Shown here one piece after another: positions 1 to 64,000 of a stretch of DNA of 64,000 nucleotides. Numbering within the stretch: position 1 is the first letter of the stretch; every line of letters begins with the position of its first letter. A program made the position numbers and the translations under genes. This DNA comes from an uncultured Pelagibacteraceae bacterium (GTDB lineage Bacteria > Pseudomonadota > Alphaproteobacteria > Pelagibacterales > Pelagibacteraceae): positions 38,612 to 102,611 of the forward strand of contig CACBGU010000002.1 in assembly GCA_902538885.1 (NCBI GenBank). Direction: 5' to 3'. The notes beneath the pieces are model-generated. The model had not been told where the DNA came from and did not search any database. It was given only the letters and a program-made list of their open reading frames with translations.

Positions 1-136
1 GATGAAGAAATTTTCTATTGTCACTTTTATCGATTTGATAACCATTAGGTAAACAATACCCACACTTAAAATTACAAACATCTGTAATTGAAAGTCTTAT
101 ATATGGAAATGTTCTACCGAAACTATCTATAAGCAT
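1..136 (-). CDS. moaA: GTP 3',8-cyclase MoaA, N-terminal fragment (runs off window)
   Basis: Reverse strand reads [36 protein letters not shown]..., with the radical SAM CxxxCxxC motif of MoaA. Confidence 0.85.
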
Positions 137-207
137 TTTTTTTTTATTATTTTTATCTTAATAAAAAAAAATACTAACTTCTAGTCTTAGAACCTTTCAT
201 TAAAGTT

Positions 208-531
208 TTATTTTCCAACTGGTCGATAAGAAGATGCAGCTTTTGCAGCTTTTTCTGCAGCTTTGTTAAAATCAACAGCTTCCATGATATTCATGTCTTC
301 AATTGTGCCAGTTGATTGCATTAACATCTTCATACCTGCCATAGTTTCAAAATCTGATCCTTCAATAATAGCTATGAAATCATATGCTCCTCTTAGAGTC
401 ATCATTTCTATAAGTTTTCCACCAGCAGCTTCAGTTATTTTTTTTGCAGCCTCTTGTCTATTATCTGAAGGGTTCTTAACGAAACCAGCAAGACCTTGAG
501 TTGAGTATTTACCTAGTACAACAAACTTCAT
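208..531 (-). CDS. GYD domain protein
   Basis: 107 aa; resembles GYD-family small proteins (LRGAYDFIAIIEGSD). Confidence 0.7.
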   Translation of the reverse strand: MKFVVLGKYSTQGLAGFVKNPSDNRQEAAKKITEAAGGKLIEMMTLRGAYDFIAIIEGSDFETMAGMKMLMQSTGTIEDMNIMEAVDFNKAAEKAAKAASSYRPVGK

Positions 532-617
532 TATTCCTCCTTTTTTATATTTAAATTATAACAAAATTTGCATTTGTTAAAAATGATTTAGGATTAATAT
601 GGTTTGAAAATGATTAA

Positions 618-1412
618 CTAATTTTTACTTAGTCTATCCATCTCTTTTAATTCAACTTCAAGTTTATCTAGCTCTTCTCCACCAGCCATCATTCCTAATA
701 GCTCTTCTCGGCTAATATCTTTTTTATTAAAAGTTCCTAAGCTTTTACCTCTATTAAGAACAGTAAAACTATTTCCCACAGGATATGCGTGGTGAACATT
801 ATGCGTAATTAAAATTACAGCTAAACCTTGTGAAGCTGCTTTAACAATGTATTTTAAAACCATTGATGCTTGATGAACACCAAGTGCAGAAGTTGGTTCA
901 TCTAAAACTAAAACTTTTGCACCAAAATATATAGCTCTTGATATTGCTAAACATTGTCTTTCACCACCTGACATTGTACCAACTGCTTGAGAAGGATCTC
1001 TTACGTCAATTCCAATTTGACCCATTCTTTCAGCAGCAATTTGATTTGCCTTTTCAATATCGAAAGTTTTTAAAAAAGGTAGTCCCTTTAATGGCTCTCT
1101 TCCCATAAAAAAGTTTCTTGTGACACTCATTAATGGAACTAAAGCTAAGTCTTGGTAAACAGTTCCAATTCCCATATCCAAGGCATCTTTAGGTGAGTCA
1201 AAAACAGTTTTTTTACCCTCAATTACTATCTCACCTTCATCAGGTTTATGAACACCTGCTAAAGTTTTAATTAATGTAGATTTTCCTGCACCATTGTCAC
1301 CAAGTAAACACATGATCTCACCTTTTTTTAATTTCATAGTGACATCTTTAAGAGCAATCACTTTTCCAAAAAATTTACTAATGTTGTTAAATTCAATTAA
1401 ATTTTCTGACAT
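618..1412 (-). CDS. Sugar/inositol ABC transporter ATP-binding protein
   Basis: Walker [10 protein letters not shown], signature MSGGERQ, Walker [13 protein letters not shown]; downstream of SBP and permease. Confidence 0.9.
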
Positions 1413-2539
1413 TATTTTGTCTCTGTTACTCGTTTTCTAATGTAATTATTAAACACTACAGCAATCAACATCATTGCTCCTAAAAACACTTTAAACCAAT
1501 CAGTATCAACATCTGTATAAAATATTCCCATTGAAACAGTTCCAAATATTAATGCACCAAAAGCTGCACCAATTGCAGAACCATATCCTCCAGTCAATAA
1601 ACAACCACCAACAACTGCTGCTGCAATTGCTTCTAATTCTTTTAAATTTCCTCTCATAGTATCTGCAGAACCAGCATCTAAAACTTGAATAGTTGCAAAA
1701 ATAGTTGCTGCAACTGCTGTCCCAATAAATAAACTTATTTTAACTCTTCCAACAGGCACACCAACATTTGTTGCACCATTCTTGTCCCCTCCTGATGCAA
1801 AGATCCAGTTACCATATCTAGTCTTCATCAATATCCATGTTGCAAAAAGTGTAGCTGCAATAAACCATATTACTGAAGGAGGAATACCAGTAGCTAATGG
1901 AGTTCCATCAGTTCTTAATGCGATTAAATTCATTGAACCTAACCAAGTAAACAACCATTTGAAAGTATCAGTTGCAAACATCCACGCGATTGGATCATTC
2001 TCAATTAAAACTCTTAAGCCAGGAACTTGAGTTCTCCCTGTAATTAATCTTGTAATTGCTAATGTTGCTCCTCTTAAAATAAACAACATTGCAAGAGTTA
2101 CTATAAAAGATGGAAGTCCTGTTCTAACAACAAGGATACCATTGAAATAACCAACCAGTACTGCCATAGCAAAAGCAAAAATAATACTTATCCATAAAGG
2201 CCAACCCCAATAAATAGCAGGTATTGCTATACAAATTCCTGCAAAACCAATCATTGATCCAATTGATAAATCAAATTCACCACCAATCATTAGCATTGCT
2301 GCTGCAATTGCAATTATTCCTAAGTTTGCAGAAACATCTAAAAAGTTAAGAGTTCCATATGCACTGAACATTCCAGTGTCACCTGCAACTATTCCAAAAA
2401 ATATGAATACTAAAATTGCACCACCAACAGCACCTAATTCAGGTCTATTTAAAAGCAATCTTAGTTTTGATACTTCTTTAAGTCTTTCGTCTTGACCTGA
2501 AGTTTTTTTTGATGCGATACTTTTTGCTTTGTCAGACAT
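1412..2539 (-). CDS. Sugar/inositol ABC transporter permease (RbsC/FrcC family)
   Basis: Multi-[18 protein letters not shown] motif. Confidence 0.9.
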
Positions 2540-2562
2540 TTTGTTTTGAATTTTGTTTAGAA

Positions 2563-2595
2563 AAAAGGCCTAACTAAAAGTTAGCTAGGCCTTTT
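2563..2595 (-). terminator. Intrinsic-terminator-like hairpin between SBP and permease
   Basis: AAAAGGCCTAACTAAAAGTTAGCTAGGCCTTTT; U-rich tail on the minus strand. Confidence 0.8.
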
Positions 2596-2605
2596 AAAGT
2601 ATTTT

Positions 2606-3529
2606 TTATCTGTAACCTTGAGCTGCCCACTTAATTACTTTAGCAGCATTATCAGGAGTTACGAAACCAGGACCAGTCATAACTACTCCAGCTGGCATAG
2701 TTCCATATCTCATGTACTGACCAAAAATTGCTATTGGTAAGTAACCTTGTAGGTATTGTTGTTGGTCAATTAAAAACTCTACTTTACCTGCAGCAGCAGC
2801 TTTTAACATTCCTGGTGACATATCGAATGTACCAAGTTTAACAGAACCAACTTTTCCTGCAGCTTCTAAAGCTTTAAGAGCAGCTTCACCTGCAAGACCA
2901 GCACCTAAAGTTAGGATAGTGTCATATCCACCACCTAATTTAGCAGCAACAGCTTTTTGAATTTCTGTTGGGTCATTAGAAGTTCCTAAGATGTCAACTG
3001 ATCCACCAAAACCTTTTTTGAATCCAGCACATCTTCTGTCTAGCGCAACGTTTCCAACTTCGTGGTTAACACATAGTGCTTTTTTACCACCAGCAGCTTT
3101 CATTTTTTGTCCGCCACCTACACCAGCTTCAAACTCAGTTTGTCCAACGTGAGCACTGATACCTAGTGAAGCAAAGTCATCTGAACCAGAGTTCATTGAA
3201 ATTACTGGAATACCAGCAGCAATAGCAGCTTTAACAGATTTTCCTAAAGCAGCAGCATCTGGAAGAGTAATCACAATACCTTTTGGTTTTTGTGAAACTG
3301 CGTTGTCAATTAATTTAGCCATTTCAACCATGTCGAAAGTAGCAGGTGCAGTGTACTTGCAAGATATTCCCATATCTGCACATCCTTTATCTACACCATT
3401 CTTAGCAACAGACCAAAACGGGTCATTAGCTTGTCCGTGAGATACAACGATCACATCTACCGCTAAAGCAGACACTGAAAGCATAACCCAAGCAACAAAA
3501 GCTAATAATGATTTATATAATGTTTTCAT
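2606..3529 (-). CDS. Periplasmic sugar/inositol-binding protein (RbsB-like)
   Basis: Signal peptide MKTLYKSLLAFVAWVMLSVSALA, PBP type 1 fold motifs; next to the ABC components and iolG. Confidence 0.85.
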   Translation of the reverse strand: MKTLYKSLLAFVAWVMLSVSALAVDVIVVSHGQANDPFWSVAKNGVDKGCADMGISCKYTAPATFDMVEMAKLIDNAVSQKPKGIVITLPDAAALGKSVKAAIAAGIPVISMNSGSDDFASLGISAHVGQTEFEAGVGGGQKMKAAGGKKALCVNHEVGNVALDRRCAGFKKGFGGSVDILGTSNDPTEIQKAVAAKLGGGYDTILTLGAGLAGEAALKALEAAGKVGSVKLGTFDMSPGMLKAAAAGKVEFLIDQQQYLQGYLPIAIFGQYMRYGTMPAGVVMTGPGFVTPDNAAKVIKWAAQGYR

Positions 3530-3676
3530 TATTTTTCCCTCTCGTTTAAATAAAAGTTAACTTTTAATGCGCGGACGTTAACATAAAAAAAACTAGGTTG
3601 TAAAGATGACAACTTTAAAATGTATAGGTTTTATATACAGTTTATAATTATTGTAGATTTTCTATTTTTAGTTGTA

Positions 3677-4678
3677 TTAAAATTTTATTTTAATTTGTTT
3701 TTTTTGTTTCAAAGAACTTGATGCAGCATTAGCGATGATAAGAGCTCTTCTTCCATCTTCAAAACTAGATATGGGTTTGTTTTTCTTAATTGTATATCTA
3801 GCCAGTTCATCCAGTTGAAGCTTGTATGCATCAACATATCTATCAATAAAAAAATTAAGAAGAGGTTTTTTTTGAGAAGTGTTATTTTTGGTAAATATTT
3901 CCGTCTCGTTTTCTTTTTTATTTCCAGAAATCAACATTCCTTTAGATCCAAACAACTCTACTCTTTGATCATAGCCAAAACTACAATGTCTTGAATTAGC
4001 AATTATACATTGCACACCTTTTTTTGATCTTAAAATGCATGAGGCAAGCTCATAATCTTTAATTTTATCAAATTTTTTGTCAGAAATATTGCTTCCTGTT
4101 GAAAAAATTGAGCTCACTTCATCTTTTTCTAAATAAAATCTAGCTAAATCAAAGTCATGTATCATCATGTCTTTAAATATACCTCCCGAAACTTTTAAAT
4201 AACTTAAAGGAGGAGGGGCAGGATCTCTACTTGTTATTACAATTTTTTCTAGCCGTCCTATTTTTCCTTTTTGAAGCTCTTTTTTTAACGAACTATGACC
4301 CGGGTCATACCTTCTATTAAATCCCAACTGTATTTTTGGATTTAGTTTTTTTATTTTTCTTAGGCATTTGTTAACTTTATCAATATTTAAATCTAAAGGT
4401 TTTTCACAAAAAATTACCTTTTTGTATTTAGCTGCTTCCTCAATTAATTTGATATGCGTTGGTGTACTTGAGGCAATAAATATTAGATCTATATTTTTAT
4501 CTTTGAAAGCAATTTGAGGATTGTTAATAGATGTTGAGTTAAATTTTTTCGATAATTTTTGATTAAGTTTTGTATTGATATCAAAAGTATATTTTAATTT
4601 AAAACTTTTATGAGAAAATAAGTTCTCAGCATGCATTTGACCAATTCTTCCAAGACCAATTAACGCAACGTTAATCAT
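3677..4678 (-). CDS. iolG: Inositol 2-dehydrogenase (Gfo/Idh/MocA)
   Basis: GLGRIG Rossmann motif; ITSRDPAPPPLSYLKVSGGIFKDMMIHDFDLARF is characteristic of IolG. Confidence 0.85.
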   Translation of the reverse strand: MINVALIGLGRIGQMHAENLFSHKSFKLKYTFDINTKLNQKLSKKFNSTSINNPQIAFKDKNIDLIFIASSTPTHIKLIEEAAKYKKVIFCEKPLDLNIDKVNKCLRKIKKLNPKIQLGFNRRYDPGHSSLKKELQKGKIGRLEKIVITSRDPAPPPLSYLKVSGGIFKDMMIHDFDLARFYLEKDEVSSIFSTGSNISDKKFDKIKDYELASCILRSKKGVQCIIANSRHCSFGYDQRVELFGSKGMLISGNKKENETEIFTKNNTSQKKPLLNFFIDRYVDAYKLQLDELARYTIKKNKPISSFEDGRRALIIANAASSSLKQKKQIKIKF

Positions 4679-5802
4679 AGTTTAACCCATTTTTTTGATT
4701 TACTAGATTTTTTACATGCATCAATAAATTTAGCAGTTTCATATCCATCATCTTCATTAGGATAAAAAACTCTTTTTTTTGATTTTAATGACTCAGCAAA
4801 CTCTCTATAAATGTTAGAAAAAGCATCCAAATAACCTTCAGGATGACCAAATTTTATTCTAGAAAATTTTTTTGAAAAACTTGCGTCATGAAATCCTCTT
4901 TCTAATATTCTGACAGCTCCTTTTGATGGATTATATTTTAAATAAGTTGGATCATTTTGTACCCATTCTAAACTTCCTTTAGATCCAAAAATTCTTATTC
5001 TTAAACCATAAACTCCACCTCTTGCAGTACAACTTGTCCAAAACATTCCTTTAGCACCATTATCAAATTCAATTAATACTTTAGCGTTGTTATCCATTTT
5101 AACTGTTTTTGATACTTGAGTGATATCAGCAAAAACTTTTTTTGTTTTTAATCCAGACATATAACCGGCAAGGTGACAAGCATGAGACCCAAGTTCGTTT
5201 AAAACTGTAGAGACGCCTACAATTTTTTTATCAAGTTTCCAACGAAACATTTTTCTAGAGTTTTTTTTATTTATTGTTTTTCCTTCACTCCAGTCTTGAA
5301 CATACTCAAAATTAATATCTTCTACTTTGCCAATTTTTCCTTTTTCAATTAATACTTTGGCTTCTCGAACCATGGGGTAGGCTGAATAATTATGTGTTAG
5401 AGCATATTTAATTTTTTTATTTTTTTTTATTTTATTAAATAAACTTTTTGCTTGTTTCAGATCAGCGGCAAAAGGTTTATCAGAAATTATATGAATGTTT
5501 TTATCGATAAACTTTTCAGCAATAATTTGATGACTTCCTGGCGGTGTCATTATTGATACAACATCAATTTTATCTTTTCGAAGACTTTCTTTGTTGGCCA
5601 TGGTTAAATAATTTGAATAACATCTATCTTCACTCACACCGATGCTTTTTCCAAACGAAGTTGATTGTTTTGAATCTCTTGAAAAAACTCCTGCTACAAT
5701 TTCATATTTGTCATCAAACCTTGATGAAATTCTGTGCACGTGACCAATCCAGGAATTAGGTCCACCTCCAATGATACCTAGTTTTAATTTTTTAGATTTC
5801 AT
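4675..5802 (-). CDS. Gfo/Idh/MocA family oxidoreductase
   Basis: GIIGGGPNSWIGHVHR, SDKPFAADL; 4-nt overlap with iolG. Confidence 0.85.
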   Translation of the reverse strand: MKSKKLKLGIIGGGPNSWIGHVHRISSRFDDKYEIVAGVFSRDSKQSTSFGKSIGVSEDRCYSNYLTMANKESLRKDKIDVVSIMTPPGSHQIIAEKFIDKNIHIISDKPFAADLKQAKSLFNKIKKNKKIKYALTHNYSAYPMVREAKVLIEKGKIGKVEDINFEYVQDWSEGKTINKKNSRKMFRWKLDKKIVGVSTVLNELGSHACHLAGYMSGLKTKKVFADITQVSKTVKMDNNAKVLIEFDNGAKGMFWTSCTARGGVYGLRIRIFGSKGSLEWVQNDPTYLKYNPSKGAVRILERGFHDASFSKKFSRIKFGHPEGYLDAFSNIYREFAESLKSKKRVFYPNEDDGYETAKFIDACKKSSKSKKWVKL

Positions 5803-5832
5803 TTTTAAAACTTATATATATAAGACTTATTT

Positions 5833-6735
5833 ATGTCAGTAAAATTAGGAATAGCGCCGATTGCATGGAGTAATGATGACATGCCAGAATTAGGAGGTGA
5901 TACTTCTTTAGAACAATGCTTGTCAGAAGCAAGTCAGGCAGGTTTTATTGGAATTGAGTCTGGAGGAAAATTCCCCAAAACATCTGAGGAGTTAATACCT
6001 AAATTAAAAGAGTTTAATTTAAATCTTTGCTCAGGTTGGTATGGAGCAAACTTAAGAAAAAATAGCATTACAGAGGAAAAAAATTTAATTAAAGATCAGC
6101 TAAAATTATTTAAAGATTGCAATTCACCTTGTATGGTTTTTGCTGAAGTTTCAGGTTCGATCCAAGGAGATCCAAACAGAAGACTTTCCACAAGACCAAA
6201 AATGGATCTTGATGAAGCTAAAGAGTACTATTCAAAAATTTCTGAAATGGGAAAATATTTAGAAGATGAAGGAATGCCTCTTGCTTACCATCATCACATG
6301 GGAACAGTTATAGAAACTGAGGAAGATACCATAAGATTGTTAGAAAATACTGATGACAGTGTTAAACTTACTTTAGATACTGGCCATATGTTGTTTGCTC
6401 AGGGTAATTCTCTAAAAATATTAAAAGATTTCAGTGAAAGACTTATTCATATGCACTGCAAAGATATTAGAAAAAATGTTTTAGAAAAATCTTTGAAAGA
6501 AGATTTAAGTTTTAGAGGAGCATTTTTAGAGGGTGCTTTTACAGTGCCTGGAGACGGCTGTATTGATTACAAGCCACTATTTGATGTATTAAAAGAAAAA
6601 AATTATTCAGGTTGGTTGGTAGTTGAAGCTGAGCAAGATCCAGCAAAAGCAAATCCTTTTGAATATGCAAAGATTGGTTATAAATATTTAACTGAAACCT
6701 TAAATAGCAGTAATATAGAGATTTTTAAAAATTGA
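5833..6735 (+). CDS. iolE: Myo-inosose-2 dehydratase
   Basis: LGIAPIAWSNDDMPELGG, GAFTVPGDGCIDYKPLF, VVEAEQDPAKANPFEYA: IolE-specific motifs. Confidence 0.92.
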   Translation: MSVKLGIAPIAWSNDDMPELGGDTSLEQCLSEASQAGFIGIESGGKFPKTSEELIPKLKEFNLNLCSGWYGANLRKNSITEEKNLIKDQLKLFKDCNSPCMVFAEVSGSIQGDPNRRLSTRPKMDLDEAKEYYSKISEMGKYLEDEGMPLAYHHHMGTVIETEEDTIRLLENTDDSVKLTLDTGHMLFAQGNSLKILKDFSERLIHMHCKDIRKNVLEKSLKEDLSFRGAFLEGAFTVPGDGCIDYKPLFDVLKEKNYSGWLVVEAEQDPAKANPFEYAKIGYKYLTETLNSSNIEIFKN

Positions 6736-7236
6736 TTATCTATAAATAGAAGTAAGTTCGTTGTTTCCTGCTGCAACACAAGGAGATTTGAAACAAGTGC
6801 CAACAATCCATTCAGAACCAGGATCAGGTAAAAAATTCGAAGACATTACAAAGATCACTCCCATTTCAACGGCTTGACCTGCTTTACCTTCAGCTTTTAT
6901 TCTTGGATCAGGATCAGTTTTCACTTTTGAGTCATCAGAAAATGGATTTTCTATTTTTAAATTTTCATTGATATAATTAACAACTTTTTCAGCTATCCAT
7001 TCACCATTACATGGATCACCCCAAACAGTGAATTTACCTTCATCATTATTTCCACATTTATTAATTTCATCATTAATTAGATTAACAACTTTGTTGTGAT
7101 TTTCTTTTACTAAATTAGCTTTAGCTTCAACAGCTGGTCTTGTACTTGCTGTCCAAATTAACATACCAACTACAAAGATTGCAGACGCTGATACTAAAAA
7201 TTCTAAAAATCCAAAATTTTTTAAATTAATTTTCAT
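6736..7236 (-). CDS. Hypothetical protein with one N-terminal TM helix
   Basis: ORF; FLEFLVSASAIFVVGMLIWTAS membrane anchor. Confidence 0.6.
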   Translation of the reverse strand: MKINLKNFGFLEFLVSASAIFVVGMLIWTASTRPAVEAKANLVKENHNKVVNLINDEINKCGNNDEGKFTVWGDPCNGEWIAEKVVNYINENLKIENPFSDDSKVKTDPDPRIKAEGKAGQAVEMGVIFVMSSNFLPDPGSEWIVGTCFKSPCVAAGNNELTSIYR

Positions 7237-7237
7237 A

Positions 7238-8203
7238 TTAGAGTTTTACAATTTTAGATTTTTCTAACTTTTCCTCAAAAAAATCAATAATATTTTGAAT
7301 TGTCTCTTTACCCATTCTTGTCATACATTCATCGGTAAAAGCTGCAGTATGTGGACTTAAATAAACTTTTTCATTTTTAAGAAGTGGATTATTGTCATCA
7401 GGTGGTTCTTTTTTAAAAACATCAATTCCAGCTCCAAAAATTAAATTTTCATTGAGTGCTTTATCAAGATCTTCTTCATGAATAATTCCACCTCTTGCTG
7501 CATTAATGATAATGCAAGTTTTTTTCATTGTTTTTAATAAATCATAATTAATTAAATTTTCAGTTTTATCCGTTAAAGGCATATGGAGTGAAATAACATC
7601 CATAGTTTTTACTGCTTCAGCTAGATCATCTACTTTTTTTCCACCTAATTCTTCTATTTTATCTTTGTCTACAAATGGATCGTAGACAAATACATTCATT
7701 TCGAAACCCAGACATCTTTTGATTAAAGCTTTTCCTATTCTTCCAAACCCCATTATTAAAAAATTTTTTTTCCAAACTTCTATTGTTTTTGGTAATTTAT
7801 TTCTGTCTTTAAAGTTTCCATCTCTTACTGTTTTGTCAAATAAGCCTTTTCTTTTTGCAATATTTAACAAAACGAACATTACATGTTCTGCAACCGTAAC
7901 AGCATTTGCGTTAGCTGTTATTGCTATTTTAATATCTTTTTCTTTAGCTTTTTTTAAATCGATATTGTCGTAACCAACACCATGTCTTGAAATAATTTTT
8001 AAATTTTTTGCTTCTTCAAAGGTTTCACCAGGAAGCTTTGCAATTCTTATTGATGCACCATCGCAATCTTTTAATTTTGATTTTAAATTTTCTACTGAAG
8101 TGTCATCAGTTACCTCAACGTCAAAGTCAGGATGATTGTTAATTAATTCCATACCTTTTTCATGGACTTTTTGAATAATTAATATCTTTTTTTTATTACT
8201 CAT
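7238..8203 (-). CDS. D-isomer 2-hydroxyacid dehydrogenase (SerA-like)
   Basis: GFGRIGKALIKR, NAARGGIIHEEDL, SPHTAAFT. Confidence 0.88.
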   Translation of the reverse strand: MSNKKKILIIQKVHEKGMELINNHPDFDVEVTDDTSVENLKSKLKDCDGASIRIAKLPGETFEEAKNLKIISRHGVGYDNIDLKKAKEKDIKIAITANANAVTVAEHVMFVLLNIAKRKGLFDKTVRDGNFKDRNKLPKTIEVWKKNFLIMGFGRIGKALIKRCLGFEMNVFVYDPFVDKDKIEELGGKKVDDLAEAVKTMDVISLHMPLTDKTENLINYDLLKTMKKTCIIINAARGGIIHEEDLDKALNENLIFGAGIDVFKKEPPDDNNPLLKNEKVYLSPHTAAFTDECMTRMGKETIQNIIDFFEEKLEKSKIVKL

Positions 8204-8314
8204 AATTATATATCAATTTTTTAGAGAGCATTTTTAATACGAAAATTATTCTATAAAGTAAATTAGTTTTTTGATTAAAGTTGTATTTATTAAATAATTA
8301 AAATAAATTTAGCT

Positions 8315-8911
8315 GTGAATTTGACAATTAATATTCTCCTATTTGTTTTTAATATCCTTGAAAAAATAAATACTTTTTTTTTAAGAATTGGCAGACAGTT
8401 TGCATGGATAGCAATACTTTTGATGGTGATTGTTATCTTAGTACAAGTATTTTTTAGGTATGTATTAAATAATGCGCTGCCGTGGCCTGATGAGGTTGCT
8501 AGATTTTTAATGTTATGGATGACAGGACTGATCGCACCTTCCGCCTATAGATGGGGTGGATTTGTTTCTATTGATTTATTAGAGAGATTTTTACCAAAAC
8601 TTATATCAACATTATTAGCTTTATTTTTATTAATAGTATCTCTTTTCGTCTTAGTAATAGGTTTAGAATTAGGTTTTAAACATATTAATGCAGGGTGGAT
8701 ATTTAATTCTTCTTCAATAAAAATTCCTTTTCATTTAATTGGTGGAAAAGCAGAACCAATAAAATTAGCTTGGATGTACATGTCATTACCAATAGGAATT
8801 ATTTTTTTAATTTCTGTAAACATAGAATTAATTCTAAGAAATATTCTTACAAATTTTACAAAGTTAGATTTGCCTGAAGATTACGATAAACAAAAACTGG
8901 AGACACAATAA
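8315..8911 (+). CDS. TRAP transporter small permease (DctQ-like)
   Basis: RYVLNNALPWPDEVARFLMLWMTG motif; GTG start. Confidence 0.9.
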   Translation: MNLTINILLFVFNILEKINTFFLRIGRQFAWIAILLMVIVILVQVFFRYVLNNALPWPDEVARFLMLWMTGLIAPSAYRWGGFVSIDLLERFLPKLISTLLALFLLIVSLFVLVIGLELGFKHINAGWIFNSSSIKIPFHLIGGKAEPIKLAWMYMSLPIGIIFLISVNIELILRNILTNFTKLDLPEDYDKQKLETQ

Positions 8912-10200
8912 TGTTAGTTTGGTTTCTTCCTTTGTTTTTATTATTTTTGTTAATTGGTTTACCTGTATTTTTTGGACTGTTGGCAGCACCAGGAATTTTG
9001 CTTTGGTTAAATGATCAAGCTAGAGATGGAGCTATGCTTTATAGAAATATTTACAATGGAATAGATAGCTTTCCTTTGATGGCGATACCATTTTTCATGT
9101 TAGCAGGAGAACTAATGAACAGGGGAGGAATAACTCACAGATTAGTTGAATTTAGTCAAGCAATGATGGGTCACTTAAAAGGTGGATTAGCTCATGTCAA
9201 TGTTCTGACCTCAATGTTGTTTGCTGGTTTATCAGGTTCAGCTGTAGCTGATACATCGGCAATTGGATCAATGCTTATTCCTGCGATGGAAAAACAAGGA
9301 TATACAAAAAAATTTGCAGCAGCTATCACTGCAGCCAGTTCTGTAATAGGACCAATTATTCCTCCATCAGGCATTATGATTATTTACGCCTATGTAATGG
9401 GTGAAAGTGTTGCTGCATTATTTTTAGCTGGAATAGTTCCTGGTATTTTAGTTGGCGTAAGCTTAATGATCACAATAAAATTTATGGCTAAGAGATATAA
9501 TTTCCCTGCTGTAACAAAAAAAACTACTTGGAGCCAAAGAGGCAAAGCATCTCTTAAAGCTTTTTTTCCTTTAATGACACCTGTAATAATTTTAGGTGGA
9601 ATACTTGGAGGAATTTTTACACCAACTGAAGCATCAGCTGTAGCAGCTGCTTATGCAATGTTTATAGGTCTATTTGTTCTGAAATCATTAAAATGGAAAG
9701 ATGTTCCTAAGGTTATGACAAAAGCAGCAATGGTATCTTCAGTTGTTCTTCTTTTAGTTGGTGCTGCGATGGCTTTTAAAACAGTTGTAAGTTTATCTCA
9801 TGCTCCAGAGCATCTTGCTGCATTTGTTTTGGGATTAACTGATAATCCATATGTTTTGTTATTTCTTATAAATATTTTATTATTTGTTGTTGGAATGTTT
9901 TTAGATGCAGGTCCAGCGATAATTATCTTGGGACCAATTCTTGGACCAGTATTTGTTGAGCTAGGTGTTCATCCTGTGCACTTTGCAATTATAATGTCTG
10001 TTAATTTAACTGTTGGTTTAGCAACTCCACCAATGGGCCTTGTTTTATTTGTTGCATCTTCTGTATCTGGGGAAAGAGTTGAAACAATAGCAAAAGCTAT
10101 ATTGCCATTCTTAGCAGTAGAGGCTATAGTTATATTCTTAATAACCTATTTTCCATCAATCTCGATGACTATTCCTTTGCTTACTGGTTTTGCAAAATAA
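8911..10200 (+). CDS. TRAP transporter large permease (DctM-like)
   Basis: GPIIPPSGIMIIYA, FTPTEASAVAAAYA. Confidence 0.93.
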   Translation: MLVWFLPLFLLFLLIGLPVFFGLLAAPGILLWLNDQARDGAMLYRNIYNGIDSFPLMAIPFFMLAGELMNRGGITHRLVEFSQAMMGHLKGGLAHVNVLTSMLFAGLSGSAVADTSAIGSMLIPAMEKQGYTKKFAAAITAASSVIGPIIPPSGIMIIYAYVMGESVAALFLAGIVPGILVGVSLMITIKFMAKRYNFPAVTKKTTWSQRGKASLKAFFPLMTPVIILGGILGGIFTPTEASAVAAAYAMFIGLFVLKSLKWKDVPKVMTKAAMVSSVVLLLVGAAMAFKTVVSLSHAPEHLAAFVLGLTDNPYVLLFLINILLFVVGMFLDAGPAIIILGPILGPVFVELGVHPVHFAIIMSVNLTVGLATPPMGLVLFVASSVSGERVETIAKAILPFLAVEAIVIFLITYFPSISMTIPLLTGFAK

Positions 10201-10287
10201 ATATATTTTTTTTACTACTCGATAGACTCTCTAAATCAATTTAAGTATAGTTTATATACATAAATATTTAAAGAGAGGGAAATAATT

Positions 10288-11340
10288 ATGAGTAAATTAA
10301 TAAAATCATTTTTTTCATTATTATTCTTAATCAGTTTTACTGCATCTGTTTCAGCTGCAGATTACAACTTGAGAATGACAATGAACTCTAATGATCAAGA
10401 TGAAGATTATGATGGTGCTGTAGTATTTAAAAACTACGTAGAAGCAGCTTCAAATGGAAAAATAGCTGTAGAACTATTTGTAGGAACACAGCTTTGTTCA
10501 AAAGGTGCCGAGTGTTTACAAGGAGTATCTGATGGAAGTATTGATATTTACATTTCTACTTCTGGAGGTGCTGCAGGTGTATTTCCATATGTTCAAGTTT
10601 TAGATTTACCTTATCTAATGGCCGATGACAGAATTGCTGAAGATGTAATGCAAGGTGATTTTGTAAGAACAATGAGAAAAATGGCTCTAAAAGATTCTAA
10701 TGATTCAATTAGATTGATGACAATTGGAAACACTGGAGGATGGAGAAATTTTGCTAATACAAAAAGAAGAATTGCAAATCCGTCCGACATGAAAGGTTTA
10801 AAAATCAGAACAGTTGTAGCTGATTTACCCCAGGAACTTGTAAGAGCATTAGGTGCATCTCCAACTCCTATTCCATGGCCTGAATTATTTACATCATTTC
10901 AAACCGGTGTAGTTGAAGGTTCTAAAAATGGAATTACTGACATTATGAACATGAAGTTTCCTGATGCAGGTCTAAAATATGTTACTTTAGACGGTCATGC
11001 ATACATGGGGGCATTATGGTGGATGAACAATGCAAAATATGAATCTATGTCACCAGATCTTAAAAAAGTAGTGACAGATGGTTTCTATGCTTTGCAGCAA
11101 GCAACTTTTGCTTCTCCAAAGAGAAAATCAATCAAAGCTTATGAGGACTTTGTAGCAGGTGGTGGAGATTTATATGTTCCAACGCCTGATCAAAAAGCTA
11201 GCTTTAAAAAAGCTGCTAGCCCAGTTTATGATTGGTTTAAATCTAATGTTAAAGGTGGAAAAGAAATTTTCAACGCTTTGACTAAAGCAGTAGCAAGTGC
11301 TGAGAAAAAAGCATCTAGTGCATATAAAAAAGATTTATAA
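10288..11340 (+). CDS. TRAP transporter substrate-binding protein (DctP-like)
   Basis: Signal peptide; GLKIRTVVADLPQELVRALGASPTPIPWPELFTSFQTGVVEG. Confidence 0.93.
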   Translation: MSKLIKSFFSLLFLISFTASVSAADYNLRMTMNSNDQDEDYDGAVVFKNYVEAASNGKIAVELFVGTQLCSKGAECLQGVSDGSIDIYISTSGGAAGVFPYVQVLDLPYLMADDRIAEDVMQGDFVRTMRKMALKDSNDSIRLMTIGNTGGWRNFANTKRRIANPSDMKGLKIRTVVADLPQELVRALGASPTPIPWPELFTSFQTGVVEGSKNGITDIMNMKFPDAGLKYVTLDGHAYMGALWWMNNAKYESMSPDLKKVVTDGFYALQQATFASPKRKSIKAYEDFVAGGGDLYVPTPDQKASFKKAASPVYDWFKSNVKGGKEIFNALTKAVASAEKKASSAYKKDL

Positions 11341-11355
11341 TTTCTAAATAATTTT

Positions 11356-11383
11356 AATAGGGCGGATATTTATTCGCCCTATT
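11356..11383. terminator. Bidirectional terminator hairpin after dctP
   Basis: AATAGGGCGgatatttattCGCCCTATT inverted repeat between convergent genes. Confidence 0.75.
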
Positions 11384-11852
11384 ATCTAAAAGGATATATC
11401 CAAGATTTATAATCTTTTATGAGAATATGAGCTTTTTCAATTTGTTCAGGAGTCATTTTTTTAATAACTTCTTCCTGAGAAATTGCAGCATCAGGGTCTC
11501 CACCAATAGCAGACAAACCATACCACATATAAGCTCTGACAAGATCGGGAGCAGGAAGCCCTCTACCAATTTCGTAATACCATCCAACACCAGATTGAGC
11601 GCCAGGATGACCTTTCATAGAAGATCTGAGATACCATTCAAAAGCTCTAACATCATCTCTTTCTACACCAAGACCCATAGCATACATAATTCCAATAAGC
11701 TCTTCAGCATCTGCATTACCAGATCTAGCTGCTGGCATAAGCTCTTCCATAGCTTCTTTAAATTTTCCTTCTTCCATCAAATCTCTAGCATTCTCTATTT
11801 CTGCAAAAACTATGGATGGAAGAAACAACAGTATAAAAAGATATTTAATCAT
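11382..11852 (-). CDS. Sel1-repeat (TPR-like) secreted protein
   Basis: AEELIGIMYAMGLGVERDDVRAFEWYLRSSMKGHPGAQSGVGWYYEIGRG Sel1 repeats; signal peptide. Confidence 0.85.
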   Translation of the reverse strand: MIKYLFILLFLPSIVFAEIENARDLMEEGKFKEAMEELMPAARSGNADAEELIGIMYAMGLGVERDDVRAFEWYLRSSMKGHPGAQSGVGWYYEIGRGLPAPDLVRAYMWYGLSAIGGDPDAAISQEEVIKKMTPEQIEKAHILIKDYKSWIYPFR

Positions 11853-13190
11853 TTAAAAATAATAATATTTATAATTCCATTTTTAATTTCAGTAAATAAA
11901 TCTTACGCAATTGATTTACCAAAACCATTAAAGAGCGAAGATTTTCATGAAGTTGATGTAGAAAAAGTTAAAATTGGAAGACTTTTATTTCATGATAAAA
12001 TTTTATCTGCAAATCGAAACATTGCTTGCGCAACCTGCCATAGTCATGATCTAGGTGGTTCAGATGGACTTTCATTAGGGATAGGTGAAGGAGGACATGG
12101 TATTGGATTAGAAAGAACAGCTGGAACAGGGGATGATAAAATTAAAAAACGTATTCCTAGGAATGCTTTAGCATTATGGAATTTAGGATTTAAAGATATT
12201 ACAACATTGCTTCATGACGGTAGAGTGACTAAATCTGATATATTTGGCAATGGCTTTAATACCCCAGCGCAAGAACTACTTCCAAAAGGGCTTGATAATA
12301 TAGTTGCTGTACAAGCTTTATTTCCAATGACAAGACAATTTGAAATGGCTGGAAATCCAGGTGAAAATGAAATTATAGGACTTGTTTCGAAAGTTGGTAA
12401 AGACAGTATGAGAATAGATAGAGTTTGGCCTGTAATCACTCATAGAATAAGAGGAATTCCAGAGTATGTTGAAATGTTTAAACATGCATTTGAGGATGTT
12501 GATAATGCTTTAGATATAAATATTACACATATAGTAAATTCAATTGCAGCTTTTGAAATTCATGAATGGACCTCTTTTGACTCTCCATTTGATGAATTTT
12601 TAAATGGAAATAAATCAGCTTTAAATTCAAATCAGATTGCAGGTATGAATTTATTCTATGGTAAAGCTAATTGTAGCTCATGTCATTCTGGGTCTTTATT
12701 GTCTGATCAAAAATTTCATTCAATAGGAATTCCTCAATTTGGGCCTGGAAGGACAAGACCTTTTGATCCTTATGCACGTGATGTTGGAAGAATGGTTGAA
12801 ACAGATGATCTAGACGACATGTATAAATTTAAAACACCTGCGCTAAGAAATGTTTCTTTAACTGCACCTTATGGTCATAATGGTGCTTATCCAACACTTA
12901 AAGGCATAATTAAACATCATTTAAATCCAGTAGTAATGAATAAAAATTGGAAACCTCAATATGCAAATTTACCTAAGGCTCCATGGTTAGAGCAAATAGA
13001 TTTTGTAACTTTTTCTGACAAAAGAGAACAGGATAGAATTATTTCGAGTATAGACATTAAACCAATAGATTTAACTGAAAAAGAAATTGATCAATTGTTA
13101 TCTTTTTTACAATCTCTAACTGGAAAAAGTGGAAATCAAAGACCCCTCGGTAAACCAGAAAAAGTACCAAGTGGATTAACAATTGATTAA
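11853..13190 (+). CDS. Di-heme cytochrome c peroxidase / MauG family; 5' end uncertain
   Basis: Two CxxCH motifs (CATCH, CSSCH), signal-like IIIFIIPFLISVNKSYA; ORF-track start at 11427 overlaps the Sel1 gene and is unlikely. Confidence 0.8.
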   Translation, partial: LKIIIFIIPFLISVNKSYAIDLPKPLKSEDFHEVDVEKVKIGRLLFHDKILSANRNIACATCHSHDLGGSDGLSLGIGEGGHGIGLERTAGTGDDKIKKRIPRNALALWNLGFKDITTLLHDGRVTKSDIFGNGFNTPAQELLPKGLDNIVAVQALFPMTRQFEMAGNPGENEIIGLVSKVGKDSMRIDRVWPVITHRIRGIPEYVEMFKHAFEDVDNALDINITHIVNSIAAFEIHEWTSFDSPFDEFLNGNKSALNSNQIAGMNLFYGKANCSSCHSGSLLSDQKFHSIGIPQFGPGRTRPFDPYARDVGRMVETDDLDDMYKFKTPALRNVSLTAPYGHNGAYPTLKGIIKHHLNPVVMNKNWKPQYANLPKAPWLEQIDFVTFSDKREQDRIISSIDIKPIDLTEKEIDQLLSFLQSLTGKSGNQRPLGKPEKVPSGLTID

Positions 13191-13221
13191 ACTTATTTAA
13201 TTAAACTGATAAATAATAAAT

Positions 13222-14304
13222 ATGGAAAAAATTAAATATGGAATAATTGGAGCTGGCACAATGGCTCGAGAACATATTTTAAATTTATCTTTAATAGATG
13301 AAGCTCAAGTAGTTGCTCTTTCAGATCCTCACGAAGAGTCTTTGAAACAGTGCCAAGAATTACTCAAATCAGAAGTTATTTGCTTTAAAAATCATCAAGA
13401 TCTGATCAAAGAAAATTTAGTTGATGTTTATATAATTTCATCTCCTAATTTTACTCATATTCAAATTTTAAAAGATGTAATTAAAACCAAGAAACATATA
13501 TTGGTTGAAAAACCTTTGTGCACTAAGACAAAAGATTGTTTAGAAATAGAAAAACTTACTAAAAATTACCCTTCAGTTTTTTGGACTGCAATGGAATATA
13601 GGTACATGCCTCCTGTTTCAAAATTTATCAAAGAAATTCACAACAAAACAATTGGTGACCTAAAAACATTAACGATAAGAGAACACAGATTTCCTTTTTT
13701 AAAAAAAGTAAATGATTGGAACAGATTTGAAAAAAATACCGGAGGAACTTTAGTTGAAAAGTGTTGTCATTTTTTTGATTTGATGCGTTTTATTGTTAAG
13801 AGTGAGCCCGTAAGTGTTTATGCGAGTGGGGGGCAAGATGTAAATCATTTAGATGAAGAGTATGATGGTAAAAAACCAGATATTATTGATAACGCTTATG
13901 TAATTGTTAATTTTGAGAATGGATCAAGAAGTATGCTTGAGCTTTGTATGTTTGCCGAAAATTCTGAAATGCAAGAAGAGTTAACTGCAACAGGAAATAT
14001 TGGTAAAATTGAAACTTCAGTTCCTTCAAACGAGTCTGGGAAAACTACTTCTGATGTAAGAATTGGTATGAGAGACGGAAAAACTAAACAAGAAAGTGTT
14101 AGTGTGGATCCAAAAATACTTGAAGCAGGACATCATCATGGTTCAACTTATTATGAACATTTAGCCTTTTTAAATGCAGTAAAAAATAAATTAAAGCCAG
14201 AGGTATCTTTGAATGATGGGTTAATTGCTGTTGCAGTTGGAGAGGCTGCTGAGACATCAATTAAACTTGGAAGAGTAGTTAAGTTAAACGAGATAATTAC
14301 TTAA
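13222..14304 (+). CDS. Gfo/Idh/MocA family oxidoreductase
   Basis: GIIGAGTMAREHI, VEKPLCT. Confidence 0.88.
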   Translation: MEKIKYGIIGAGTMAREHILNLSLIDEAQVVALSDPHEESLKQCQELLKSEVICFKNHQDLIKENLVDVYIISSPNFTHIQILKDVIKTKKHILVEKPLCTKTKDCLEIEKLTKNYPSVFWTAMEYRYMPPVSKFIKEIHNKTIGDLKTLTIREHRFPFLKKVNDWNRFEKNTGGTLVEKCCHFFDLMRFIVKSEPVSVYASGGQDVNHLDEEYDGKKPDIIDNAYVIVNFENGSRSMLELCMFAENSEMQEELTATGNIGKIETSVPSNESGKTTSDVRIGMRDGKTKQESVSVDPKILEAGHHHGSTYYEHLAFLNAVKNKLKPEVSLNDGLIAVAVGEAAETSIKLGRVVKLNEIIT

Positions 14305-15217
14305 AAAAATCTATCGCTTTTTTAACTATAAAATTACTAACTCTTATATTTGACTCTGTTGTGACACCTGAAATATGAGGTGTTAAAATACAATTCATTT
14401 CAGATGTTATTCTTTCGTATAAATCTTTTTTAATAGGTTCATTTTCAAAAACATCTAATGCAAATCCTGAAATTAGATTTTGATCATAAGCATCTATAAG
14501 ATCATTCTCATTTACAACACTACCTCTTGAAGTATTAATTATTATTGGCTGTTTTTGCATTTTAGAGAATGAAGACTTGTTTATTAGATTTTTTGTCTCT
14601 TCGTTTAATGGTAAGTGTAAAGAAATAATATCTGCATCTTTAAATACATTTTCTAATGAAGATAATTTATAATTTTTCTCATTATCATCTAATTTTTTAA
14701 TGTAAGGATCATAAGCCAAAACATTTAGGCCATTTTTCAAACTATAGTCTGCAACCTTTCTACCAATGGTCCCAAAACCTACTATTCCAATACATTTTTC
14801 ATTAATTTCAGCAGATTTAATTGTAGTTCTAGGCCAATTACCTTTGACCGTTCCATTATGAAACATAGGAATTTTTTTTATCAAAGACATCGAGGATGAA
14901 ATTACATACTCTGCCACAGAATCTGCATTCATACCAGTTGCTGGTTGGACATGAATATTTTTGCTTTTACAAAATTCAGTATCAATATTATCCAAACCAA
15001 CACCCAATCTTCCAATAAATTTTAAATTTCTTGCGTTAGATAAAATTATTTTATTAACCTGAGTTTTGTTTCTAACAATTAAACCATCATAATCTTTAAT
15101 TATCTCTAAAAGTTGTTCTTCTTTTTCCCAGAGCTTTTCATCAAATTTGATTTCAAAATTATTATTTAAGTCTTCTAAACTATTCTTATTAATAAATTCA
15201 GTTATCAAAATTTTCAT
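14297..15217 (-). CDS. D-isomer 2-hydroxyacid dehydrogenase
   Basis: GIVGFGTIGRKVADY, NTSRGSVVNENDL, LTPHISGVT. Confidence 0.88.
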   Translation of the reverse strand: MKILITEFINKNSLEDLNNNFEIKFDEKLWEKEEQLLEIIKDYDGLIVRNKTQVNKIILSNARNLKFIGRLGVGLDNIDTEFCKSKNIHVQPATGMNADSVAEYVISSSMSLIKKIPMFHNGTVKGNWPRTTIKSAEINEKCIGIVGFGTIGRKVADYSLKNGLNVLAYDPYIKKLDDNEKNYKLSSLENVFKDADIISLHLPLNEETKNLINKSSFSKMQKQPIIINTSRGSVVNENDLIDAYDQNLISGFALDVFENEPIKKDLYERITSEMNCILTPHISGVTTESNIRVSNFIVKKAIDFFK

Positions 15218-15234
15218 AATTAATAATTGATATT

Positions 15235-16218
15235 TTAAATTAGTTTAGACAAATCCCTTTTATTTGTTTTAAAAGTAGGAAGAGGATATTTAAAAGCATA
15301 TTTACGTGGAATACACTTTTCTTTTGCTTTTTCCCAGAGTGCTAACCATTGTTTAAAATTCTGAATTTTGATATTTTTTTTATTTTTACTTCTTACATAG
15401 AAATTCGGTAGCGGATCTCTTCCAGAAGGTTGGCCAGCTACATTATATCTAAGGTCCGCACTAATTCTAAAATCATTTGATCTGTTCGGTAGAGAACAAT
15501 GAATTGAATGTTTGTGTAAAAGAATTACATCCCCAACATCTGCTTCTAAGTGAATATGTTGCATTTTATCCAGTAATTTGCTGTCTTTAATTTCTACTTG
15601 CCCTCTATATCCAGCAATATGATTTAATAATCCCATTTTATTAATTTTCTTAACAGTAATCATGCAACCATTTTTTTTAGTAGTTTTTGTAAAAGGTATC
15701 CATACAGTAACCATGTCGGTTAATTTTTGTCCTTTAGCATTGAGAACAGCGGCATCCTGATGCCAGGGTGTTCGTCCACTTAAACCATCAAAAACAGAAC
15801 CTTTTGGCAATTTTTTTTCAGGCTGTTTAATTCTAGTATTTTGTACTGGATTAGACATGATTTCTTTACCCAAAATTTTTTCAACAACATCTAAAATGTT
15901 TTTATTATTAATTAAATTCCATAAAGATTGAGTAGCAAAATAATCACTATCTTTCTTAACGTGATCTCTTGGTAATCTAGTATTAAAATACTGATCTAAA
16001 TCATCAATTTTTAATTTTGATATATAAGAATATTTTTTTTTAAAATCTAAATTAAGAACTTTTTTTACATCCTTTTTTTTTGCAAATTTTTGAATTAAAC
16101 AATCCATTACAAATTCCATATCATTAAGGATTGGCTTTAAATCTCTTTGAAAGTTAAGTACGTTTTTTACTTTCAAATACCCTTGTTCAAATAATTTGTT
16201 TTTAAGATTATTTACCAT
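15235..16218 (-). CDS. Phytanoyl-CoA dioxygenase-like Fe(II)/2OG oxygenase
   Basis: HxD (WHQD) and distal H...R (HSIHCSLPNRSNDFRIS). Confidence 0.75.
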   Translation of the reverse strand: MVNNLKNKLFEQGYLKVKNVLNFQRDLKPILNDMEFVMDCLIQKFAKKKDVKKVLNLDFKKKYSYISKLKIDDLDQYFNTRLPRDHVKKDSDYFATQSLWNLINNKNILDVVEKILGKEIMSNPVQNTRIKQPEKKLPKGSVFDGLSGRTPWHQDAAVLNAKGQKLTDMVTVWIPFTKTTKKNGCMITVKKINKMGLLNHIAGYRGQVEIKDSKLLDKMQHIHLEADVGDVILLHKHSIHCSLPNRSNDFRISADLRYNVAGQPSGRDPLPNFYVRSKNKKNIKIQNFKQWLALWEKAKEKCIPRKYAFKYPLPTFKTNKRDLSKLI

Positions 16219-16249
16219 TAATAGAAACTAGTAGAATTTAGTGACAATA

Positions 16250-17122
16250 TCAATTCTTAGGAGCAGTTGTTAAATAGTTTGCGTCATGAAAAGAAGTTAA
16301 CATTCTTTTCTTGGTACTGATGATGTGCGGATAGTAAGCTGTTCCTTTATAATTCCAAATAACTGGCTTATTAAGAGCATAACTTCCATAAATAAAAAAT
16401 CTTTTTGGACAGTTTTTTTCTATAAAACGCTTAACTCCATGATAAGAATTTGGTGTTGATTGAAAAAATACCACACTTCCTTTCTTTGGTGTGAAAGCTT
16501 TGACCACTTCCAATTCACTCATCTTTGGAAATCTTCTGAAACTTTTTCTTAAATTTTTCTTTGATTTTTTTCTATAAATCGTAAGTGATCCTCCATTTTT
16601 TTTTGGAATATCTGTCAGGTAAATTAAGAAATTGTATAATCTTGTGATGTCATCTCTATGAGGACGTAATCTGTATCCTCCTTTAGAAACTGAAAAATCA
16701 ATATCTAAATTAACTTTTGGGTTAGTGTAATTATTTCCTAACAATTTTTTTAATTCGCTTGAATTTAGTTTCTTTTTAACAGTAAATTTTTTTTGATTAA
16801 ATATTTTTGGTTTGTGAGTGTTTGTCCAAGATCCATCTTTAAAATTTTTAGAAAAAAGAGTTTCAATTTTTTTATAAAATGTTTTGCTATTAAAAATTTT
16901 AAATAGTTTTGCAGAATTATTTGAAGATTTAATATAGTTTTTAAAATTTTTTGAGCCTTTGTTAATTCTGCTTCGACCACCCATAATCATGTCGTCAAAG
17001 GCTTTAGATTTACTAATCTCATCAATTAATAAATTACAAGTATTTTTCTCAACAACTTTATCTCCAACCAATACAGGAAAATTACTTTTGATTTTTTTTA
17101 ATCGATTGATTTTAAACATCAA
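16250..17122 (-). CDS. 2OG-Fe(II) oxygenase superfamily protein
   Basis: RPHRDDITRLYNFLIYLTD...NGGSL and SYHGV. Confidence 0.7.
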   Translation of the reverse strand: MMFKINRLKKIKSNFPVLVGDKVVEKNTCNLLIDEISKSKAFDDMIMGGRSRINKGSKNFKNYIKSSNNSAKLFKIFNSKTFYKKIETLFSKNFKDGSWTNTHKPKIFNQKKFTVKKKLNSSELKKLLGNNYTNPKVNLDIDFSVSKGGYRLRPHRDDITRLYNFLIYLTDIPKKNGGSLTIYRKKSKKNLRKSFRRFPKMSELEVVKAFTPKKGSVVFFQSTPNSYHGVKRFIEKNCPKRFFIYGSYALNKPVIWNYKGTAYYPHIISTKKRMLTSFHDANYLTTAPKN

Positions 17123-18063
17123 CTGTACATACCTTCTTTAACCTTTATCATTTTATACATCAGGTCATTTAAAGGTGTTTTTACCCCATGTTTTTTTCCT
17201 ATTTTAGAAACTGCTCCACTAATAAAATCAATTTCAGTTTTTCTTTTGTACTGAACATCAAAAGCCATTGAAGATTTGTTAGTTTGCATAGAATCTACAA
17301 TTTTATTGAACATAAATAGACATTCATCTTCAGAAACATTAACTCCATCAGCAAGTGCTACTTCTCTCGTCTCTAAAATGATTTCTTTACCAAGTCCTCT
17401 TGAGACATCATTAGCCTTATTATTTACATAAAGATCGGTGTGATGCAGATCAAATATAGCTGAAAGGGGACCAATTGCTGTTAGAGCAAAAAGCTTCATC
17501 CATTTTCTTTTTTTTACATCTTCAGCTGCAATCATTTCAAGATTATGTGCAGTAAAAGTATCAGCTATTTCCGTAATTCTCTCTGTTATTCCTCCTTCAT
17601 ATTCACCAATCCATGAAGGCAATGCACCATGGTTCATTATATGACCTGGTCCTAAAATATTTGAAGCTTGCGTTGTTGTTCCACCGATTACCTTTTCATT
17701 TCCAACGATACTTTGAATTATTGCTTCATGACCAATCCCATTTTGAAATGACATGAAGACTGTTTTTTCACCAATAATATTTTTAATACTGTTTAATGCT
17801 GGTTCCAATGCAGTTGCTTTACACATAACAATAACTGCATCCATTTTATCTAAAGACGATGGATTCGAAGTAGCATTAACCTTAATTATACGATCTCCAC
17901 CATGACCATCCATTTTCAAACCATCTTTGTTAATTGCATCTACATGTTCTTTCCAAACGTCAATTAAAGTTACATTCAAACCTTTTTCAGCTAGCAATCC
18001 TCCAAATAGACATCCCATAGCACCTGCACCTAATACAGCTACTTTTAAATCTTTATTTATCAT
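17119..18063 (-). CDS. 2-dehydropantoate 2-reductase family protein (PanE/ApbA)
   Basis: AVLGAGAMGCLFGGLLAEKG, KRKWMKLFALTAIGPLSAI. Confidence 0.85.
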   Translation of the reverse strand: MINKDLKVAVLGAGAMGCLFGGLLAEKGLNVTLIDVWKEHVDAINKDGLKMDGHGGDRIIKVNATSNPSSLDKMDAVIVMCKATALEPALNSIKNIIGEKTVFMSFQNGIGHEAIIQSIVGNEKVIGGTTTQASNILGPGHIMNHGALPSWIGEYEGGITERITEIADTFTAHNLEMIAAEDVKKRKWMKLFALTAIGPLSAIFDLHHTDLYVNNKANDVSRGLGKEIILETREVALADGVNVSEDECLFMFNKIVDSMQTNKSSMAFDVQYKRKTEIDFISGAVSKIGKKHGVKTPLNDLMYKMIKVKEGMYS

Positions 18064-18151
18064 CGTTACCTTTTTTAAAATTATTTATGTATAGAAATTA
18101 TATATATTATCTATAGACAATATGCAAAATAAATTATAGCTTATTAACATT

Positions 18152-19129
18152 ATGCAATTAAAAATAGAAAAAGGAACTTTCACAAATCGTTCACTGGAAG
18201 ATATAGCGAGTGCATTAAAAAAAGGACTTTCTAAAAATTTTAAAAATGTTGAAGTCGAAGTTGTTGATTGTCCTAATCTTCGTGAATGGGATTGTCCATC
18301 TGAAGGAATAAGCGGTAACCAAAAAATCATAGATGTTGGTGGAGAGCCTTACATGCACGATCCTAATTTTATTGGTGCTGAATTTGATTACGAAGAAATT
18401 TCAAAAATGATTGGATCAGAAAAATCTTATGCTTTAGGTGCAGGATCTGGTGCAATGTCGTGTTTGGAAGGTCACTGTGGTGAATTAGTAATTAATGAAA
18501 ATTTAATTACTGATGAGTCTAGATCTATAATTGCAAGAGTAAGTCCTGATAAAAAATGTATCGTTGAAAAATATAGCGCAAGAAAACATGGTGGACTTGG
18601 AAACATTTATTATACTGATGGTAAACAAGGAAAAGTAATTAAAATAAAAATTAAAGTAAGATCAGGAGATCAAGGTTCATTGCCACAAGCAATGAGGTCT
18701 TCATTATCAAATAATTTAAATCTTAAAGCAAATGAACAGATTGCTCTTGCAGGTGTATTTAGAATTCTAGAAGGAAAAGTAAGATCTCATGTTCAACCAG
18801 ATTATAAAGATATTAAACATGAATACTATGATCCAAAACAAATGAAATGTGTAAAAGATTTTCTTCAATTTTATGAACCTGTTGGTCCAAAGTTACAATG
18901 TTATACAGTTCTTTGGACTGGAGATCCTACAGGAGGGGAATTAAATTTAAGAGAGTCTGGCGAACATACTCACTTTCATTCTTATGAACATGATAAAGAC
19001 GCTGGACATTATCATTTTGATGTCACACCTGAAGAAATAGAATATGAAGGTTATTTTAATACTGCTACTGAAGTATATAGAGTAAATAACATTTATAAAG
19101 AACTATTAAGTAAAAATAGTATTGAATAG
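18152..19129 (+). CDS. DUF1907 / C11orf54 (PTD012)-like zinc protein
   Basis: VEVVDCPNLREW, ALGAGSGAMSCLEGHCGEL, VRSHVQPDY, EHTHFHSYEHDKDAGHYHFDVTPEEIEYEGYF resemble human C11orf54 throughout. Confidence 0.8.
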   Translation: MQLKIEKGTFTNRSLEDIASALKKGLSKNFKNVEVEVVDCPNLREWDCPSEGISGNQKIIDVGGEPYMHDPNFIGAEFDYEEISKMIGSEKSYALGAGSGAMSCLEGHCGELVINENLITDESRSIIARVSPDKKCIVEKYSARKHGGLGNIYYTDGKQGKVIKIKIKVRSGDQGSLPQAMRSSLSNNLNLKANEQIALAGVFRILEGKVRSHVQPDYKDIKHEYYDPKQMKCVKDFLQFYEPVGPKLQCYTVLWTGDPTGGELNLRESGEHTHFHSYEHDKDAGHYHFDVTPEEIEYEGYFNTATEVYRVNNIYKELLSKNSIE

Positions 19130-19157
19130 AAAACTCAATGAGTTTAAATTTATTTAA

Positions 19158-19574
19158 ATGAAAAGACAGTTCAAGTATCCTAAGCACTTCGAAGAACAAA
19201 AAAAAATTCCAAAACTTACTCAAAAAAGAATTCAATTAGCAGAAATATCACTTGGAGATTTTGAAGGAAGGTTAGCTAACGAGTTATTGAATTGGTTTTC
19301 TTTAACCCCACAACATTGGATAATGTTGCATATGGTTATGCTTGCTTATTACAAAAATAAATCAATTACAAAAAATCAATTACTTAAAGTAATCGAGAAA
19401 TCATATTTAACCTCAAATGTTTATATCGATACAGCAATAAAAAAAGGTTATTTTAGAATCATAAGAAATGAGAGAGACAAAAGATCAATATTTATATTAC
19501 CTTCAGTAATCACCATTAAAACTTTTGAGGAATTTATTGATAGGAGAGATGTTCTCTATAAAGGTGTAAGATGA
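19158..19574 (+). CDS. MarR-like winged-helix protein
   Basis: Winged-helix-like layout; SNVYIDTAIKKGYFRIIRNERDKRSIFILPS. Confidence 0.55.
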   Translation: MKRQFKYPKHFEEQKKIPKLTQKRIQLAEISLGDFEGRLANELLNWFSLTPQHWIMLHMVMLAYYKNKSITKNQLLKVIEKSYLTSNVYIDTAIKKGYFRIIRNERDKRSIFILPSVITIKTFEEFIDRRDVLYKGVR

Positions 19575-20386
19575 AGAATATCTATACTTGGGCTGCTAAA
19601 CCAGCAAAACGAACTTTGACTGTCGGGGATTTAAAAGCAGCAAAAGGAAAAAGAAAATTTACACAAGTTACAGCGAATAGCGTTGAAGAAGCCGAAGCAG
19701 CTGAAAAGGCAGGATTTGATATGATTATATCAAATGCAAAAAATGTAATTCCTGTAAGAGAAGGTTCAAAAAATTTATTTTTAACAGCTGCTTTAGTTTT
19801 AAATGAGTTTGTAACTGCAGAGGATATTATGCGTGGAGCTTTTAAAGCATTGGAGAATGGTGCGGATGCAGTTATGACACCAAGAAGTATGGATATAGTT
19901 GAAATGCTGGCTAAAGAAGATGTTCCAGTAATGGGGCATTTAGGTTTAGTTCCAAGAAAATCTACTTGGATTGGTGGCTTAAGAGCTGTGGGTAAAACTG
20001 CTGATGAAGCATACGAGCTTTTTCAAAAGTTTAAAAGATTAGAAGATGCAGGTGCTTTTTCAGCTGAGTGTGAAGTAATACCTGAAAATGTAATGGGTGA
20101 AATATCAAAGCGTACAGATATAGTTACTGTTTCATTAGGTTCAGGTAAAAACGCTGATGTAATGTATTTATTTATGGAAGATATCTGTGGTGATACAGAA
20201 AATCCCCCAAGACATTCAAAAGCATATGGAAATTTATTGAGACTTAGAAATGAAATAAAACTAGAAAGAGTAAAAGCTCTTAAGGCTTTTAAAAAAGATT
20301 CAATGAATGGAAAATTTCCAGGAAAAAAACAATCGTCTAATCTAGAAAAAAAACAATTTGAGGAATTTTTAGACCAACTTGATTAG
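19571..20386 (+). CDS. Diverged PanB-like (ketopantoate hydroxymethyltransferase superfamily) protein
   Basis: VPVMGHLGLVP, RLEDAGAFSAECEVIPENV; canonical VGDS replaced (see findings). Confidence 0.6.
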   Translation: MKNIYTWAAKPAKRTLTVGDLKAAKGKRKFTQVTANSVEEAEAAEKAGFDMIISNAKNVIPVREGSKNLFLTAALVLNEFVTAEDIMRGAFKALENGADAVMTPRSMDIVEMLAKEDVPVMGHLGLVPRKSTWIGGLRAVGKTADEAYELFQKFKRLEDAGAFSAECEVIPENVMGEISKRTDIVTVSLGSGKNADVMYLFMEDICGDTENPPRHSKAYGNLLRLRNEIKLERVKALKAFKKDSMNGKFPGKKQSSNLEKKQFEEFLDQLD

Positions 20387-21177
20387 TAAGTAGAGTTGTC
20401 GTCTTTTTTTGATAAAGAACCTTTCATTTTATCAACTGTAGCTTTAGCGCCAGCACTTAAAGCTCTTAAATCAGAAGCTATAGTTACAAAATCAAAACCT
20501 TTTTCGATCATCTTAGTAGCATATTCTGTAGTACCATTATGAATTCCTGCAAAAATATTATTTTTTTTAGCATGTTCTAGAATTCTTAAAATTTCAGAAT
20601 AAGCTTTAGTAGATTCTGACCTATCAAAACCAGGTTTTTCACCTATTGCTAAGCTTAAATCTGCTGGACCAATATAAATACCATCAACACCTGGTGTAGA
20701 CATTATCTCATCAAGATTTTCTAAAGACTCCTTTGTTTCTATCATTGCTAATTTTAGTATTTCTTCATTAGCGTGATCTGCATAATCAGCTCCACCATAA
20801 ATTAAACCTCTAATAGGACCAAAGCTTCTGTAACCATCAGGTGGATACATGCAAGCTTGAACAAAATTCTCTGCCTCTTTTTTATTACTTACCATTGGAC
20901 AAACAATTCCGTAACATCCAGCATCTAAAATTTTCATAATTTGTCCTGGTTCGTTCCAATTAACTCTAGCTAAAGGAGTTACATCTGTTGTTGAAATTGT
21001 CTGAAGCATTGGAAGTGCATTACTGTAGTCAACTAAACCATGCTGCATATCAATAGTTAAAGAATCCCAACCTTGATGAGCCATTGCTTCGACAGAGGCT
21101 GTACTCGGAATCGCACACCAGCCGTTAATAACAGGTTTACCTTCCTTCATCATTTGTTTGATTTTATTTTTTCTCAT
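20383..21177 (-). CDS. HpcH/HpaI family aldolase
   Basis: GWDSLTIDMQHGLVDY, MVSNKKEAENFV, GVDGIYIGPADLSLAIG. Confidence 0.92.
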   Translation of the reverse strand: MRKNKIKQMMKEGKPVINGWCAIPSTASVEAMAHQGWDSLTIDMQHGLVDYSNALPMLQTISTTDVTPLARVNWNEPGQIMKILDAGCYGIVCPMVSNKKEAENFVQACMYPPDGYRSFGPIRGLIYGGADYADHANEEILKLAMIETKESLENLDEIMSTPGVDGIYIGPADLSLAIGEKPGFDRSESTKAYSEILRILEHAKKNNIFAGIHNGTTEYATKMIEKGFDFVTIASDLRALSAGAKATVDKMKGSLSKKDDNSTY

Positions 21178-21180
21178 TTT

Positions 21181-22623
21181 CTAGATTTTTAATCCCATGT
21201 GAGTGTATTTCACATTTAGATAATCTTTTATCGCCCCTGAACCACCTTCGCGACCATAACCAGTTTGTTTTATTCCTCCAAAAGGTGCCTCAGCAATAGC
21301 AACAACTCCAGTATTGACTGCAACACAACCAGACTCTAATTTTTCAGATCCGATATGAGCTTTATCCATAGAGTTAGTGTATAAATAACTACATAATCCT
21401 AAGTCATTATCATTTGCTCTTTCAATTACTTCATCAAAAGTTTTAAAAGTTAAAATTGGAACTAGTGGACCGAAAGGTTCTTCTTTCATAATTGTAAAAT
21501 TATCTTTAACATCATCAAAGACTGTTGGTTCATAATAGTATCCCTTGTTAAAACCAGAAGGTCTTTGTCCACCCATTAATACTTTTGCTCCTTCTTTTTT
21601 AGTAGTTTCAACTAGTTTTTCTATTTCTTCCAATCTTTTAGCGGTAGTTAAAGGTCCAAGATCCACACCTTCATCCATACCGTTTCCAATTTTTAATTTT
21701 TTTGCCCTTTCAATAAAAGCATTAACAAAATCCTCTTTTCTGTTTTCTTGGATATAAAATCTATTAGGTGAAATACAGACCTGACCGTTATTTCTAAATT
21801 TACCAGTTATTGCTATATCAGCCACTTTGTTCATATCTACATCTTCACATACAATAAAAGGAGAGTGTCCGCTTAGCTCCATAGTAACTCTTTGAACTTT
21901 ATCAGCTGCTTTTTTTAAAATAATTTTACCAACTCTAGTTGATCCAGTAACTGATACTTTTTTAATTATATCAGACTCCATTAATTCATTTGATATTTCA
22001 GCAGGATCACCTGACAAAAGACTCACAACACCATCAGGTACTCCAGCTTCTTTACAAATGTTTACTAATTCCATTACAGCACCAGGAGTAATTACATCTG
22101 GCTTACAAATTACAGAACATCCTGCAGCTAGGGCAGTAGAAATTTTTCTAGATGCTAAAACTATTGGGAAATTCCAAGGAACTAAAGCTGCAACAACTCC
22201 TACAGGTTGATAATAAACATGAACTCTAGTATCTGGAAATCTACTTTGTTGTGTTTGTCCATAAATTCTTTTTGTTTCTTCAGCATTCCACTCAAAAATA
22301 TCAGCTCCACCACCAACTTCACCAACTGCTTCCGCAAGAGGTTTTCCAACTTCAAGAGTTAACCATTTTGCTATAACATCTTTTTTTTCTCTCATCATGT
22401 CTGCAATTTTTCTAAGTACGTAAGCTCTTTGCCAAGGCGCAGTGTTTTTCCAAACTTCCAAACCTTTTTCTGCAGACTTTAATGCTTTTTGTACTTCAAT
22501 AGATGAAGCTTTTGATGCTTTTCCAATTACTTCTTCTGTTGCAGGGTTGATTACGTCGTAAGTTTCTTTTTTTTCAGCTTGTTGCCATTTACCGTCAATG
22601 AATTGTCCAAATTTTTCGTACAT
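21181..22623 (-). CDS. NAD(P)-dependent aldehyde dehydrogenase
   Basis: VVAALVPWNFPIVL, MELSGHSPFIV, NNGQVCISPNRFY. Confidence 0.93.
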   Translation of the reverse strand: MYEKFGQFIDGKWQQAEKKETYDVINPATEEVIGKASKASSIEVQKALKSAEKGLEVWKNTAPWQRAYVLRKIADMMREKKDVIAKWLTLEVGKPLAEAVGEVGGGADIFEWNAEETKRIYGQTQQSRFPDTRVHVYYQPVGVVAALVPWNFPIVLASRKISTALAAGCSVICKPDVITPGAVMELVNICKEAGVPDGVVSLLSGDPAEISNELMESDIIKKVSVTGSTRVGKIILKKAADKVQRVTMELSGHSPFIVCEDVDMNKVADIAITGKFRNNGQVCISPNRFYIQENRKEDFVNAFIERAKKLKIGNGMDEGVDLGPLTTAKRLEEIEKLVETTKKEGAKVLMGGQRPSGFNKGYYYEPTVFDDVKDNFTIMKEEPFGPLVPILTFKTFDEVIERANDNDLGLCSYLYTNSMDKAHIGSEKLESGCVAVNTGVVAIAEAPFGGIKQTGYGREGGSGAIKDYLNVKYTHMGLKI

Positions 22624-22715
22624 AGAATTTATTTTTAAGTTTACTTAATTAGGTTTTTTAATTTATAAATAGAATTATATATAAACATTATACATATTAA
22701 AAGATAAACATATTT

Positions 22716-24560
22716 ATGAAAAAAATTACCCTCACATGTGCTCATGCGATAGTTAAATATTTAATTTCTCAGAAAATATTAATTAACGGTAAAAAAGAAC
22801 CTTTATTTCCGGGTGTCTTCGGAATTTTTGGACATGGAAATGTAGCTTGCTTAGGTCAAGCACTAGAGGAAAATCAAAAAGAACTTCCAACATATAGAGG
22901 GCATCACGAACAAAATATGGCACTTACAGGAATTGGATATGCTAGAGCGAAAAGAAGACAACAAATTTTTGTAGCAACATCTTCTGTTGGACCTGGGGCA
23001 ACAAATATGGTTACAGCTGCTGCAGTTGCTATGAGTAACAGATTACCAATTTTATTTTTACCTGGAGACACTTATGCAAATAGAATGCCAGATCCAGTAT
23101 TGCAACAAGTTGAGCATTTTAATAACCCAGGAATAACAGCTAACGATGCATTTAAACCAGTTACAAGATATTTTGATCGAATAATCAGACCAGAGCAGAT
23201 TATTCAATCATTCCCGGCAGCAGTTCAAACAATGTTAGATCCTGCAGATTGTGGTCCTGCATGTATCGCTTTAAGTCAAGATATACAAGGTCAAACTTTT
23301 GATTATCCTGAAGAATTTTTTAAAGAAAGAGTTCACGCGATTAGAAGACCAAGACCGGATGAATTTCAAATTAAAGAGGCAGCAGAAAAAATTAAGTCAT
23401 CTAAAAATCCAATTATAATTTCAGGTGGTGGAGTTTTTTACTCAGATGCAATGGATGAGTTAAGTCAATTTGCAATTAAACACAACATACCAGTTACTCA
23501 AACTGTAATGGGATATTCTACAATGAAAAGAGATCATTCTCATTTTGCAGGCCAGATTGGCGGTTTAGGAGGAAAAAATACAAATTCATTAGCAAAAGAA
23601 ACAGATTTAGCAATTGCAGTTGGAACCAAACTTGCAGATTTTACAACTGGTTCATGGGCAAATTTTGAAAACGAAAATTTTAAACTAGTTTCAATAAATG
23701 TATCAAGATTTGATGCTAACAAACATTTAGCGCAAGCGGTCATTGGAGATGCTAAAGTTTCATTAACAGAGCTATCCCAAGCATTAGGTAGTTGGAAAGC
23801 TGGAGAAGAATGGAATAAAAAATCTCAAACTGAACTCAAATCCTGGAATGAACATATAGACAAAGAGAGTGCGCCAACAAATCAAGAAGTTCCAAGTTAT
23901 GTTCAGGTAATTGGCGCGATTTATAGAAACTCTGACCCAACAGATATTGCTGTTACTGCAGCAGGAGGTTTAGTTGGTGAAGTTGTTCAAGTTTGGAGAC
24001 CTAGAGAATTAAATACTCATGAAACAGAGTGGGGTTTTAGTTGTATGAGTTATGAAATTTCTGGAGCGCTTGGAATAAAAATGGCTAATCCTGATAAAGA
24101 AGTAATTTCTTTTGTAGGAGATGGTTCTTATCTTCTAAATAATACAGATATTTATTCATCAGTTATTACAAAAAACAAATTGATAATTATAGTTTGTGAT
24201 AATGGTGGGTTTGCAGTTATCAATCGACTCCAATTATTTAAAGGTGGTAAAGAATATAACAACTTATTAAAGAGCTCTAATACTCCTGGACTAGTTGATG
24301 TTGATTTTGCAAAACATGCAGAAAGTATGGGAGCTAAATCTGAACATGTTAATTCAATTTCAGATCTTGAAGCTGCATTTAAGAGAGCAAAAGCATCCGA
24401 TGTAACATACGTTATTTCAATTAAAACTCATGCTTATAAATGGGTTGAGGGATCAGCTTTTTGGGATAGCCCTACACTAGAAATTCCGACAACTAAAGAG
24501 AATGAAGAAGCTTTAAAACTTTATAAAGAAGGAAAAGGCAAACAAAGACAAGGTGTATAA
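22716..24560 (+). CDS. iolD: 3D-(3,5/4)-trihydroxycyclohexane-1,2-dione acylhydrolase
   Basis: ThDP enzyme; FGIFGHGNVACLGQAL, YRGHHEQNMALTGIGYARAKRRQQI, GDGSYLLNNTDI. Confidence 0.92.
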   Translation: MKKITLTCAHAIVKYLISQKILINGKKEPLFPGVFGIFGHGNVACLGQALEENQKELPTYRGHHEQNMALTGIGYARAKRRQQIFVATSSVGPGATNMVTAAAVAMSNRLPILFLPGDTYANRMPDPVLQQVEHFNNPGITANDAFKPVTRYFDRIIRPEQIIQSFPAAVQTMLDPADCGPACIALSQDIQGQTFDYPEEFFKERVHAIRRPRPDEFQIKEAAEKIKSSKNPIIISGGGVFYSDAMDELSQFAIKHNIPVTQTVMGYSTMKRDHSHFAGQIGGLGGKNTNSLAKETDLAIAVGTKLADFTTGSWANFENENFKLVSINVSRFDANKHLAQAVIGDAKVSLTELSQALGSWKAGEEWNKKSQTELKSWNEHIDKESAPTNQEVPSYVQVIGAIYRNSDPTDIAVTAAGGLVGEVVQVWRPRELNTHETEWGFSCMSYEISGALGIKMANPDKEVISFVGDGSYLLNNTDIYSSVITKNKLIIIVCDNGGFAVINRLQLFKGGKEYNNLLKSSNTPGLVDVDFAKHAESMGAKSEHVNSISDLEAAFKRAKASDVTYVISIKTHAYKWVEGSAFWDSPTLEIPTTKENEEALKLYKEGKGKQRQGV

Positions 24561-24566
24561 ACCTTT

Positions 24567-25724
24567 ATGAACAAAATTTTCAAAGTCGGTCTTATTGGCT
24601 GTGGTCATATTTCAGAAACTTATTTTAGAGCTCAAGAATATTTTAATAATATTAGAATAGTTAAGTGTGCAGATATAAATATGGAAGCAGCTAAAAAGTG
24701 TGCAATTCATTATAATATTGAAGCTTTAACAGTAGAGGAACTTTTAAAAGATAAAGAAATTGAAATAATTCTAAATCTGACGATCCCGGGAGCACATTAC
24801 GAAGTTTCTAAAATGGCTCTAGAAAATGGAAAACATTCATATGCTGAAAAACCAATGGCAGTAAATTTTGAGGATGGAAAAAAATTACTTGAATTAGCTA
24901 AAGAAAAAAATCTTTATATAGGAAATGCTCCAGATACATTTTTAGGAGGAGGAATTCAAAAAACTAGAGAGTTAATTGATAATGGTGTGATTGGTGATAT
25001 TAAATTAGGAAATGCTATATTTGCATTTCCAGGAGTTCAATCCTACCACCCAAATCCAGAAAGTTGGTTTGCAGAAAATGAAGGAGGACCTGTTATTGAT
25101 ATGGGTCCATACTATTTAACTGCATTAGTAAATCTCATTGGACCAGCAAAACAAGTGCAAGGAAGATGTACAAAAGTTTTTGAAGAAAGAGAAATCGGAA
25201 TTGGTCCGAAAAAAGGTCAAAAATTTAAAGTTGAAACACCTACAACTTACTTGGCAACAATACAATTTGAAAATGATTGTATAATTCAAATAACTTTATC
25301 ATTTGATGTTGTTGCTCATCAAAGAAATCATATTGAGCTTTATGGAAACAAAGGATCAATAATTGTTCCTGATCCAAACATGTTTGGTGGATCTGCTTTT
25401 GTCTCAGTTACAGCCGGAGGTAATTGGGGAGAGCACAAAACAGACATGATGCCTTTAGGTAAGATTAATATAAAGAGTCAAAGTTCTAGAGCAAATGAGT
25501 CACCCACTAATGCAAATTATAGAGGAGCTGGTTTATCAGAAATGGCTTATGCAATTGAAAATAATTTAGAACATAGATGTAATGGAGAGTTATCTCTTCA
25601 TGTTTTAGACATAATAGATTCTACCATGAGGGCCTCTCAAACTGGAATTCCTCAAGAAATAAAAACAACCTGCAAAAAACCAAAACCTTTTACTTTAGAA
25701 GAAATTAAAAAAATACTAAACTAA
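24567..25724 (+). CDS. Gfo/Idh/MocA family oxidoreductase
   Basis: GLIGCGHISETYF, AEKPMAVNF. Confidence 0.88.
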   Translation: MNKIFKVGLIGCGHISETYFRAQEYFNNIRIVKCADINMEAAKKCAIHYNIEALTVEELLKDKEIEIILNLTIPGAHYEVSKMALENGKHSYAEKPMAVNFEDGKKLLELAKEKNLYIGNAPDTFLGGGIQKTRELIDNGVIGDIKLGNAIFAFPGVQSYHPNPESWFAENEGGPVIDMGPYYLTALVNLIGPAKQVQGRCTKVFEEREIGIGPKKGQKFKVETPTTYLATIQFENDCIIQITLSFDVVAHQRNHIELYGNKGSIIVPDPNMFGGSAFVSVTAGGNWGEHKTDMMPLGKINIKSQSSRANESPTNANYRGAGLSEMAYAIENNLEHRCNGELSLHVLDIIDSTMRASQTGIPQEIKTTCKKPKPFTLEEIKKILN

Positions 25725-25742
25725 TCTTAAAGATTTATATTT

Positions 25743-26504
25743 ATGAAAGTTGAATATTTTGATTTAAGAGGAAAACGCGCATTTGTTTCCGGTGGAGCTT
25801 CAGGTATAGGAGCATCAATTGTTGAACACCTTTGTGAGCAAGGAGTTGAAGTTTATTTTTTTGATATAAACAAAAATGAAGCAAAAAAAACTATAAACAA
25901 AATTAAGAAGAAAAAATTTAAAACCCCTTCATTTGTAGAATGTAACATTAAAAATATTAAAAAATACAAATCATCAATTTTAAATATTATAAAAAAACAG
26001 GGTCCTATTGATATTTTAGTTAATAACGCTTCTAACGACCAAAGACATAGCTTAGAGAAAATTACAGAAAAATATTGGGATGATAGAATGGCAATTAATT
26101 TAAAGCATTATTTGTTTGCAATTCAGGCAGTTAAAAAAAGCATGATAAAAAACAAGGGAGGATCAATAATTAATTTAGGTTCAGTTAGTTGGGTTAGAGG
26201 TGCAGTGATGTTTCCAGCTTATAGTACTGCAAAGGCGGGAATTCATGGATTGACTAGATCTTTAGCAAAAGATTTAGGAAAATATAATATAAGAATTAAC
26301 TCAATTGCACCTGGTTCAATCGCAACAGCTAGACAATCCCAATTGTGGCTTAATCCAAAATTTAAAAAGGAAATATTAAAAAATCAGGCTTTAAAAAAAC
26401 AACTCTTGCCTGAAGATGTTTCAAAAATGGTTCTTTACTTAGCATCAGATGTTTCATCTGGATGTACTAAACAAAATTTTACAGTAGATGCTGGTCTAAT
26501 TTAA
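25743..26504 (+). CDS. Short-chain dehydrogenase/reductase
   Basis: SGGASGIGASI, YSTAKAG catalytic motif. Confidence 0.92.
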   Translation: MKVEYFDLRGKRAFVSGGASGIGASIVEHLCEQGVEVYFFDINKNEAKKTINKIKKKKFKTPSFVECNIKNIKKYKSSILNIIKKQGPIDILVNNASNDQRHSLEKITEKYWDDRMAINLKHYLFAIQAVKKSMIKNKGGSIINLGSVSWVRGAVMFPAYSTAKAGIHGLTRSLAKDLGKYNIRINSIAPGSIATARQSQLWLNPKFKKEILKNQALKKQLLPEDVSKMVLYLASDVSSGCTKQNFTVDAGLI

Positions 26505-26507
26505 AAC

Positions 26508-27509
26508 TTAGCTTAACTTCTTTTTATTTTCAGCCATTGATAATGCAATTTTAAATGAGTTTAAAATTGGAGCTAAGTTAGCTTCATTCTTACCAGCAAT
26601 TGCAAACGCAGATCCATGTGCAGTTGTTGTTACAGGAACTGTTAACCCGCCTTGAACTGTAACTCCTCTATCAAAACCAAATGCTTTAAGTCCAGACTGA
26701 AGTGCATCATGATACATTCCAACCATACAATCATGATTTTTATTTTTATATGCAACTACAAAAGAAGTATCACATGGCAGAGGACCATCCGTATTAAATC
26801 CAAGTTTTTTTGCTTCTTCTATTGCTGGAATAATTTCATCTTTTTCTTCAGTGCCAAATTCTGCATGCGGGTTAAGTGCTTGAACTGCTATTCTTGGATT
26901 TTTTACACCGTTCAATTCCATAACTTCATTTATTAATTTTATTGGTTTTAAGATATTTTCTTTTGTGATGTGTTGTGCAACTTCTTTAATTGGAATGTGA
27001 GAGGTTACTCTTGCAGTCCAAAAATTATCTATAACATTAAACTCACAACAAAAACTTTTTACATCTAATTTTTCTGCCATTAATTGTAATTCATCTGAAT
27101 GAGTGTTTCCTCCAAGTTTTAAACTTGTTTTATTCATTGGAGCAAAATTAATTGCATCAATTTTTTTTTCTTTAGCAAGAGTTAATGCTAAATCTAAAGC
27201 TTCCAAAACACTTTCACCTGATTCTTTTGAAGGTTCAGCTATTTTATATTTATGGTTTTTTCCTTTAGAAATATCTAATAGAAATCTATTCGATTTATTA
27301 AAATCAATATGATCAAAACTTTCTACGACTTCAAGTTGGTGAGAGTTGCCAGTTACATTATTTCCACTCTCAAGTATTTGCTTTTCACCAATAACAACTA
27401 TATTTGCTTCATTAGTTATCTTTTCACTTAATAATTTTGAAATGAGCTCAGGTCCTATTCCTGCTGGATCACCAAGTAGAAGAGCGATGTTAGCTTTTAT
27501 TTGAGTCAT
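26508..27509 (-). CDS. PdxA family 4-phospho-threonate/erythronate or 4-hydroxythreonine-4-P dehydrogenase
   Basis: ALLLGDPAGIGPEL, MYHDALQSGLKAFGFDRGVTVQGGLTVPVTTTAHGSAFAIAGKNEA. Confidence 0.85.
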   Translation of the reverse strand: MTQIKANIALLLGDPAGIGPELISKLLSEKITNEANIVVIGEKQILESGNNVTGNSHQLEVVESFDHIDFNKSNRFLLDISKGKNHKYKIAEPSKESGESVLEALDLALTLAKEKKIDAINFAPMNKTSLKLGGNTHSDELQLMAEKLDVKSFCCEFNVIDNFWTARVTSHIPIKEVAQHITKENILKPIKLINEVMELNGVKNPRIAVQALNPHAEFGTEEKDEIIPAIEEAKKLGFNTDGPLPCDTSFVVAYKNKNHDCMVGMYHDALQSGLKAFGFDRGVTVQGGLTVPVTTTAHGSAFAIAGKNEANLAPILNSFKIALSMAENKKKLS

Positions 27510-27598
27510 TTTTTACTTTACGTACTGTATCAGAGTATGATTATATATTTATATATAACTTATATATATAAAAACTAAATAAACTAAAGAGGGAAATA

Positions 27599-28573
27599 AT
27601 GAAAAAAAGCTTTAAACTATTTTTAGCAGCTGCTTTTTTAGTAACGGAATTTTTTATTGTAGCTCTTCCATTAATGATCACTTCAGCAAAAGCTGATGGA
27701 CACCCAATACAAGCAATTACACACGCTGGTTTTGGTGGTGGAACTGACGTTACTACTAGAATGATGTTATTAAGAGCAAGAAGAGTTCTTAAACAAGATA
27801 TGCAGTTAGTGAACAAAAAAGGTGGTGGTGGAGCAGCATCTATGGACTACATGATGTCTTTACCTGCAGATGGTAACCACACTTTAACTTGGACAACAGG
27901 TCATGCTGTATCTATGGCTTTAGGTAAAACTAAAGTTAAATTAAGTGATATGCAACCACTTGCTAGAGGAACTGATGATCCTCAATTATTTGTTGTAAAT
28001 TGTAAAAACGATATCAAAGATGCTAAAAAATTTATTAGCACACAAAAATCAAAATCACTAAAGTATGGAACTACTCACACTGGTGGTATTGATGATGTTA
28101 GTGCAATTGCATTTACAAAAAAAGGTGGATTAAAAGATCCAACTATCGTTGCTTACAAAGGTGTTGCACCAATTAAAACTAACCTAATCAAAGGAGATAT
28201 TGATGTGGGTGTTTTAAACTTAGGTGAAGCTTTAACTGAAATTAATGAAGGTAAACTTTGTGTATCAGTTGTACTAGCAAACGAAAGAATGGCTAAAATT
28301 GGAGATTCTCCAACAGCTAAAGAATTAGGAATACCTGTTTCTTTATCTACTGTTAGAGGATTTGTAACTAAAAAAGGTGCTCCAGCAGACAGAGTAAAAC
28401 AATTAGAAGCTGGAATGCTTAAAGCAATGAGTCACAACTATTACAAAAATTTCTTAACAGAAATTGGTCTTGATGACACTAGTGTAGTTGGTGCTGACGA
28501 GTGGGGCAAGCAAATGGAAGAAATGCTTGCAGAAATGACTGCTCAGCTTAAAGCTTTAGGTTACATTAACTAA
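27599..28573 (+). CDS. Tripartite tricarboxylate transporter substrate-binding protein (TctC-like)
   Basis: Signal peptide, HAGFGGGTDVTTRMML, VNKKGGGGAASMDYM; followed by TctB/TctA. Confidence 0.9.
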   Translation: MKKSFKLFLAAAFLVTEFFIVALPLMITSAKADGHPIQAITHAGFGGGTDVTTRMMLLRARRVLKQDMQLVNKKGGGGAASMDYMMSLPADGNHTLTWTTGHAVSMALGKTKVKLSDMQPLARGTDDPQLFVVNCKNDIKDAKKFISTQKSKSLKYGTTHTGGIDDVSAIAFTKKGGLKDPTIVAYKGVAPIKTNLIKGDIDVGVLNLGEALTEINEGKLCVSVVLANERMAKIGDSPTAKELGIPVSLSTVRGFVTKKGAPADRVKQLEAGMLKAMSHNYYKNFLTEIGLDDTSVVGADEWGKQMEEMLAEMTAQLKALGYIN

Positions 28574-28596
28574 TCTAATTAAAAGTACATTTGCAT

Positions 28597-29103
28597 ATGA
28601 GTAATGTACGAAAACAAAAAAGGGCAAACAAAAGTTTGCCCTTTTTTTTTAAAGATGAATTTAAAGTTTCATTTGTAATTATTTTTGTATCAGCGATTTT
28701 ACTTATAACTACTTTTACATTCGACATAGTACCTCCAATTTTAAATAGAGGAATTCAGCCAGCAACATTTCCTAAAGCATTGTTAATTTTAATAATAGCA
28801 ATGACACTAATTATTTATTACTTAGCAACAAAAAATCCTTGGAAAGTTGAGAAAAAATTACCAAAATCATTCTTTCTAACTTTATTAAGTTTTGTAATTT
28901 TTATTGTAGTTTCTAAAACACTTGATTTCTTTTTAGCAATCTCAGCTTTATCTATATTTGTTTCTTATTGTTGGGGAGAAAAAAGATTATTTTATTTATT
29001 ATTAGTTGGGATTATTTTTCCAATTATTGTTTTTATATTTTTTGAAACTATTTTAGGTTTAAGATTTCCTCCAGGAATAATTACTAACATTTACTATAGT
29101 TAA
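28597..29103 (+). CDS. Tripartite tricarboxylate transporter small membrane protein (TctB-like)
   Basis: Four predicted TM segments, located between TctC and TctA; ATG at 28597 preferred over the upstream TTG. Confidence 0.8.
   Translation: MSNVRKQKRANKSLPFFFKDEFKVSFVIIFVSAILLITTFTFDIVPPILNRGIQPATFPKALLILIIAMTLIIYYLATKNPWKVEKKLPKSFFLTLLSFVIFIVVSKTLDFFLAISALSIFVSYCWGEKRLFYLLLVGIIFPIIVFIFFETILGLRFPPGIITNIYYS
28616..28650 (+). terminator. Intrinsic terminator inside the 5' coding region of tctB
   Basis: AAAAAGGGCAAACAAAAGTTTGCCCTTTTTTTTT. Confidence 0.85.
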
Positions 29104-30582
29104 ATGGATAATTTATTATTAATGCTGGCACCACTTTTCAGTTCTAAACTGTTATTAGTTTTATTTTTTGGAACATTATTTGGTTTGATATTAGGTGTGT
29201 TGCCTGGGTTAGGACCAACAACAGGTGGAGCATTAATCTTACCTTTTACAATGACTCTAGATCCATTATCTGCAATTGTTTTATTAACATCTATTTATTG
29301 TGCTGGAACATATGGTGGTGCAATAACAGCTGTACTTATAAACACCCCTGGAACTCCAGCCGCTGCAGCAACTTGTTTAGATGGCTATCCATTAGCACAA
29401 AAAGGTGAAGCAGGGAGAGCTTTGGGTATGGCAACAGTATCAAGTACTGTGGGAGGTATTTTTAGTGTCGTTATATTAGTTTTTTTTGCTCCTATATTAG
29501 CACAACTTGCTTATGAGTTTGGTCAGCCAGAATACTTTGCATTAGCAATATTTGGTTTAACAATGTTGGCTTCAATAGGTGAGGGTAGCCCAATTAAAAA
29601 TTTAATCGCAGGTGCATTTGGAATATTGATTTCAACAGTTGGGAAAGATTTTATGACTTCAATCGATCGTTTTACTTTTGGAATAAATGAATTAACTGAA
29701 GGAATAGGTTTTATACCGGTAGTAGTTGGGCTCTTCGCAATGAGTGAGATGCTGACTCAATCAACATTAATCAATCAAGTTTTTAACAGGATTGCCTTAA
29801 AAGCAATTAAGCTTCCAAGCAAAGATGATTATAAGAAAACTTGGAAAACAATATTACGATCAAGTGGAATTGGATCTTTTATAGGAGTATTACCAGCTGA
29901 AGGAGGAACAGTTGCCTCTTTAATTGGCTATTCTGAAGCTAAAAGATTTTCAAAAAAACCAGAAGAATTTGGAAAAGGTTCAATTGAAGGTATTGCTGGA
30001 GCAGAAGCAGCAAATAATGCAGCAACAGGAGGAGCGATGGTTCCAACTTTAGCTCTTGGAATCCCTGGTAGTGCAACAACAGCAGTTATTCTAACTGGAT
30101 TAATTATCCATGGTGTTAGACCTGGACCAGATTTATTTAGAGAGCAACCAGATTTCTTATATGGAATTTTTGGCTCTATGTTGATCGCGAATATTCTTTT
30201 CTTCATATTTGGTTTTTTTGGTGCAAAAATTTTTGCAAGAATAACTTTGGTTCCTAATAAAATTTTGTGGCCAATGATTTTTGCAGTTTCAGTTTGTGGA
30301 ACATATTCACTTAATCAATCAATAATAGATGTTTGGATAATGTTATTTTTTGGTGTGCTTGGTTTCTTTATGAGAAGATATGGTTTTTCAGTTGTACCAG
30401 TTATTATTGGATTAATTTTAGGGGAATTAGTTGAAGGAACTTTAAGACAATCCTTAGTTATTTTTGAGGGTAATTGGTTGATGTTTTTTACAAGACCAAT
30501 TGCTTTAACATTCTTTATTTTGTCTTTAATTGCTTTGGCTTTTCCTTTAATAAGATCAAGAAAAATTAAAAAGAAAAAATGA
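29104..30582 (+). CDS. Tripartite tricarboxylate transporter permease (TctA-like)
   Basis: LGVLPGLGPTTGGALILPF, GALPAEGG-like and ATGGAMVPTLALGIPGSATTAV motifs. Confidence 0.95.
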   Translation: MDNLLLMLAPLFSSKLLLVLFFGTLFGLILGVLPGLGPTTGGALILPFTMTLDPLSAIVLLTSIYCAGTYGGAITAVLINTPGTPAAAATCLDGYPLAQKGEAGRALGMATVSSTVGGIFSVVILVFFAPILAQLAYEFGQPEYFALAIFGLTMLASIGEGSPIKNLIAGAFGILISTVGKDFMTSIDRFTFGINELTEGIGFIPVVVGLFAMSEMLTQSTLINQVFNRIALKAIKLPSKDDYKKTWKTILRSSGIGSFIGVLPAEGGTVASLIGYSEAKRFSKKPEEFGKGSIEGIAGAEAANNAATGGAMVPTLALGIPGSATTAVILTGLIIHGVRPGPDLFREQPDFLYGIFGSMLIANILFFIFGFFGAKIFARITLVPNKILWPMIFAVSVCGTYSLNQSIIDVWIMLFFGVLGFFMRRYGFSVVPVIIGLILGELVEGTLRQSLVIFEGNWLMFFTRPIALTFFILSLIALAFPLIRSRKIKKKK

Positions 30583-31328
30583 TTAAGTTTGATTTAAATG
30601 ATAGAGTGGCAGTTGTTACTGGCGGAGCCCAAGGATTTGGTTTAGCAATAACTGAAAGATTTATCGAAGCAGGTGCAAAAGTTGTAATTTGGGATATTGA
30701 CGAAAGCGCAGCTAAAGAGGCAATTGATAAAGTAAAATCAGAACACTTGAGTCATCAAATCGTAGATGTAACTAATTTTGAAATAGTTAATAAAAACTTA
30801 GAAGAAGTAGAAAAAAAATATGGTAAGATAGATATTTTCGTTAACAATGCAGGTATTGCAGGCATGAATACCACTGTAGCTGAATATCCTTTAGATGAAT
30901 GGAAAAAAGTAATGAACTTAAATTTAAATTCTGTTTTCTATTGTTGTAAAGCAGTTGTTCCATTTATGCTAAAAAATGATTATGGAAGGATAGTTAATAT
31001 TGCATCAATTGCTGGAAAAGAAGGCAATCCAAATGCAAGTGCATACAGCACATCTAAGGCAGGAGTTATTGGTTTAACAAAATCTCTAGGTAAAGAGCTT
31101 GCGCAAAAAAATATAGCTGTAAATTGTGTAACACCAGCAGCAGCTAAAACAAGAATTTTTGATCAAATGACTGAGGAACACATCAATTATATGTTATCAA
31201 AAATTCCTAGAAACAAATTTGCAAAGGTTGAAGAATTAGCATCATTAGTAACTTGGTTAGCTAGTGAAGAAAATTCTTTTTCAACTGCAGCAGTTTTTGA
31301 TTTAAGTGGTGGAAGAGCTACATATTAG
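30579..31328 (+). CDS. Short-chain dehydrogenase/reductase (FabG-like)
   Basis: TGGAQGFGLAI, NNAGIAG, YSTSKAG. Confidence 0.93.
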   Translation: MIKFDLNDRVAVVTGGAQGFGLAITERFIEAGAKVVIWDIDESAAKEAIDKVKSEHLSHQIVDVTNFEIVNKNLEEVEKKYGKIDIFVNNAGIAGMNTTVAEYPLDEWKKVMNLNLNSVFYCCKAVVPFMLKNDYGRIVNIASIAGKEGNPNASAYSTSKAGVIGLTKSLGKELAQKNIAVNCVTPAAAKTRIFDQMTEEHINYMLSKIPRNKFAKVEELASLVTWLASEENSFSTAAVFDLSGGRATY

Positions 31329-31330
31329 TT

Positions 31331-32233
31331 ATGCAAGTAGGTATTGATGTAGGTGCGACTAAAATTGAGAGTGTTGTGCTTGAAGATAATGGAAATGAAA
31401 AACATAGATCAAGAATATCGTGTCCAAAAGAGTATACTCAAATTATAACTGCAATAAGAGATATTCATAGACAATTAGAACAAGAATTTAAAAGAGAACT
31501 TCCAATTGGAGTTTGTCATCCAGGAGTTCATTCTCCTCAAACAGGATTAGTAAAAAATGCTCCAAACATTACATGGTTAGAAAAAAAACCTTTTCAAAAT
31601 GATTTACGTAAAGCACTTGGTAAAGAAGTGTTCTGTGAAAATGATGCTAATTGTTTTGCTTTATCAGAAGCTATAGATGGATCAGGCAAACACTACAAAA
31701 TTGTTTATGGTATTATCTTAGGATCTGGAGTTGGTGGTGGTTTAGTTATTGATAAAAAAATAGTAAGTGGACCAAATGGAGTTGCTGGAGAATGGGGTCA
31801 CAATCAAATTCCTTATTTTGCTGCAAAAAAAGAAAATTTTGACTCAAGCAATGCCAGAGAAGCAGAGATTGAGAGTTTTTTATCTGGATTAGGACTAGCT
31901 AAAAGATTTAATAAACTTTACGGAAAAAACTTAAAAACGAACGAAATTTTCGAATTAAATAGAAAACATGATTTAGACGCTGAAAGATTTATCGACGATT
32001 TCAAGGTAAATTTAGCAATGTCTCTTTCAAGTATCATTAATATTTTAGATCCTGATGCTTTTGTTTTTGGAGGAGGAGTTTCAAACGAAATAGATTTTTT
32101 ACATGAAATAGATTCACTAGTTAGAAAATTTGTGATCGGTAGAGAATACGAAGGTGTATTTTTAAAACCTAGATATGGAGACGCTAGTGGCGTTAGAGGT
32201 GCTGCAAGACTGGGTAGAAGCGCGACATATTAA
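31331..32233 (+). CDS. ROK family kinase-like protein
   Basis: GIDVGATKIESVVL, ENDANCFALSEA, LGSGVGGGLV, GEWGHN. Confidence 0.88.
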   Translation: MQVGIDVGATKIESVVLEDNGNEKHRSRISCPKEYTQIITAIRDIHRQLEQEFKRELPIGVCHPGVHSPQTGLVKNAPNITWLEKKPFQNDLRKALGKEVFCENDANCFALSEAIDGSGKHYKIVYGIILGSGVGGGLVIDKKIVSGPNGVAGEWGHNQIPYFAAKKENFDSSNAREAEIESFLSGLGLAKRFNKLYGKNLKTNEIFELNRKHDLDAERFIDDFKVNLAMSLSSIINILDPDAFVFGGGVSNEIDFLHEIDSLVRKFVIGREYEGVFLKPRYGDASGVRGAARLGRSATY

Positions 32234-32415
32234 AAATACAACTCTTAATTGAATTATAAAAATAAATATTTTTTTAAAAACAAAAAAAAATTAAAAAATT
32301 TTCTTAAAAAATAAATTCAACTTATAAGTGTAATTAATTTTTTAATTATCAATTGAACGTTAATCTACTTATAGTTTCGAATATAAAAAACTAGTTAACT
32401 AATAAAGAGGAAGAT

Positions 32416-33672
32416 ATGAAAAAACTATTGATCGCTTTAATTACATTAGCGTTCACATCTACTTCATCAATTGCAGGACCTAAGATCGAGGTATTGCACT
32501 GGTGGACGTCTGGTGGTGAAGCTGCTGCACTTAAAGTTTTAAAAGATGATTTCGCTGCAAACGGCGGTGAATGGATGGACATGCCTGTAACAGGTGGTGG
32601 TGGAGACGCTGCTAACGTTGCACTTAAAGCAAGAATCGTTGCTGGAGATCCTCCATCAGCATCACAAATTAAAGGACCTACAATTCAAGAGTATGACCAA
32701 GAAGGTGTTGTAGCTCCATATAATATAGATGAAGTTGCTAAATCAGAAGGTTGGGACAATTTATTAGATCCAATGATTGCAGCTATTCACAAGTGTGAAA
32801 ATAACAGCGGACCTTATTGTGCTGCTCCAGTAAATATTCACAGAATTGACTGGATGTGGGCAAACAAAGCTGTATTTGATGCAAACGGTATTTCAGTTCC
32901 AACTACGTGGGATGAGTTAAATGCTGCTGCTGAAAAATTACAAGCTGCTGGTATCATTCCATTTGCGCACGGTGGACAAGCTTGGCAAGATGCTACAGTA
33001 TTTGAAGCAGTTGCTATGGGTCTTGGAGGAAATAATTACTACAAAAACTGTTACGTAGATCTTAAAGAAAGTTGTTTAAGAAGCGAAACAACAGTTAAAG
33101 TATTTGACCAAATGAGAAAGCTTAAAGGCTTTACTGATGAAGGTAGTCCAGGAAGAGACTGGAACGTTGCAACTGGTATGGTTATTGAAGGAAAAGCTGG
33201 TTTTCAAATTATGGGTGACTGGGCAAAAGGTGAATTTACAGCTGCTGGAAAAGTTCCAGGTGTAGATTACTACTGTGCAGCTACTCCTTCAAACAATGGA
33301 TACTTATATAACGTAGATAGTTTTATCTTTTACAAATCTAGCGATCCAGATAAACAAGCTGGTCAAAAGTTACTAGCTAAGCTTATGATGGGTAAAAACT
33401 TCCAAAAAGTTTTTAATCTATACAAAGGTTCTATCCCAGCTCGTTTAGATGTACCAATGGATGAATTTGACAAATGTGCAAAAACATCTAACGCAGATAT
33501 TAAAACTGCTGGTGCTAGCGGTGGATTAGTTCCAAGCTTTGCTCACGGTATGGCTCAAGGTAATACTATGAAAGCTGCCCTACAAGATATCATCACAGAG
33601 CACTTCAACTCTGATATGTCATCTGTAGATGCTGCTAACGCTTTAGCTGACTCAGTTTTAGCTAATATGTAG
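32416..33672 (+). CDS. ABC sugar transporter substrate-binding protein
   Basis: Signal peptide; IEVLHWWTSGGEAAALKVLKDDF, typical of glucose/mannose SBPs. Confidence 0.93.
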   Translation: MKKLLIALITLAFTSTSSIAGPKIEVLHWWTSGGEAAALKVLKDDFAANGGEWMDMPVTGGGGDAANVALKARIVAGDPPSASQIKGPTIQEYDQEGVVAPYNIDEVAKSEGWDNLLDPMIAAIHKCENNSGPYCAAPVNIHRIDWMWANKAVFDANGISVPTTWDELNAAAEKLQAAGIIPFAHGGQAWQDATVFEAVAMGLGGNNYYKNCYVDLKESCLRSETTVKVFDQMRKLKGFTDEGSPGRDWNVATGMVIEGKAGFQIMGDWAKGEFTAAGKVPGVDYYCAATPSNNGYLYNVDSFIFYKSSDPDKQAGQKLLAKLMMGKNFQKVFNLYKGSIPARLDVPMDEFDKCAKTSNADIKTAGASGGLVPSFAHGMAQGNTMKAALQDIITEHFNSDMSSVDAANALADSVLANM

Positions 33673-33684
33673 TACATAAAAATT

Positions 33685-33718
33685 AAAAGGCCACTTTTGA
33701 TTAAGTGGCCTTTTTTTT
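33685..33718 (+). terminator. Intrinsic terminator between SBP and permeases
   Basis: AAAAGGCCACTT-TTGATT-AAGTGGCCTTTTTTTT. Confidence 0.9.
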
Positions 33719-33744
33719 AAATCTAAAAATAAAAAATATTTATA

Positions 33745-34620
33745 ATGTTCAAGTGGTTAGAAAAAAATTTACCTAAAATTGTAATGGCTCCTGCTGTTGG
33801 GTTAATAGGTTGGTTTGTATATGGCTTTGTACTTTGGACTTTATATATATCTTTTACTAATTCAAAAATTTTACCGAAATACGAATTATGGGGTTTTGGG
33901 CAGTATGAAAAGTTATGGGCATCTCGAAAATGGCTTATATCAGTAGATAATTTGCTTGTTTTCACGGCTTTATTTTTAATTTTTTGTATTGTGATTGGTA
34001 TAATTCTAGCAATCTTTCTAGATCAAAAAATAAGAGCAGAAGGGGTTTTAAGAACAATTTATTTATACCCAATGGCTTTATCATTTATCGTAACAGGTAC
34101 TGCCTGGAAATGGATTTTAAACCCAACTCTTGGTATTCAAAAAATGTTTGTAGATTGGGGTTTTGAGAACTTTACTTTTGATTGGCTGGTTAACAGGGAA
34201 ATGGCAATTTATACCATAGTCATTGCAGGTGTTTGGCAATCGGCAGGATTTGTCATGGCTTTATTTTTAGCAGGATTAAGATCCGTTGAGGATGAAATCA
34301 TTAAAGCTGCAAAAATTGATGGTGCTGGTTTGTTTACAGTTTATTGGAGAATATTGTTACCAATGATGAGACCAGTATTTTTTACAAGCTTTGTAATTTT
34401 AGTTCATATCTCAATTAAAAGTTATGATTTGATTGTCGCCTTAACTCAAGGTGGTCCAGGTATCTCTACTACGATGCCAGCTTTATTTATGACACAAACC
34501 GCATTTCACAAAAGTCAGGTTGGATTGTCTGCAGCAAGTGCGATGATGATGTTTATGGCTGTAGCTGCAGTCATTATTCCATATCTATATTCAGAATTAA
34601 GGAGAGAAAATGCAAGATAA
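33745..34620 (+). CDS. ABC sugar permease 1 (MalF-like)
   Basis: EAA-loop DEIIKAAKIDGAGLFTVYWRILLPMMRPV. Confidence 0.93.
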   Translation: MFKWLEKNLPKIVMAPAVGLIGWFVYGFVLWTLYISFTNSKILPKYELWGFGQYEKLWASRKWLISVDNLLVFTALFLIFCIVIGIILAIFLDQKIRAEGVLRTIYLYPMALSFIVTGTAWKWILNPTLGIQKMFVDWGFENFTFDWLVNREMAIYTIVIAGVWQSAGFVMALFLAGLRSVEDEIIKAAKIDGAGLFTVYWRILLPMMRPVFFTSFVILVHISIKSYDLIVALTQGGPGISTTMPALFMTQTAFHKSQVGLSAASAMMMFMAVAAVIIPYLYSELRRENAR

Positions 34621-35515
34621 TACACAATCATCTTCTTACCAACAGCTTGAACAAAAATCAAAATACACAAATATGTTTTTAAGATGGTTTTTGTATTTTG
34701 TTTTAATTCTATTTGCTTCTTATTTTATTTTTCCATTATATGTAATGGTTGTTACCTCATTAAAAACGATGGAAGAAATACGTCAAGGAACACTTTTATC
34801 TTGGCCGAGTGGATTAAATTTTGAGTCTTGGGCAGTTGCATGGGGAGGAAGAGGATATGGAGCAGGAGATACTTTTTTAAGACCATATTTTTGGAATTCA
34901 ATTAAGATGGTGGTACCTGCTGTATTTTTTTCTACCTTTATTGGAGCAATGACTGGATATGTTTTAACTAAATGGAGATTTAAAGGTGATAGTTGGGTGT
35001 TCTTATTTTTATTATTTGGATGTTTTATACCTTTTCAAGCAATACTACTTCCAATGGCTAGAACTTTGGGAGTATTAGGTATATCAAATTCAATAATTGG
35101 GTTAGTTTTAGTTCATACCGTTTACGGTATTCCATTTACCACTTTATTTTTTAGAAATTACTATGTGTCAGTTCCAACAGAATTAGTAAAAGCTGCAAGA
35201 ATTGACGGAGCTGGTTTCTTTAAAATATTTTTCAAAATTTTACTTCCAATATCAGCACCGATAATTGTGGTAACAGTTATTTGGCAGTTTACTCAAATTT
35301 GGAATGACTTTTTATTTGGATCAACTTTTTCATTTGGTGAAGCAGCACCAATTCAAGTTGCTTTAAATAACATGGTTTTATCTAGTACAAGTGTTAAAGA
35401 ATACAATGTTGATATGGCGTCAGCAATCATAGCAGGAGTGCCAACACTTATTGTGTATGTTTTAGCAGGCAAATATTTTATTAGAGGATTAACTTCAGGA
35501 GCAGTGAAAGGATAA
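34610..35515 (+). CDS. ABC sugar permease 2 (MalG-like)
   Basis: ELVKAARIDGAGFFKIFFKILLPISAPI. Confidence 0.93.
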   Translation: MQDNTQSSSYQQLEQKSKYTNMFLRWFLYFVLILFASYFIFPLYVMVVTSLKTMEEIRQGTLLSWPSGLNFESWAVAWGGRGYGAGDTFLRPYFWNSIKMVVPAVFFSTFIGAMTGYVLTKWRFKGDSWVFLFLLFGCFIPFQAILLPMARTLGVLGISNSIIGLVLVHTVYGIPFTTLFFRNYYVSVPTELVKAARIDGAGFFKIFFKILLPISAPIIVVTVIWQFTQIWNDFLFGSTFSFGEAAPIQVALNNMVLSSTSVKEYNVDMASAIIAGVPTLIVYVLAGKYFIRGLTSGAVKG

Positions 35516-35517
35516 CA

Positions 35518-36612
35518 ATGAAAACATTAAAAATTGAAGATCTATCAAAAAATTTTGGGTCTACAGAAGTATTAAGAAAAATTAATTTAGAGATAGATGA
35601 GGGAAATTTTTTAGTTTTATTAGGTCCTTCAGGATGCGGAAAATCTACATTACTAAATATTATTGCAGGTTTAGAGACAATCAACGAAGGTAACGTTTTT
35701 ATTGATGATTATAATGTCAGTAAAGTAGAGCCAAAAGACAGAAATATTGCAATGGTTTTCCAATCATACGCTTTATATCCTTCGATGAATGTAAGAGAGA
35801 ATATGATTTTTGGTCTGAAACAAGCAAAGACTTCAAAAGAAAAAATTGAACAACAGCTAGAGAAGGTATCTAAATTTTTACAAGTTGATCAATTATTAGA
35901 AAGAAAACCATCTCAATTGTCTGGAGGACAGAGACAAAGGGTTGCTATTGGAAGAGCATTAGTAAGAGAACCTAGAATATTTTTATTTGATGAACCTTTA
36001 TCTAACTTAGATGCAAAATTAAGAGTAGAGATGAGAAGAGAAATTAAAAAACTTCACCAACAATTAAAAACAACAGTTGTATATGTAACTCATGATCAAA
36101 CTGAAGCGATGAGTTTAGGGACAAGAATTGCAATTATGAATCATGGTGTTATTCAACAAAATGATACACCTGAAAATATTTATAATAAACCAAGCAACAC
36201 ATTTGTAGCTGATTTTATTGGATCACCATCTATGAATTTAATTAAAGGAATTTTAAAAGAAAGCTCAGGTGAAATATCTTTTTCAGTAAGTGGTTCTAAT
36301 GTTGAAATTCCAATTAAAGATTATGAATTTATAGATAAATCTAATTTAAATAATAAAGAAGTTTTCTTTGGTATAAGACCAGAACATATTTACTTTAAAA
36401 AATCTAATGAAAGTGATTTTGAAATTAATTTAAGAGCGGATTTAAGTGAGTATATCGGTCACGAACAGATAATGACTTTTGATTATGCTAATCAAGAAAT
36501 CTTAGCTAAATTTCCTTCAACAATTAAAATTGAATTATCAAAAGAAACAAAATTATATTTTGATTTAACTCAAACATCATTATTTGATGCTCAAACTGAG
36601 GAGAGAATATAA
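35518..36612 (+). CDS. ABC sugar transporter ATP-binding protein (UgpC/MalK-like)
   Basis: GPSGCGKSTLL, LSGGQRQRVAIGRALVREP, FDEPLSNLDAKLR, C-terminal TOBE region. Confidence 0.95.
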   Translation: MKTLKIEDLSKNFGSTEVLRKINLEIDEGNFLVLLGPSGCGKSTLLNIIAGLETINEGNVFIDDYNVSKVEPKDRNIAMVFQSYALYPSMNVRENMIFGLKQAKTSKEKIEQQLEKVSKFLQVDQLLERKPSQLSGGQRQRVAIGRALVREPRIFLFDEPLSNLDAKLRVEMRREIKKLHQQLKTTVVYVTHDQTEAMSLGTRIAIMNHGVIQQNDTPENIYNKPSNTFVADFIGSPSMNLIKGILKESSGEISFSVSGSNVEIPIKDYEFIDKSNLNNKEVFFGIRPEHIYFKKSNESDFEINLRADLSEYIGHEQIMTFDYANQEILAKFPSTIKIELSKETKLYFDLTQTSLFDAQTEERI

Positions 36613-36613
36613 G

Positions 36614-37375
36614 ATGAAGGTTAAATATTCTGATTTAAAAAATAAAAGAGTGTTTATTACTGGTGGCGGTTCAGGGATTGGAGCCTCAATAGTCGAACAT
36701 TTTTGTGAACAAGGAAGCGAAGTTTATTTTGTAGATATTGATCTAAAAGAAACCAAAAAACTTTTAAATAAAATTAAGAAAAATAAATTTAGAACTCCAA
36801 CATTCATTGAATGTAATTTGTTAGATATTAATAAATTAGAAAAAACAATTAAAAATATTATTGCAAAAAAAGGTCCAATACATGCTTTAATTAATAATGC
36901 AGCTAATGATGATAGACACACAACAGATCAGGTGGATGAAAAATATTGGGAAAATAGAATGGCAATTAACTTAAAACATTATTTTTTTGCAGCTAAAGCT
37001 GTTGTTAAATCTATGAAAAAAATGAAAACTGGTTCGATTGTTAATTTAAGTTCGGTGTCATGGATGCTAGGTGAAGGTGATAAAGTTGTTTATGAAACTG
37101 CAAAATCTGCAGTAGTCGGTTTAACAAGATCTTTTGCACAAGAGTATGGAAAATATAATATCAGAACCAATTCAGTAGTTCCTGGATCTATAGCTACTGA
37201 AAGACAAATAAAACATTGGTTAACACCAAAGTACAAAAAACTTATTTTAGACAGCCAAGCTTTAAAAAGACAATTAAAACCTAATGATGTTGCTCAAATG
37301 GTGATGTTTTTAGCATCAGATCAATCATCTGGATGCACAAAACAAAGCTTTATTGTTGATGGTGGTATAACTTGA
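36614..37375 (+). CDS. Short-chain dehydrogenase/reductase, paralog of 25743-26504
   Basis: TGGGSGIGASIVEHFCEQG; ATG at 36614 preferred over 36584. Confidence 0.9.
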   Translation: MKVKYSDLKNKRVFITGGGSGIGASIVEHFCEQGSEVYFVDIDLKETKKLLNKIKKNKFRTPTFIECNLLDINKLEKTIKNIIAKKGPIHALINNAANDDRHTTDQVDEKYWENRMAINLKHYFFAAKAVVKSMKKMKTGSIVNLSSVSWMLGEGDKVVYETAKSAVVGLTRSFAQEYGKYNIRTNSVVPGSIATERQIKHWLTPKYKKLILDSQALKRQLKPNDVAQMVMFLASDQSSGCTKQSFIVDGGIT

Positions 37376-37380
37376 TCTAG

Positions 37381-38349
37381 GTGAAAGTTGAAAGTTCTAC
37401 AATTCAAAATAAATTTCTAAGAGTTCAAACTCTTAATTATGGCGCTAGTCTTTTTGAAGTTTATCACAAGAAAAAGAAAATAAATTTAATTTTAAATTTA
37501 GGATCAAAACAAAACTATCGGTACAAACATCCAAATGTTGGATCTACTTGTGGAAGATATGCAGGTAGAATTTCCAATGCAAAATTTAAGATAGGTAATA
37601 AAAAATTTAATTTAAATAGAAATGAGGGAAAAAATATACTGCATGGTGGTAAAGTTGGTTTCTCAATTCTTCCATGGAAAAAATTAAATCAAACAAAAGA
37701 TAAAATAGTATATCAACTTCATTCAGCAAATGACGATCAAGGCTTTCCGGGAGATCTTGTTCTCAATTGTACTTATCAATTAATAAATAAATATCTAATT
37801 ATCAAATATGAATACAAATCCAATAAAAGCACTCATGTTAATTTAACCAATCATAGTTATTGGAACTTAGAAAAAAATAAAAAAAATATGATTTATAGTC
37901 ATGAGTTAAAATTAAACTCATATAAATATCTTCAAATAAATAAAAATTTAATTCCAACTGGTAGATTTAAAAATGTAAACAAATCTATTTACGATTTTTC
38001 GAATTTTGAAAACATTAGAAAAAAATTAGATTATTTTAAAAATAAAAAACTTAATGTTAAATTTAAAGGTTTTGATAACACTTTTGTTGTAAAGAAAAAT
38101 ATTAGAAATTATGTTGGAACTTTAAAAAATAATAATACTAACATTCAAGTTGATTTTTTTTCAAATTTACCCGGTGTTCAACTTTATTCAGCACAAAATC
38201 TAAATTACAAAAAAAAATTATTTCCCTATCAAGGTATTTGTTTAGAAACACAATATTTTCCTGATGCTCCTAACAAAAAAAATTTTCCTAGCACTTTAAT
38301 TAAACCTAATAAAAGGTATACATGCTTTACAAAAATTAAAATTAATTAA
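37381..38349 (+). CDS. galM: Aldose 1-epimerase
   Basis: NLILNLGSKQNY, GSTCGRYAGRI, LHGGKVGFS, TNHSYWNLE; GTG start. Confidence 0.85.
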   Translation: MKVESSTIQNKFLRVQTLNYGASLFEVYHKKKKINLILNLGSKQNYRYKHPNVGSTCGRYAGRISNAKFKIGNKKFNLNRNEGKNILHGGKVGFSILPWKKLNQTKDKIVYQLHSANDDQGFPGDLVLNCTYQLINKYLIIKYEYKSNKSTHVNLTNHSYWNLEKNKKNMIYSHELKLNSYKYLQINKNLIPTGRFKNVNKSIYDFSNFENIRKKLDYFKNKKLNVKFKGFDNTFVVKKNIRNYVGTLKNNNTNIQVDFFSNLPGVQLYSAQNLNYKKKLFPYQGICLETQYFPDAPNKKNFPSTLIKPNKRYTCFTKIKIN

Positions 38350-38352
38350 TTT

Positions 38353-39390
38353 ATGAGTAAAAAAATTAATATCTCTATAGTTGGAACAGGATTAATGGGT
38401 TTACAACATATTAAAGCCATTAAAAAATCAAAGAAAGCAAATCTTCATTCAATAGTAGATATTAGTAACAACGCTAAAAATTTATCAAAAAAATATAAAA
38501 TTCCATTATATTCTAATGTATTAGAGCTTTTAAATTCAAAAAAACTAGATGCTGTAATAGTTGCTACCCCCAATCAATTGCATGAAAAACATACAGTAAG
38601 TTTTTTAAAAAATAAAATACCTGTTCTATTAGAAAAACCTATTTCAGATAACATTCAATCCGCAAAAAAAATTATAAGTAGTGCCAATAAGAATAAAACA
38701 CCATTATTGATTGGATATCATCGTCGGCACAATTCTATAGTCTCTAAAGTAAAAGAGATTATTAACAAAGGTAAATTGGGCAACATCGTCTCCGCAAATG
38801 TTTTGTGTTGGTTGTACAAACACAAAGCTTATTACAATGAAAAATGGAGAGTCAGGAAAGGTGGGGGGCCTTTAGGAATTAATTTAGTGCATGATATTGA
38901 TATGATTTGTTATTTATTGGGTTCAATTAAATATGTGCAAGCATTTACAACAAATAAAACTAGAAAATTCCAAGTAGAGGATACAGCTACAATAAGCTTG
39001 ATCTTTGATTCAGGAGTGCTTTGTACACTTAATTTGTCAGATACAATTGTTGCACCGTGGAGTTATGAATTAACTGCTGGAGAAAATCCTGCATACCCAA
39101 TTACCAACCAATCTGCTTATATGATTGGAGGTACTAAAGGTTCTTTACAGTTTCCCAATCTTAAATATTGGTTTTATAAAAAAGAAAGAAGTTGGTGGAA
39201 CAAAATTTTTGTTAATGAAGATAAAAACAAAAAAGATGATAATACATTAGTAAATCAAATTGATCATTTTGCTGATGTTGTAACAAAAAAGGCTAAACCA
39301 AAAGTTAATGGTAATGATGGTTTAATCTCTCTTAAAATTTTTGCTGCTATAACTAAAAGTGCAAAAACTGGAAAGAAAATTAAAATTTAA
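38353..39390 (+). CDS. Gfo/Idh/MocA family oxidoreductase
   Basis: SIVGTGLMGLQHIKAI, LLEKPISD. Confidence 0.88.
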   Translation: MSKKINISIVGTGLMGLQHIKAIKKSKKANLHSIVDISNNAKNLSKKYKIPLYSNVLELLNSKKLDAVIVATPNQLHEKHTVSFLKNKIPVLLEKPISDNIQSAKKIISSANKNKTPLLIGYHRRHNSIVSKVKEIINKGKLGNIVSANVLCWLYKHKAYYNEKWRVRKGGGPLGINLVHDIDMICYLLGSIKYVQAFTTNKTRKFQVEDTATISLIFDSGVLCTLNLSDTIVAPWSYELTAGENPAYPITNQSAYMIGGTKGSLQFPNLKYWFYKKERSWWNKIFVNEDKNKKDDNTLVNQIDHFADVVTKKAKPKVNGNDGLISLKIFAAITKSAKTGKKIKI

Positions 39391-40451
39391 AGATTAGCTA
39401 AAATAGAATTAGAAGATTTAATAGTATCAGCATCACCCCCTAAATCTTTAGTTCTGTTACTTTTATCACTTAAAGATTTTTCAATTGCTTCAACTATTGA
39501 ATTAGATGCTTCTTTTTCACCTAAATAATCTAGCATCATTGCTCCAGACCAAATTTGTCCTACAGGATTAGCAATTCCTTTTCCTGCAATATCAGGGGCA
39601 GAACCGTGAACTGGTTCAAACAAAGATGGAAATTTATTTTCTGGATTAATATTTCCAGAGGGGGCAATTCCAATTGTTCCTGTGCAAGCAGGCCCTAAGT
39701 CTGAAAGAATATCTCCAAATAAATTCGATGCTACTACAACATCAAACCATTCAGGATTGAGCACAAATCTAGCAACTAAAATATCAATATGAAATTGATC
39801 TGTTTTAATTTCAGGGTAGTTTTTTTTCATTTCATTAAATCTTTCATCCCAAAAAGGCATTGTAATTGAAATTCCGTTTGATTTTGTTGCATTTGTTAAT
39901 TTTTTTCTTTTTCGTTGTTTAGCTAATTCAAAAGCAAATCTCTGAACTCTGTCTATTCCATGTGCCGACATGATAGTTTCTTGAATTGCAATTTCTCTAT
40001 CGGTATTTTTATACATTCTTCCGCCTACAGTAGAATATTCTCCCTCTGTATTCTCTCTAACAATCAACATATCGATATCACCAGGTTTTTTGTTGGCTAG
40101 AGGAGGATTAATACCAGGGAAAAGTTTTACGGGTCTAAGATTTATGTATTGATCAAATTCTCTTCTAAACTGAAGTAAGGATCCCCATAAAGAAATATGA
40201 TCTGGTACTCTATCTGGCATACCGACTGCTCCAAAAAATATAGCATCATGTTTTCCTAATTTTTCTTTCCAATCATCAGGAAGCATTTTTCCATGTTTCT
40301 CGTAATAATCACAGGAAGCAAAATCATATTCTGTAAAATTTATTTTAAATTGATGTTTTAAAGCAACATCTTTTAAAACTTTTAAGCCTTCAGGTAACAC
40401 TTCTTTACCAATCCCGTCACCAGCTATTGAAGCAATGTTATATTCTTTCAT
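39387..40451 (-). CDS. Isocitrate/isopropylmalate dehydrogenase family, tartrate dehydrogenase/decarboxylase-like
   Basis: IAGDGIGKEVLPEGL, IVRENTEGEYS, FEPVHGSAPDIAGKGIANP; ATG at 40451 likely. Confidence 0.82.
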   Translation of the reverse strand: MKEYNIASIAGDGIGKEVLPEGLKVLKDVALKHQFKINFTEYDFASCDYYEKHGKMLPDDWKEKLGKHDAIFFGAVGMPDRVPDHISLWGSLLQFRREFDQYINLRPVKLFPGINPPLANKKPGDIDMLIVRENTEGEYSTVGGRMYKNTDREIAIQETIMSAHGIDRVQRFAFELAKQRKRKKLTNATKSNGISITMPFWDERFNEMKKNYPEIKTDQFHIDILVARFVLNPEWFDVVVASNLFGDILSDLGPACTGTIGIAPSGNINPENKFPSLFEPVHGSAPDIAGKGIANPVGQIWSGAMMLDYLGEKEASNSIVEAIEKSLSDKSNRTKDLGGDADTIKSSNSILANL

Positions 40452-40555
40452 TAATTGATTTTTATACTGCAAATTATCAATAAATTACATTGTTAAATTA
40501 ATATTAAATTTTAAACCTTCATTGTTTTGACATATTTTTTTTGCTAACTTTGCTT

Positions 40556-41065
40556 ATGAAAAAAATAATCCTACTTGCTTTATTTAGTTTATTATTTTTC
40601 ACAAATTCAAATGCTGCATGTGATGATCCTTTAACAGAGGGTGTTGATTATTCTAATTGTAGATTTTCAGACTCACAAGATTTACAAGGAAGTTATCTTC
40701 CAAATTCAAATCTTTCTTTTGCAAGTTTTATTCAAGTAAACTTTGATAAAAGTATAATGATGACCTCAAATCTATCGTTTGGAACTTTTCCAGAGTCTAC
40801 CTTTGTAAGAGCTAACCTTTATGAATCTGTTTCTATAGGAGCAAATTTTGAAAAAACTAATTTTACTGGCGCTAACTTAACTCGAGTTGATTTTATGGGA
40901 GCAACCTTAATCGAGGCAAATTTTCAAAACTCTAATTTAATGGAAGCTAACTTTACTTCTTCTAACATCACTAATGCTAATTTCGATGGAGCTAATTTGA
41001 CTGGAGCAACGTGGACCAATGGTCAAACTTGTGGTCCGGAATCTATTGGCACTTGTAAACAATAA
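40556..41065 (+). CDS. Secreted pentapeptide-repeat protein
   Basis: Signal peptide; repeating A(N/D)LxxA/ANFxxS/TNxxxA pentads. Confidence 0.85.
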   Translation: MKKIILLALFSLLFFTNSNAACDDPLTEGVDYSNCRFSDSQDLQGSYLPNSNLSFASFIQVNFDKSIMMTSNLSFGTFPESTFVRANLYESVSIGANFEKTNFTGANLTRVDFMGATLIEANFQNSNLMEANFTSSNITNANFDGANLTGATWTNGQTCGPESIGTCKQ

Positions 41066-41068
41066 TTA

Positions 41069-41362
41069 ATGAATACTTCAGTAAATACTGATGATATTAT
41101 CTTTAATTTTTTTAAACAAATTTGTGATGAAAAAGATGATAAAAAATGTGTTGAGCTTGGAAACGAGTGGATAAAGGCAATGGAAACTAATTTATCTGAA
41201 ATGGAGAAAAAACTAAATGGGGCTGATTATATTAAGCATAAAGATGACATTCAAAGTAACAGAAACCATCTTGATAGTTTAAAAAACAAAACTTCATCTG
41301 AATGGAGACAGTACGCTACACAATGTATGATCGAGATAATGAATCATAAAGGCCAGAAATAA
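41069..41362 (+). CDS. Hypothetical protein
   Basis: 97 aa ORF. Confidence 0.5.
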   Translation: MNTSVNTDDIIFNFFKQICDEKDDKKCVELGNEWIKAMETNLSEMEKKLNGADYIKHKDDIQSNRNHLDSLKNKTSSEWRQYATQCMIEIMNHKGQK

Positions 41363-41451
41363 TGAGTAATCAGGAAAGAGTTTTTTTAATCATTTGTGCT
41401 TCTTTGATCATCTTCACTTTGCACTATTTAATTGAAAAACATTTTTTTTAA
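41362..41451 (+). CDS. Putative 29-aa single-TM small protein
   Basis: MSNQERVFLIICASLIIFTLHYLIEKHFF; start overlaps the previous stop (TAATG). Confidence 0.45.
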   Translation: MSNQERVFLIICASLIIFTLHYLIEKHFF

Positions 41452-41493
41452 AAAGACTATCAATAATTATAAAAATACATTAAATACTTAAAA

Positions 41494-41555
41494 AGGGGTG
41501 TCTTAACAGACTGAGATCATACCCTAAGAACCTGTCCGGTAATTCAGAAAGGGAT
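41494..41555 (+). ncRNA. TPP riboswitch (THI element)
   Basis: GGGGTGTC..CTGAGATCATACCC..GAACCTGTCCGGTAATTCAGAAAGGGA matches the conserved THI-box core. Confidence 0.93.
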
Positions 41556-41558
41556 AAA

Positions 41559-42998
41559 ATGGATAAAACATATTTTTTAAGTCAATCAACATCATTAATA
41601 TTAGTTATCGCAATTAGTTTAATATTTGCTTTTTTAGGAATTTTTCATTCTAAAAAATATAAGGGTATAAATAATTATTTAACTGCAAATAGAAACATCG
41701 GTTTATTTTCGCTTACAACAAGTCTTGTAGCATCAGCTTTAGGTGCTTGGATATTATTTGGTCCAGTAGCGGCTGCTACATGGGGTGGAGTAGGTGCTGT
41801 TATCGGTTATGCATTAGGCACAGCTTTTCCAATGATTTTCTTAATTTATTTTGGAAAAAAAATTAGAAATGAGTTTCCAAAAGGATTTTCTTTAGTTGAG
41901 TTTATGAGAAAGAAATTTGGCAAAAGTCTATTTAAGTTAATTTTGTTAATGACGATCTTTTACATGTTCATTTTTCTTTGTGCGGAAGTAACGGCAGTTG
42001 CTGTATTAATTAATTATATATCTGGAACAGAATTGTGGATTACAGCATTAATAGTCTTGGTAGCTACCTTAAGCTACAGCCTTTATGGTGGATTAAGAGC
42101 GTCAATATTTACTGATAACATTCAAATGATTGTAATAGGTGCTTTATTATTTATTTTGATTTCAATTATTGGTTCATCTTCAGGAGATAATTTTTCTTTT
42201 TCTTTAATTAATGAGAAAAACCCTCAACTAATAAGTTCAAATTATATTCCAGGATATACTTCTGGATTAACTTTCTTTATAGCAGTTGCAGCAACAAATT
42301 TATTTCATCAAGGAAACTGGCAAAGAGTGTATGCAGCAAAAGATTATCAAACATTAAAAACTAGTTTGATAATTTCTTTCTTTATTATTATTCCAATAGT
42401 TTTTTTAATGGGTTTTATTGGAATGGTTTCATTTTCAATAGATTCATCTGTTAGACCTGATTTAGGTTTTTTTAGTTTATTATTAAAAGATCAAACTGAA
42501 ATTTTATCCTTATTGATTATTATTCTTGGTCTTGCATTAACAATTTCTACTGTTGATACTTTGGTTAATGCTATTTCTAGTTTATTTGTAGCTGATGGCA
42601 AAGCAACTTTTAATTTAGATAAAAAAACTGATTACTTAAAAATATCTAAATATTTCATTTTAATTTTGTCTGTAATTGCATTTGGTGTTGCTTCAAAAGG
42701 ATTTGATATTTTATATTTATTCTTACTTGCAGATTTATTTTGTTGTGGGTTTGTAGTGACTGTTTTTTATAGCTTCTATAATAAAGTGGATGAAAAAACC
42801 GCTTATGTTTCAATTATAATTGGTTTAGTTGCTGGATTTTTAATGTTTCCATTTCCAGATTTTTCTAAAAGTTTATTAGTGGGAGTATTTTTGTCTAAAG
42901 ACCTGTTTTCACCATTTATAGCTCAATCTTTATTATTTTTATCTTTTTTGATTGCAACTTTCTTGCCTGCAATAATTTTAAAAATTAAATTTAGATAG
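41559..42998 (+). CDS. thiV: Sodium:solute symporter, probable thiamin/pyrimidine-precursor transporter (ThiV-like)
   Basis: SSS family multi-TM protein directly downstream of a TPP riboswitch. Confidence 0.75.
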   Translation: MDKTYFLSQSTSLILVIAISLIFAFLGIFHSKKYKGINNYLTANRNIGLFSLTTSLVASALGAWILFGPVAAATWGGVGAVIGYALGTAFPMIFLIYFGKKIRNEFPKGFSLVEFMRKKFGKSLFKLILLMTIFYMFIFLCAEVTAVAVLINYISGTELWITALIVLVATLSYSLYGGLRASIFTDNIQMIVIGALLFILISIIGSSSGDNFSFSLINEKNPQLISSNYIPGYTSGLTFFIAVAATNLFHQGNWQRVYAAKDYQTLKTSLIISFFIIIPIVFLMGFIGMVSFSIDSSVRPDLGFFSLLLKDQTEILSLLIIILGLALTISTVDTLVNAISSLFVADGKATFNLDKKTDYLKISKYFILILSVIAFGVASKGFDILYLFLLADLFCCGFVVTVFYSFYNKVDEKTAYVSIIIGLVAGFLMFPFPDFSKSLLVGVFLSKDLFSPFIAQSLLFLSFLIATFLPAIILKIKFR

Positions 42999-43359
42999 AA
43001 GATTTTAAAGCATCATAAATAAGTTCTTTAGTAGTCTCACCAATGCTTCTGTAAACTTCTTTATTATCTTTAAAAATTAAAAGTGTTGTTTGATATTGAA
43101 CGTTAAAAAATTGAGCAATTTCTTTATTTGTTACATCAAAAGCAAAGTACTCCATATTATCAAAATCATTTTTTGCTTTTTCAAGAACTTTCATTTGGCT
43201 AGCACAAGATGTACAATATTTAATCCAAGAACTAACTACCACAACTTTTCCCTCTGATAGAGCTTTATCAAACAACTCTTTACTATAAGTGGTTTCTTTT
43301 CCAATTGCCTTGGTGCTAAATGCTAATACAAAACAGATAAATACTAAAAATTTTTTCAT
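42991..43359 (-). CDS. Thioredoxin-like (DsbD C-terminal-like) secreted protein
   Basis: Signal peptide; SSWIKYCTSCASQMKVLEKA CxxC. Confidence 0.75.
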   Translation of the reverse strand: MKKFLVFICFVLAFSTKAIGKETTYSKELFDKALSEGKVVVVSSWIKYCTSCASQMKVLEKAKNDFDNMEYFAFDVTNKEIAQFFNVQYQTTLLIFKDNKEVYRSIGETTKELIYDALKSSI

Positions 43360-43404
43360 TAAACCAAAATTAAGCTAAATTTTAATTTATTGTAATACTA
43401 TAAA

Positions 43405-44364
43405 TTGTCTCTATATATGCCTAACCACATGTTAAACGAGCAAATAAGCATAAATAACCTGTCAAAAGTGTACGATAATGGTTTTGAGGCATTAAAAAAA
43501 ATAAACCTAAATATTAAGAAGGGTGAAATTTTTGCAATGCTTGGACCAAATGGTGCAGGAAAAACTACACTTATAAGTATTATCTGTGGGATAGTAAGAC
43601 CATCTTCTGGGAAAGTTACAGTAGATGAATTTGATATTATTGATGATTATAGAGAAACAAGATCTAGAATTGGATTAGTTCCTCAAGAGTTAACTTTAGA
43701 GCAATTTGAAACTGTATTTAATAACGTTTCATATTCTAGAGGTTTGTACGGGAAAAAACCTGACCCTAAACATATTGAGAAAGTTTTAAAAGATCTAAGT
43801 CTATGGGATAAAAAAGATTTAAGGCTTAGACAATTATCTGGGGGAATGAAAAGAAGAGTTTTGATTGCAAAAGCATTATCTCATGAACCAACCATTTTAT
43901 TTTTAGATGAACCAACTGCTGGTGTTGATGTTGAGTTAAGGCAGGATATGTGGAAAGTTGTTGAGAGTTTAAGAAAAACTGGTGTTACAATAATTTTAAC
44001 AACACACTACATAGAGGAAGCTGAAGCTATTGCAGATAGAGTAGGGGTAATCAATCAAGGAGAAATTATAGTGGTTGATGAAACAAAAGAATTATTAAAG
44101 AAAATGGGCCACAAGAAACTCACTGTGGACTTACAAGAAGAAGTTAAAGAATTACCAAGTAGTTTAGAAAAATATAATCTTGAAATTGGTAAAGATAAAA
44201 TGTCAATAGATTATACTTATAATGTTCAAGCAAAACAAACAGGGATAACAAATTTACTTCAAGATTTAAAAGATGCAGGTTTAAAATTAAAAGATTTAAA
44301 AACGGAACAAAGCACATTAGAAAAAATATTTGTCAGTTTAGTAAAGGAAAATAATGAAATTTAA
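43405..44364 (+). CDS. ABC-2 type transporter ATP-binding protein
   Basis: [45 protein letters not shown]. Confidence 0.93.
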
Positions 44365-45121
44365 TTATTATGCTTTTAAAGCAATTTATCTACATGAGAT
44401 GGATAGATTTAAACGGACATTGATGCAATCTTTGTTATCGCCAGTTTTATCTACCTCTTTATATTTTATTGTTTTTGGATCAGTAATTGGAGGCTATGTA
44501 GAAAATATTGATGGGATTAGTTATGGATCATACATTGTTCCAGGTTTATTGATGCTTACTCTTTTAACTCAATCAATCAGTAACACATCCTTTGGTATAT
44601 TTTTTCCTAAATTTAATGGAACTATTTATGAAATCTTAGCAGCTCCCATATCAACTTTAGAAATTGTTCTTGCTTTTGTTGGTGCTGGTGCAACAAAAAC
44701 TTTAATTGTAGGTTTTGTAATTTTTATAACGGCAACATTTTTTGTAGAGGTAGATGTAAAATATCCTTTATTAATGATATTTTTATTAGTTTTAGTTGCT
44801 TTTACTTTTGCCTTGTTTGGTTTTTTAATCGGATTGATGAGTTCTAACTTTGAGCAAATGTCAATTATACCAACACTAGTTATTACTCCGATGGTATTTT
44901 TAGGTGGAAGTTTATATTCTTTAGATATGCTGCCAGAATTTTGGCAGATGGTTACTTATTTTAATCCAGTAGTTTATCTAATAAATGGATTAAGATTTTC
45001 ATTTTATGGAGTATCAGATTTTAATATTTGGGTTAGCATCATTTCTATGGTTGCTTTTTTATTAGGATGCATCACGATTGTTACTATTTTACTTAAAAAA
45101 GGTTACAATATTAAATCTTAG
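44354..45121 (+). CDS. ABC-2 type transporter permease
   Basis: Multi-TM; overlaps ATPase; [17 protein letters not shown]. Confidence 0.92.
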
Positions 45122-46257
45122 CTACTAGCTATTTTCTTTTTAGGATCATAAAAAGGTTTTTCTACAATGGTAGCAGAATATTTTCCTTCATGAGTTTGAA
45201 CATCTAATTGATTTCCTAATTCTGAATAATTTATTCCTATCATTGCAAGTGCAATATTCTTTTTTAATCTAGGTGAATATACAGCAGAGGTTACTTTACC
45301 AATTGTCTTACCATCTTTTTCCATTGGCCAAAAAGTCGTGTTAGGTCCTGATAAAGGATTACAATCAATTATAAGCCCAACCTGTTTTCTCTTTATTCCA
45401 TCTTGCTTAATTTTTTTTAGAGCATCTTTACCTATAAAGTCTATATCAGTTTCTAAATTAACTAATCGATCTAATCCTAATTCAAATGGATTAGTATGAA
45501 TGTCAGCATCTGCATGATATGAAAGCATACCGCCTTCAATTCTTCTTATGGACGATGTATGACCTGGTTGAATTCCATGTTCTTTACCTGCAGCCATAAT
45601 TTTTTCATATAATTCATTTCCTTTTGAGCCATCTCTTAAATAAATTTCGTAACCAAGTTCACTTGACCAACCTGTTCTTGAAACAATTAATGGAATTCCA
45701 TCAAGTTGATATTCTCTTAGCCAATAATATTTAAGATCTCTGATATCTTCACCAAATAGTTTGACCATTATTTCTTGTGAGGTAGGGCCTTGTAACTGTA
45801 GAGGGGAAACATCTGGTTCAGATATTTTTACATCTAAACCTGAATTAATCGCAACACCTTGTGCCCATAACAAAACATCACTATCTGCCAAGGATAACCA
45901 AAAATGATTTTCTGCTAATCTTAGTAAAACTGGATCGTTTAAAATACCACCATCATTGTTTACGATTAGTACATATTTACACTGTCCTATTGATAATTTT
46001 GAAAGATCTCTAGGAGTTAATAATTGAGTAAATTTGTAGGCATCAGGACCAGTTATTTCAACCTGTCTTTCAACCGCCACATCACATAAAATTGATCTTT
46101 CAATAAGGTTCCAAAAGTTTTGTTCAGGACTTCCAAAGTCTCTTGGAATATACATATGATTATATACAGAAAAACCTGTAGCCCCCCATTTAACAGTAGA
46201 GTCAAAATATGGAGACTTTCTTATTTGTGTTCCAAAACCAAAGTTTTTATTAGACAT
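45118..46257 (-). CDS. dmdA: DMSP demethylase (GcvT family)
   Basis: KSPYFDSTVKWGATGFSVYNHMYIPRDFG, CDVAVERQVEITGPDA, RRIEGGMLSYHADAD; resembles Pelagibacter DmdA. Confidence 0.85.
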   Translation of the reverse strand: MSNKNFGFGTQIRKSPYFDSTVKWGATGFSVYNHMYIPRDFGSPEQNFWNLIERSILCDVAVERQVEITGPDAYKFTQLLTPRDLSKLSIGQCKYVLIVNNDGGILNDPVLLRLAENHFWLSLADSDVLLWAQGVAINSGLDVKISEPDVSPLQLQGPTSQEIMVKLFGEDIRDLKYYWLREYQLDGIPLIVSRTGWSSELGYEIYLRDGSKGNELYEKIMAAGKEHGIQPGHTSSIRRIEGGMLSYHADADIHTNPFELGLDRLVNLETDIDFIGKDALKKIKQDGIKRKQVGLIIDCNPLSGPNTTFWPMEKDGKTIGKVTSAVYSPRLKKNIALAMIGINYSELGNQLDVQTHEGKYSATIVEKPFYDPKKKIASS

Positions 46258-46293
46258 TTGTGACCCTTAACAGTCTTGGTATGAATTACAAAC

Positions 46294-46319
46294 AAAAAAA
46301 ATAGCCCTGTTAAGGGCTA
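46294..46319 (-). terminator. Intrinsic terminator after aceA
   Basis: Minus strand TAGCCCT-TAAC-AGGGCTA followed by TTTTTTTT. Confidence 0.85.
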
Positions 46320-46348
46320 CTAAAAAAATGGAGAGGGAAGTTATTTTT

Positions 46349-47623
46349 TTAAAACTGTTCTGACTCTGTAGATCCAGCCATTGCTGTAGTTGAGCTTTGA
46401 CCGCTACTGATAGTATTTGATACTGCATCAAAATAAGATGTACCAACTTCTCTTTGGTGTTTAACACTAGTATAACCATCTTTTTCTCGAGCAAATTCTT
46501 GTTGTTGAATTCTAGAGTATGCGGCCATACCTTCTTTTCTGTATTTTTCAGCAAGCTCAAAGATTGCAATATTTTGAGTATGAAAACCAGCAAGAGTAAT
46601 AAATTGAAATTTATAACCCATTTTTGCAATCTCTTGTTGGAATGTAGCAATTTCATCATCGCTTAAATGTTTTTTCCAATTAAAAGAAGGTGAACAATTA
46701 TACGCTAAAAGTTTTCCAGGAAATTTTTCATGTATTGCATCAGCAAACTTTTTAGCTTCTGCTAAATTAGGCGTTGCTGTTTCACACCAAATTAAATCAG
46801 CATAAGGTGCATAAGCTAAACCTCTAGAGATAGCCTGTTCAATTCCATCTTTTACATAATGAAAACCTTCAGGAGATCTTTCACCTGTTAAAAATGGTTT
46901 ATCATTTTCATCAAAATCATTCGTAATTAGTTTTGCAGCATTCGCATCAGTTCTTGCTAAAATAATTAATGGAACTTCTGCAATATCAGCAGCTAATCTT
47001 GCAGCTTTTAAATTTTTTACCATTGTTCCTGTTGGCACCAAAACTTTACCACCCATATGACCACATTTTTTTTCACTAGCTAGTTGGTCCTCAAAGTGCA
47101 CACCTGCAGCGCCTGCTCTTATAAATTTTTTAGTTAATTCAAACACATTTAATGGACCACCAAATCCAGCTTCACCATCAGCAATAATAGGCAACATGTA
47201 ATCTGTTCTATCTTCTTTTTTCATATCACCGTCTTGCATTTCCATATGTTGAATTTGATCAGCTCTTATTAAAGAGTTATTCATAGACTCAACTAATTTT
47301 GGTGCACTGTCATAAGGATATAGTGATTGATCTGGGTACATTTCACCAGCTGTATTAGCATCAGCAGCAACTTGCCACCCGCTTAAATAAATTGCTTTTA
47401 AACCAGCTTTTGCATGTTGTACCGCTTGATTACCTGACAAAGAGCCAAGTGTGTTCACATATGGCTCAGAATTTAATAATTTCCAAAGTTTTTGAGATTG
47501 GTTTTTACACAAAGAATACTCAATTTTAATTGAGCCTCTTAATCTTTCAACTTCTTCCTCAGTATAGTCTCTTTTTATTCCAGCAAATCTTTTTAAGTCG
47601 TATGAGATTTTTTCTGCACTCAT
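46349..47623 (-). CDS. aceA: Isocitrate lyase
   Basis: [39 protein letters not shown]. Confidence 0.97.
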
Positions 47624-47674
47624 TTGTTAGTTTCCTTTGTGTTTTAATTTAGAAAATTGAATAAGAAGAATGAA

Positions 47675-47836
47675 CTAGTTGCTATCGTCTAAGGCTTTGA
47701 TTAGCTCACTCATTCCACTTGAACCCCAATCACAATGATCATCTCTCATATAGATTCCTCTACTGTTGTGATGATCTAAGTCCTCTTTTTTGATGATTTG
47801 AGCTTCATTTTCTGTGTTTTTTAAATTTTTATCCAT
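47675..47836 (-). CDS. Putative 53-aa small protein
   Basis: MDKNLKNTENEAQIIKKEDLDHHNSRGIYMRDDHCDWGSSGMSELIKALDDSN; complete ATG..TAG ORF upstream of aceA, missed by the ORF track. Confidence 0.5.
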   Translation of the reverse strand: MDKNLKNTENEAQIIKKEDLDHHNSRGIYMRDDHCDWGSSGMSELIKALDDSN

Positions 47837-47842
47837 GTAAAT

Positions 47843-47945
47843 TGTATATTTTACAGAATTTACAAAATCTATAAAAAACGTTAAAAAGCTTTGTAAATAG
47901 CGAAAAAATATTGTAAAAATAAATTTACAAAATTTACAAATAGTA
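47843..47945. promoter_or_regulatory. Cluster of TTTACA/TGTAAA half-sites, putative ScfR/RamB operator
   Basis: TTTACAG, ATTTACAAAA, TTTGTAAAT, TTGTAAAAAT, AATTTACAAAATTTACAAAT in the divergent intergenic region. Confidence 0.6.
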
Positions 47946-47948
47946 AAT

Positions 47949-49382
47949 ATGAGTCAAATAGATTTAAAAATAGGGCCAAAAATCAAGTCTTTTAGAAGAC
48001 AGCTTGGTCTTCAAGCAAACAAATTAGCCGAAGATTTAAACATTTCACCAAGTTATTTAAACCTTATTGAAAGTGGAAAAAGAAAAATTGATGGTGATCT
48101 GCTATTAAACTTATGTGAAAGATTAAATATTCAGTTATCAGATCTTACTTCAAAAACAGATATTAATCTTCAAAATACAATCTCTGAGATTTTAGATGAT
48201 AGTTTATTTGAGGATTTAGATATTTTAGGACCTGAAGTAAAAGATTTAGTTAGCACTAACCCAAAAATTGGAAAAGCAATTGTAAGACTTGGAGATATTT
48301 TAAAAAAAAAGGATCACGAGCTAATTAATAAGATAGAAAAAATTTCTGGTAAAATTGTTGATAATAGAAAGAATTCTTTTCCAGGAGAAGTTATTTCAGA
48401 CTTTTTACAAGAAAATAAAAATTACTTTCCTAAGTTAGAAGAATTTGCAAATAAGGTTTTTGATAAAATTCAAAAAAATAATCGTACAAGATACATTGCT
48501 TTATGTGAATATCTATATTCAGAATATTCAATTACTGTAAAAGATGTTATTCCTGATGAAAGCAAACCATTTTCAAAAATTTATAATAAAAATAAAAAAG
48601 AGTTATTGCTTAGTGATTACAGTTCACTGGAAACAAAAAAATTACATGCAGCTGCACAAATAGCACAAGAAGGTGCAAATAAAGAAATTGATGACTATCT
48701 TTCAAAATTTAGTTTTCCATCTGAGGAGTCAAAAAAGTTAACTAAAGTTGCTTTGCTAAATTATTGCGGAGCAGCTATTTTAATGCCTTATAAATTATTT
48801 CATTCTGAGTGCAAAAAGCTAAAATATGATTTAGAGTTACTTCAAAATACTTTTGCAACATCTTTTGAACAAGTGGCTCATAGAGTAACTTGTCTTCAAG
48901 ACCCAAAACTTCCTGGAATTCCTTTTCATTTTTTAAGAGTTGATATGGCAGGTAATATTTCTAAAAGATTCTCTTTATCAGGTATAGATATTCCAAGATA
49001 TGGTGGTGCTTGTCCACGATGGAATGTTTACTCTGCTTTTACTAGACCAGGGGTTATTCAAGCAGCTGTAAGTAAAATGAATAATGGTGAAAAATATGTT
49101 TGTATTGCAAGAACTGTTGAAAAAGGTATTGGACGATTTGGTCAATCAAAGAGTGTTTTATCTATAGGACTTGGTTGTGATGCAAAATATGCAAAAGATT
49201 TTGTTTATACTGAAAACATAAATATAAATGATAAATCGACTGAAATTCCAATTGGAGTTTCTTGCAGAACCTGTGACAGATTAGATTGTTCACAAAGAGC
49301 ATTCCCCCCATTACATAAAAAATTTGATGTTGATTTAAATACAAGAGGTGTTTCGGTTTATGTCAGCGATGACAAAGCTTAA
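47949..49382 (+). CDS. XRE-family ScfR/RamB-type short-chain fatty acid/glyoxylate-cycle regulator
   Basis: N-terminal HTH (ANKLAEDLNISPSYLNLIESGKRKI), C-terminal GVSCRTCDRLDCSQRAFPPL typical of ScfR/DUF2083. Confidence 0.9.
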   Translation: MSQIDLKIGPKIKSFRRQLGLQANKLAEDLNISPSYLNLIESGKRKIDGDLLLNLCERLNIQLSDLTSKTDINLQNTISEILDDSLFEDLDILGPEVKDLVSTNPKIGKAIVRLGDILKKKDHELINKIEKISGKIVDNRKNSFPGEVISDFLQENKNYFPKLEEFANKVFDKIQKNNRTRYIALCEYLYSEYSITVKDVIPDESKPFSKIYNKNKKELLLSDYSSLETKKLHAAAQIAQEGANKEIDDYLSKFSFPSEESKKLTKVALLNYCGAAILMPYKLFHSECKKLKYDLELLQNTFATSFEQVAHRVTCLQDPKLPGIPFHFLRVDMAGNISKRFSLSGIDIPRYGGACPRWNVYSAFTRPGVIQAAVSKMNNGEKYVCIARTVEKGIGRFGQSKSVLSIGLGCDAKYAKDFVYTENININDKSTEIPIGVSCRTCDRLDCSQRAFPPLHKKFDVDLNTRGVSVYVSDDKA

Positions 49383-49384
49383 TT

Positions 49385-49549
49385 ATGATTAAATATATAC
49401 TGCCAGCTATAATTATTTTTTTAATAGTATTATTCTGGGAAAAAATTACTGAGTTCGTAGAAAAAAAATTCAATATTAAGCTAAATTATATTGTTGTTAG
49501 TTCCATTATTGCTGCAATAGCAGTTATCCTTTTACTCCTAAATTACTAG
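49385..49549 (+). CDS. Putative 54-aa membrane small protein
   Basis: MIKYILPAIIIFLIVLFWEKITEFVEKKFNIKLNYIVVSSIIAAIAVILLLLNY; two TM segments. Confidence 0.55.
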   Translation: MIKYILPAIIIFLIVLFWEKITEFVEKKFNIKLNYIVVSSIIAAIAVILLLLNY

Positions 49550-49554
49550 GATTT

Positions 49555-49824
49555 ATGAATAATCTGGAAGTTTCAAATTTTGAAATTGATGAAACTGATG
49601 GAGTTTTTACCTTTAAAAATGAAAATACAACTATAGGCTTTGTTAGATTTAATGAAAAAGGTGAGGTAGAGTATATTTTTGTTAATCCAATTTTTAGAAA
49701 ACAAGGGTTAGCAACTAAACTATTACAATTAGTAAAACAAAAAACTGGAAAAGAAATAATACTTCAAGAACCAATCAGCCCTTTAGGATCGAAATTATTA
49801 AAATCATTAAATAAATGGAAATAA
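49555..49824 (+). CDS. GNAT-like acetyltransferase domain protein
   Basis: VEYIFVNPIFRKQGLATKLLQLV. Confidence 0.75.
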   Translation: MNNLEVSNFEIDETDGVFTFKNENTTIGFVRFNEKGEVEYIFVNPIFRKQGLATKLLQLVKQKTGKEIILQEPISPLGSKLLKSLNKWK

Positions 49825-50561
49825 ACTTATTATTTTTTTTTACAGTTGTTCCAGCAATAATTTTATATGGAATTGCAAAATCAGGCCTAGGTGGTTCCAT
49901 GACTTTAATTTCAGTTCCCTTAATGACTATAGTGATGCCACTAAATCAAGCTTTAGGAATTATTTTACCAATTCTAATTTTTTCAGATTTTATTGCTGTT
50001 TATAAATATAGAAAAGAATTTGATTTAGGAACTTTGAAATTAATGGTTCCATTTGCAGCCATTGGTATAATTATTGGATCTTTAACTTTTTCATATTTTT
50101 CAGAAGATTTGTTAAAATTTATAATTGGAGTAATGGGTTTCTTGTTTGCAGGTCATTATTTCTTTTTTAAAAAAGATAAAGAAAAAAAATCAGAGAAAAA
50201 TTTTTTAAAAGGTGGAACTTGTTCTGTGGTTGCAGGTTTTACAAGTTTTTGTGTGCATGCAGGAGGAACTCCTACCAGTCTTTACTTGCTTCCACTTAGA
50301 ATGAAAAAAGAAATCTATGTTGGAACAAGAATATTTTTTTTTACTTTTGTAAATTTAATTAAACTTCCTTTGTATATCAATTTGTCTATGACAAATTTAG
50401 AGTCTTTTAAACAGTCAGCAATATTATTCCCAGTTGCGTTATTAGGAATATTGATTGGATATAAATTACTTAAAATTATTGAAGAAAAATTATTTTATAA
50501 TTTTATATATGCTCTAATTTTCATAACTAGCTCAAAGCTTTTATATGATTATCTAATATGA
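49815..50561 (+). CDS. TauE/SafE family sulfite exporter-like permease
   Basis: Multi-TM with TauE/SafE pattern (KSGLGGSMTLISVPLM, AGFTSFCVHAGGTP). Confidence 0.85.
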   Translation: MEINLLFFFTVVPAIILYGIAKSGLGGSMTLISVPLMTIVMPLNQALGIILPILIFSDFIAVYKYRKEFDLGTLKLMVPFAAIGIIIGSLTFSYFSEDLLKFIIGVMGFLFAGHYFFFKKDKEKKSEKNFLKGGTCSVVAGFTSFCVHAGGTPTSLYLLPLRMKKEIYVGTRIFFFTFVNLIKLPLYINLSMTNLESFKQSAILFPVALLGILIGYKLLKIIEEKLFYNFIYALIFITSSKLLYDYLI

Positions 50562-50611
50562 TTTTTTTACACATACTAAATTTTAAATAAATGTTTAAAT
50601 TTATTTAAATT

Positions 50612-51166
50612 ATGAAAAAAAAATTTAATCCAAGAATTAAAGCTAGATTAAGAAAAAATCGACAAGCCTTAAGTAAAAATATCGAAAACTTTTTTGGCTG
50701 GGTTAAAGGTGCAAAACTTGTTGAGCTTAAAGAATGCAATACAGATGAAGATCCTGTAAGACCAGAGTTAGATAATAAGTTTAGAACAGGATATGGAAGA
50801 AAAATTTTTGGAGTTGAATATAAAGGTGAAATTCATGCTGTAATGTGTTTTGCTTATACAAATAAAATTCCAAAAAATGTTGAAGAGTTAGAAAAATTAA
50901 GCACCGATGCATTTCTACAAACTGCTATGAGAGATCAGTCTGGTGGTCAAATAGCAATTGCTTACACTGTCTGGTCTAAAAAAAAGGGTGGAGGAAAATT
51001 AATTGTAAAAGAAGTGTTCAAAAAAATTAAAAAATCTAATCATTTAAATAGATTAGTAACCCTCTCACCTTTAACAGAAATGGCAACTAATTTTCATGAG
51101 AGAAATGGTGCTAAATTAATTCAAATTAACGATACTACACAAAATTTTGAATATAAAGTTATGTGA
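50612..51166 (+). CDS. Hypothetical protein, possible GNAT fold
   Basis: 184 aa ORF with SD; IAIAYTVWSKKKGGGKLIVKEVFKKIKK. Confidence 0.5.
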   Translation: MKKKFNPRIKARLRKNRQALSKNIENFFGWVKGAKLVELKECNTDEDPVRPELDNKFRTGYGRKIFGVEYKGEIHAVMCFAYTNKIPKNVEELEKLSTDAFLQTAMRDQSGGQIAIAYTVWSKKKGGGKLIVKEVFKKIKKSNHLNRLVTLSPLTEMATNFHERNGAKLIQINDTTQNFEYKVM

Positions 51167-51735
51167 CAATGAAAATCATTAAACTTTATTTTTTAGTAAT
51201 TTGTGCTTTGTTTATTTTACCTTATTCTGCAGTTATGGCTTACGAAGAAGCAAATTATGAAGTTGTCTCTAAAAATGAGGTTTATGAGATTAGAAAATAT
51301 TCTGATCGTTTAGCGGTCGAAACAATGACATCTGGAATAGATAGTAATTTTAGAAAATTGTTTAATTACATTTCAGGCAGAAATGATACTCAAGAGAAAA
51401 TTAAAATGACAACTCCAGTTACCCAAGTTGAGAAAAATGGAAATATGAGTATGCAATTTTATTTACCCTCTAAATTTAATTCAGAAAATGTACCAAATCC
51501 AAGCAGGGAAGATGTTAAAATAGTTAATATTGAAGGAGGATACTACGCAGTACTGAGGTATTCTGGACGAGCATCAGATGGAAACTTTCTTAAGCATAAG
51601 GAAATTTTAGAAAAAGAGTTACAAAAAAATAATATATCAATTATAAGCCCACCTATTAGAGCAACTTATGATAGCCCATTTACCCTTCCAATGAATAGAA
51701 GAAACGAGGCTATGTTTAAAGTTGAATTAAATTGA
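51163..51735 (+). CDS. SOUL family heme-binding protein
   Basis: YEEANYEVVSKNEVYEIRKYSDRLAVET, KIKMTTPVTQ, FTLPMNRRNEA. Confidence 0.88.
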   Translation: MTMKIIKLYFLVICALFILPYSAVMAYEEANYEVVSKNEVYEIRKYSDRLAVETMTSGIDSNFRKLFNYISGRNDTQEKIKMTTPVTQVEKNGNMSMQFYLPSKFNSENVPNPSREDVKIVNIEGGYYAVLRYSGRASDGNFLKHKEILEKELQKNNISIISPPIRATYDSPFTLPMNRRNEAMFKVELN

Positions 51736-52148
51736 TGAAATCAAAATTTAAAGCAATGGTGTTATCTTGTATGGATCCAAGAATTCAACATTTAGTTAAC
51801 AATCATTTAAAGAAAAAAAAATTAACAGGAAAATACAGTGCTTTTACAATTGCAGGTGCAGCAGTTGGGGTTACACATAATAAATTCAAAAAATGGCATA
51901 ACACGTTTTATGATAATTTAGAAACCTCTATTCAATTACATAAAATAGAAAAATTAATTGTAATTAATCATAAAGATTGTGGTGCTGCTAAAATTGCAAA
52001 TGGAAATAAAGAATTTAGTCCGGTAAATGAAATAAAAATTCATAAAGAGTCGTTTTCTAAAATTAAAAAACAAATAAAAAAAAGATTTCCAAAATTGAAA
52101 GTAGAATTAAATTTAATTTCTTTGGATAGTAAAATTACTAAATTCTAA
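51732..52148 (+). CDS. Small beta-carbonic-anhydrase-like protein
   Basis: SCMDPR (CxDxR) and NHKDCGA (HxxC) zinc motifs. Confidence 0.75.
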   Translation: MMKSKFKAMVLSCMDPRIQHLVNNHLKKKKLTGKYSAFTIAGAAVGVTHNKFKKWHNTFYDNLETSIQLHKIEKLIVINHKDCGAAKIANGNKEFSPVNEIKIHKESFSKIKKQIKKRFPKLKVELNLISLDSKITKF

Positions 52149-54683
52149 TTATTGATTTCTTATTAGAGGATAAACTTTAGGATTTAGATATTTTAAGTTT
52201 GTTAGCAATATTAAAATTAAAGTAACAAAGCCAATTGAAAATCCTAAATAAATTAAAACTTTAAAGTCAAACATCCACACTAGCTCAAAAATATTTTCCA
52301 TAATAAATTTTGAACCAATCACCGCAAAGAGTATTGCAATTAAAATTACAGATTTAAAAATAATAATGAATTCAATTAACGATGAAAAAACAATTTGTTT
52401 TTTTGAAAAACCTAAAATTTTAAAAACTAAATTTTGATATTCTTTTACTTTTCCTTGAACCATAATTGCACTCGAAATTACAATTAAACCAATAACAATA
52501 GTAACTGCTGAAATTAAAGTAACTGCAATAAATACTTTATTTAAAACAGCTGTAACTTTAGATAAATAATCTGCAATTTTTATCATTGATAAACTTGGCA
52601 TGATTTCAAGCATTTCAGTTTCATCAAATTTATTTGAATTAAATTTGGCAGTAGCCAAATATTCGTGTGGAATATTTTTTGCATATTGAGGATTAAATAA
52701 CATTGCAAAATTGATACTTAAATCTCGATAATCTACCTCTCTGAAATTAATTATTTTTCCTTCAATTTCACGCCCATAAACATTTAAAGTAAAAATATCT
52801 CCTAACTGGATATTTAAATCTTTAGCGACTTTTGCATCTAGAGATATTTGAAGTTGATCTGGTTTTGATAAATCCCACCATTTACCCTCTAAAATTGGAT
52901 TATCTTCAGGTATATTTTCCACCCAAGAAGATCTTCGTTCACTACCAATTACCCAGTAACTATCATTATCTGGTTTAATATAGGTGTTAGGATCTACACC
53001 ATTAATTTTTACAATTCCAGAGGATACCATTGGCACAATTTCAATAGATGCATTTGGATCCATATTTAAAATTCCTTGTTCAAATTTCTCTCTTTCTCCT
53101 TTTTGAATACCTACGAAGAAATAATCAGGCGCAATATCAGGAATAGATTTAGCAATTTCTCTTTGAAAATTTGTACCAACTAAAGCTAATGTTAATAGCA
53201 AAGTAACTCCTAAGCCAAGAGACATAACTGTAATAGGAGTAATACTTTTTGTTTGGGTAATATTTTTAATTGAAACTTTTAAAGAAATTATTGAACTAGA
53301 TTTGAATTTTTTTAGGAAAAAAATGATTAATTTTGAAAGTAAAAAAAATACAATTAAACACACAAAAAAGGCAGCAAAGTAGCCCAAGCTATAAGAAGGC
53401 TGTTCAGAACCAACTGTGAATAATAAAATTAAGATAGATAATAAAACAAAGCTTAGAAAAACTGATCTCTTAGAATAATAAAATTGAAGGTTTTGAAATA
53501 CGTTTCTAAATAAATTAGACGCTTTTACTTGATCAATAGAACTGATTGTTGGAATAGAAAAAATTACTAAAACCAATAATCCCACTAAAAATATTTTTAA
53601 AAAATTAAGTAGTGAAAATACTGGATAAACATTCAATCCTAATCCATCAGATAGATATTTGTCTGCTATTGGTACAATTAAAAAACTCGATCCATAAGCA
53701 ACAACAGTGATGACAAATAAAAGTATAAATAACTGCAGATAATATAGGGTTTTAATATTGCCCGAATAAAAGCCAACTGCCTTTCTAACAGCTATCGACA
53801 TGTTGTTTTGATTAATAAAAGAAAGCAGAGTATTTGCTATTCCAATACCTGCTATTAACATTGCACTGATAGAAACAAGTGACAAAAATTGAGAAAAATT
53901 ATTAATAATTCTCTTTATACCACTTGCAGAATTTTCAGGATATCTAAGTTTAACTTTTTGATCGTCTTTAAATATTTCTTCAATTCGTTTCTCAATTTCT
54001 TCTGGTTTATCATTTTCATTAAATTTTACTTTGTATTCATAGTTTAAAAAGCTTCCAATGCCGTTTAGTTTTAAAATTTCTAAAGTTTGTTTTCCTGCTA
54101 AAGCCCAATCGCCAAATGCAACAAATCCACTTACATCTGGTACTGATTTAATAATTCCAATTACTATAAAATTTTGATCTTGAACTTTTACTATTTCGTT
54201 AATTTTAATATTTAGAGTTTTTGATAAACTTTCATTGATCAGGATAGTATTAGGTTCTTTTTGCATTCTTTCATAAGCACCCATTGGTTCATAAACAACA
54301 TTTCCATATAAAGGATATTTTTCATCCACAGTTTTAATTCTAGTAAATAATGATTTATTTTTTTCTCTGCCAGTAGTTGAAAGCATAGTACTGAACTCAA
54401 TCATTTGAGAAACAGTTGCAAATTCTTTTACTTTGTTAACTAGATCTAAATTTCCTTGATTACGATTGTAATCAATTTCTAAATCTCCACCTAAAAGTGC
54501 TTTGGCATTATCATTAAGTTCTTTTTTAAGACTATCTTCAATTGTGAAAATAGCACTTAAGATAAATAAACTTATAAATAGCGTAACAATAATACTAGAA
54601 ATTTTATGATAATTTCTGCTTAAGTCTTTTAAAGCATATTTAAAAATTAAACTAAATTCTGAGGGATTATTTAATTTTTCCAT
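52149..54683 (-). CDS. ybbP: ABC permease, FtsX/YbbP family
   Basis: 844 aa, two FtsX-like TM blocks; adjacent to YbbA-like ATPase and divergent from tesA. Confidence 0.82.
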   Translation of the reverse strand: MEKLNNPSEFSLIFKYALKDLSRNYHKISSIIVTLFISLFILSAIFTIEDSLKKELNDNAKALLGGDLEIDYNRNQGNLDLVNKVKEFATVSQMIEFSTMLSTTGREKNKSLFTRIKTVDEKYPLYGNVVYEPMGAYERMQKEPNTILINESLSKTLNIKINEIVKVQDQNFIVIGIIKSVPDVSGFVAFGDWALAGKQTLEILKLNGIGSFLNYEYKVKFNENDKPEEIEKRIEEIFKDDQKVKLRYPENSASGIKRIINNFSQFLSLVSISAMLIAGIGIANTLLSFINQNNMSIAVRKAVGFYSGNIKTLYYLQLFILLFVITVVAYGSSFLIVPIADKYLSDGLGLNVYPVFSLLNFLKIFLVGLLVLVIFSIPTISSIDQVKASNLFRNVFQNLQFYYSKRSVFLSFVLLSILILLFTVGSEQPSYSLGYFAAFFVCLIVFFLLSKLIIFFLKKFKSSSIISLKVSIKNITQTKSITPITVMSLGLGVTLLLTLALVGTNFQREIAKSIPDIAPDYFFVGIQKGEREKFEQGILNMDPNASIEIVPMVSSGIVKINGVDPNTYIKPDNDSYWVIGSERRSSWVENIPEDNPILEGKWWDLSKPDQLQISLDAKVAKDLNIQLGDIFTLNVYGREIEGKIINFREVDYRDLSINFAMLFNPQYAKNIPHEYLATAKFNSNKFDETEMLEIMPSLSMIKIADYLSKVTAVLNKVFIAVTLISAVTIVIGLIVISSAIMVQGKVKEYQNLVFKILGFSKKQIVFSSLIEFIIIFKSVILIAILFAVIGSKFIMENIFELVWMFDFKVLIYLGFSIGFVTLILILLTNLKYLNPKVYPLIRNQ

Positions 54684-55332
54684 CTTTAATTTTTATTTTT
54701 CTTTTAGCTTTGTCAGCAAGTTTAGGGTCATGAGTTACCATTATTAAAGAGGAACCTTCTTCTTTTACATACTTAAATAAAATATTTGCAATCATTATGG
54801 AATTTTCGGTATCTAAGTTTCCCGTTGGTTCATCTGCTAAGATTAATTCGGGCTTCATCGCAATTGCTCTAGCGATAGCAACCCGTTGCTGTTCACCACC
54901 TGATAGTTGACTTGGTAAATTATTAAAACGATGTTTCAAACCAAAACGATCTAATAAAATTTTTGCTTCTTTTTCTGGATTTTTAAAATTATTAAGTTCA
55001 AGAGTTAAAGCAACATTTTCAACTGCTGTGTAATTAGGAATTAAATAAAATGACTGAAATATTATTCCAATATTTTTCTTTCTTATCTCCGACACTTCAT
55101 CTTCACTAAGGCCTGTTATTTCTTGATCATTAAAAATTATTTTACCAGAAGTTGGTTTTTCTAAGCCTCCAATTAACATTATTAAACTTGTTTTACCTGA
55201 GCCACTTTCTCCAACTACTGAAACAGTTTCTTTTTTCTTAATATTTAAATCAATATTCTTTAAAACACTGATACTATCTTTACCAGTTTGGTATTTGAGA
55301 TTTATTTTTTTTAATTTAAGAAGAGCACTCAT
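54667..55332 (-). CDS. ybbA: ABC transporter ATP-binding protein, YbbA/LolD-like
   Basis: [55 protein letters not shown] at 55332 preferred. Confidence 0.88.
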
Positions 55333-55942
55333 GAATAAAACTATATTTATTAAAATTTTGATATTCTTTCTAGTGCACATAAACGCAAGTGCAATAGAAA
55401 AGGTAGTTTTATTTGGTGATAGTTTGATGGCTGGATATGGTTTACCTAAAGAACATCATTTATCAATAGTTTTAGAAAACAATCTTAAGCAAGCTGGGTT
55501 GAATATTAAAGTCATTAATGGAAGTGTCTCTGGAAGCACATCATCAGGTGGATTGAATAGAGCAGATTGGAGTTTGTCAGAGCCAGGTGTTGATTTAATT
55601 ATTTTAGGATTAGGAGCTAATGATATGCTTAGAGGGATTCAACCAGAGGAAACAGAAAGAAATTTAGAAAAAATAATAAAAGTTGCTCTGAATAAAAAAA
55701 TTCAAATTATTTTAGCTGGAATGGTAGCGCCAGATACTCATGGGAAAAAATATAAAAAAGAGTTTGATGCTATTTATCCAAAGTTATCAAAAAAATATAA
55801 TTTAGCATTAATCCCATTTCTTCTTGAAGGTGTGGCACTTAATCCAAGTTTGAATCAACAAGACGGTATACACCCCAATAAAGATGGAACAATTAAAGTA
55901 AGTGAAACAATAAAAAAAAGTATTATTAATATAATTAATTAA
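55331..55942 (+). CDS. tesA: Arylesterase / lysophospholipase TesA (SGNH hydrolase)
   Basis: FGDSLMAGYGLP, LGANDMLRG, DGIHPNKDG; signal peptide from ATG 55331. Confidence 0.9.
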   Translation: MNKTIFIKILIFFLVHINASAIEKVVLFGDSLMAGYGLPKEHHLSIVLENNLKQAGLNIKVINGSVSGSTSSGGLNRADWSLSEPGVDLIILGLGANDMLRGIQPEETERNLEKIIKVALNKKIQIILAGMVAPDTHGKKYKKEFDAIYPKLSKKYNLALIPFLLEGVALNPSLNQQDGIHPNKDGTIKVSETIKKSIINIIN

Positions 55943-56398
55943 ATGAAAATCTTTCAATCAATATTTAGTTTATTATTTTGCTTTAGTTTTGCTCAAGCTC
56001 AAAATACAAATATTACACTAAATTCTGATTTGAACTTAAATTGCAAATTTGAAAAAGTAATTTTAAAAAATCCAGACCATAACTTTGTATCTTTCACAAA
56101 TGATCAAATTAAAAGAAAAGATATTAATAAGCTAATAATCGAGTCTAAAACACCAGACATTCTAAATGTTAAAAATTTATCAGAATTTTTTAATAAAATT
56201 GATTTAGAGGTTAAAATTTCAAATAAGGATATATTCTTAATTCAAGCATTCGATAAAGAGAGGAATTATTCTGAGTCTGCAGTCTATACTAGAAAAACAG
56301 GCGAACTTATTCACGAAATCACAACCAACATAAAACAAGAGGAAAAAGAAAAAGATATTTCTTTTTATAGTTGTAAAAATAACAACAAAGACACTTAA
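55943..56398 (+). CDS. Hypothetical secreted protein
   Basis: Signal peptide MKIFQSIFSLLFCFSFAQA. Confidence 0.55.
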   Translation: MKIFQSIFSLLFCFSFAQAQNTNITLNSDLNLNCKFEKVILKNPDHNFVSFTNDQIKRKDINKLIIESKTPDILNVKNLSEFFNKIDLEVKISNKDIFLIQAFDKERNYSESAVYTRKTGELIHEITTNIKQEEKEKDISFYSCKNNNKDT

Positions 56399-56438
56399 GA
56401 CCAAAGACTCTAATTCTAATATTTGATAATATTTAAAT

Positions 56439-56987
56439 ATGAAGAAGTTATTGTTAGTAATTTTGGTTTATTTATTTTCACAGGTTAGCACTTTTGCAAA
56501 CGAAAGGGATACTAGACTGAACCAATTATTTAATGAGTTAAAAGCAAATAAATCGAAAGTAGCTTTTATAATTGAACAAGAAATTTGGGCTTTATGGAGT
56601 ACCCATCCAACAGATGAAAAACTTACTGCAAGATTAGAAGAGGGCTCTCAATTAGTGAGAGATCAAAACTATATAAAAGCAAAAGATATTTTTACTGAGG
56701 TTATAAATCTTGATCAAAGTTGGGCTGAAGCTTGGAATAAAAGAGCAACTGTGCTTTATATGCTAGGAGAATTTCAAAAATCTCAAGATGATATAGATCA
56801 AGTATTAGCCTTAGAACAAAGACACTTTGGTGCTTTAGCAGGACAGGGTTTAGTAAATATTCAACTTAAAAATTATGAAAAGGCAATAAGAAGTTATGAG
56901 CAAGCACAAGAAATTTATCCTGCTATGAGATCACCAAAAATAATGATTAAGCAAATAGAAGAATTAATGAAACAACAAACAATATAA
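56439..56987 (+). CDS. TPR-repeat secreted protein
   Basis: WAEAWNKRATVLYMLGEFQKSQDDIDQVLALEQRHFGALAGQGLVNIQLKNYEKAIRSYEQA. Confidence 0.85.
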   Translation: MKKLLLVILVYLFSQVSTFANERDTRLNQLFNELKANKSKVAFIIEQEIWALWSTHPTDEKLTARLEEGSQLVRDQNYIKAKDIFTEVINLDQSWAEAWNKRATVLYMLGEFQKSQDDIDQVLALEQRHFGALAGQGLVNIQLKNYEKAIRSYEQAQEIYPAMRSPKIMIKQIEELMKQQTI

Positions 56988-57607
56988 TGTGTGGAAGATA
57001 CGCAGTAAAAAACCCAGTAACAAAAACAAATAAATTAGTTAAATCTGCAATTCAGGTTGAGGATACTGAAAACTATAATGCTCATCCGTATCAGAAACTA
57101 CCTGTAATAAAAAAATATAAAAATGGAAATACTTTAGAAAATCTACAATGGGGTTTGATACCTAGTTGGGCTAAAGATAAAGATTTTAAAGCTTTAATTA
57201 ATGCAAGGTTAGAAACTATTGATGAAAAAGTTTCTTTTAAAAAACTAATAAAAAACAACAGATGTGTTGCTGTGGCAGATGGTTTTTATGAATGGAAAAG
57301 GGAAGAGAAAGAAAAAACTCCCCATTATTTTACTCGTGAAGATACAAATCCTATTTATTTTGCTGGGATCTTTGAAAATGATCAGTTTTGTTTAATTACT
57401 GAGGAAGCAAAAGAAAATATAAATGAAATTCATCACAGACAACCAGTTATTTTAAACCAAGTTGATATTAATCGTTATTTAAATTTAGAATTACAAGGTT
57501 CAGCGTTTTTAAAAGAACGTAAAATTCCTAATTTAATTTTTCATGAAGTTTCAAAAGATGTTAATAAACCCACAAATAATACTGCATCATTAATTCAAAA
57601 AGTTTAA
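56987..57607 (+). CDS. SRAP (YedK/HMCES) abasic-site processing protein
   Basis: MCGRYA catalytic Cys2, LQWGLIPSWAKD, NARLETI, ADGFYEWK, HHRQPVIL. Confidence 0.95.
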   Translation: MCGRYAVKNPVTKTNKLVKSAIQVEDTENYNAHPYQKLPVIKKYKNGNTLENLQWGLIPSWAKDKDFKALINARLETIDEKVSFKKLIKNNRCVAVADGFYEWKREEKEKTPHYFTREDTNPIYFAGIFENDQFCLITEEAKENINEIHHRQPVILNQVDINRYLNLELQGSAFLKERKIPNLIFHEVSKDVNKPTNNTASLIQKV

Positions 57608-57617
57608 TAATAAAAAC

Positions 57618-57953
57618 ATGTTTTTCTTTGTAAAAGTTTTAATTGCAGGAGTAATAATTTCTTTTGCTAGCTGGTTATCTGGTCAATATCCCAAACTATC
57701 TGGATTTATCATTGCTCTTCCAATTGCATCATTAATTGCAATTATATTTTCTTATTATGAACATCAAGATGTTGAAAAAACAGTCACTTTTACCAAAAGT
57801 ATTTTAATTGCAGTTCCAATTAGTTATTTATTTTTTCTTCCATTTTTTTTCGCAAAACCTTTAGGAATGAATTTTTGGATAATTTATTTAGCTGGAATTT
57901 CCTTGTTAGTAATTGGATATTTTATTCACAAATATCTAGTTAATTTTTTTTAA
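57618..57953 (+). CDS. DUF3147-like small membrane protein
   Basis: Four TM helices. Confidence 0.55.
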   Translation: MFFFVKVLIAGVIISFASWLSGQYPKLSGFIIALPIASLIAIIFSYYEHQDVEKTVTFTKSILIAVPISYLFFLPFFFAKPLGMNFWIIYLAGISLLVIGYFIHKYLVNFF

Positions 57954-57963
57954 ATTAATAGGA

Positions 57964-58449
57964 TTAATCTCTAAAATTTATAAAGTCTATTGGAAGACCA
58001 ATATCAATTCCTTTGATTGCAGCGATAGCTTCTTGAAGATCATCTTTCTTTTTACCATCAACTCTTAATTCATCGCCTTGAATTTTAATCTGAATTTTAA
58101 GTTTAAGTTTTTTAATGTCAGCAATAACTTTTTTAGCATTTTCTTGGCTAATTCCCTCTTTTAATTCACTGACTTGTCTAATAGATCCTCCTGACGCTCC
58201 TTCAGAACTTTTAACTTCTAAAACCCTTGGATCTACTTTTCTTCTTACTAAATGGGTTTGTAATAATTCATTTACTTGCTTTAATTTTAATTCATCAGGT
58301 GCATTGGTAGTTACTGTTTTATCTTTTCGCTCAATTGAAATATGAAGTCCCTTAAAATCATATCGATTGCTAATTTCTCTTAAACAATTTGCTAAAGCAT
58401 TATCAAATTCTTGATAATTAATTTTGCTTATTACATCAAATGACGGCAT
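57964..58449 (-). CDS. yajQ: YajQ family nucleotide-binding protein
   Basis: MPSFDVISKINYQEFDNALANCLREISNRYDFKG, KIQIKIQGDELRVDGKKKDDLQ. Confidence 0.95.
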   Translation of the reverse strand: MPSFDVISKINYQEFDNALANCLREISNRYDFKGLHISIERKDKTVTTNAPDELKLKQVNELLQTHLVRRKVDPRVLEVKSSEGASGGSIRQVSELKEGISQENAKKVIADIKKLKLKIQIKIQGDELRVDGKKKDDLQEAIAAIKGIDIGLPIDFINFRD

Positions 58450-58720
58450 TATTTCTCTCTATAATAATGTAATTTTCGATTATTTTATAACTAAAATTTG
58501 TTTACCTGGAGTAGAAAATATAATACCGTTTGATTATGAATCTTAACCTTTTTACTCATTGTCATAGACTAGCTAGAGTTGGCTTGAGTACGAAGTTATC
58601 ATCTAATCTATTTAATTTATTACTTCAAAAAATAGACTGTAAAAATCATATAAATTCCTCAACGCCCACGAAATTGTAATCAATTCTTTTTTAAAAATTA
58701 ATTTTAATTAAAGGAGAATT

Positions 58721-59563
58721 ATGGAAATAAAAAACATTGTTAACTTAAAAGATTACCCAATTGATCAGACAGGATCAAAAGAGTATCAAGATTTAATTTC
58801 TAAAAATAGAGAGCTACTTGATAAAGATGGATGCTGTGTGCTTCCAAACTTTGTGCTTAATGAGTCTTTAAAAAGAATGAAGGAAGAAGTTGAAAGAAAT
58901 CTTCCCAAAACTCATTGGACCAAAGATCATCACAACCCTTATTTTTCAAAAGATGATGAAAATTTATCTAAAGATCATCCAAAGAGAGTATTTTCATTTA
59001 GAGAAAGTGGATACATCAATTCAGATGATTTAGAAGAACAATCTGATTTAAATAAAATTTACGATTCTGAAGAAATGTTAAAATTTATTTCAGATAGTTT
59101 AGGAGTTTTTCCTCTTTATCGATGGTCAGATCCTTTAGGTAAAAATCCATACAGTATCATGCATAAAGATCATTACTTTCCTTGGCACTTTGATGGAAAT
59201 GAATTTACTTTAAGTATTTTAGTTCAAAAAGCTGAAAAGGGTGGATTGTTTGAATACTCACCAGATTTAAGAAGTATTGAAAATGAAAACTTTGATGAAG
59301 TAACAAAAGTTCTTCGTGGTTCAAGAGATAAAGTTAAATCATTAGACCTTCAACCAGGGGATCTTCAAATATTTAAAGGAAGATTTTCTATGCATAGAGT
59401 AACAAAAATAGAAGGAAATACTTCTCGTTACATTGCATTACCAACCTACGTAAAAGACAATTACCGAGTAAACAAACCAGAACATTCTAAACAAGTTTAC
59501 GGTAAAGCACTTCCAATTCATTATGAGCGAAATAATGTTGAAGTAGATGGGTTAATGGATTGA
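58721..59563 (+). CDS. Fe(II)/2OG-type (phytanoyl-CoA-dioxygenase-like) oxygenase
   Basis: HFDGNEFTLSILVQ (HxD) and distal HRVTKIEGNTSRYIA. Confidence 0.7.
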   Translation: MEIKNIVNLKDYPIDQTGSKEYQDLISKNRELLDKDGCCVLPNFVLNESLKRMKEEVERNLPKTHWTKDHHNPYFSKDDENLSKDHPKRVFSFRESGYINSDDLEEQSDLNKIYDSEEMLKFISDSLGVFPLYRWSDPLGKNPYSIMHKDHYFPWHFDGNEFTLSILVQKAEKGGLFEYSPDLRSIENENFDEVTKVLRGSRDKVKSLDLQPGDLQIFKGRFSMHRVTKIEGNTSRYIALPTYVKDNYRVNKPEHSKQVYGKALPIHYERNNVEVDGLMD

Positions 59564-59564
59564 T

Positions 59565-60461
59565 ATGAAAATAGGTTTTATTGGTTTAGGAAATATGGGG
59601 ATGCCAATGGCATTAAACTTACATAAATCTAAGAAAATAGATTTATTGGGTTATGATGTAAGTCCTAAATCTTTAAAACAATTTAAATCCAAAAAAGAAA
59701 AAGCAACAAGCTCATTAGATGAATTGATCAATTTTTCTGAAGTAATTATCACCTGTGTTCCTGGACCAAAACAAATTAAAGCATTATCAATTGGTAAAGG
59801 TAAAATCATAGATCAATTAGGTAATAATAAAATTTGGATTGATTGTTCTACTAATTCTTTAACTTGCTTTAATCTTTTAAAACAAAAGTTAAGTAAAAAA
59901 ATAAATCAATTTGTTGATGCAACGATATCAGGTGGAAATTTAAAGGCTCAATCAGGAGATTTATCAATATTTATTGGAGGAAATAAAAAGACAGTTAATA
60001 AGCTTAAGTTTGTATTCAATATCCTAGGTAAAAACATCTATTATCTAAATAAACCAGGTGCAGGTTATGCTGCTAAAATTGCACAAGTTAGCCTTTGTTA
60101 TTTAAACTATTTATCTCTCTCAGAGTCTCTGATGCTTGGGGTAAAGTCGGGGATTAAACCAAAAACAATGTTAGAGATCATCGATAAAAGTGCAAGTGGT
60201 GGTTATACTTCAACAAGATACGGCCCTAACATGATTAATGGAGATTATGATCCATCTTTCTTTTTAGGTTTATCAATGAAAGATTTAAATCTTGCTAATG
60301 AAATTATTAAACTTCAAAAATTAAAACTACCAATAATGAATTTAACTTCAAAAATTTATAACAAAGCAATTAAAAAATACGGACCAAATTCTAATCACTT
60401 AAAAGTGATTAAACTTTTAGAACAAAATAATAAATTAACTTTTTCAAAGGAGGGAAGATGA
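59565..60461 (+). CDS. 3-hydroxyisobutyrate dehydrogenase family (beta-hydroxyacid dehydrogenase)
   Basis: IGFIGLGNMGMPMALNL, DATISGGNLKAQSGDLSIFIGG. Confidence 0.9.
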   Translation: MKIGFIGLGNMGMPMALNLHKSKKIDLLGYDVSPKSLKQFKSKKEKATSSLDELINFSEVIITCVPGPKQIKALSIGKGKIIDQLGNNKIWIDCSTNSLTCFNLLKQKLSKKINQFVDATISGGNLKAQSGDLSIFIGGNKKTVNKLKFVFNILGKNIYYLNKPGAGYAAKIAQVSLCYLNYLSLSESLMLGVKSGIKPKTMLEIIDKSASGGYTSTRYGPNMINGDYDPSFFLGLSMKDLNLANEIIKLQKLKLPIMNLTSKIYNKAIKKYGPNSNHLKVIKLLEQNNKLTFSKEGR

Positions 60462-61189
60462 AAAATAATATAAGTGAAGCAGATTGGAAAGTAAGAGTAG
60501 ATCTTGCTGCCATGTTTAGATTAACAAACATGATGGGTTGGGATGATACGGTTTGGAATCATATCACTGCAAGAGCCCCTGGAACGGATCATACATTTTT
60601 TATGCATGAGATGGGTTTGTTGTATGAAGAAGTAAAAGCATCAAACTTAATTAAAGTAGATGAACATGGTAAAGTTTTAGAAGGACCTGAAAAAGCTAAT
60701 ACTGCAGGTTTTATTATTCATAGCGCTATTCATCTAAATCATCCTGATGCAAAATTTGTCTTTCATGCACATCCTCCTTCAGCTTTAGCTGCAACGGCAT
60801 TGAAAGATGGTATCCCTCATTTAGTTCAAGACAGTTCAATGCTTTATGGAAAAGTTGGTTACCATGAGTGGGAAGGGCTATCGATTAATAAAGATGAGAG
60901 AGTTCGAATTGCTGAAAACATGGGAGACAACAAGGTTTTAATCATGAAAAACCACGGCCTTCTTACGGTTGGTGCAACGGCAGGAGAAGCTTTTATGAAT
61001 ATGTATTATGCAATTAGAATGTGTGAAGTTGCAGTACAAGCAACTGCATCAGGTTTACCTCTTGAAAGAGCAACAGAAGAGATGTGGAAATTATCTCAAA
61101 AACAATATGATTTATTTTCTCCAGGTTTAAACGAGTGGCCAGCATTACTTAGAAGATGTGATGCAAAAGACCCATCTTATAAAGAGTAA
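60458..61189 (+). CDS. Class II aldolase/adducin family protein
   Basis: DTVWNHITARAPG, FHAHPPSALA, VLIMKNHGLLTVG. Confidence 0.92.
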   Translation: MKNNISEADWKVRVDLAAMFRLTNMMGWDDTVWNHITARAPGTDHTFFMHEMGLLYEEVKASNLIKVDEHGKVLEGPEKANTAGFIIHSAIHLNHPDAKFVFHAHPPSALAATALKDGIPHLVQDSSMLYGKVGYHEWEGLSINKDERVRIAENMGDNKVLIMKNHGLLTVGATAGEAFMNMYYAIRMCEVAVQATASGLPLERATEEMWKLSQKQYDLFSPGLNEWPALLRRCDAKDPSYKE

Positions 61190-62409
61190 TGACGAAAATT
61201 AATTCTTTAAATGATATTGTAAAGAACGGCCTTTGTATTGGCTGTGGTCTTTGCAAAAGTATTGCAGGTAACTCCCTTGAAATGGAGATGAGCAATAAAG
61301 GTAATTTAGAACCTAAAGAATTGACACCAATCACAAATGAAACTTTAGATGAAATCAAAAAAGTCTGTCCTGGTGTTATTGCAGAAGGTCCTGAAGATCA
61401 TGAGGAAAATGAAGGATCCAATAAAGATTTGGTTTGGGGAAATTATTTTGATTTATATTATTCATGGTCTACCGATCCAAAAATTAGATTTCAAAGCTCA
61501 ACAGGAGGTTTGTTAAATGGATTATCTTTATATTTACTAGAACAAAAGAAAGTTGATTTTATAATGCATACAGCAGGGGACAAAGATAACCCTATGCGAA
61601 ACATTGTTAAATACAGTTATAATAAAGAGGACTTAATTAACTGCGAAAGTAGATCAAGATACGGTCCTTCATCACCTTTAAGTGAATTTCATAAAGCTTT
61701 AGATAAAAAACAAACCTTTGCTTTTGTTGGAAAACCCTGTGATGCAGGAGCTATCAAATTACTCGCTAAATCAGATAAAAGAGTTTATCAGTATTGTAAA
61801 TATATATTCACTCTTGTTTGTGGAGGTTTTCAAGAACTTACTAAATCAAAAGAATTTATTGATAGCTTTGATGTTAAAGAACGAGAGTTAGAAGAATTTA
61901 GATACAGAGGATTTGGTAACCCTGGAAGAATGTATATTAAAACAAAAGATCAAAGAGAGTTTGATAAAGATTATAATTCTTTTTGGGGTGATGAAAGTAA
62001 TTGGAAAGTTCCATTTAGATGTAAAATATGCCCCGATGCAATTGGAGAAAGTTCTGATATTGCAGCGCTAGATACGTGGAGGGGCGGTTCACCTAAAGGA
62101 GAAGATGAAGGTTTTAATGCTGCAGTGATGCGAACTAAAAAAGGAATTAAAGTATTTAATGAAGCAGTAGAAAGTGGATATATTGTTAAAGGAGATAAAT
62201 TAACTATTGAAGATATTAAAGATTTCCAACCCCATCAAACCAGTAAAAAACAAGCAGTTTACGCAAGACACTTAGGAATGAAAAATAATAATGTGACGAC
62301 AATTACAACTAAAAACCTTAGAATAGAAGAATTATACAAATTAAATGATATTGAATATAACAAACAACAAGAAAAAGGGGTTAGTCAAAGATTAAATAAA
62401 AATGATTGA
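61189..62409 (+). CDS. FrhB-like (coenzyme F420 hydrogenase/dehydrogenase beta subunit family) iron-sulfur flavoprotein
   Basis: CIGCGLCKSI, SSTGGLLNGLSLYLLEQ, GKPCDAGAIK, CKICPDAIGESSDIAALDTW. Confidence 0.85.
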   Translation: MTKINSLNDIVKNGLCIGCGLCKSIAGNSLEMEMSNKGNLEPKELTPITNETLDEIKKVCPGVIAEGPEDHEENEGSNKDLVWGNYFDLYYSWSTDPKIRFQSSTGGLLNGLSLYLLEQKKVDFIMHTAGDKDNPMRNIVKYSYNKEDLINCESRSRYGPSSPLSEFHKALDKKQTFAFVGKPCDAGAIKLLAKSDKRVYQYCKYIFTLVCGGFQELTKSKEFIDSFDVKERELEEFRYRGFGNPGRMYIKTKDQREFDKDYNSFWGDESNWKVPFRCKICPDAIGESSDIAALDTWRGGSPKGEDEGFNAAVMRTKKGIKVFNEAVESGYIVKGDKLTIEDIKDFQPHQTSKKQAVYARHLGMKNNNVTTITTKNLRIEELYKLNDIEYNKQQEKGVSQRLNKND

Positions 62410-62515
62410 GTTTATAGATATATTTTTTAATCAATATTTAAGGATTTTCGTAGGTATTGTACTGATTGGTCTTATTTTGTTTTCTTTATATTACAAATTT
62501 AAAGACAAAAAGTAA
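62402..62515 (+). CDS. Putative 37-aa single-TM small protein
   Basis: MIEFIDIFFNQYLRIFVGIVLIGLILFSLYYKFKDKK; start overlaps end of FrhB-like gene. Confidence 0.45.
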   Translation: MIEFIDIFFNQYLRIFVGIVLIGLILFSLYYKFKDKK

Positions 62516-62562
62516 CAGAATGTAGGGTTGTGAACTATTTAATATTCATTTAAATTTAGATT

Positions 62563-63675
62563 ATGCTTAGTTATATAATACCTTTTTTAATTTTAATTCT
62601 TGTTGTTGTATTTATTCATGAATATGGACATTATTATTTTGCAAGAAAATATGGTGTAGGTGTAACTGATTTTTCAATTGGTTTTGGTAAAGAATTATTT
62701 GGGTGGAACGATAAATTTGGAACAAGATGGAAAATTTGCGCAATTCCTTTAGGTGGATATGTAAAATTTTTTGGAGATAGAAATGTTTATTCACAAGCTG
62801 ACCATCAAGAAATTTTAGAAAAATATAACGAAGAAGAACTGGAAAAATTATTTATTTTAAAACCTTTATACCAGAGGGTTTTAATTGTGTTTGGCGGTCC
62901 TTTAGCTAATTTTTTACTAGCTTTAGTAATATTTTTTTCAATTTATACTTTTATAGGTAAAGATTTTACTCCTGCAGTCATAAATGAAGTTCAAAAAGAT
63001 AGTCCAGCAATGATAGGAGGGCTTAAAGCTGAGGATATAATTTTAGAAATAGACGGTAATGAAGTTAAAAGCATTATGGAAGTTTCAAAATTTATCACGA
63101 TGTCTACTGGTGATTTTATAGATTTCAAAGTTAAGCGTTCCTATGATGAATTAATACTAAAAGTAAAACCCAATATTGTTGAAGGTGATGACGGATTGGG
63201 AAATAAAATAAACAAAAGAATGGTTGGTATTAAGCTTGGAGCTTATAACAATAAAGTTAACCATGTTAAATTAGGACCTGCTCAGGCTTTATATCATGCA
63301 GGTTATGAAGTTTATTTTGTAAGCGTTTCCTCATTAAAATACATCGGAGGAATGATTTTAGGTAAAGCAGATACTTCTCAATTGGGAGGACCAATTAGAA
63401 TTGCTAAAATTTCTGGACAAGTTGCAACGTTTGGAGTGTTAGCTTTCATTAGTATGATGGCTTATATTTCAATAAGTTTGGGTCTTATTAATCTATTTCC
63501 AATACCAATGTTAGATGGAGGGCATTTAATGTTTTATGCGTTTGAGAAAGTTTTAGGCCGACCTTTATCCCAAAGAACTCAAGAAGGTTTTTTTCGAATC
63601 GGATTGTTTTTGTTGTTATCATTGATGTTTTTCACCACATTTAATGATCTAAAAGACCTTGGTTTATTTAGATAA
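62563..63675 (+). CDS. rseP: Site-2 intramembrane zinc protease RseP
   Basis: HEYGHYYFARKYGV (HExxH-like), PDZ region, NLFPIPMLDGGHLMFYAFE. Confidence 0.95.
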   Translation: MLSYIIPFLILILVVVFIHEYGHYYFARKYGVGVTDFSIGFGKELFGWNDKFGTRWKICAIPLGGYVKFFGDRNVYSQADHQEILEKYNEEELEKLFILKPLYQRVLIVFGGPLANFLLALVIFFSIYTFIGKDFTPAVINEVQKDSPAMIGGLKAEDIILEIDGNEVKSIMEVSKFITMSTGDFIDFKVKRSYDELILKVKPNIVEGDDGLGNKINKRMVGIKLGAYNNKVNHVKLGPAQALYHAGYEVYFVSVSSLKYIGGMILGKADTSQLGGPIRIAKISGQVATFGVLAFISMMAYISISLGLINLFPIPMLDGGHLMFYAFEKVLGRPLSQRTQEGFFRIGLFLLLSLMFFTTFNDLKDLGLFR

Positions 63676-63832
63676 TTCACATTTTTAAAAGTTAAAAAAA
63701 GTCAATAAAACCAACGTTTATTTATGTTTTTACAAGATATTGTGTGTTTTAAAAAACTATATACTAAAAAAAAGCTTGATTTATCAACGTTTATGACAAG
63801 TATAAATATTAACCAACAAAACCGGAGCTAAA

Positions 63833-64000
63833 ATGAACAAAAAACAACTAATTGCTAAGCTTTCTGGCTCATTAAATTTGAGCAAAGCAGATGCTGAGCG
63901 AACTTTTGATACAATTACCAACACTATTTTAGACGCTCTAAAAGGTGATGACTCAGTAAAAATTGCTGGATTTGGTACGTACAAAGTAGCAAAAAGAAAA
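63833..64000 (+). CDS. hup: HU family DNA-binding protein, N-terminal part (runs off window)
   Basis: MNKKQLIAKLSGSLNLSKADAERTFDTITNTILDALKGDDSVKIAGFGTYKVAKRK. Confidence 0.92.
   Translation, partial: MNKKQLIAKLSGSLNLSKADAERTFDTITNTILDALKGDDSVKIAGFGTYKVAKRK

Follow-up and report, generated by a model that had tools for sequence, protein, structure and literature searches.

The DUF1907 gene and its neighbors

We analyzed a 64,000-nucleotide stretch of an uncultured Pelagibacteraceae (SAR11) genome, referred to here as the window, which contains a gene for a DUF1907/C11orf54-family protein (Table 1). The open reading frame was found exactly where a preliminary description of this DNA had placed it, on the plus strand, and the neighbors which that description had named, genes for PanE-like, PanB-like, HpaI-like aldolase, aldehyde dehydrogenase (ALDH), and IolD proteins, are all present.

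Table 1 Features of the window discussed in the text
Feature	Positions	Strand	Basis or remark
IolG (inositol 2-dehydrogenase)	3677..4678	-	TIGR04380, 370.6 bits (cut-off, 355)
IolE (inosose dehydratase)	5833..6735	+	TIGR04379, 397.6 bits (cut-off, 290)
2-Hydroxyacid dehydrogenase (2HADH), inositol module	7238..8203	-	
PhyH-family Fe(II)/2OG oxygenase, cassette	15235..16218	-	PF05721
2OG-Fe(II) oxygenase, cassette	16250..17122	-	PF13640
PanE/ApbA-like NAD(P) dehydrogenase, proposed to supply the beta-keto acid	17119..18063	-	TIGR00745, 235.6 bits
Short intergenic region, DUF1907 and PanE-like genes diverging	18064..18151	.	Window's genus
DUF1907/C11orf54-family protein, 325 aa, ATG start	18152..19129	+	PF08925, 1xcr, and Foldseek
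Zinc motif codons H272-x-H274-x11-H286, within DUF1907	18965..19009	+	Alignment of homologs and human PTD012
Small protein	19158..19574	+	No Pfam match
PanB-like (Pantoate_transf) protein, cassette	19571..20386	+	PF02548, 123.5 bits
HpcH/HpaI aldolase, inositol module, not cassette	20383..21177	-	With IolD in DUF1907-negative genomes
ALDH, inositol module	21181..22623	-	
IolD (inositol ring-opening hydrolase)	22716..24560	+	TIGR04377, 800.5 bits (cut-off, 715)
Gfo/Idh/MocA oxidoreductase after IolD, inositol module	24567..25724	+	

Using hmmscan, we found PF08925 (DUF1907) as the single Pfam family in this open reading frame (E value of 3.4e-62); the score of 210.9 bits (curated cut-off, 25) is far beyond chance, and the match covers profile positions 1 to 285 of 285. 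A phmmer search of the PDB returned human PTD012/C11orf54 (1xcr) as the sole entry, with an E value of 1.7e-41 over query residues 10 to 313, a whole-length match that bears out the collinearity with the human protein proposed earlier. A profile built from 15 homologs also returned 1xcr (E value of 2.2e-43) and no other PDB entry at E values up to 10, so the protein was not placed among the acetolactate decarboxylases by sequence. The open reading frame encodes a full-length SAR11 member of the C11orf54/DUF1907 family. Since its identity to human C11orf54 is about 31%, its substrate may differ from the human one.

The His-rich segment pointed out in the preliminary description, HTHFHSYEHDKDAGHYHFD, is present, and the three histidines of the zinc motif (H272, H274, and H286) are invariant across 15 SAR11 homologs from three genera and align with the HTH...GGH motif of human PTD012. 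We also obtained an AlphaFold2 model of the protein, which is moderately confident overall (mean pLDDT of 68.6 and pTM of 0.76) and has low confidence near parts of the active site (pLDDT of <50 for residues 96 to 121 and 213 to 240). When this model of moderate confidence was used in Foldseek, the first-ranked structure was human PTD012 (1xcr), with an E value of 6.4e-22 and TM scores of 0.72/0.75. The second was the acetolactate decarboxylase 5yho, with an E value of 3.3e-3, a probability of 0.99, and a likeness that is partial (TM scores of 0.38/0.49), and nothing convincing was returned beyond these two.

The physiological role of the human protein, described as unsettled in the preliminary description, has since been assigned. 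According to a PNAS commentary on the 2025 work of Malatesta et al. (PMC12435205), C11orf54 is a 3-dehydro-L-gulonate decarboxylase (EC 4.1.1.34), an assignment repeated in a 2026 paper (PMC12921845). The commentary also describes a zinc site in C11orf54, a structural resemblance to acetolactate decarboxylase, and rotifer proteins in which DUF1907 is naturally fused to a 3HCDH-type dehydrogenase (PMC12435205). The fold search, based on the predicted structure, agrees independently with the human decarboxylase assignment.

Distribution and linkage of the cassette genes

In a GTDB-wide scan, the best 80 of 151 relatives of the DUF1907 protein all came from Pelagibacteraceae, represented by single-cell genomes and metagenome-assembled genomes. 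Within this family, DUF1907 is a patchy gene, since it was found in 64 of 247 genomes and 3 of 14 genera; of the 102 SAR11 genomes with a completeness of ≥90%, 22 carried it. When 385 Alphaproteobacteria and 399 Pseudomonadota were sampled evenly, in two overlapping sets, DUF1907 appeared in the window's own genome only, and no relatives were found among plasmid records or viral contigs.

We found that four other genes follow this distribution closely. Among the 102 near-complete SAR11 genomes, the PanE-like gene occurred in the same 22 genomes as DUF1907 and in 0 of the other 80, and the PanB-like gene occurred in 21 of the 22 compared to 2 of the 80 without DUF1907, these two matches being a fragment at a contig edge and a distant paralog. 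In 52 chosen genomes, the PhyH gene was present in all 22 with DUF1907 and in none of 30 without it, and the 2OG-Fe(II) gene was present in 19 of 22 compared to 1 of 30, the single exception being a paralog of 38% identity. Fisher tests of this co-occurrence, which ignore relatedness and use counts that are not phylogenetically independent, gave P values from 4e-10 to 8e-23, with about 1e-22 for the PanE-like gene. Pairwise distances of these proteins also correlated with those of DUF1907 (0.91 for PanE-like, 0.91 for PhyH, 0.96 for 2OG-Fe(II), and 0.85 for PanB-like), compared to 0.75 for ALDH, 0.81 for IolD, and 0.32 for HpaI, which does not track DUF1907; because the genes were sampled from different sets, these correlations serve as supporting evidence only.

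Gene order is nearly constant across 80 loci of the window's genus (g1): PhyH, 2OG-Fe(II), and PanE-like genes, then the divergent DUF1907, small-protein, and PanB-like genes, followed by HpaI and ALDH and by IolD and Gfo. The PanE-like gene is the immediate upstream divergent neighbor of DUF1907 in 77 of the 78 loci that could be scored from the best 80 of 151 relatives. The small-protein gene adjoins DUF1907 in all 80 same-genus loci from this set, and also in two further loci (L117 and L118); to judge by its sequence, its product is probably a winged-helix regulator.

In the two other SAR11 genera with DUF1907 (g277 and g279), the surroundings comprise genes for a branched-chain-amino-acid-type ABC transporter, an EamA transporter, an acyl-CoA ligase, a BadI/MenB-like crotonase, an MR_MLE dehydratase, a CitE-like lyase, a Gfo/Idh protein, and an FAH-superfamily protein. 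DUF1907, PanE-like, PhyH, and PanB-like genes are common to all three genera; the 2OG-Fe(II) protein was not found in g277. Thus, DUF1907 belongs to a patchily distributed five-gene catabolic cassette of PhyH, 2OG-Fe(II), PanE-like, DUF1907, and PanB-like genes.

Two features of these other genera were also observed. After the PanE-like gene there is a conserved run of acyl-CoA ligase, BadI/MenB-like crotonase, MR_MLE dehydratase, CitE-like lyase, and Gfo/Idh genes (L126, positions 2020 to 8614; L137, positions 13499 to 18940); BadI-type chemistry also works on cyclic beta-keto acids. The FAH-superfamily protein, which has weak HpaH/DmpH similarity and no Pfam hit, is encoded by a gene divergently paired with DUF1907 (L115, positions 8564 to 9343; L126, positions 8607 to 9377).

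The inositol module and the insertion site

Genomes that lack DUF1907, including some from the window's own genus, carry an intact module around IolD (for example, L147 to L151) that comprises a sugar ABC transporter, IolG, IolE, a 166-aa protein, 2HADH, HpaI, ALDH, IolD, and Gfo. In these genomes HpaI abuts 2HADH; in L147, 6 bases separate the two genes. Where g1 genomes carry DUF1907, the cassette occupies precisely this site (in L145, 2HADH is at positions 6112 to 7068 and HpaI at 10918 to 11709), and in the window the interval from 8204 to 20382 contains a TRAP transporter and further genes besides the cassette. The inositol module and DUF1907 are on different contigs in g277 and g279 (L153 to L156). 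Because the module occurs without DUF1907, and elsewhere in two genera, the aldolase, ALDH, and iolD genes form a separate module. The preliminary description had taken them as functional context for DUF1907; its suggestion of carbohydrate-type catabolism and the PanE-like and PanB-like partners held up, and this part of the neighborhood proved misleading. As one finding that would count against it, the preliminary description had named relatives lacking a consistent association with sugar-acid genes. This is not outright what we found, because a conserved catabolic link exists, and it leads to genes other than those that had been stressed.

Insertions between 2HADH and HpaI vary among SAR11 genomes, the interval being empty in L147 (positions 13079 to 13086), occupied by the cassette in L145 (7069 to 10917), or occupied by the cassette together with TRAP transporter genes in the window. 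Within this interval, the C-terminal part of the product of the open reading frame at 11427 to 13190 resembles, by eye, a di-heme cytochrome c peroxidase with CxxCH motifs; its true start is probably downstream, because its N-terminal 140 residues overlap a minus-strand open reading frame at 11382 to 11852.

IolB was found in 0 of 56 SAR11 genomes, with control genomes positive, and IolC was above its cut-off in 0 of 8. With true IolG, IolE, and IolD (window positions 3677 to 8203 and 20383 to 25724; L147 to L158) but no IolB and no IolC above its cut-off, the lower half of inositol degradation must differ in these bacteria, where it perhaps proceeds via the module's ALDH, HpaI, 2HADH, and Gfo genes.

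The PanE-like and PanB-like partners

The PanE-like protein scores above the broad TIGR00745 subfamily cut-off. At two Asn positions after the catalytic Lys, which are substrate binding in ketopantoate reductases, it has Leu and Gly. Its N-terminal domain matches 3HCDH_N with a score of 24.7 (cut-off, 22), the dehydrogenase itself being PanE/ApbA-like. The PanB-like protein scores 92.4 bits compared to a cut-off of 207.55 for the NCBIfam PanB equivalog, and Ala and Pro replace two Mg ligands that are D84 and E114 in E. coli PanB. By score and residues, the PanB-like protein is not a normal ketopantoate hydroxymethyltransferase. A role of the two proteins together in pantothenate synthesis was rejected on the substitutions at D84/E114 and at the Asn positions and on the cut-offs.

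We also examined six plasmid loci from rhizobia and roseobacters (L131 to L136) that encode the closest plasmid relatives of the PanB-like protein, at 42 to 58% identity. A gene of the fatty-acid-desaturase/hydroxylase family adjoins or lies near the PanB-like gene in all six, a full MocD/E/F-like set (desaturase, 2Fe-2S protein, and FAD oxidoreductase) is present in four, and a gene annotated as inositol oxygenase is present in one. Despite such oxygenase neighbors in rhizobia and roseobacters, this family, in which the usual metal ligands are missing, carries the annotation 3-methyl-2-oxobutanoate hydroxymethyltransferase.

Proposed function of the SAR11 DUF1907 protein

We propose, with a probability of about 0.62, that DUF1907 in SAR11 is a zinc decarboxylase acting on a beta-keto acid supplied by the PanE-like enzyme as part of the five-gene cassette. 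The analysis shows the family, zinc motif, fold, co-occurrence, and insertion site; decarboxylation in SAR11 and the following order of steps and class of substrate are our inferences. The cassette would open up an oxidized or methylated compound, with the oxygenases and the PanB-like protein acting upstream or on a one-carbon unit. The PanE-like enzyme, substituting for the animal L-gulonate 3-dehydrogenase, would oxidize the hydroxyl beta to the carboxylate and so supply the beta-keto acid one step before DUF1907. The DUF1907 protein would bind this beta-keto acid, a 3-dehydro sugar or cyclitol acid, via its zinc and free CO2, leaving a ketone or ketose, and in the window's genus the product may enter the inositol degradation operon that hosts the cassette. 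Against this reading, PanE-family enzymes normally use 2-oxo acids and would not be expected to act at C3, and the animal pathway is not reconstructed, the core cassette having no recognizable L-xylulose kinase or reductase.

Another possibility is that the SAR11 protein catalyzes the exact animal reaction, from 3-dehydro-L-gulonate to L-xylulose and CO2, in glucuronate or gulonate degradation. The family, zinc motif, and fold are common to human C11orf54, whose activity is reported in the commentary (PMC12435205), and an SDR and sugar-acid-type enzymes (the MR_MLE dehydratase and Gfo/Idh protein) are encoded near DUF1907 in two other SAR11 genera. However, a CRYL1-type dehydrogenase and a uronate reductase are also missing from the core cassette, and the oxygenases and PanB-like protein have no role in the animal pathway, so we consider this exact reaction unlikely.

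A more speculative and still less probable version of the decarboxylase proposal is that the cassette is an undescribed SAR11 route for a cyclitol of marine algal origin that is carboxylated or C-/O-methylated. The oxygenases would oxidize the substituent and the PanE-like enzyme the neighboring hydroxyl, and DUF1907 would decarboxylate the resulting beta-keto acid, which would be cyclic and resemble acetolactate, giving an inosose or related ketone for the IolB-less inositol module. If this is true, a second class of substrate, a bacterial one, would be added for the C11orf54 family.

We also considered whether DUF1907 is itself a step of the SAR11 inositol pathway that replaces the missing IolB/IolC branch after IolD. 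The scores of IolG, IolE, and IolD above their equivalog cut-offs, the lack of IolB and of an IolC above cut-off, and, in the window's genus, the placement of the cassette within the inositol operon would fit such a step. However, many genomes with the same IolB-less module, including the complete genome G207, have no DUF1907, a distribution that makes this reading improbable; in addition, DUF1907 lies elsewhere in the genome in two other genera, and IolD is absent from a few DUF1907 genomes, probably owing to contig breaks. Completion of an IolB-less pathway by DUF1907 is not favored, as DUF1907-negative genomes with the module are equally without IolB.

The older annotation as an esterase, lactonase, or other hydrolase, close to the hydrolase, lactonase, or isomerase step suggested in the preliminary description, is the least probable reading, since p-nitrophenyl acetate hydrolysis by PTD012 (noted in the commentary, PMC12435205) and a zinc site compatible with hydrolysis are set against a physiological reaction reported as decarboxylation (PMC12435205, PMC12921845) and a zinc decarboxylase as the second-ranked fold; given the reported human activity, decarboxylase is the better guess.

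The SAR11 DUF1907 protein thus represents a recently solved family in bacteria and in new gene surroundings. For decades C11orf54 had no assigned reaction, and it has received one only recently. A bacterial DUF1907 with an obligate dehydrogenase partner, from bacteria that rank among the most abundant in the ocean, offers an independent and easily assayed test of the decarboxylation range of the family, in which the partner genes make a second substrate directly testable. In addition, DUF1907 is a marker of a catabolic cassette with a patchy distribution in SAR11, and the substrate of this cassette would be a newly recognized component of dissolved organic matter.

Comparison with known systems

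The SAR11 protein resembles human C11orf54/PTD012 in its whole-length sequence match, HxH...H zinc motif, predicted fold, and coupling to an NAD(P) dehydrogenase. It differs in that its partner is PanE-like rather than CRYL1/3HCDH and in its linkage to Fe(II)/2OG oxygenases and a PanB-like protein. Acetolactate decarboxylase, the second-best fold match, carries out zinc-dependent decarboxylation of a beta-keto acid, but it belongs to a different family with no detectable sequence similarity to SAR11 DUF1907.

A third comparison is with rhizopine catabolism, which, going by the title of Bahar et al. 1998 as cited in PMC10107442, involves a ferredoxin oxygenase complex (mocDEF) and the inositol pathway. 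No DUF1907 was seen in the examined rhizobial PanB-like loci. SAR11 uses Fe(II)/2OG oxygenases, and no moc oxygenase genes were seen in the SAR11 cluster. The points of likeness are that the rhizobial PanB-like relatives lie beside MocD/E/F-like oxygenase genes and that the SAR11 oxygenase cassette is located within an inositol operon; by analogy, they suggest that the cassette may convert a modified compound into a form that central or inositol catabolism can use.
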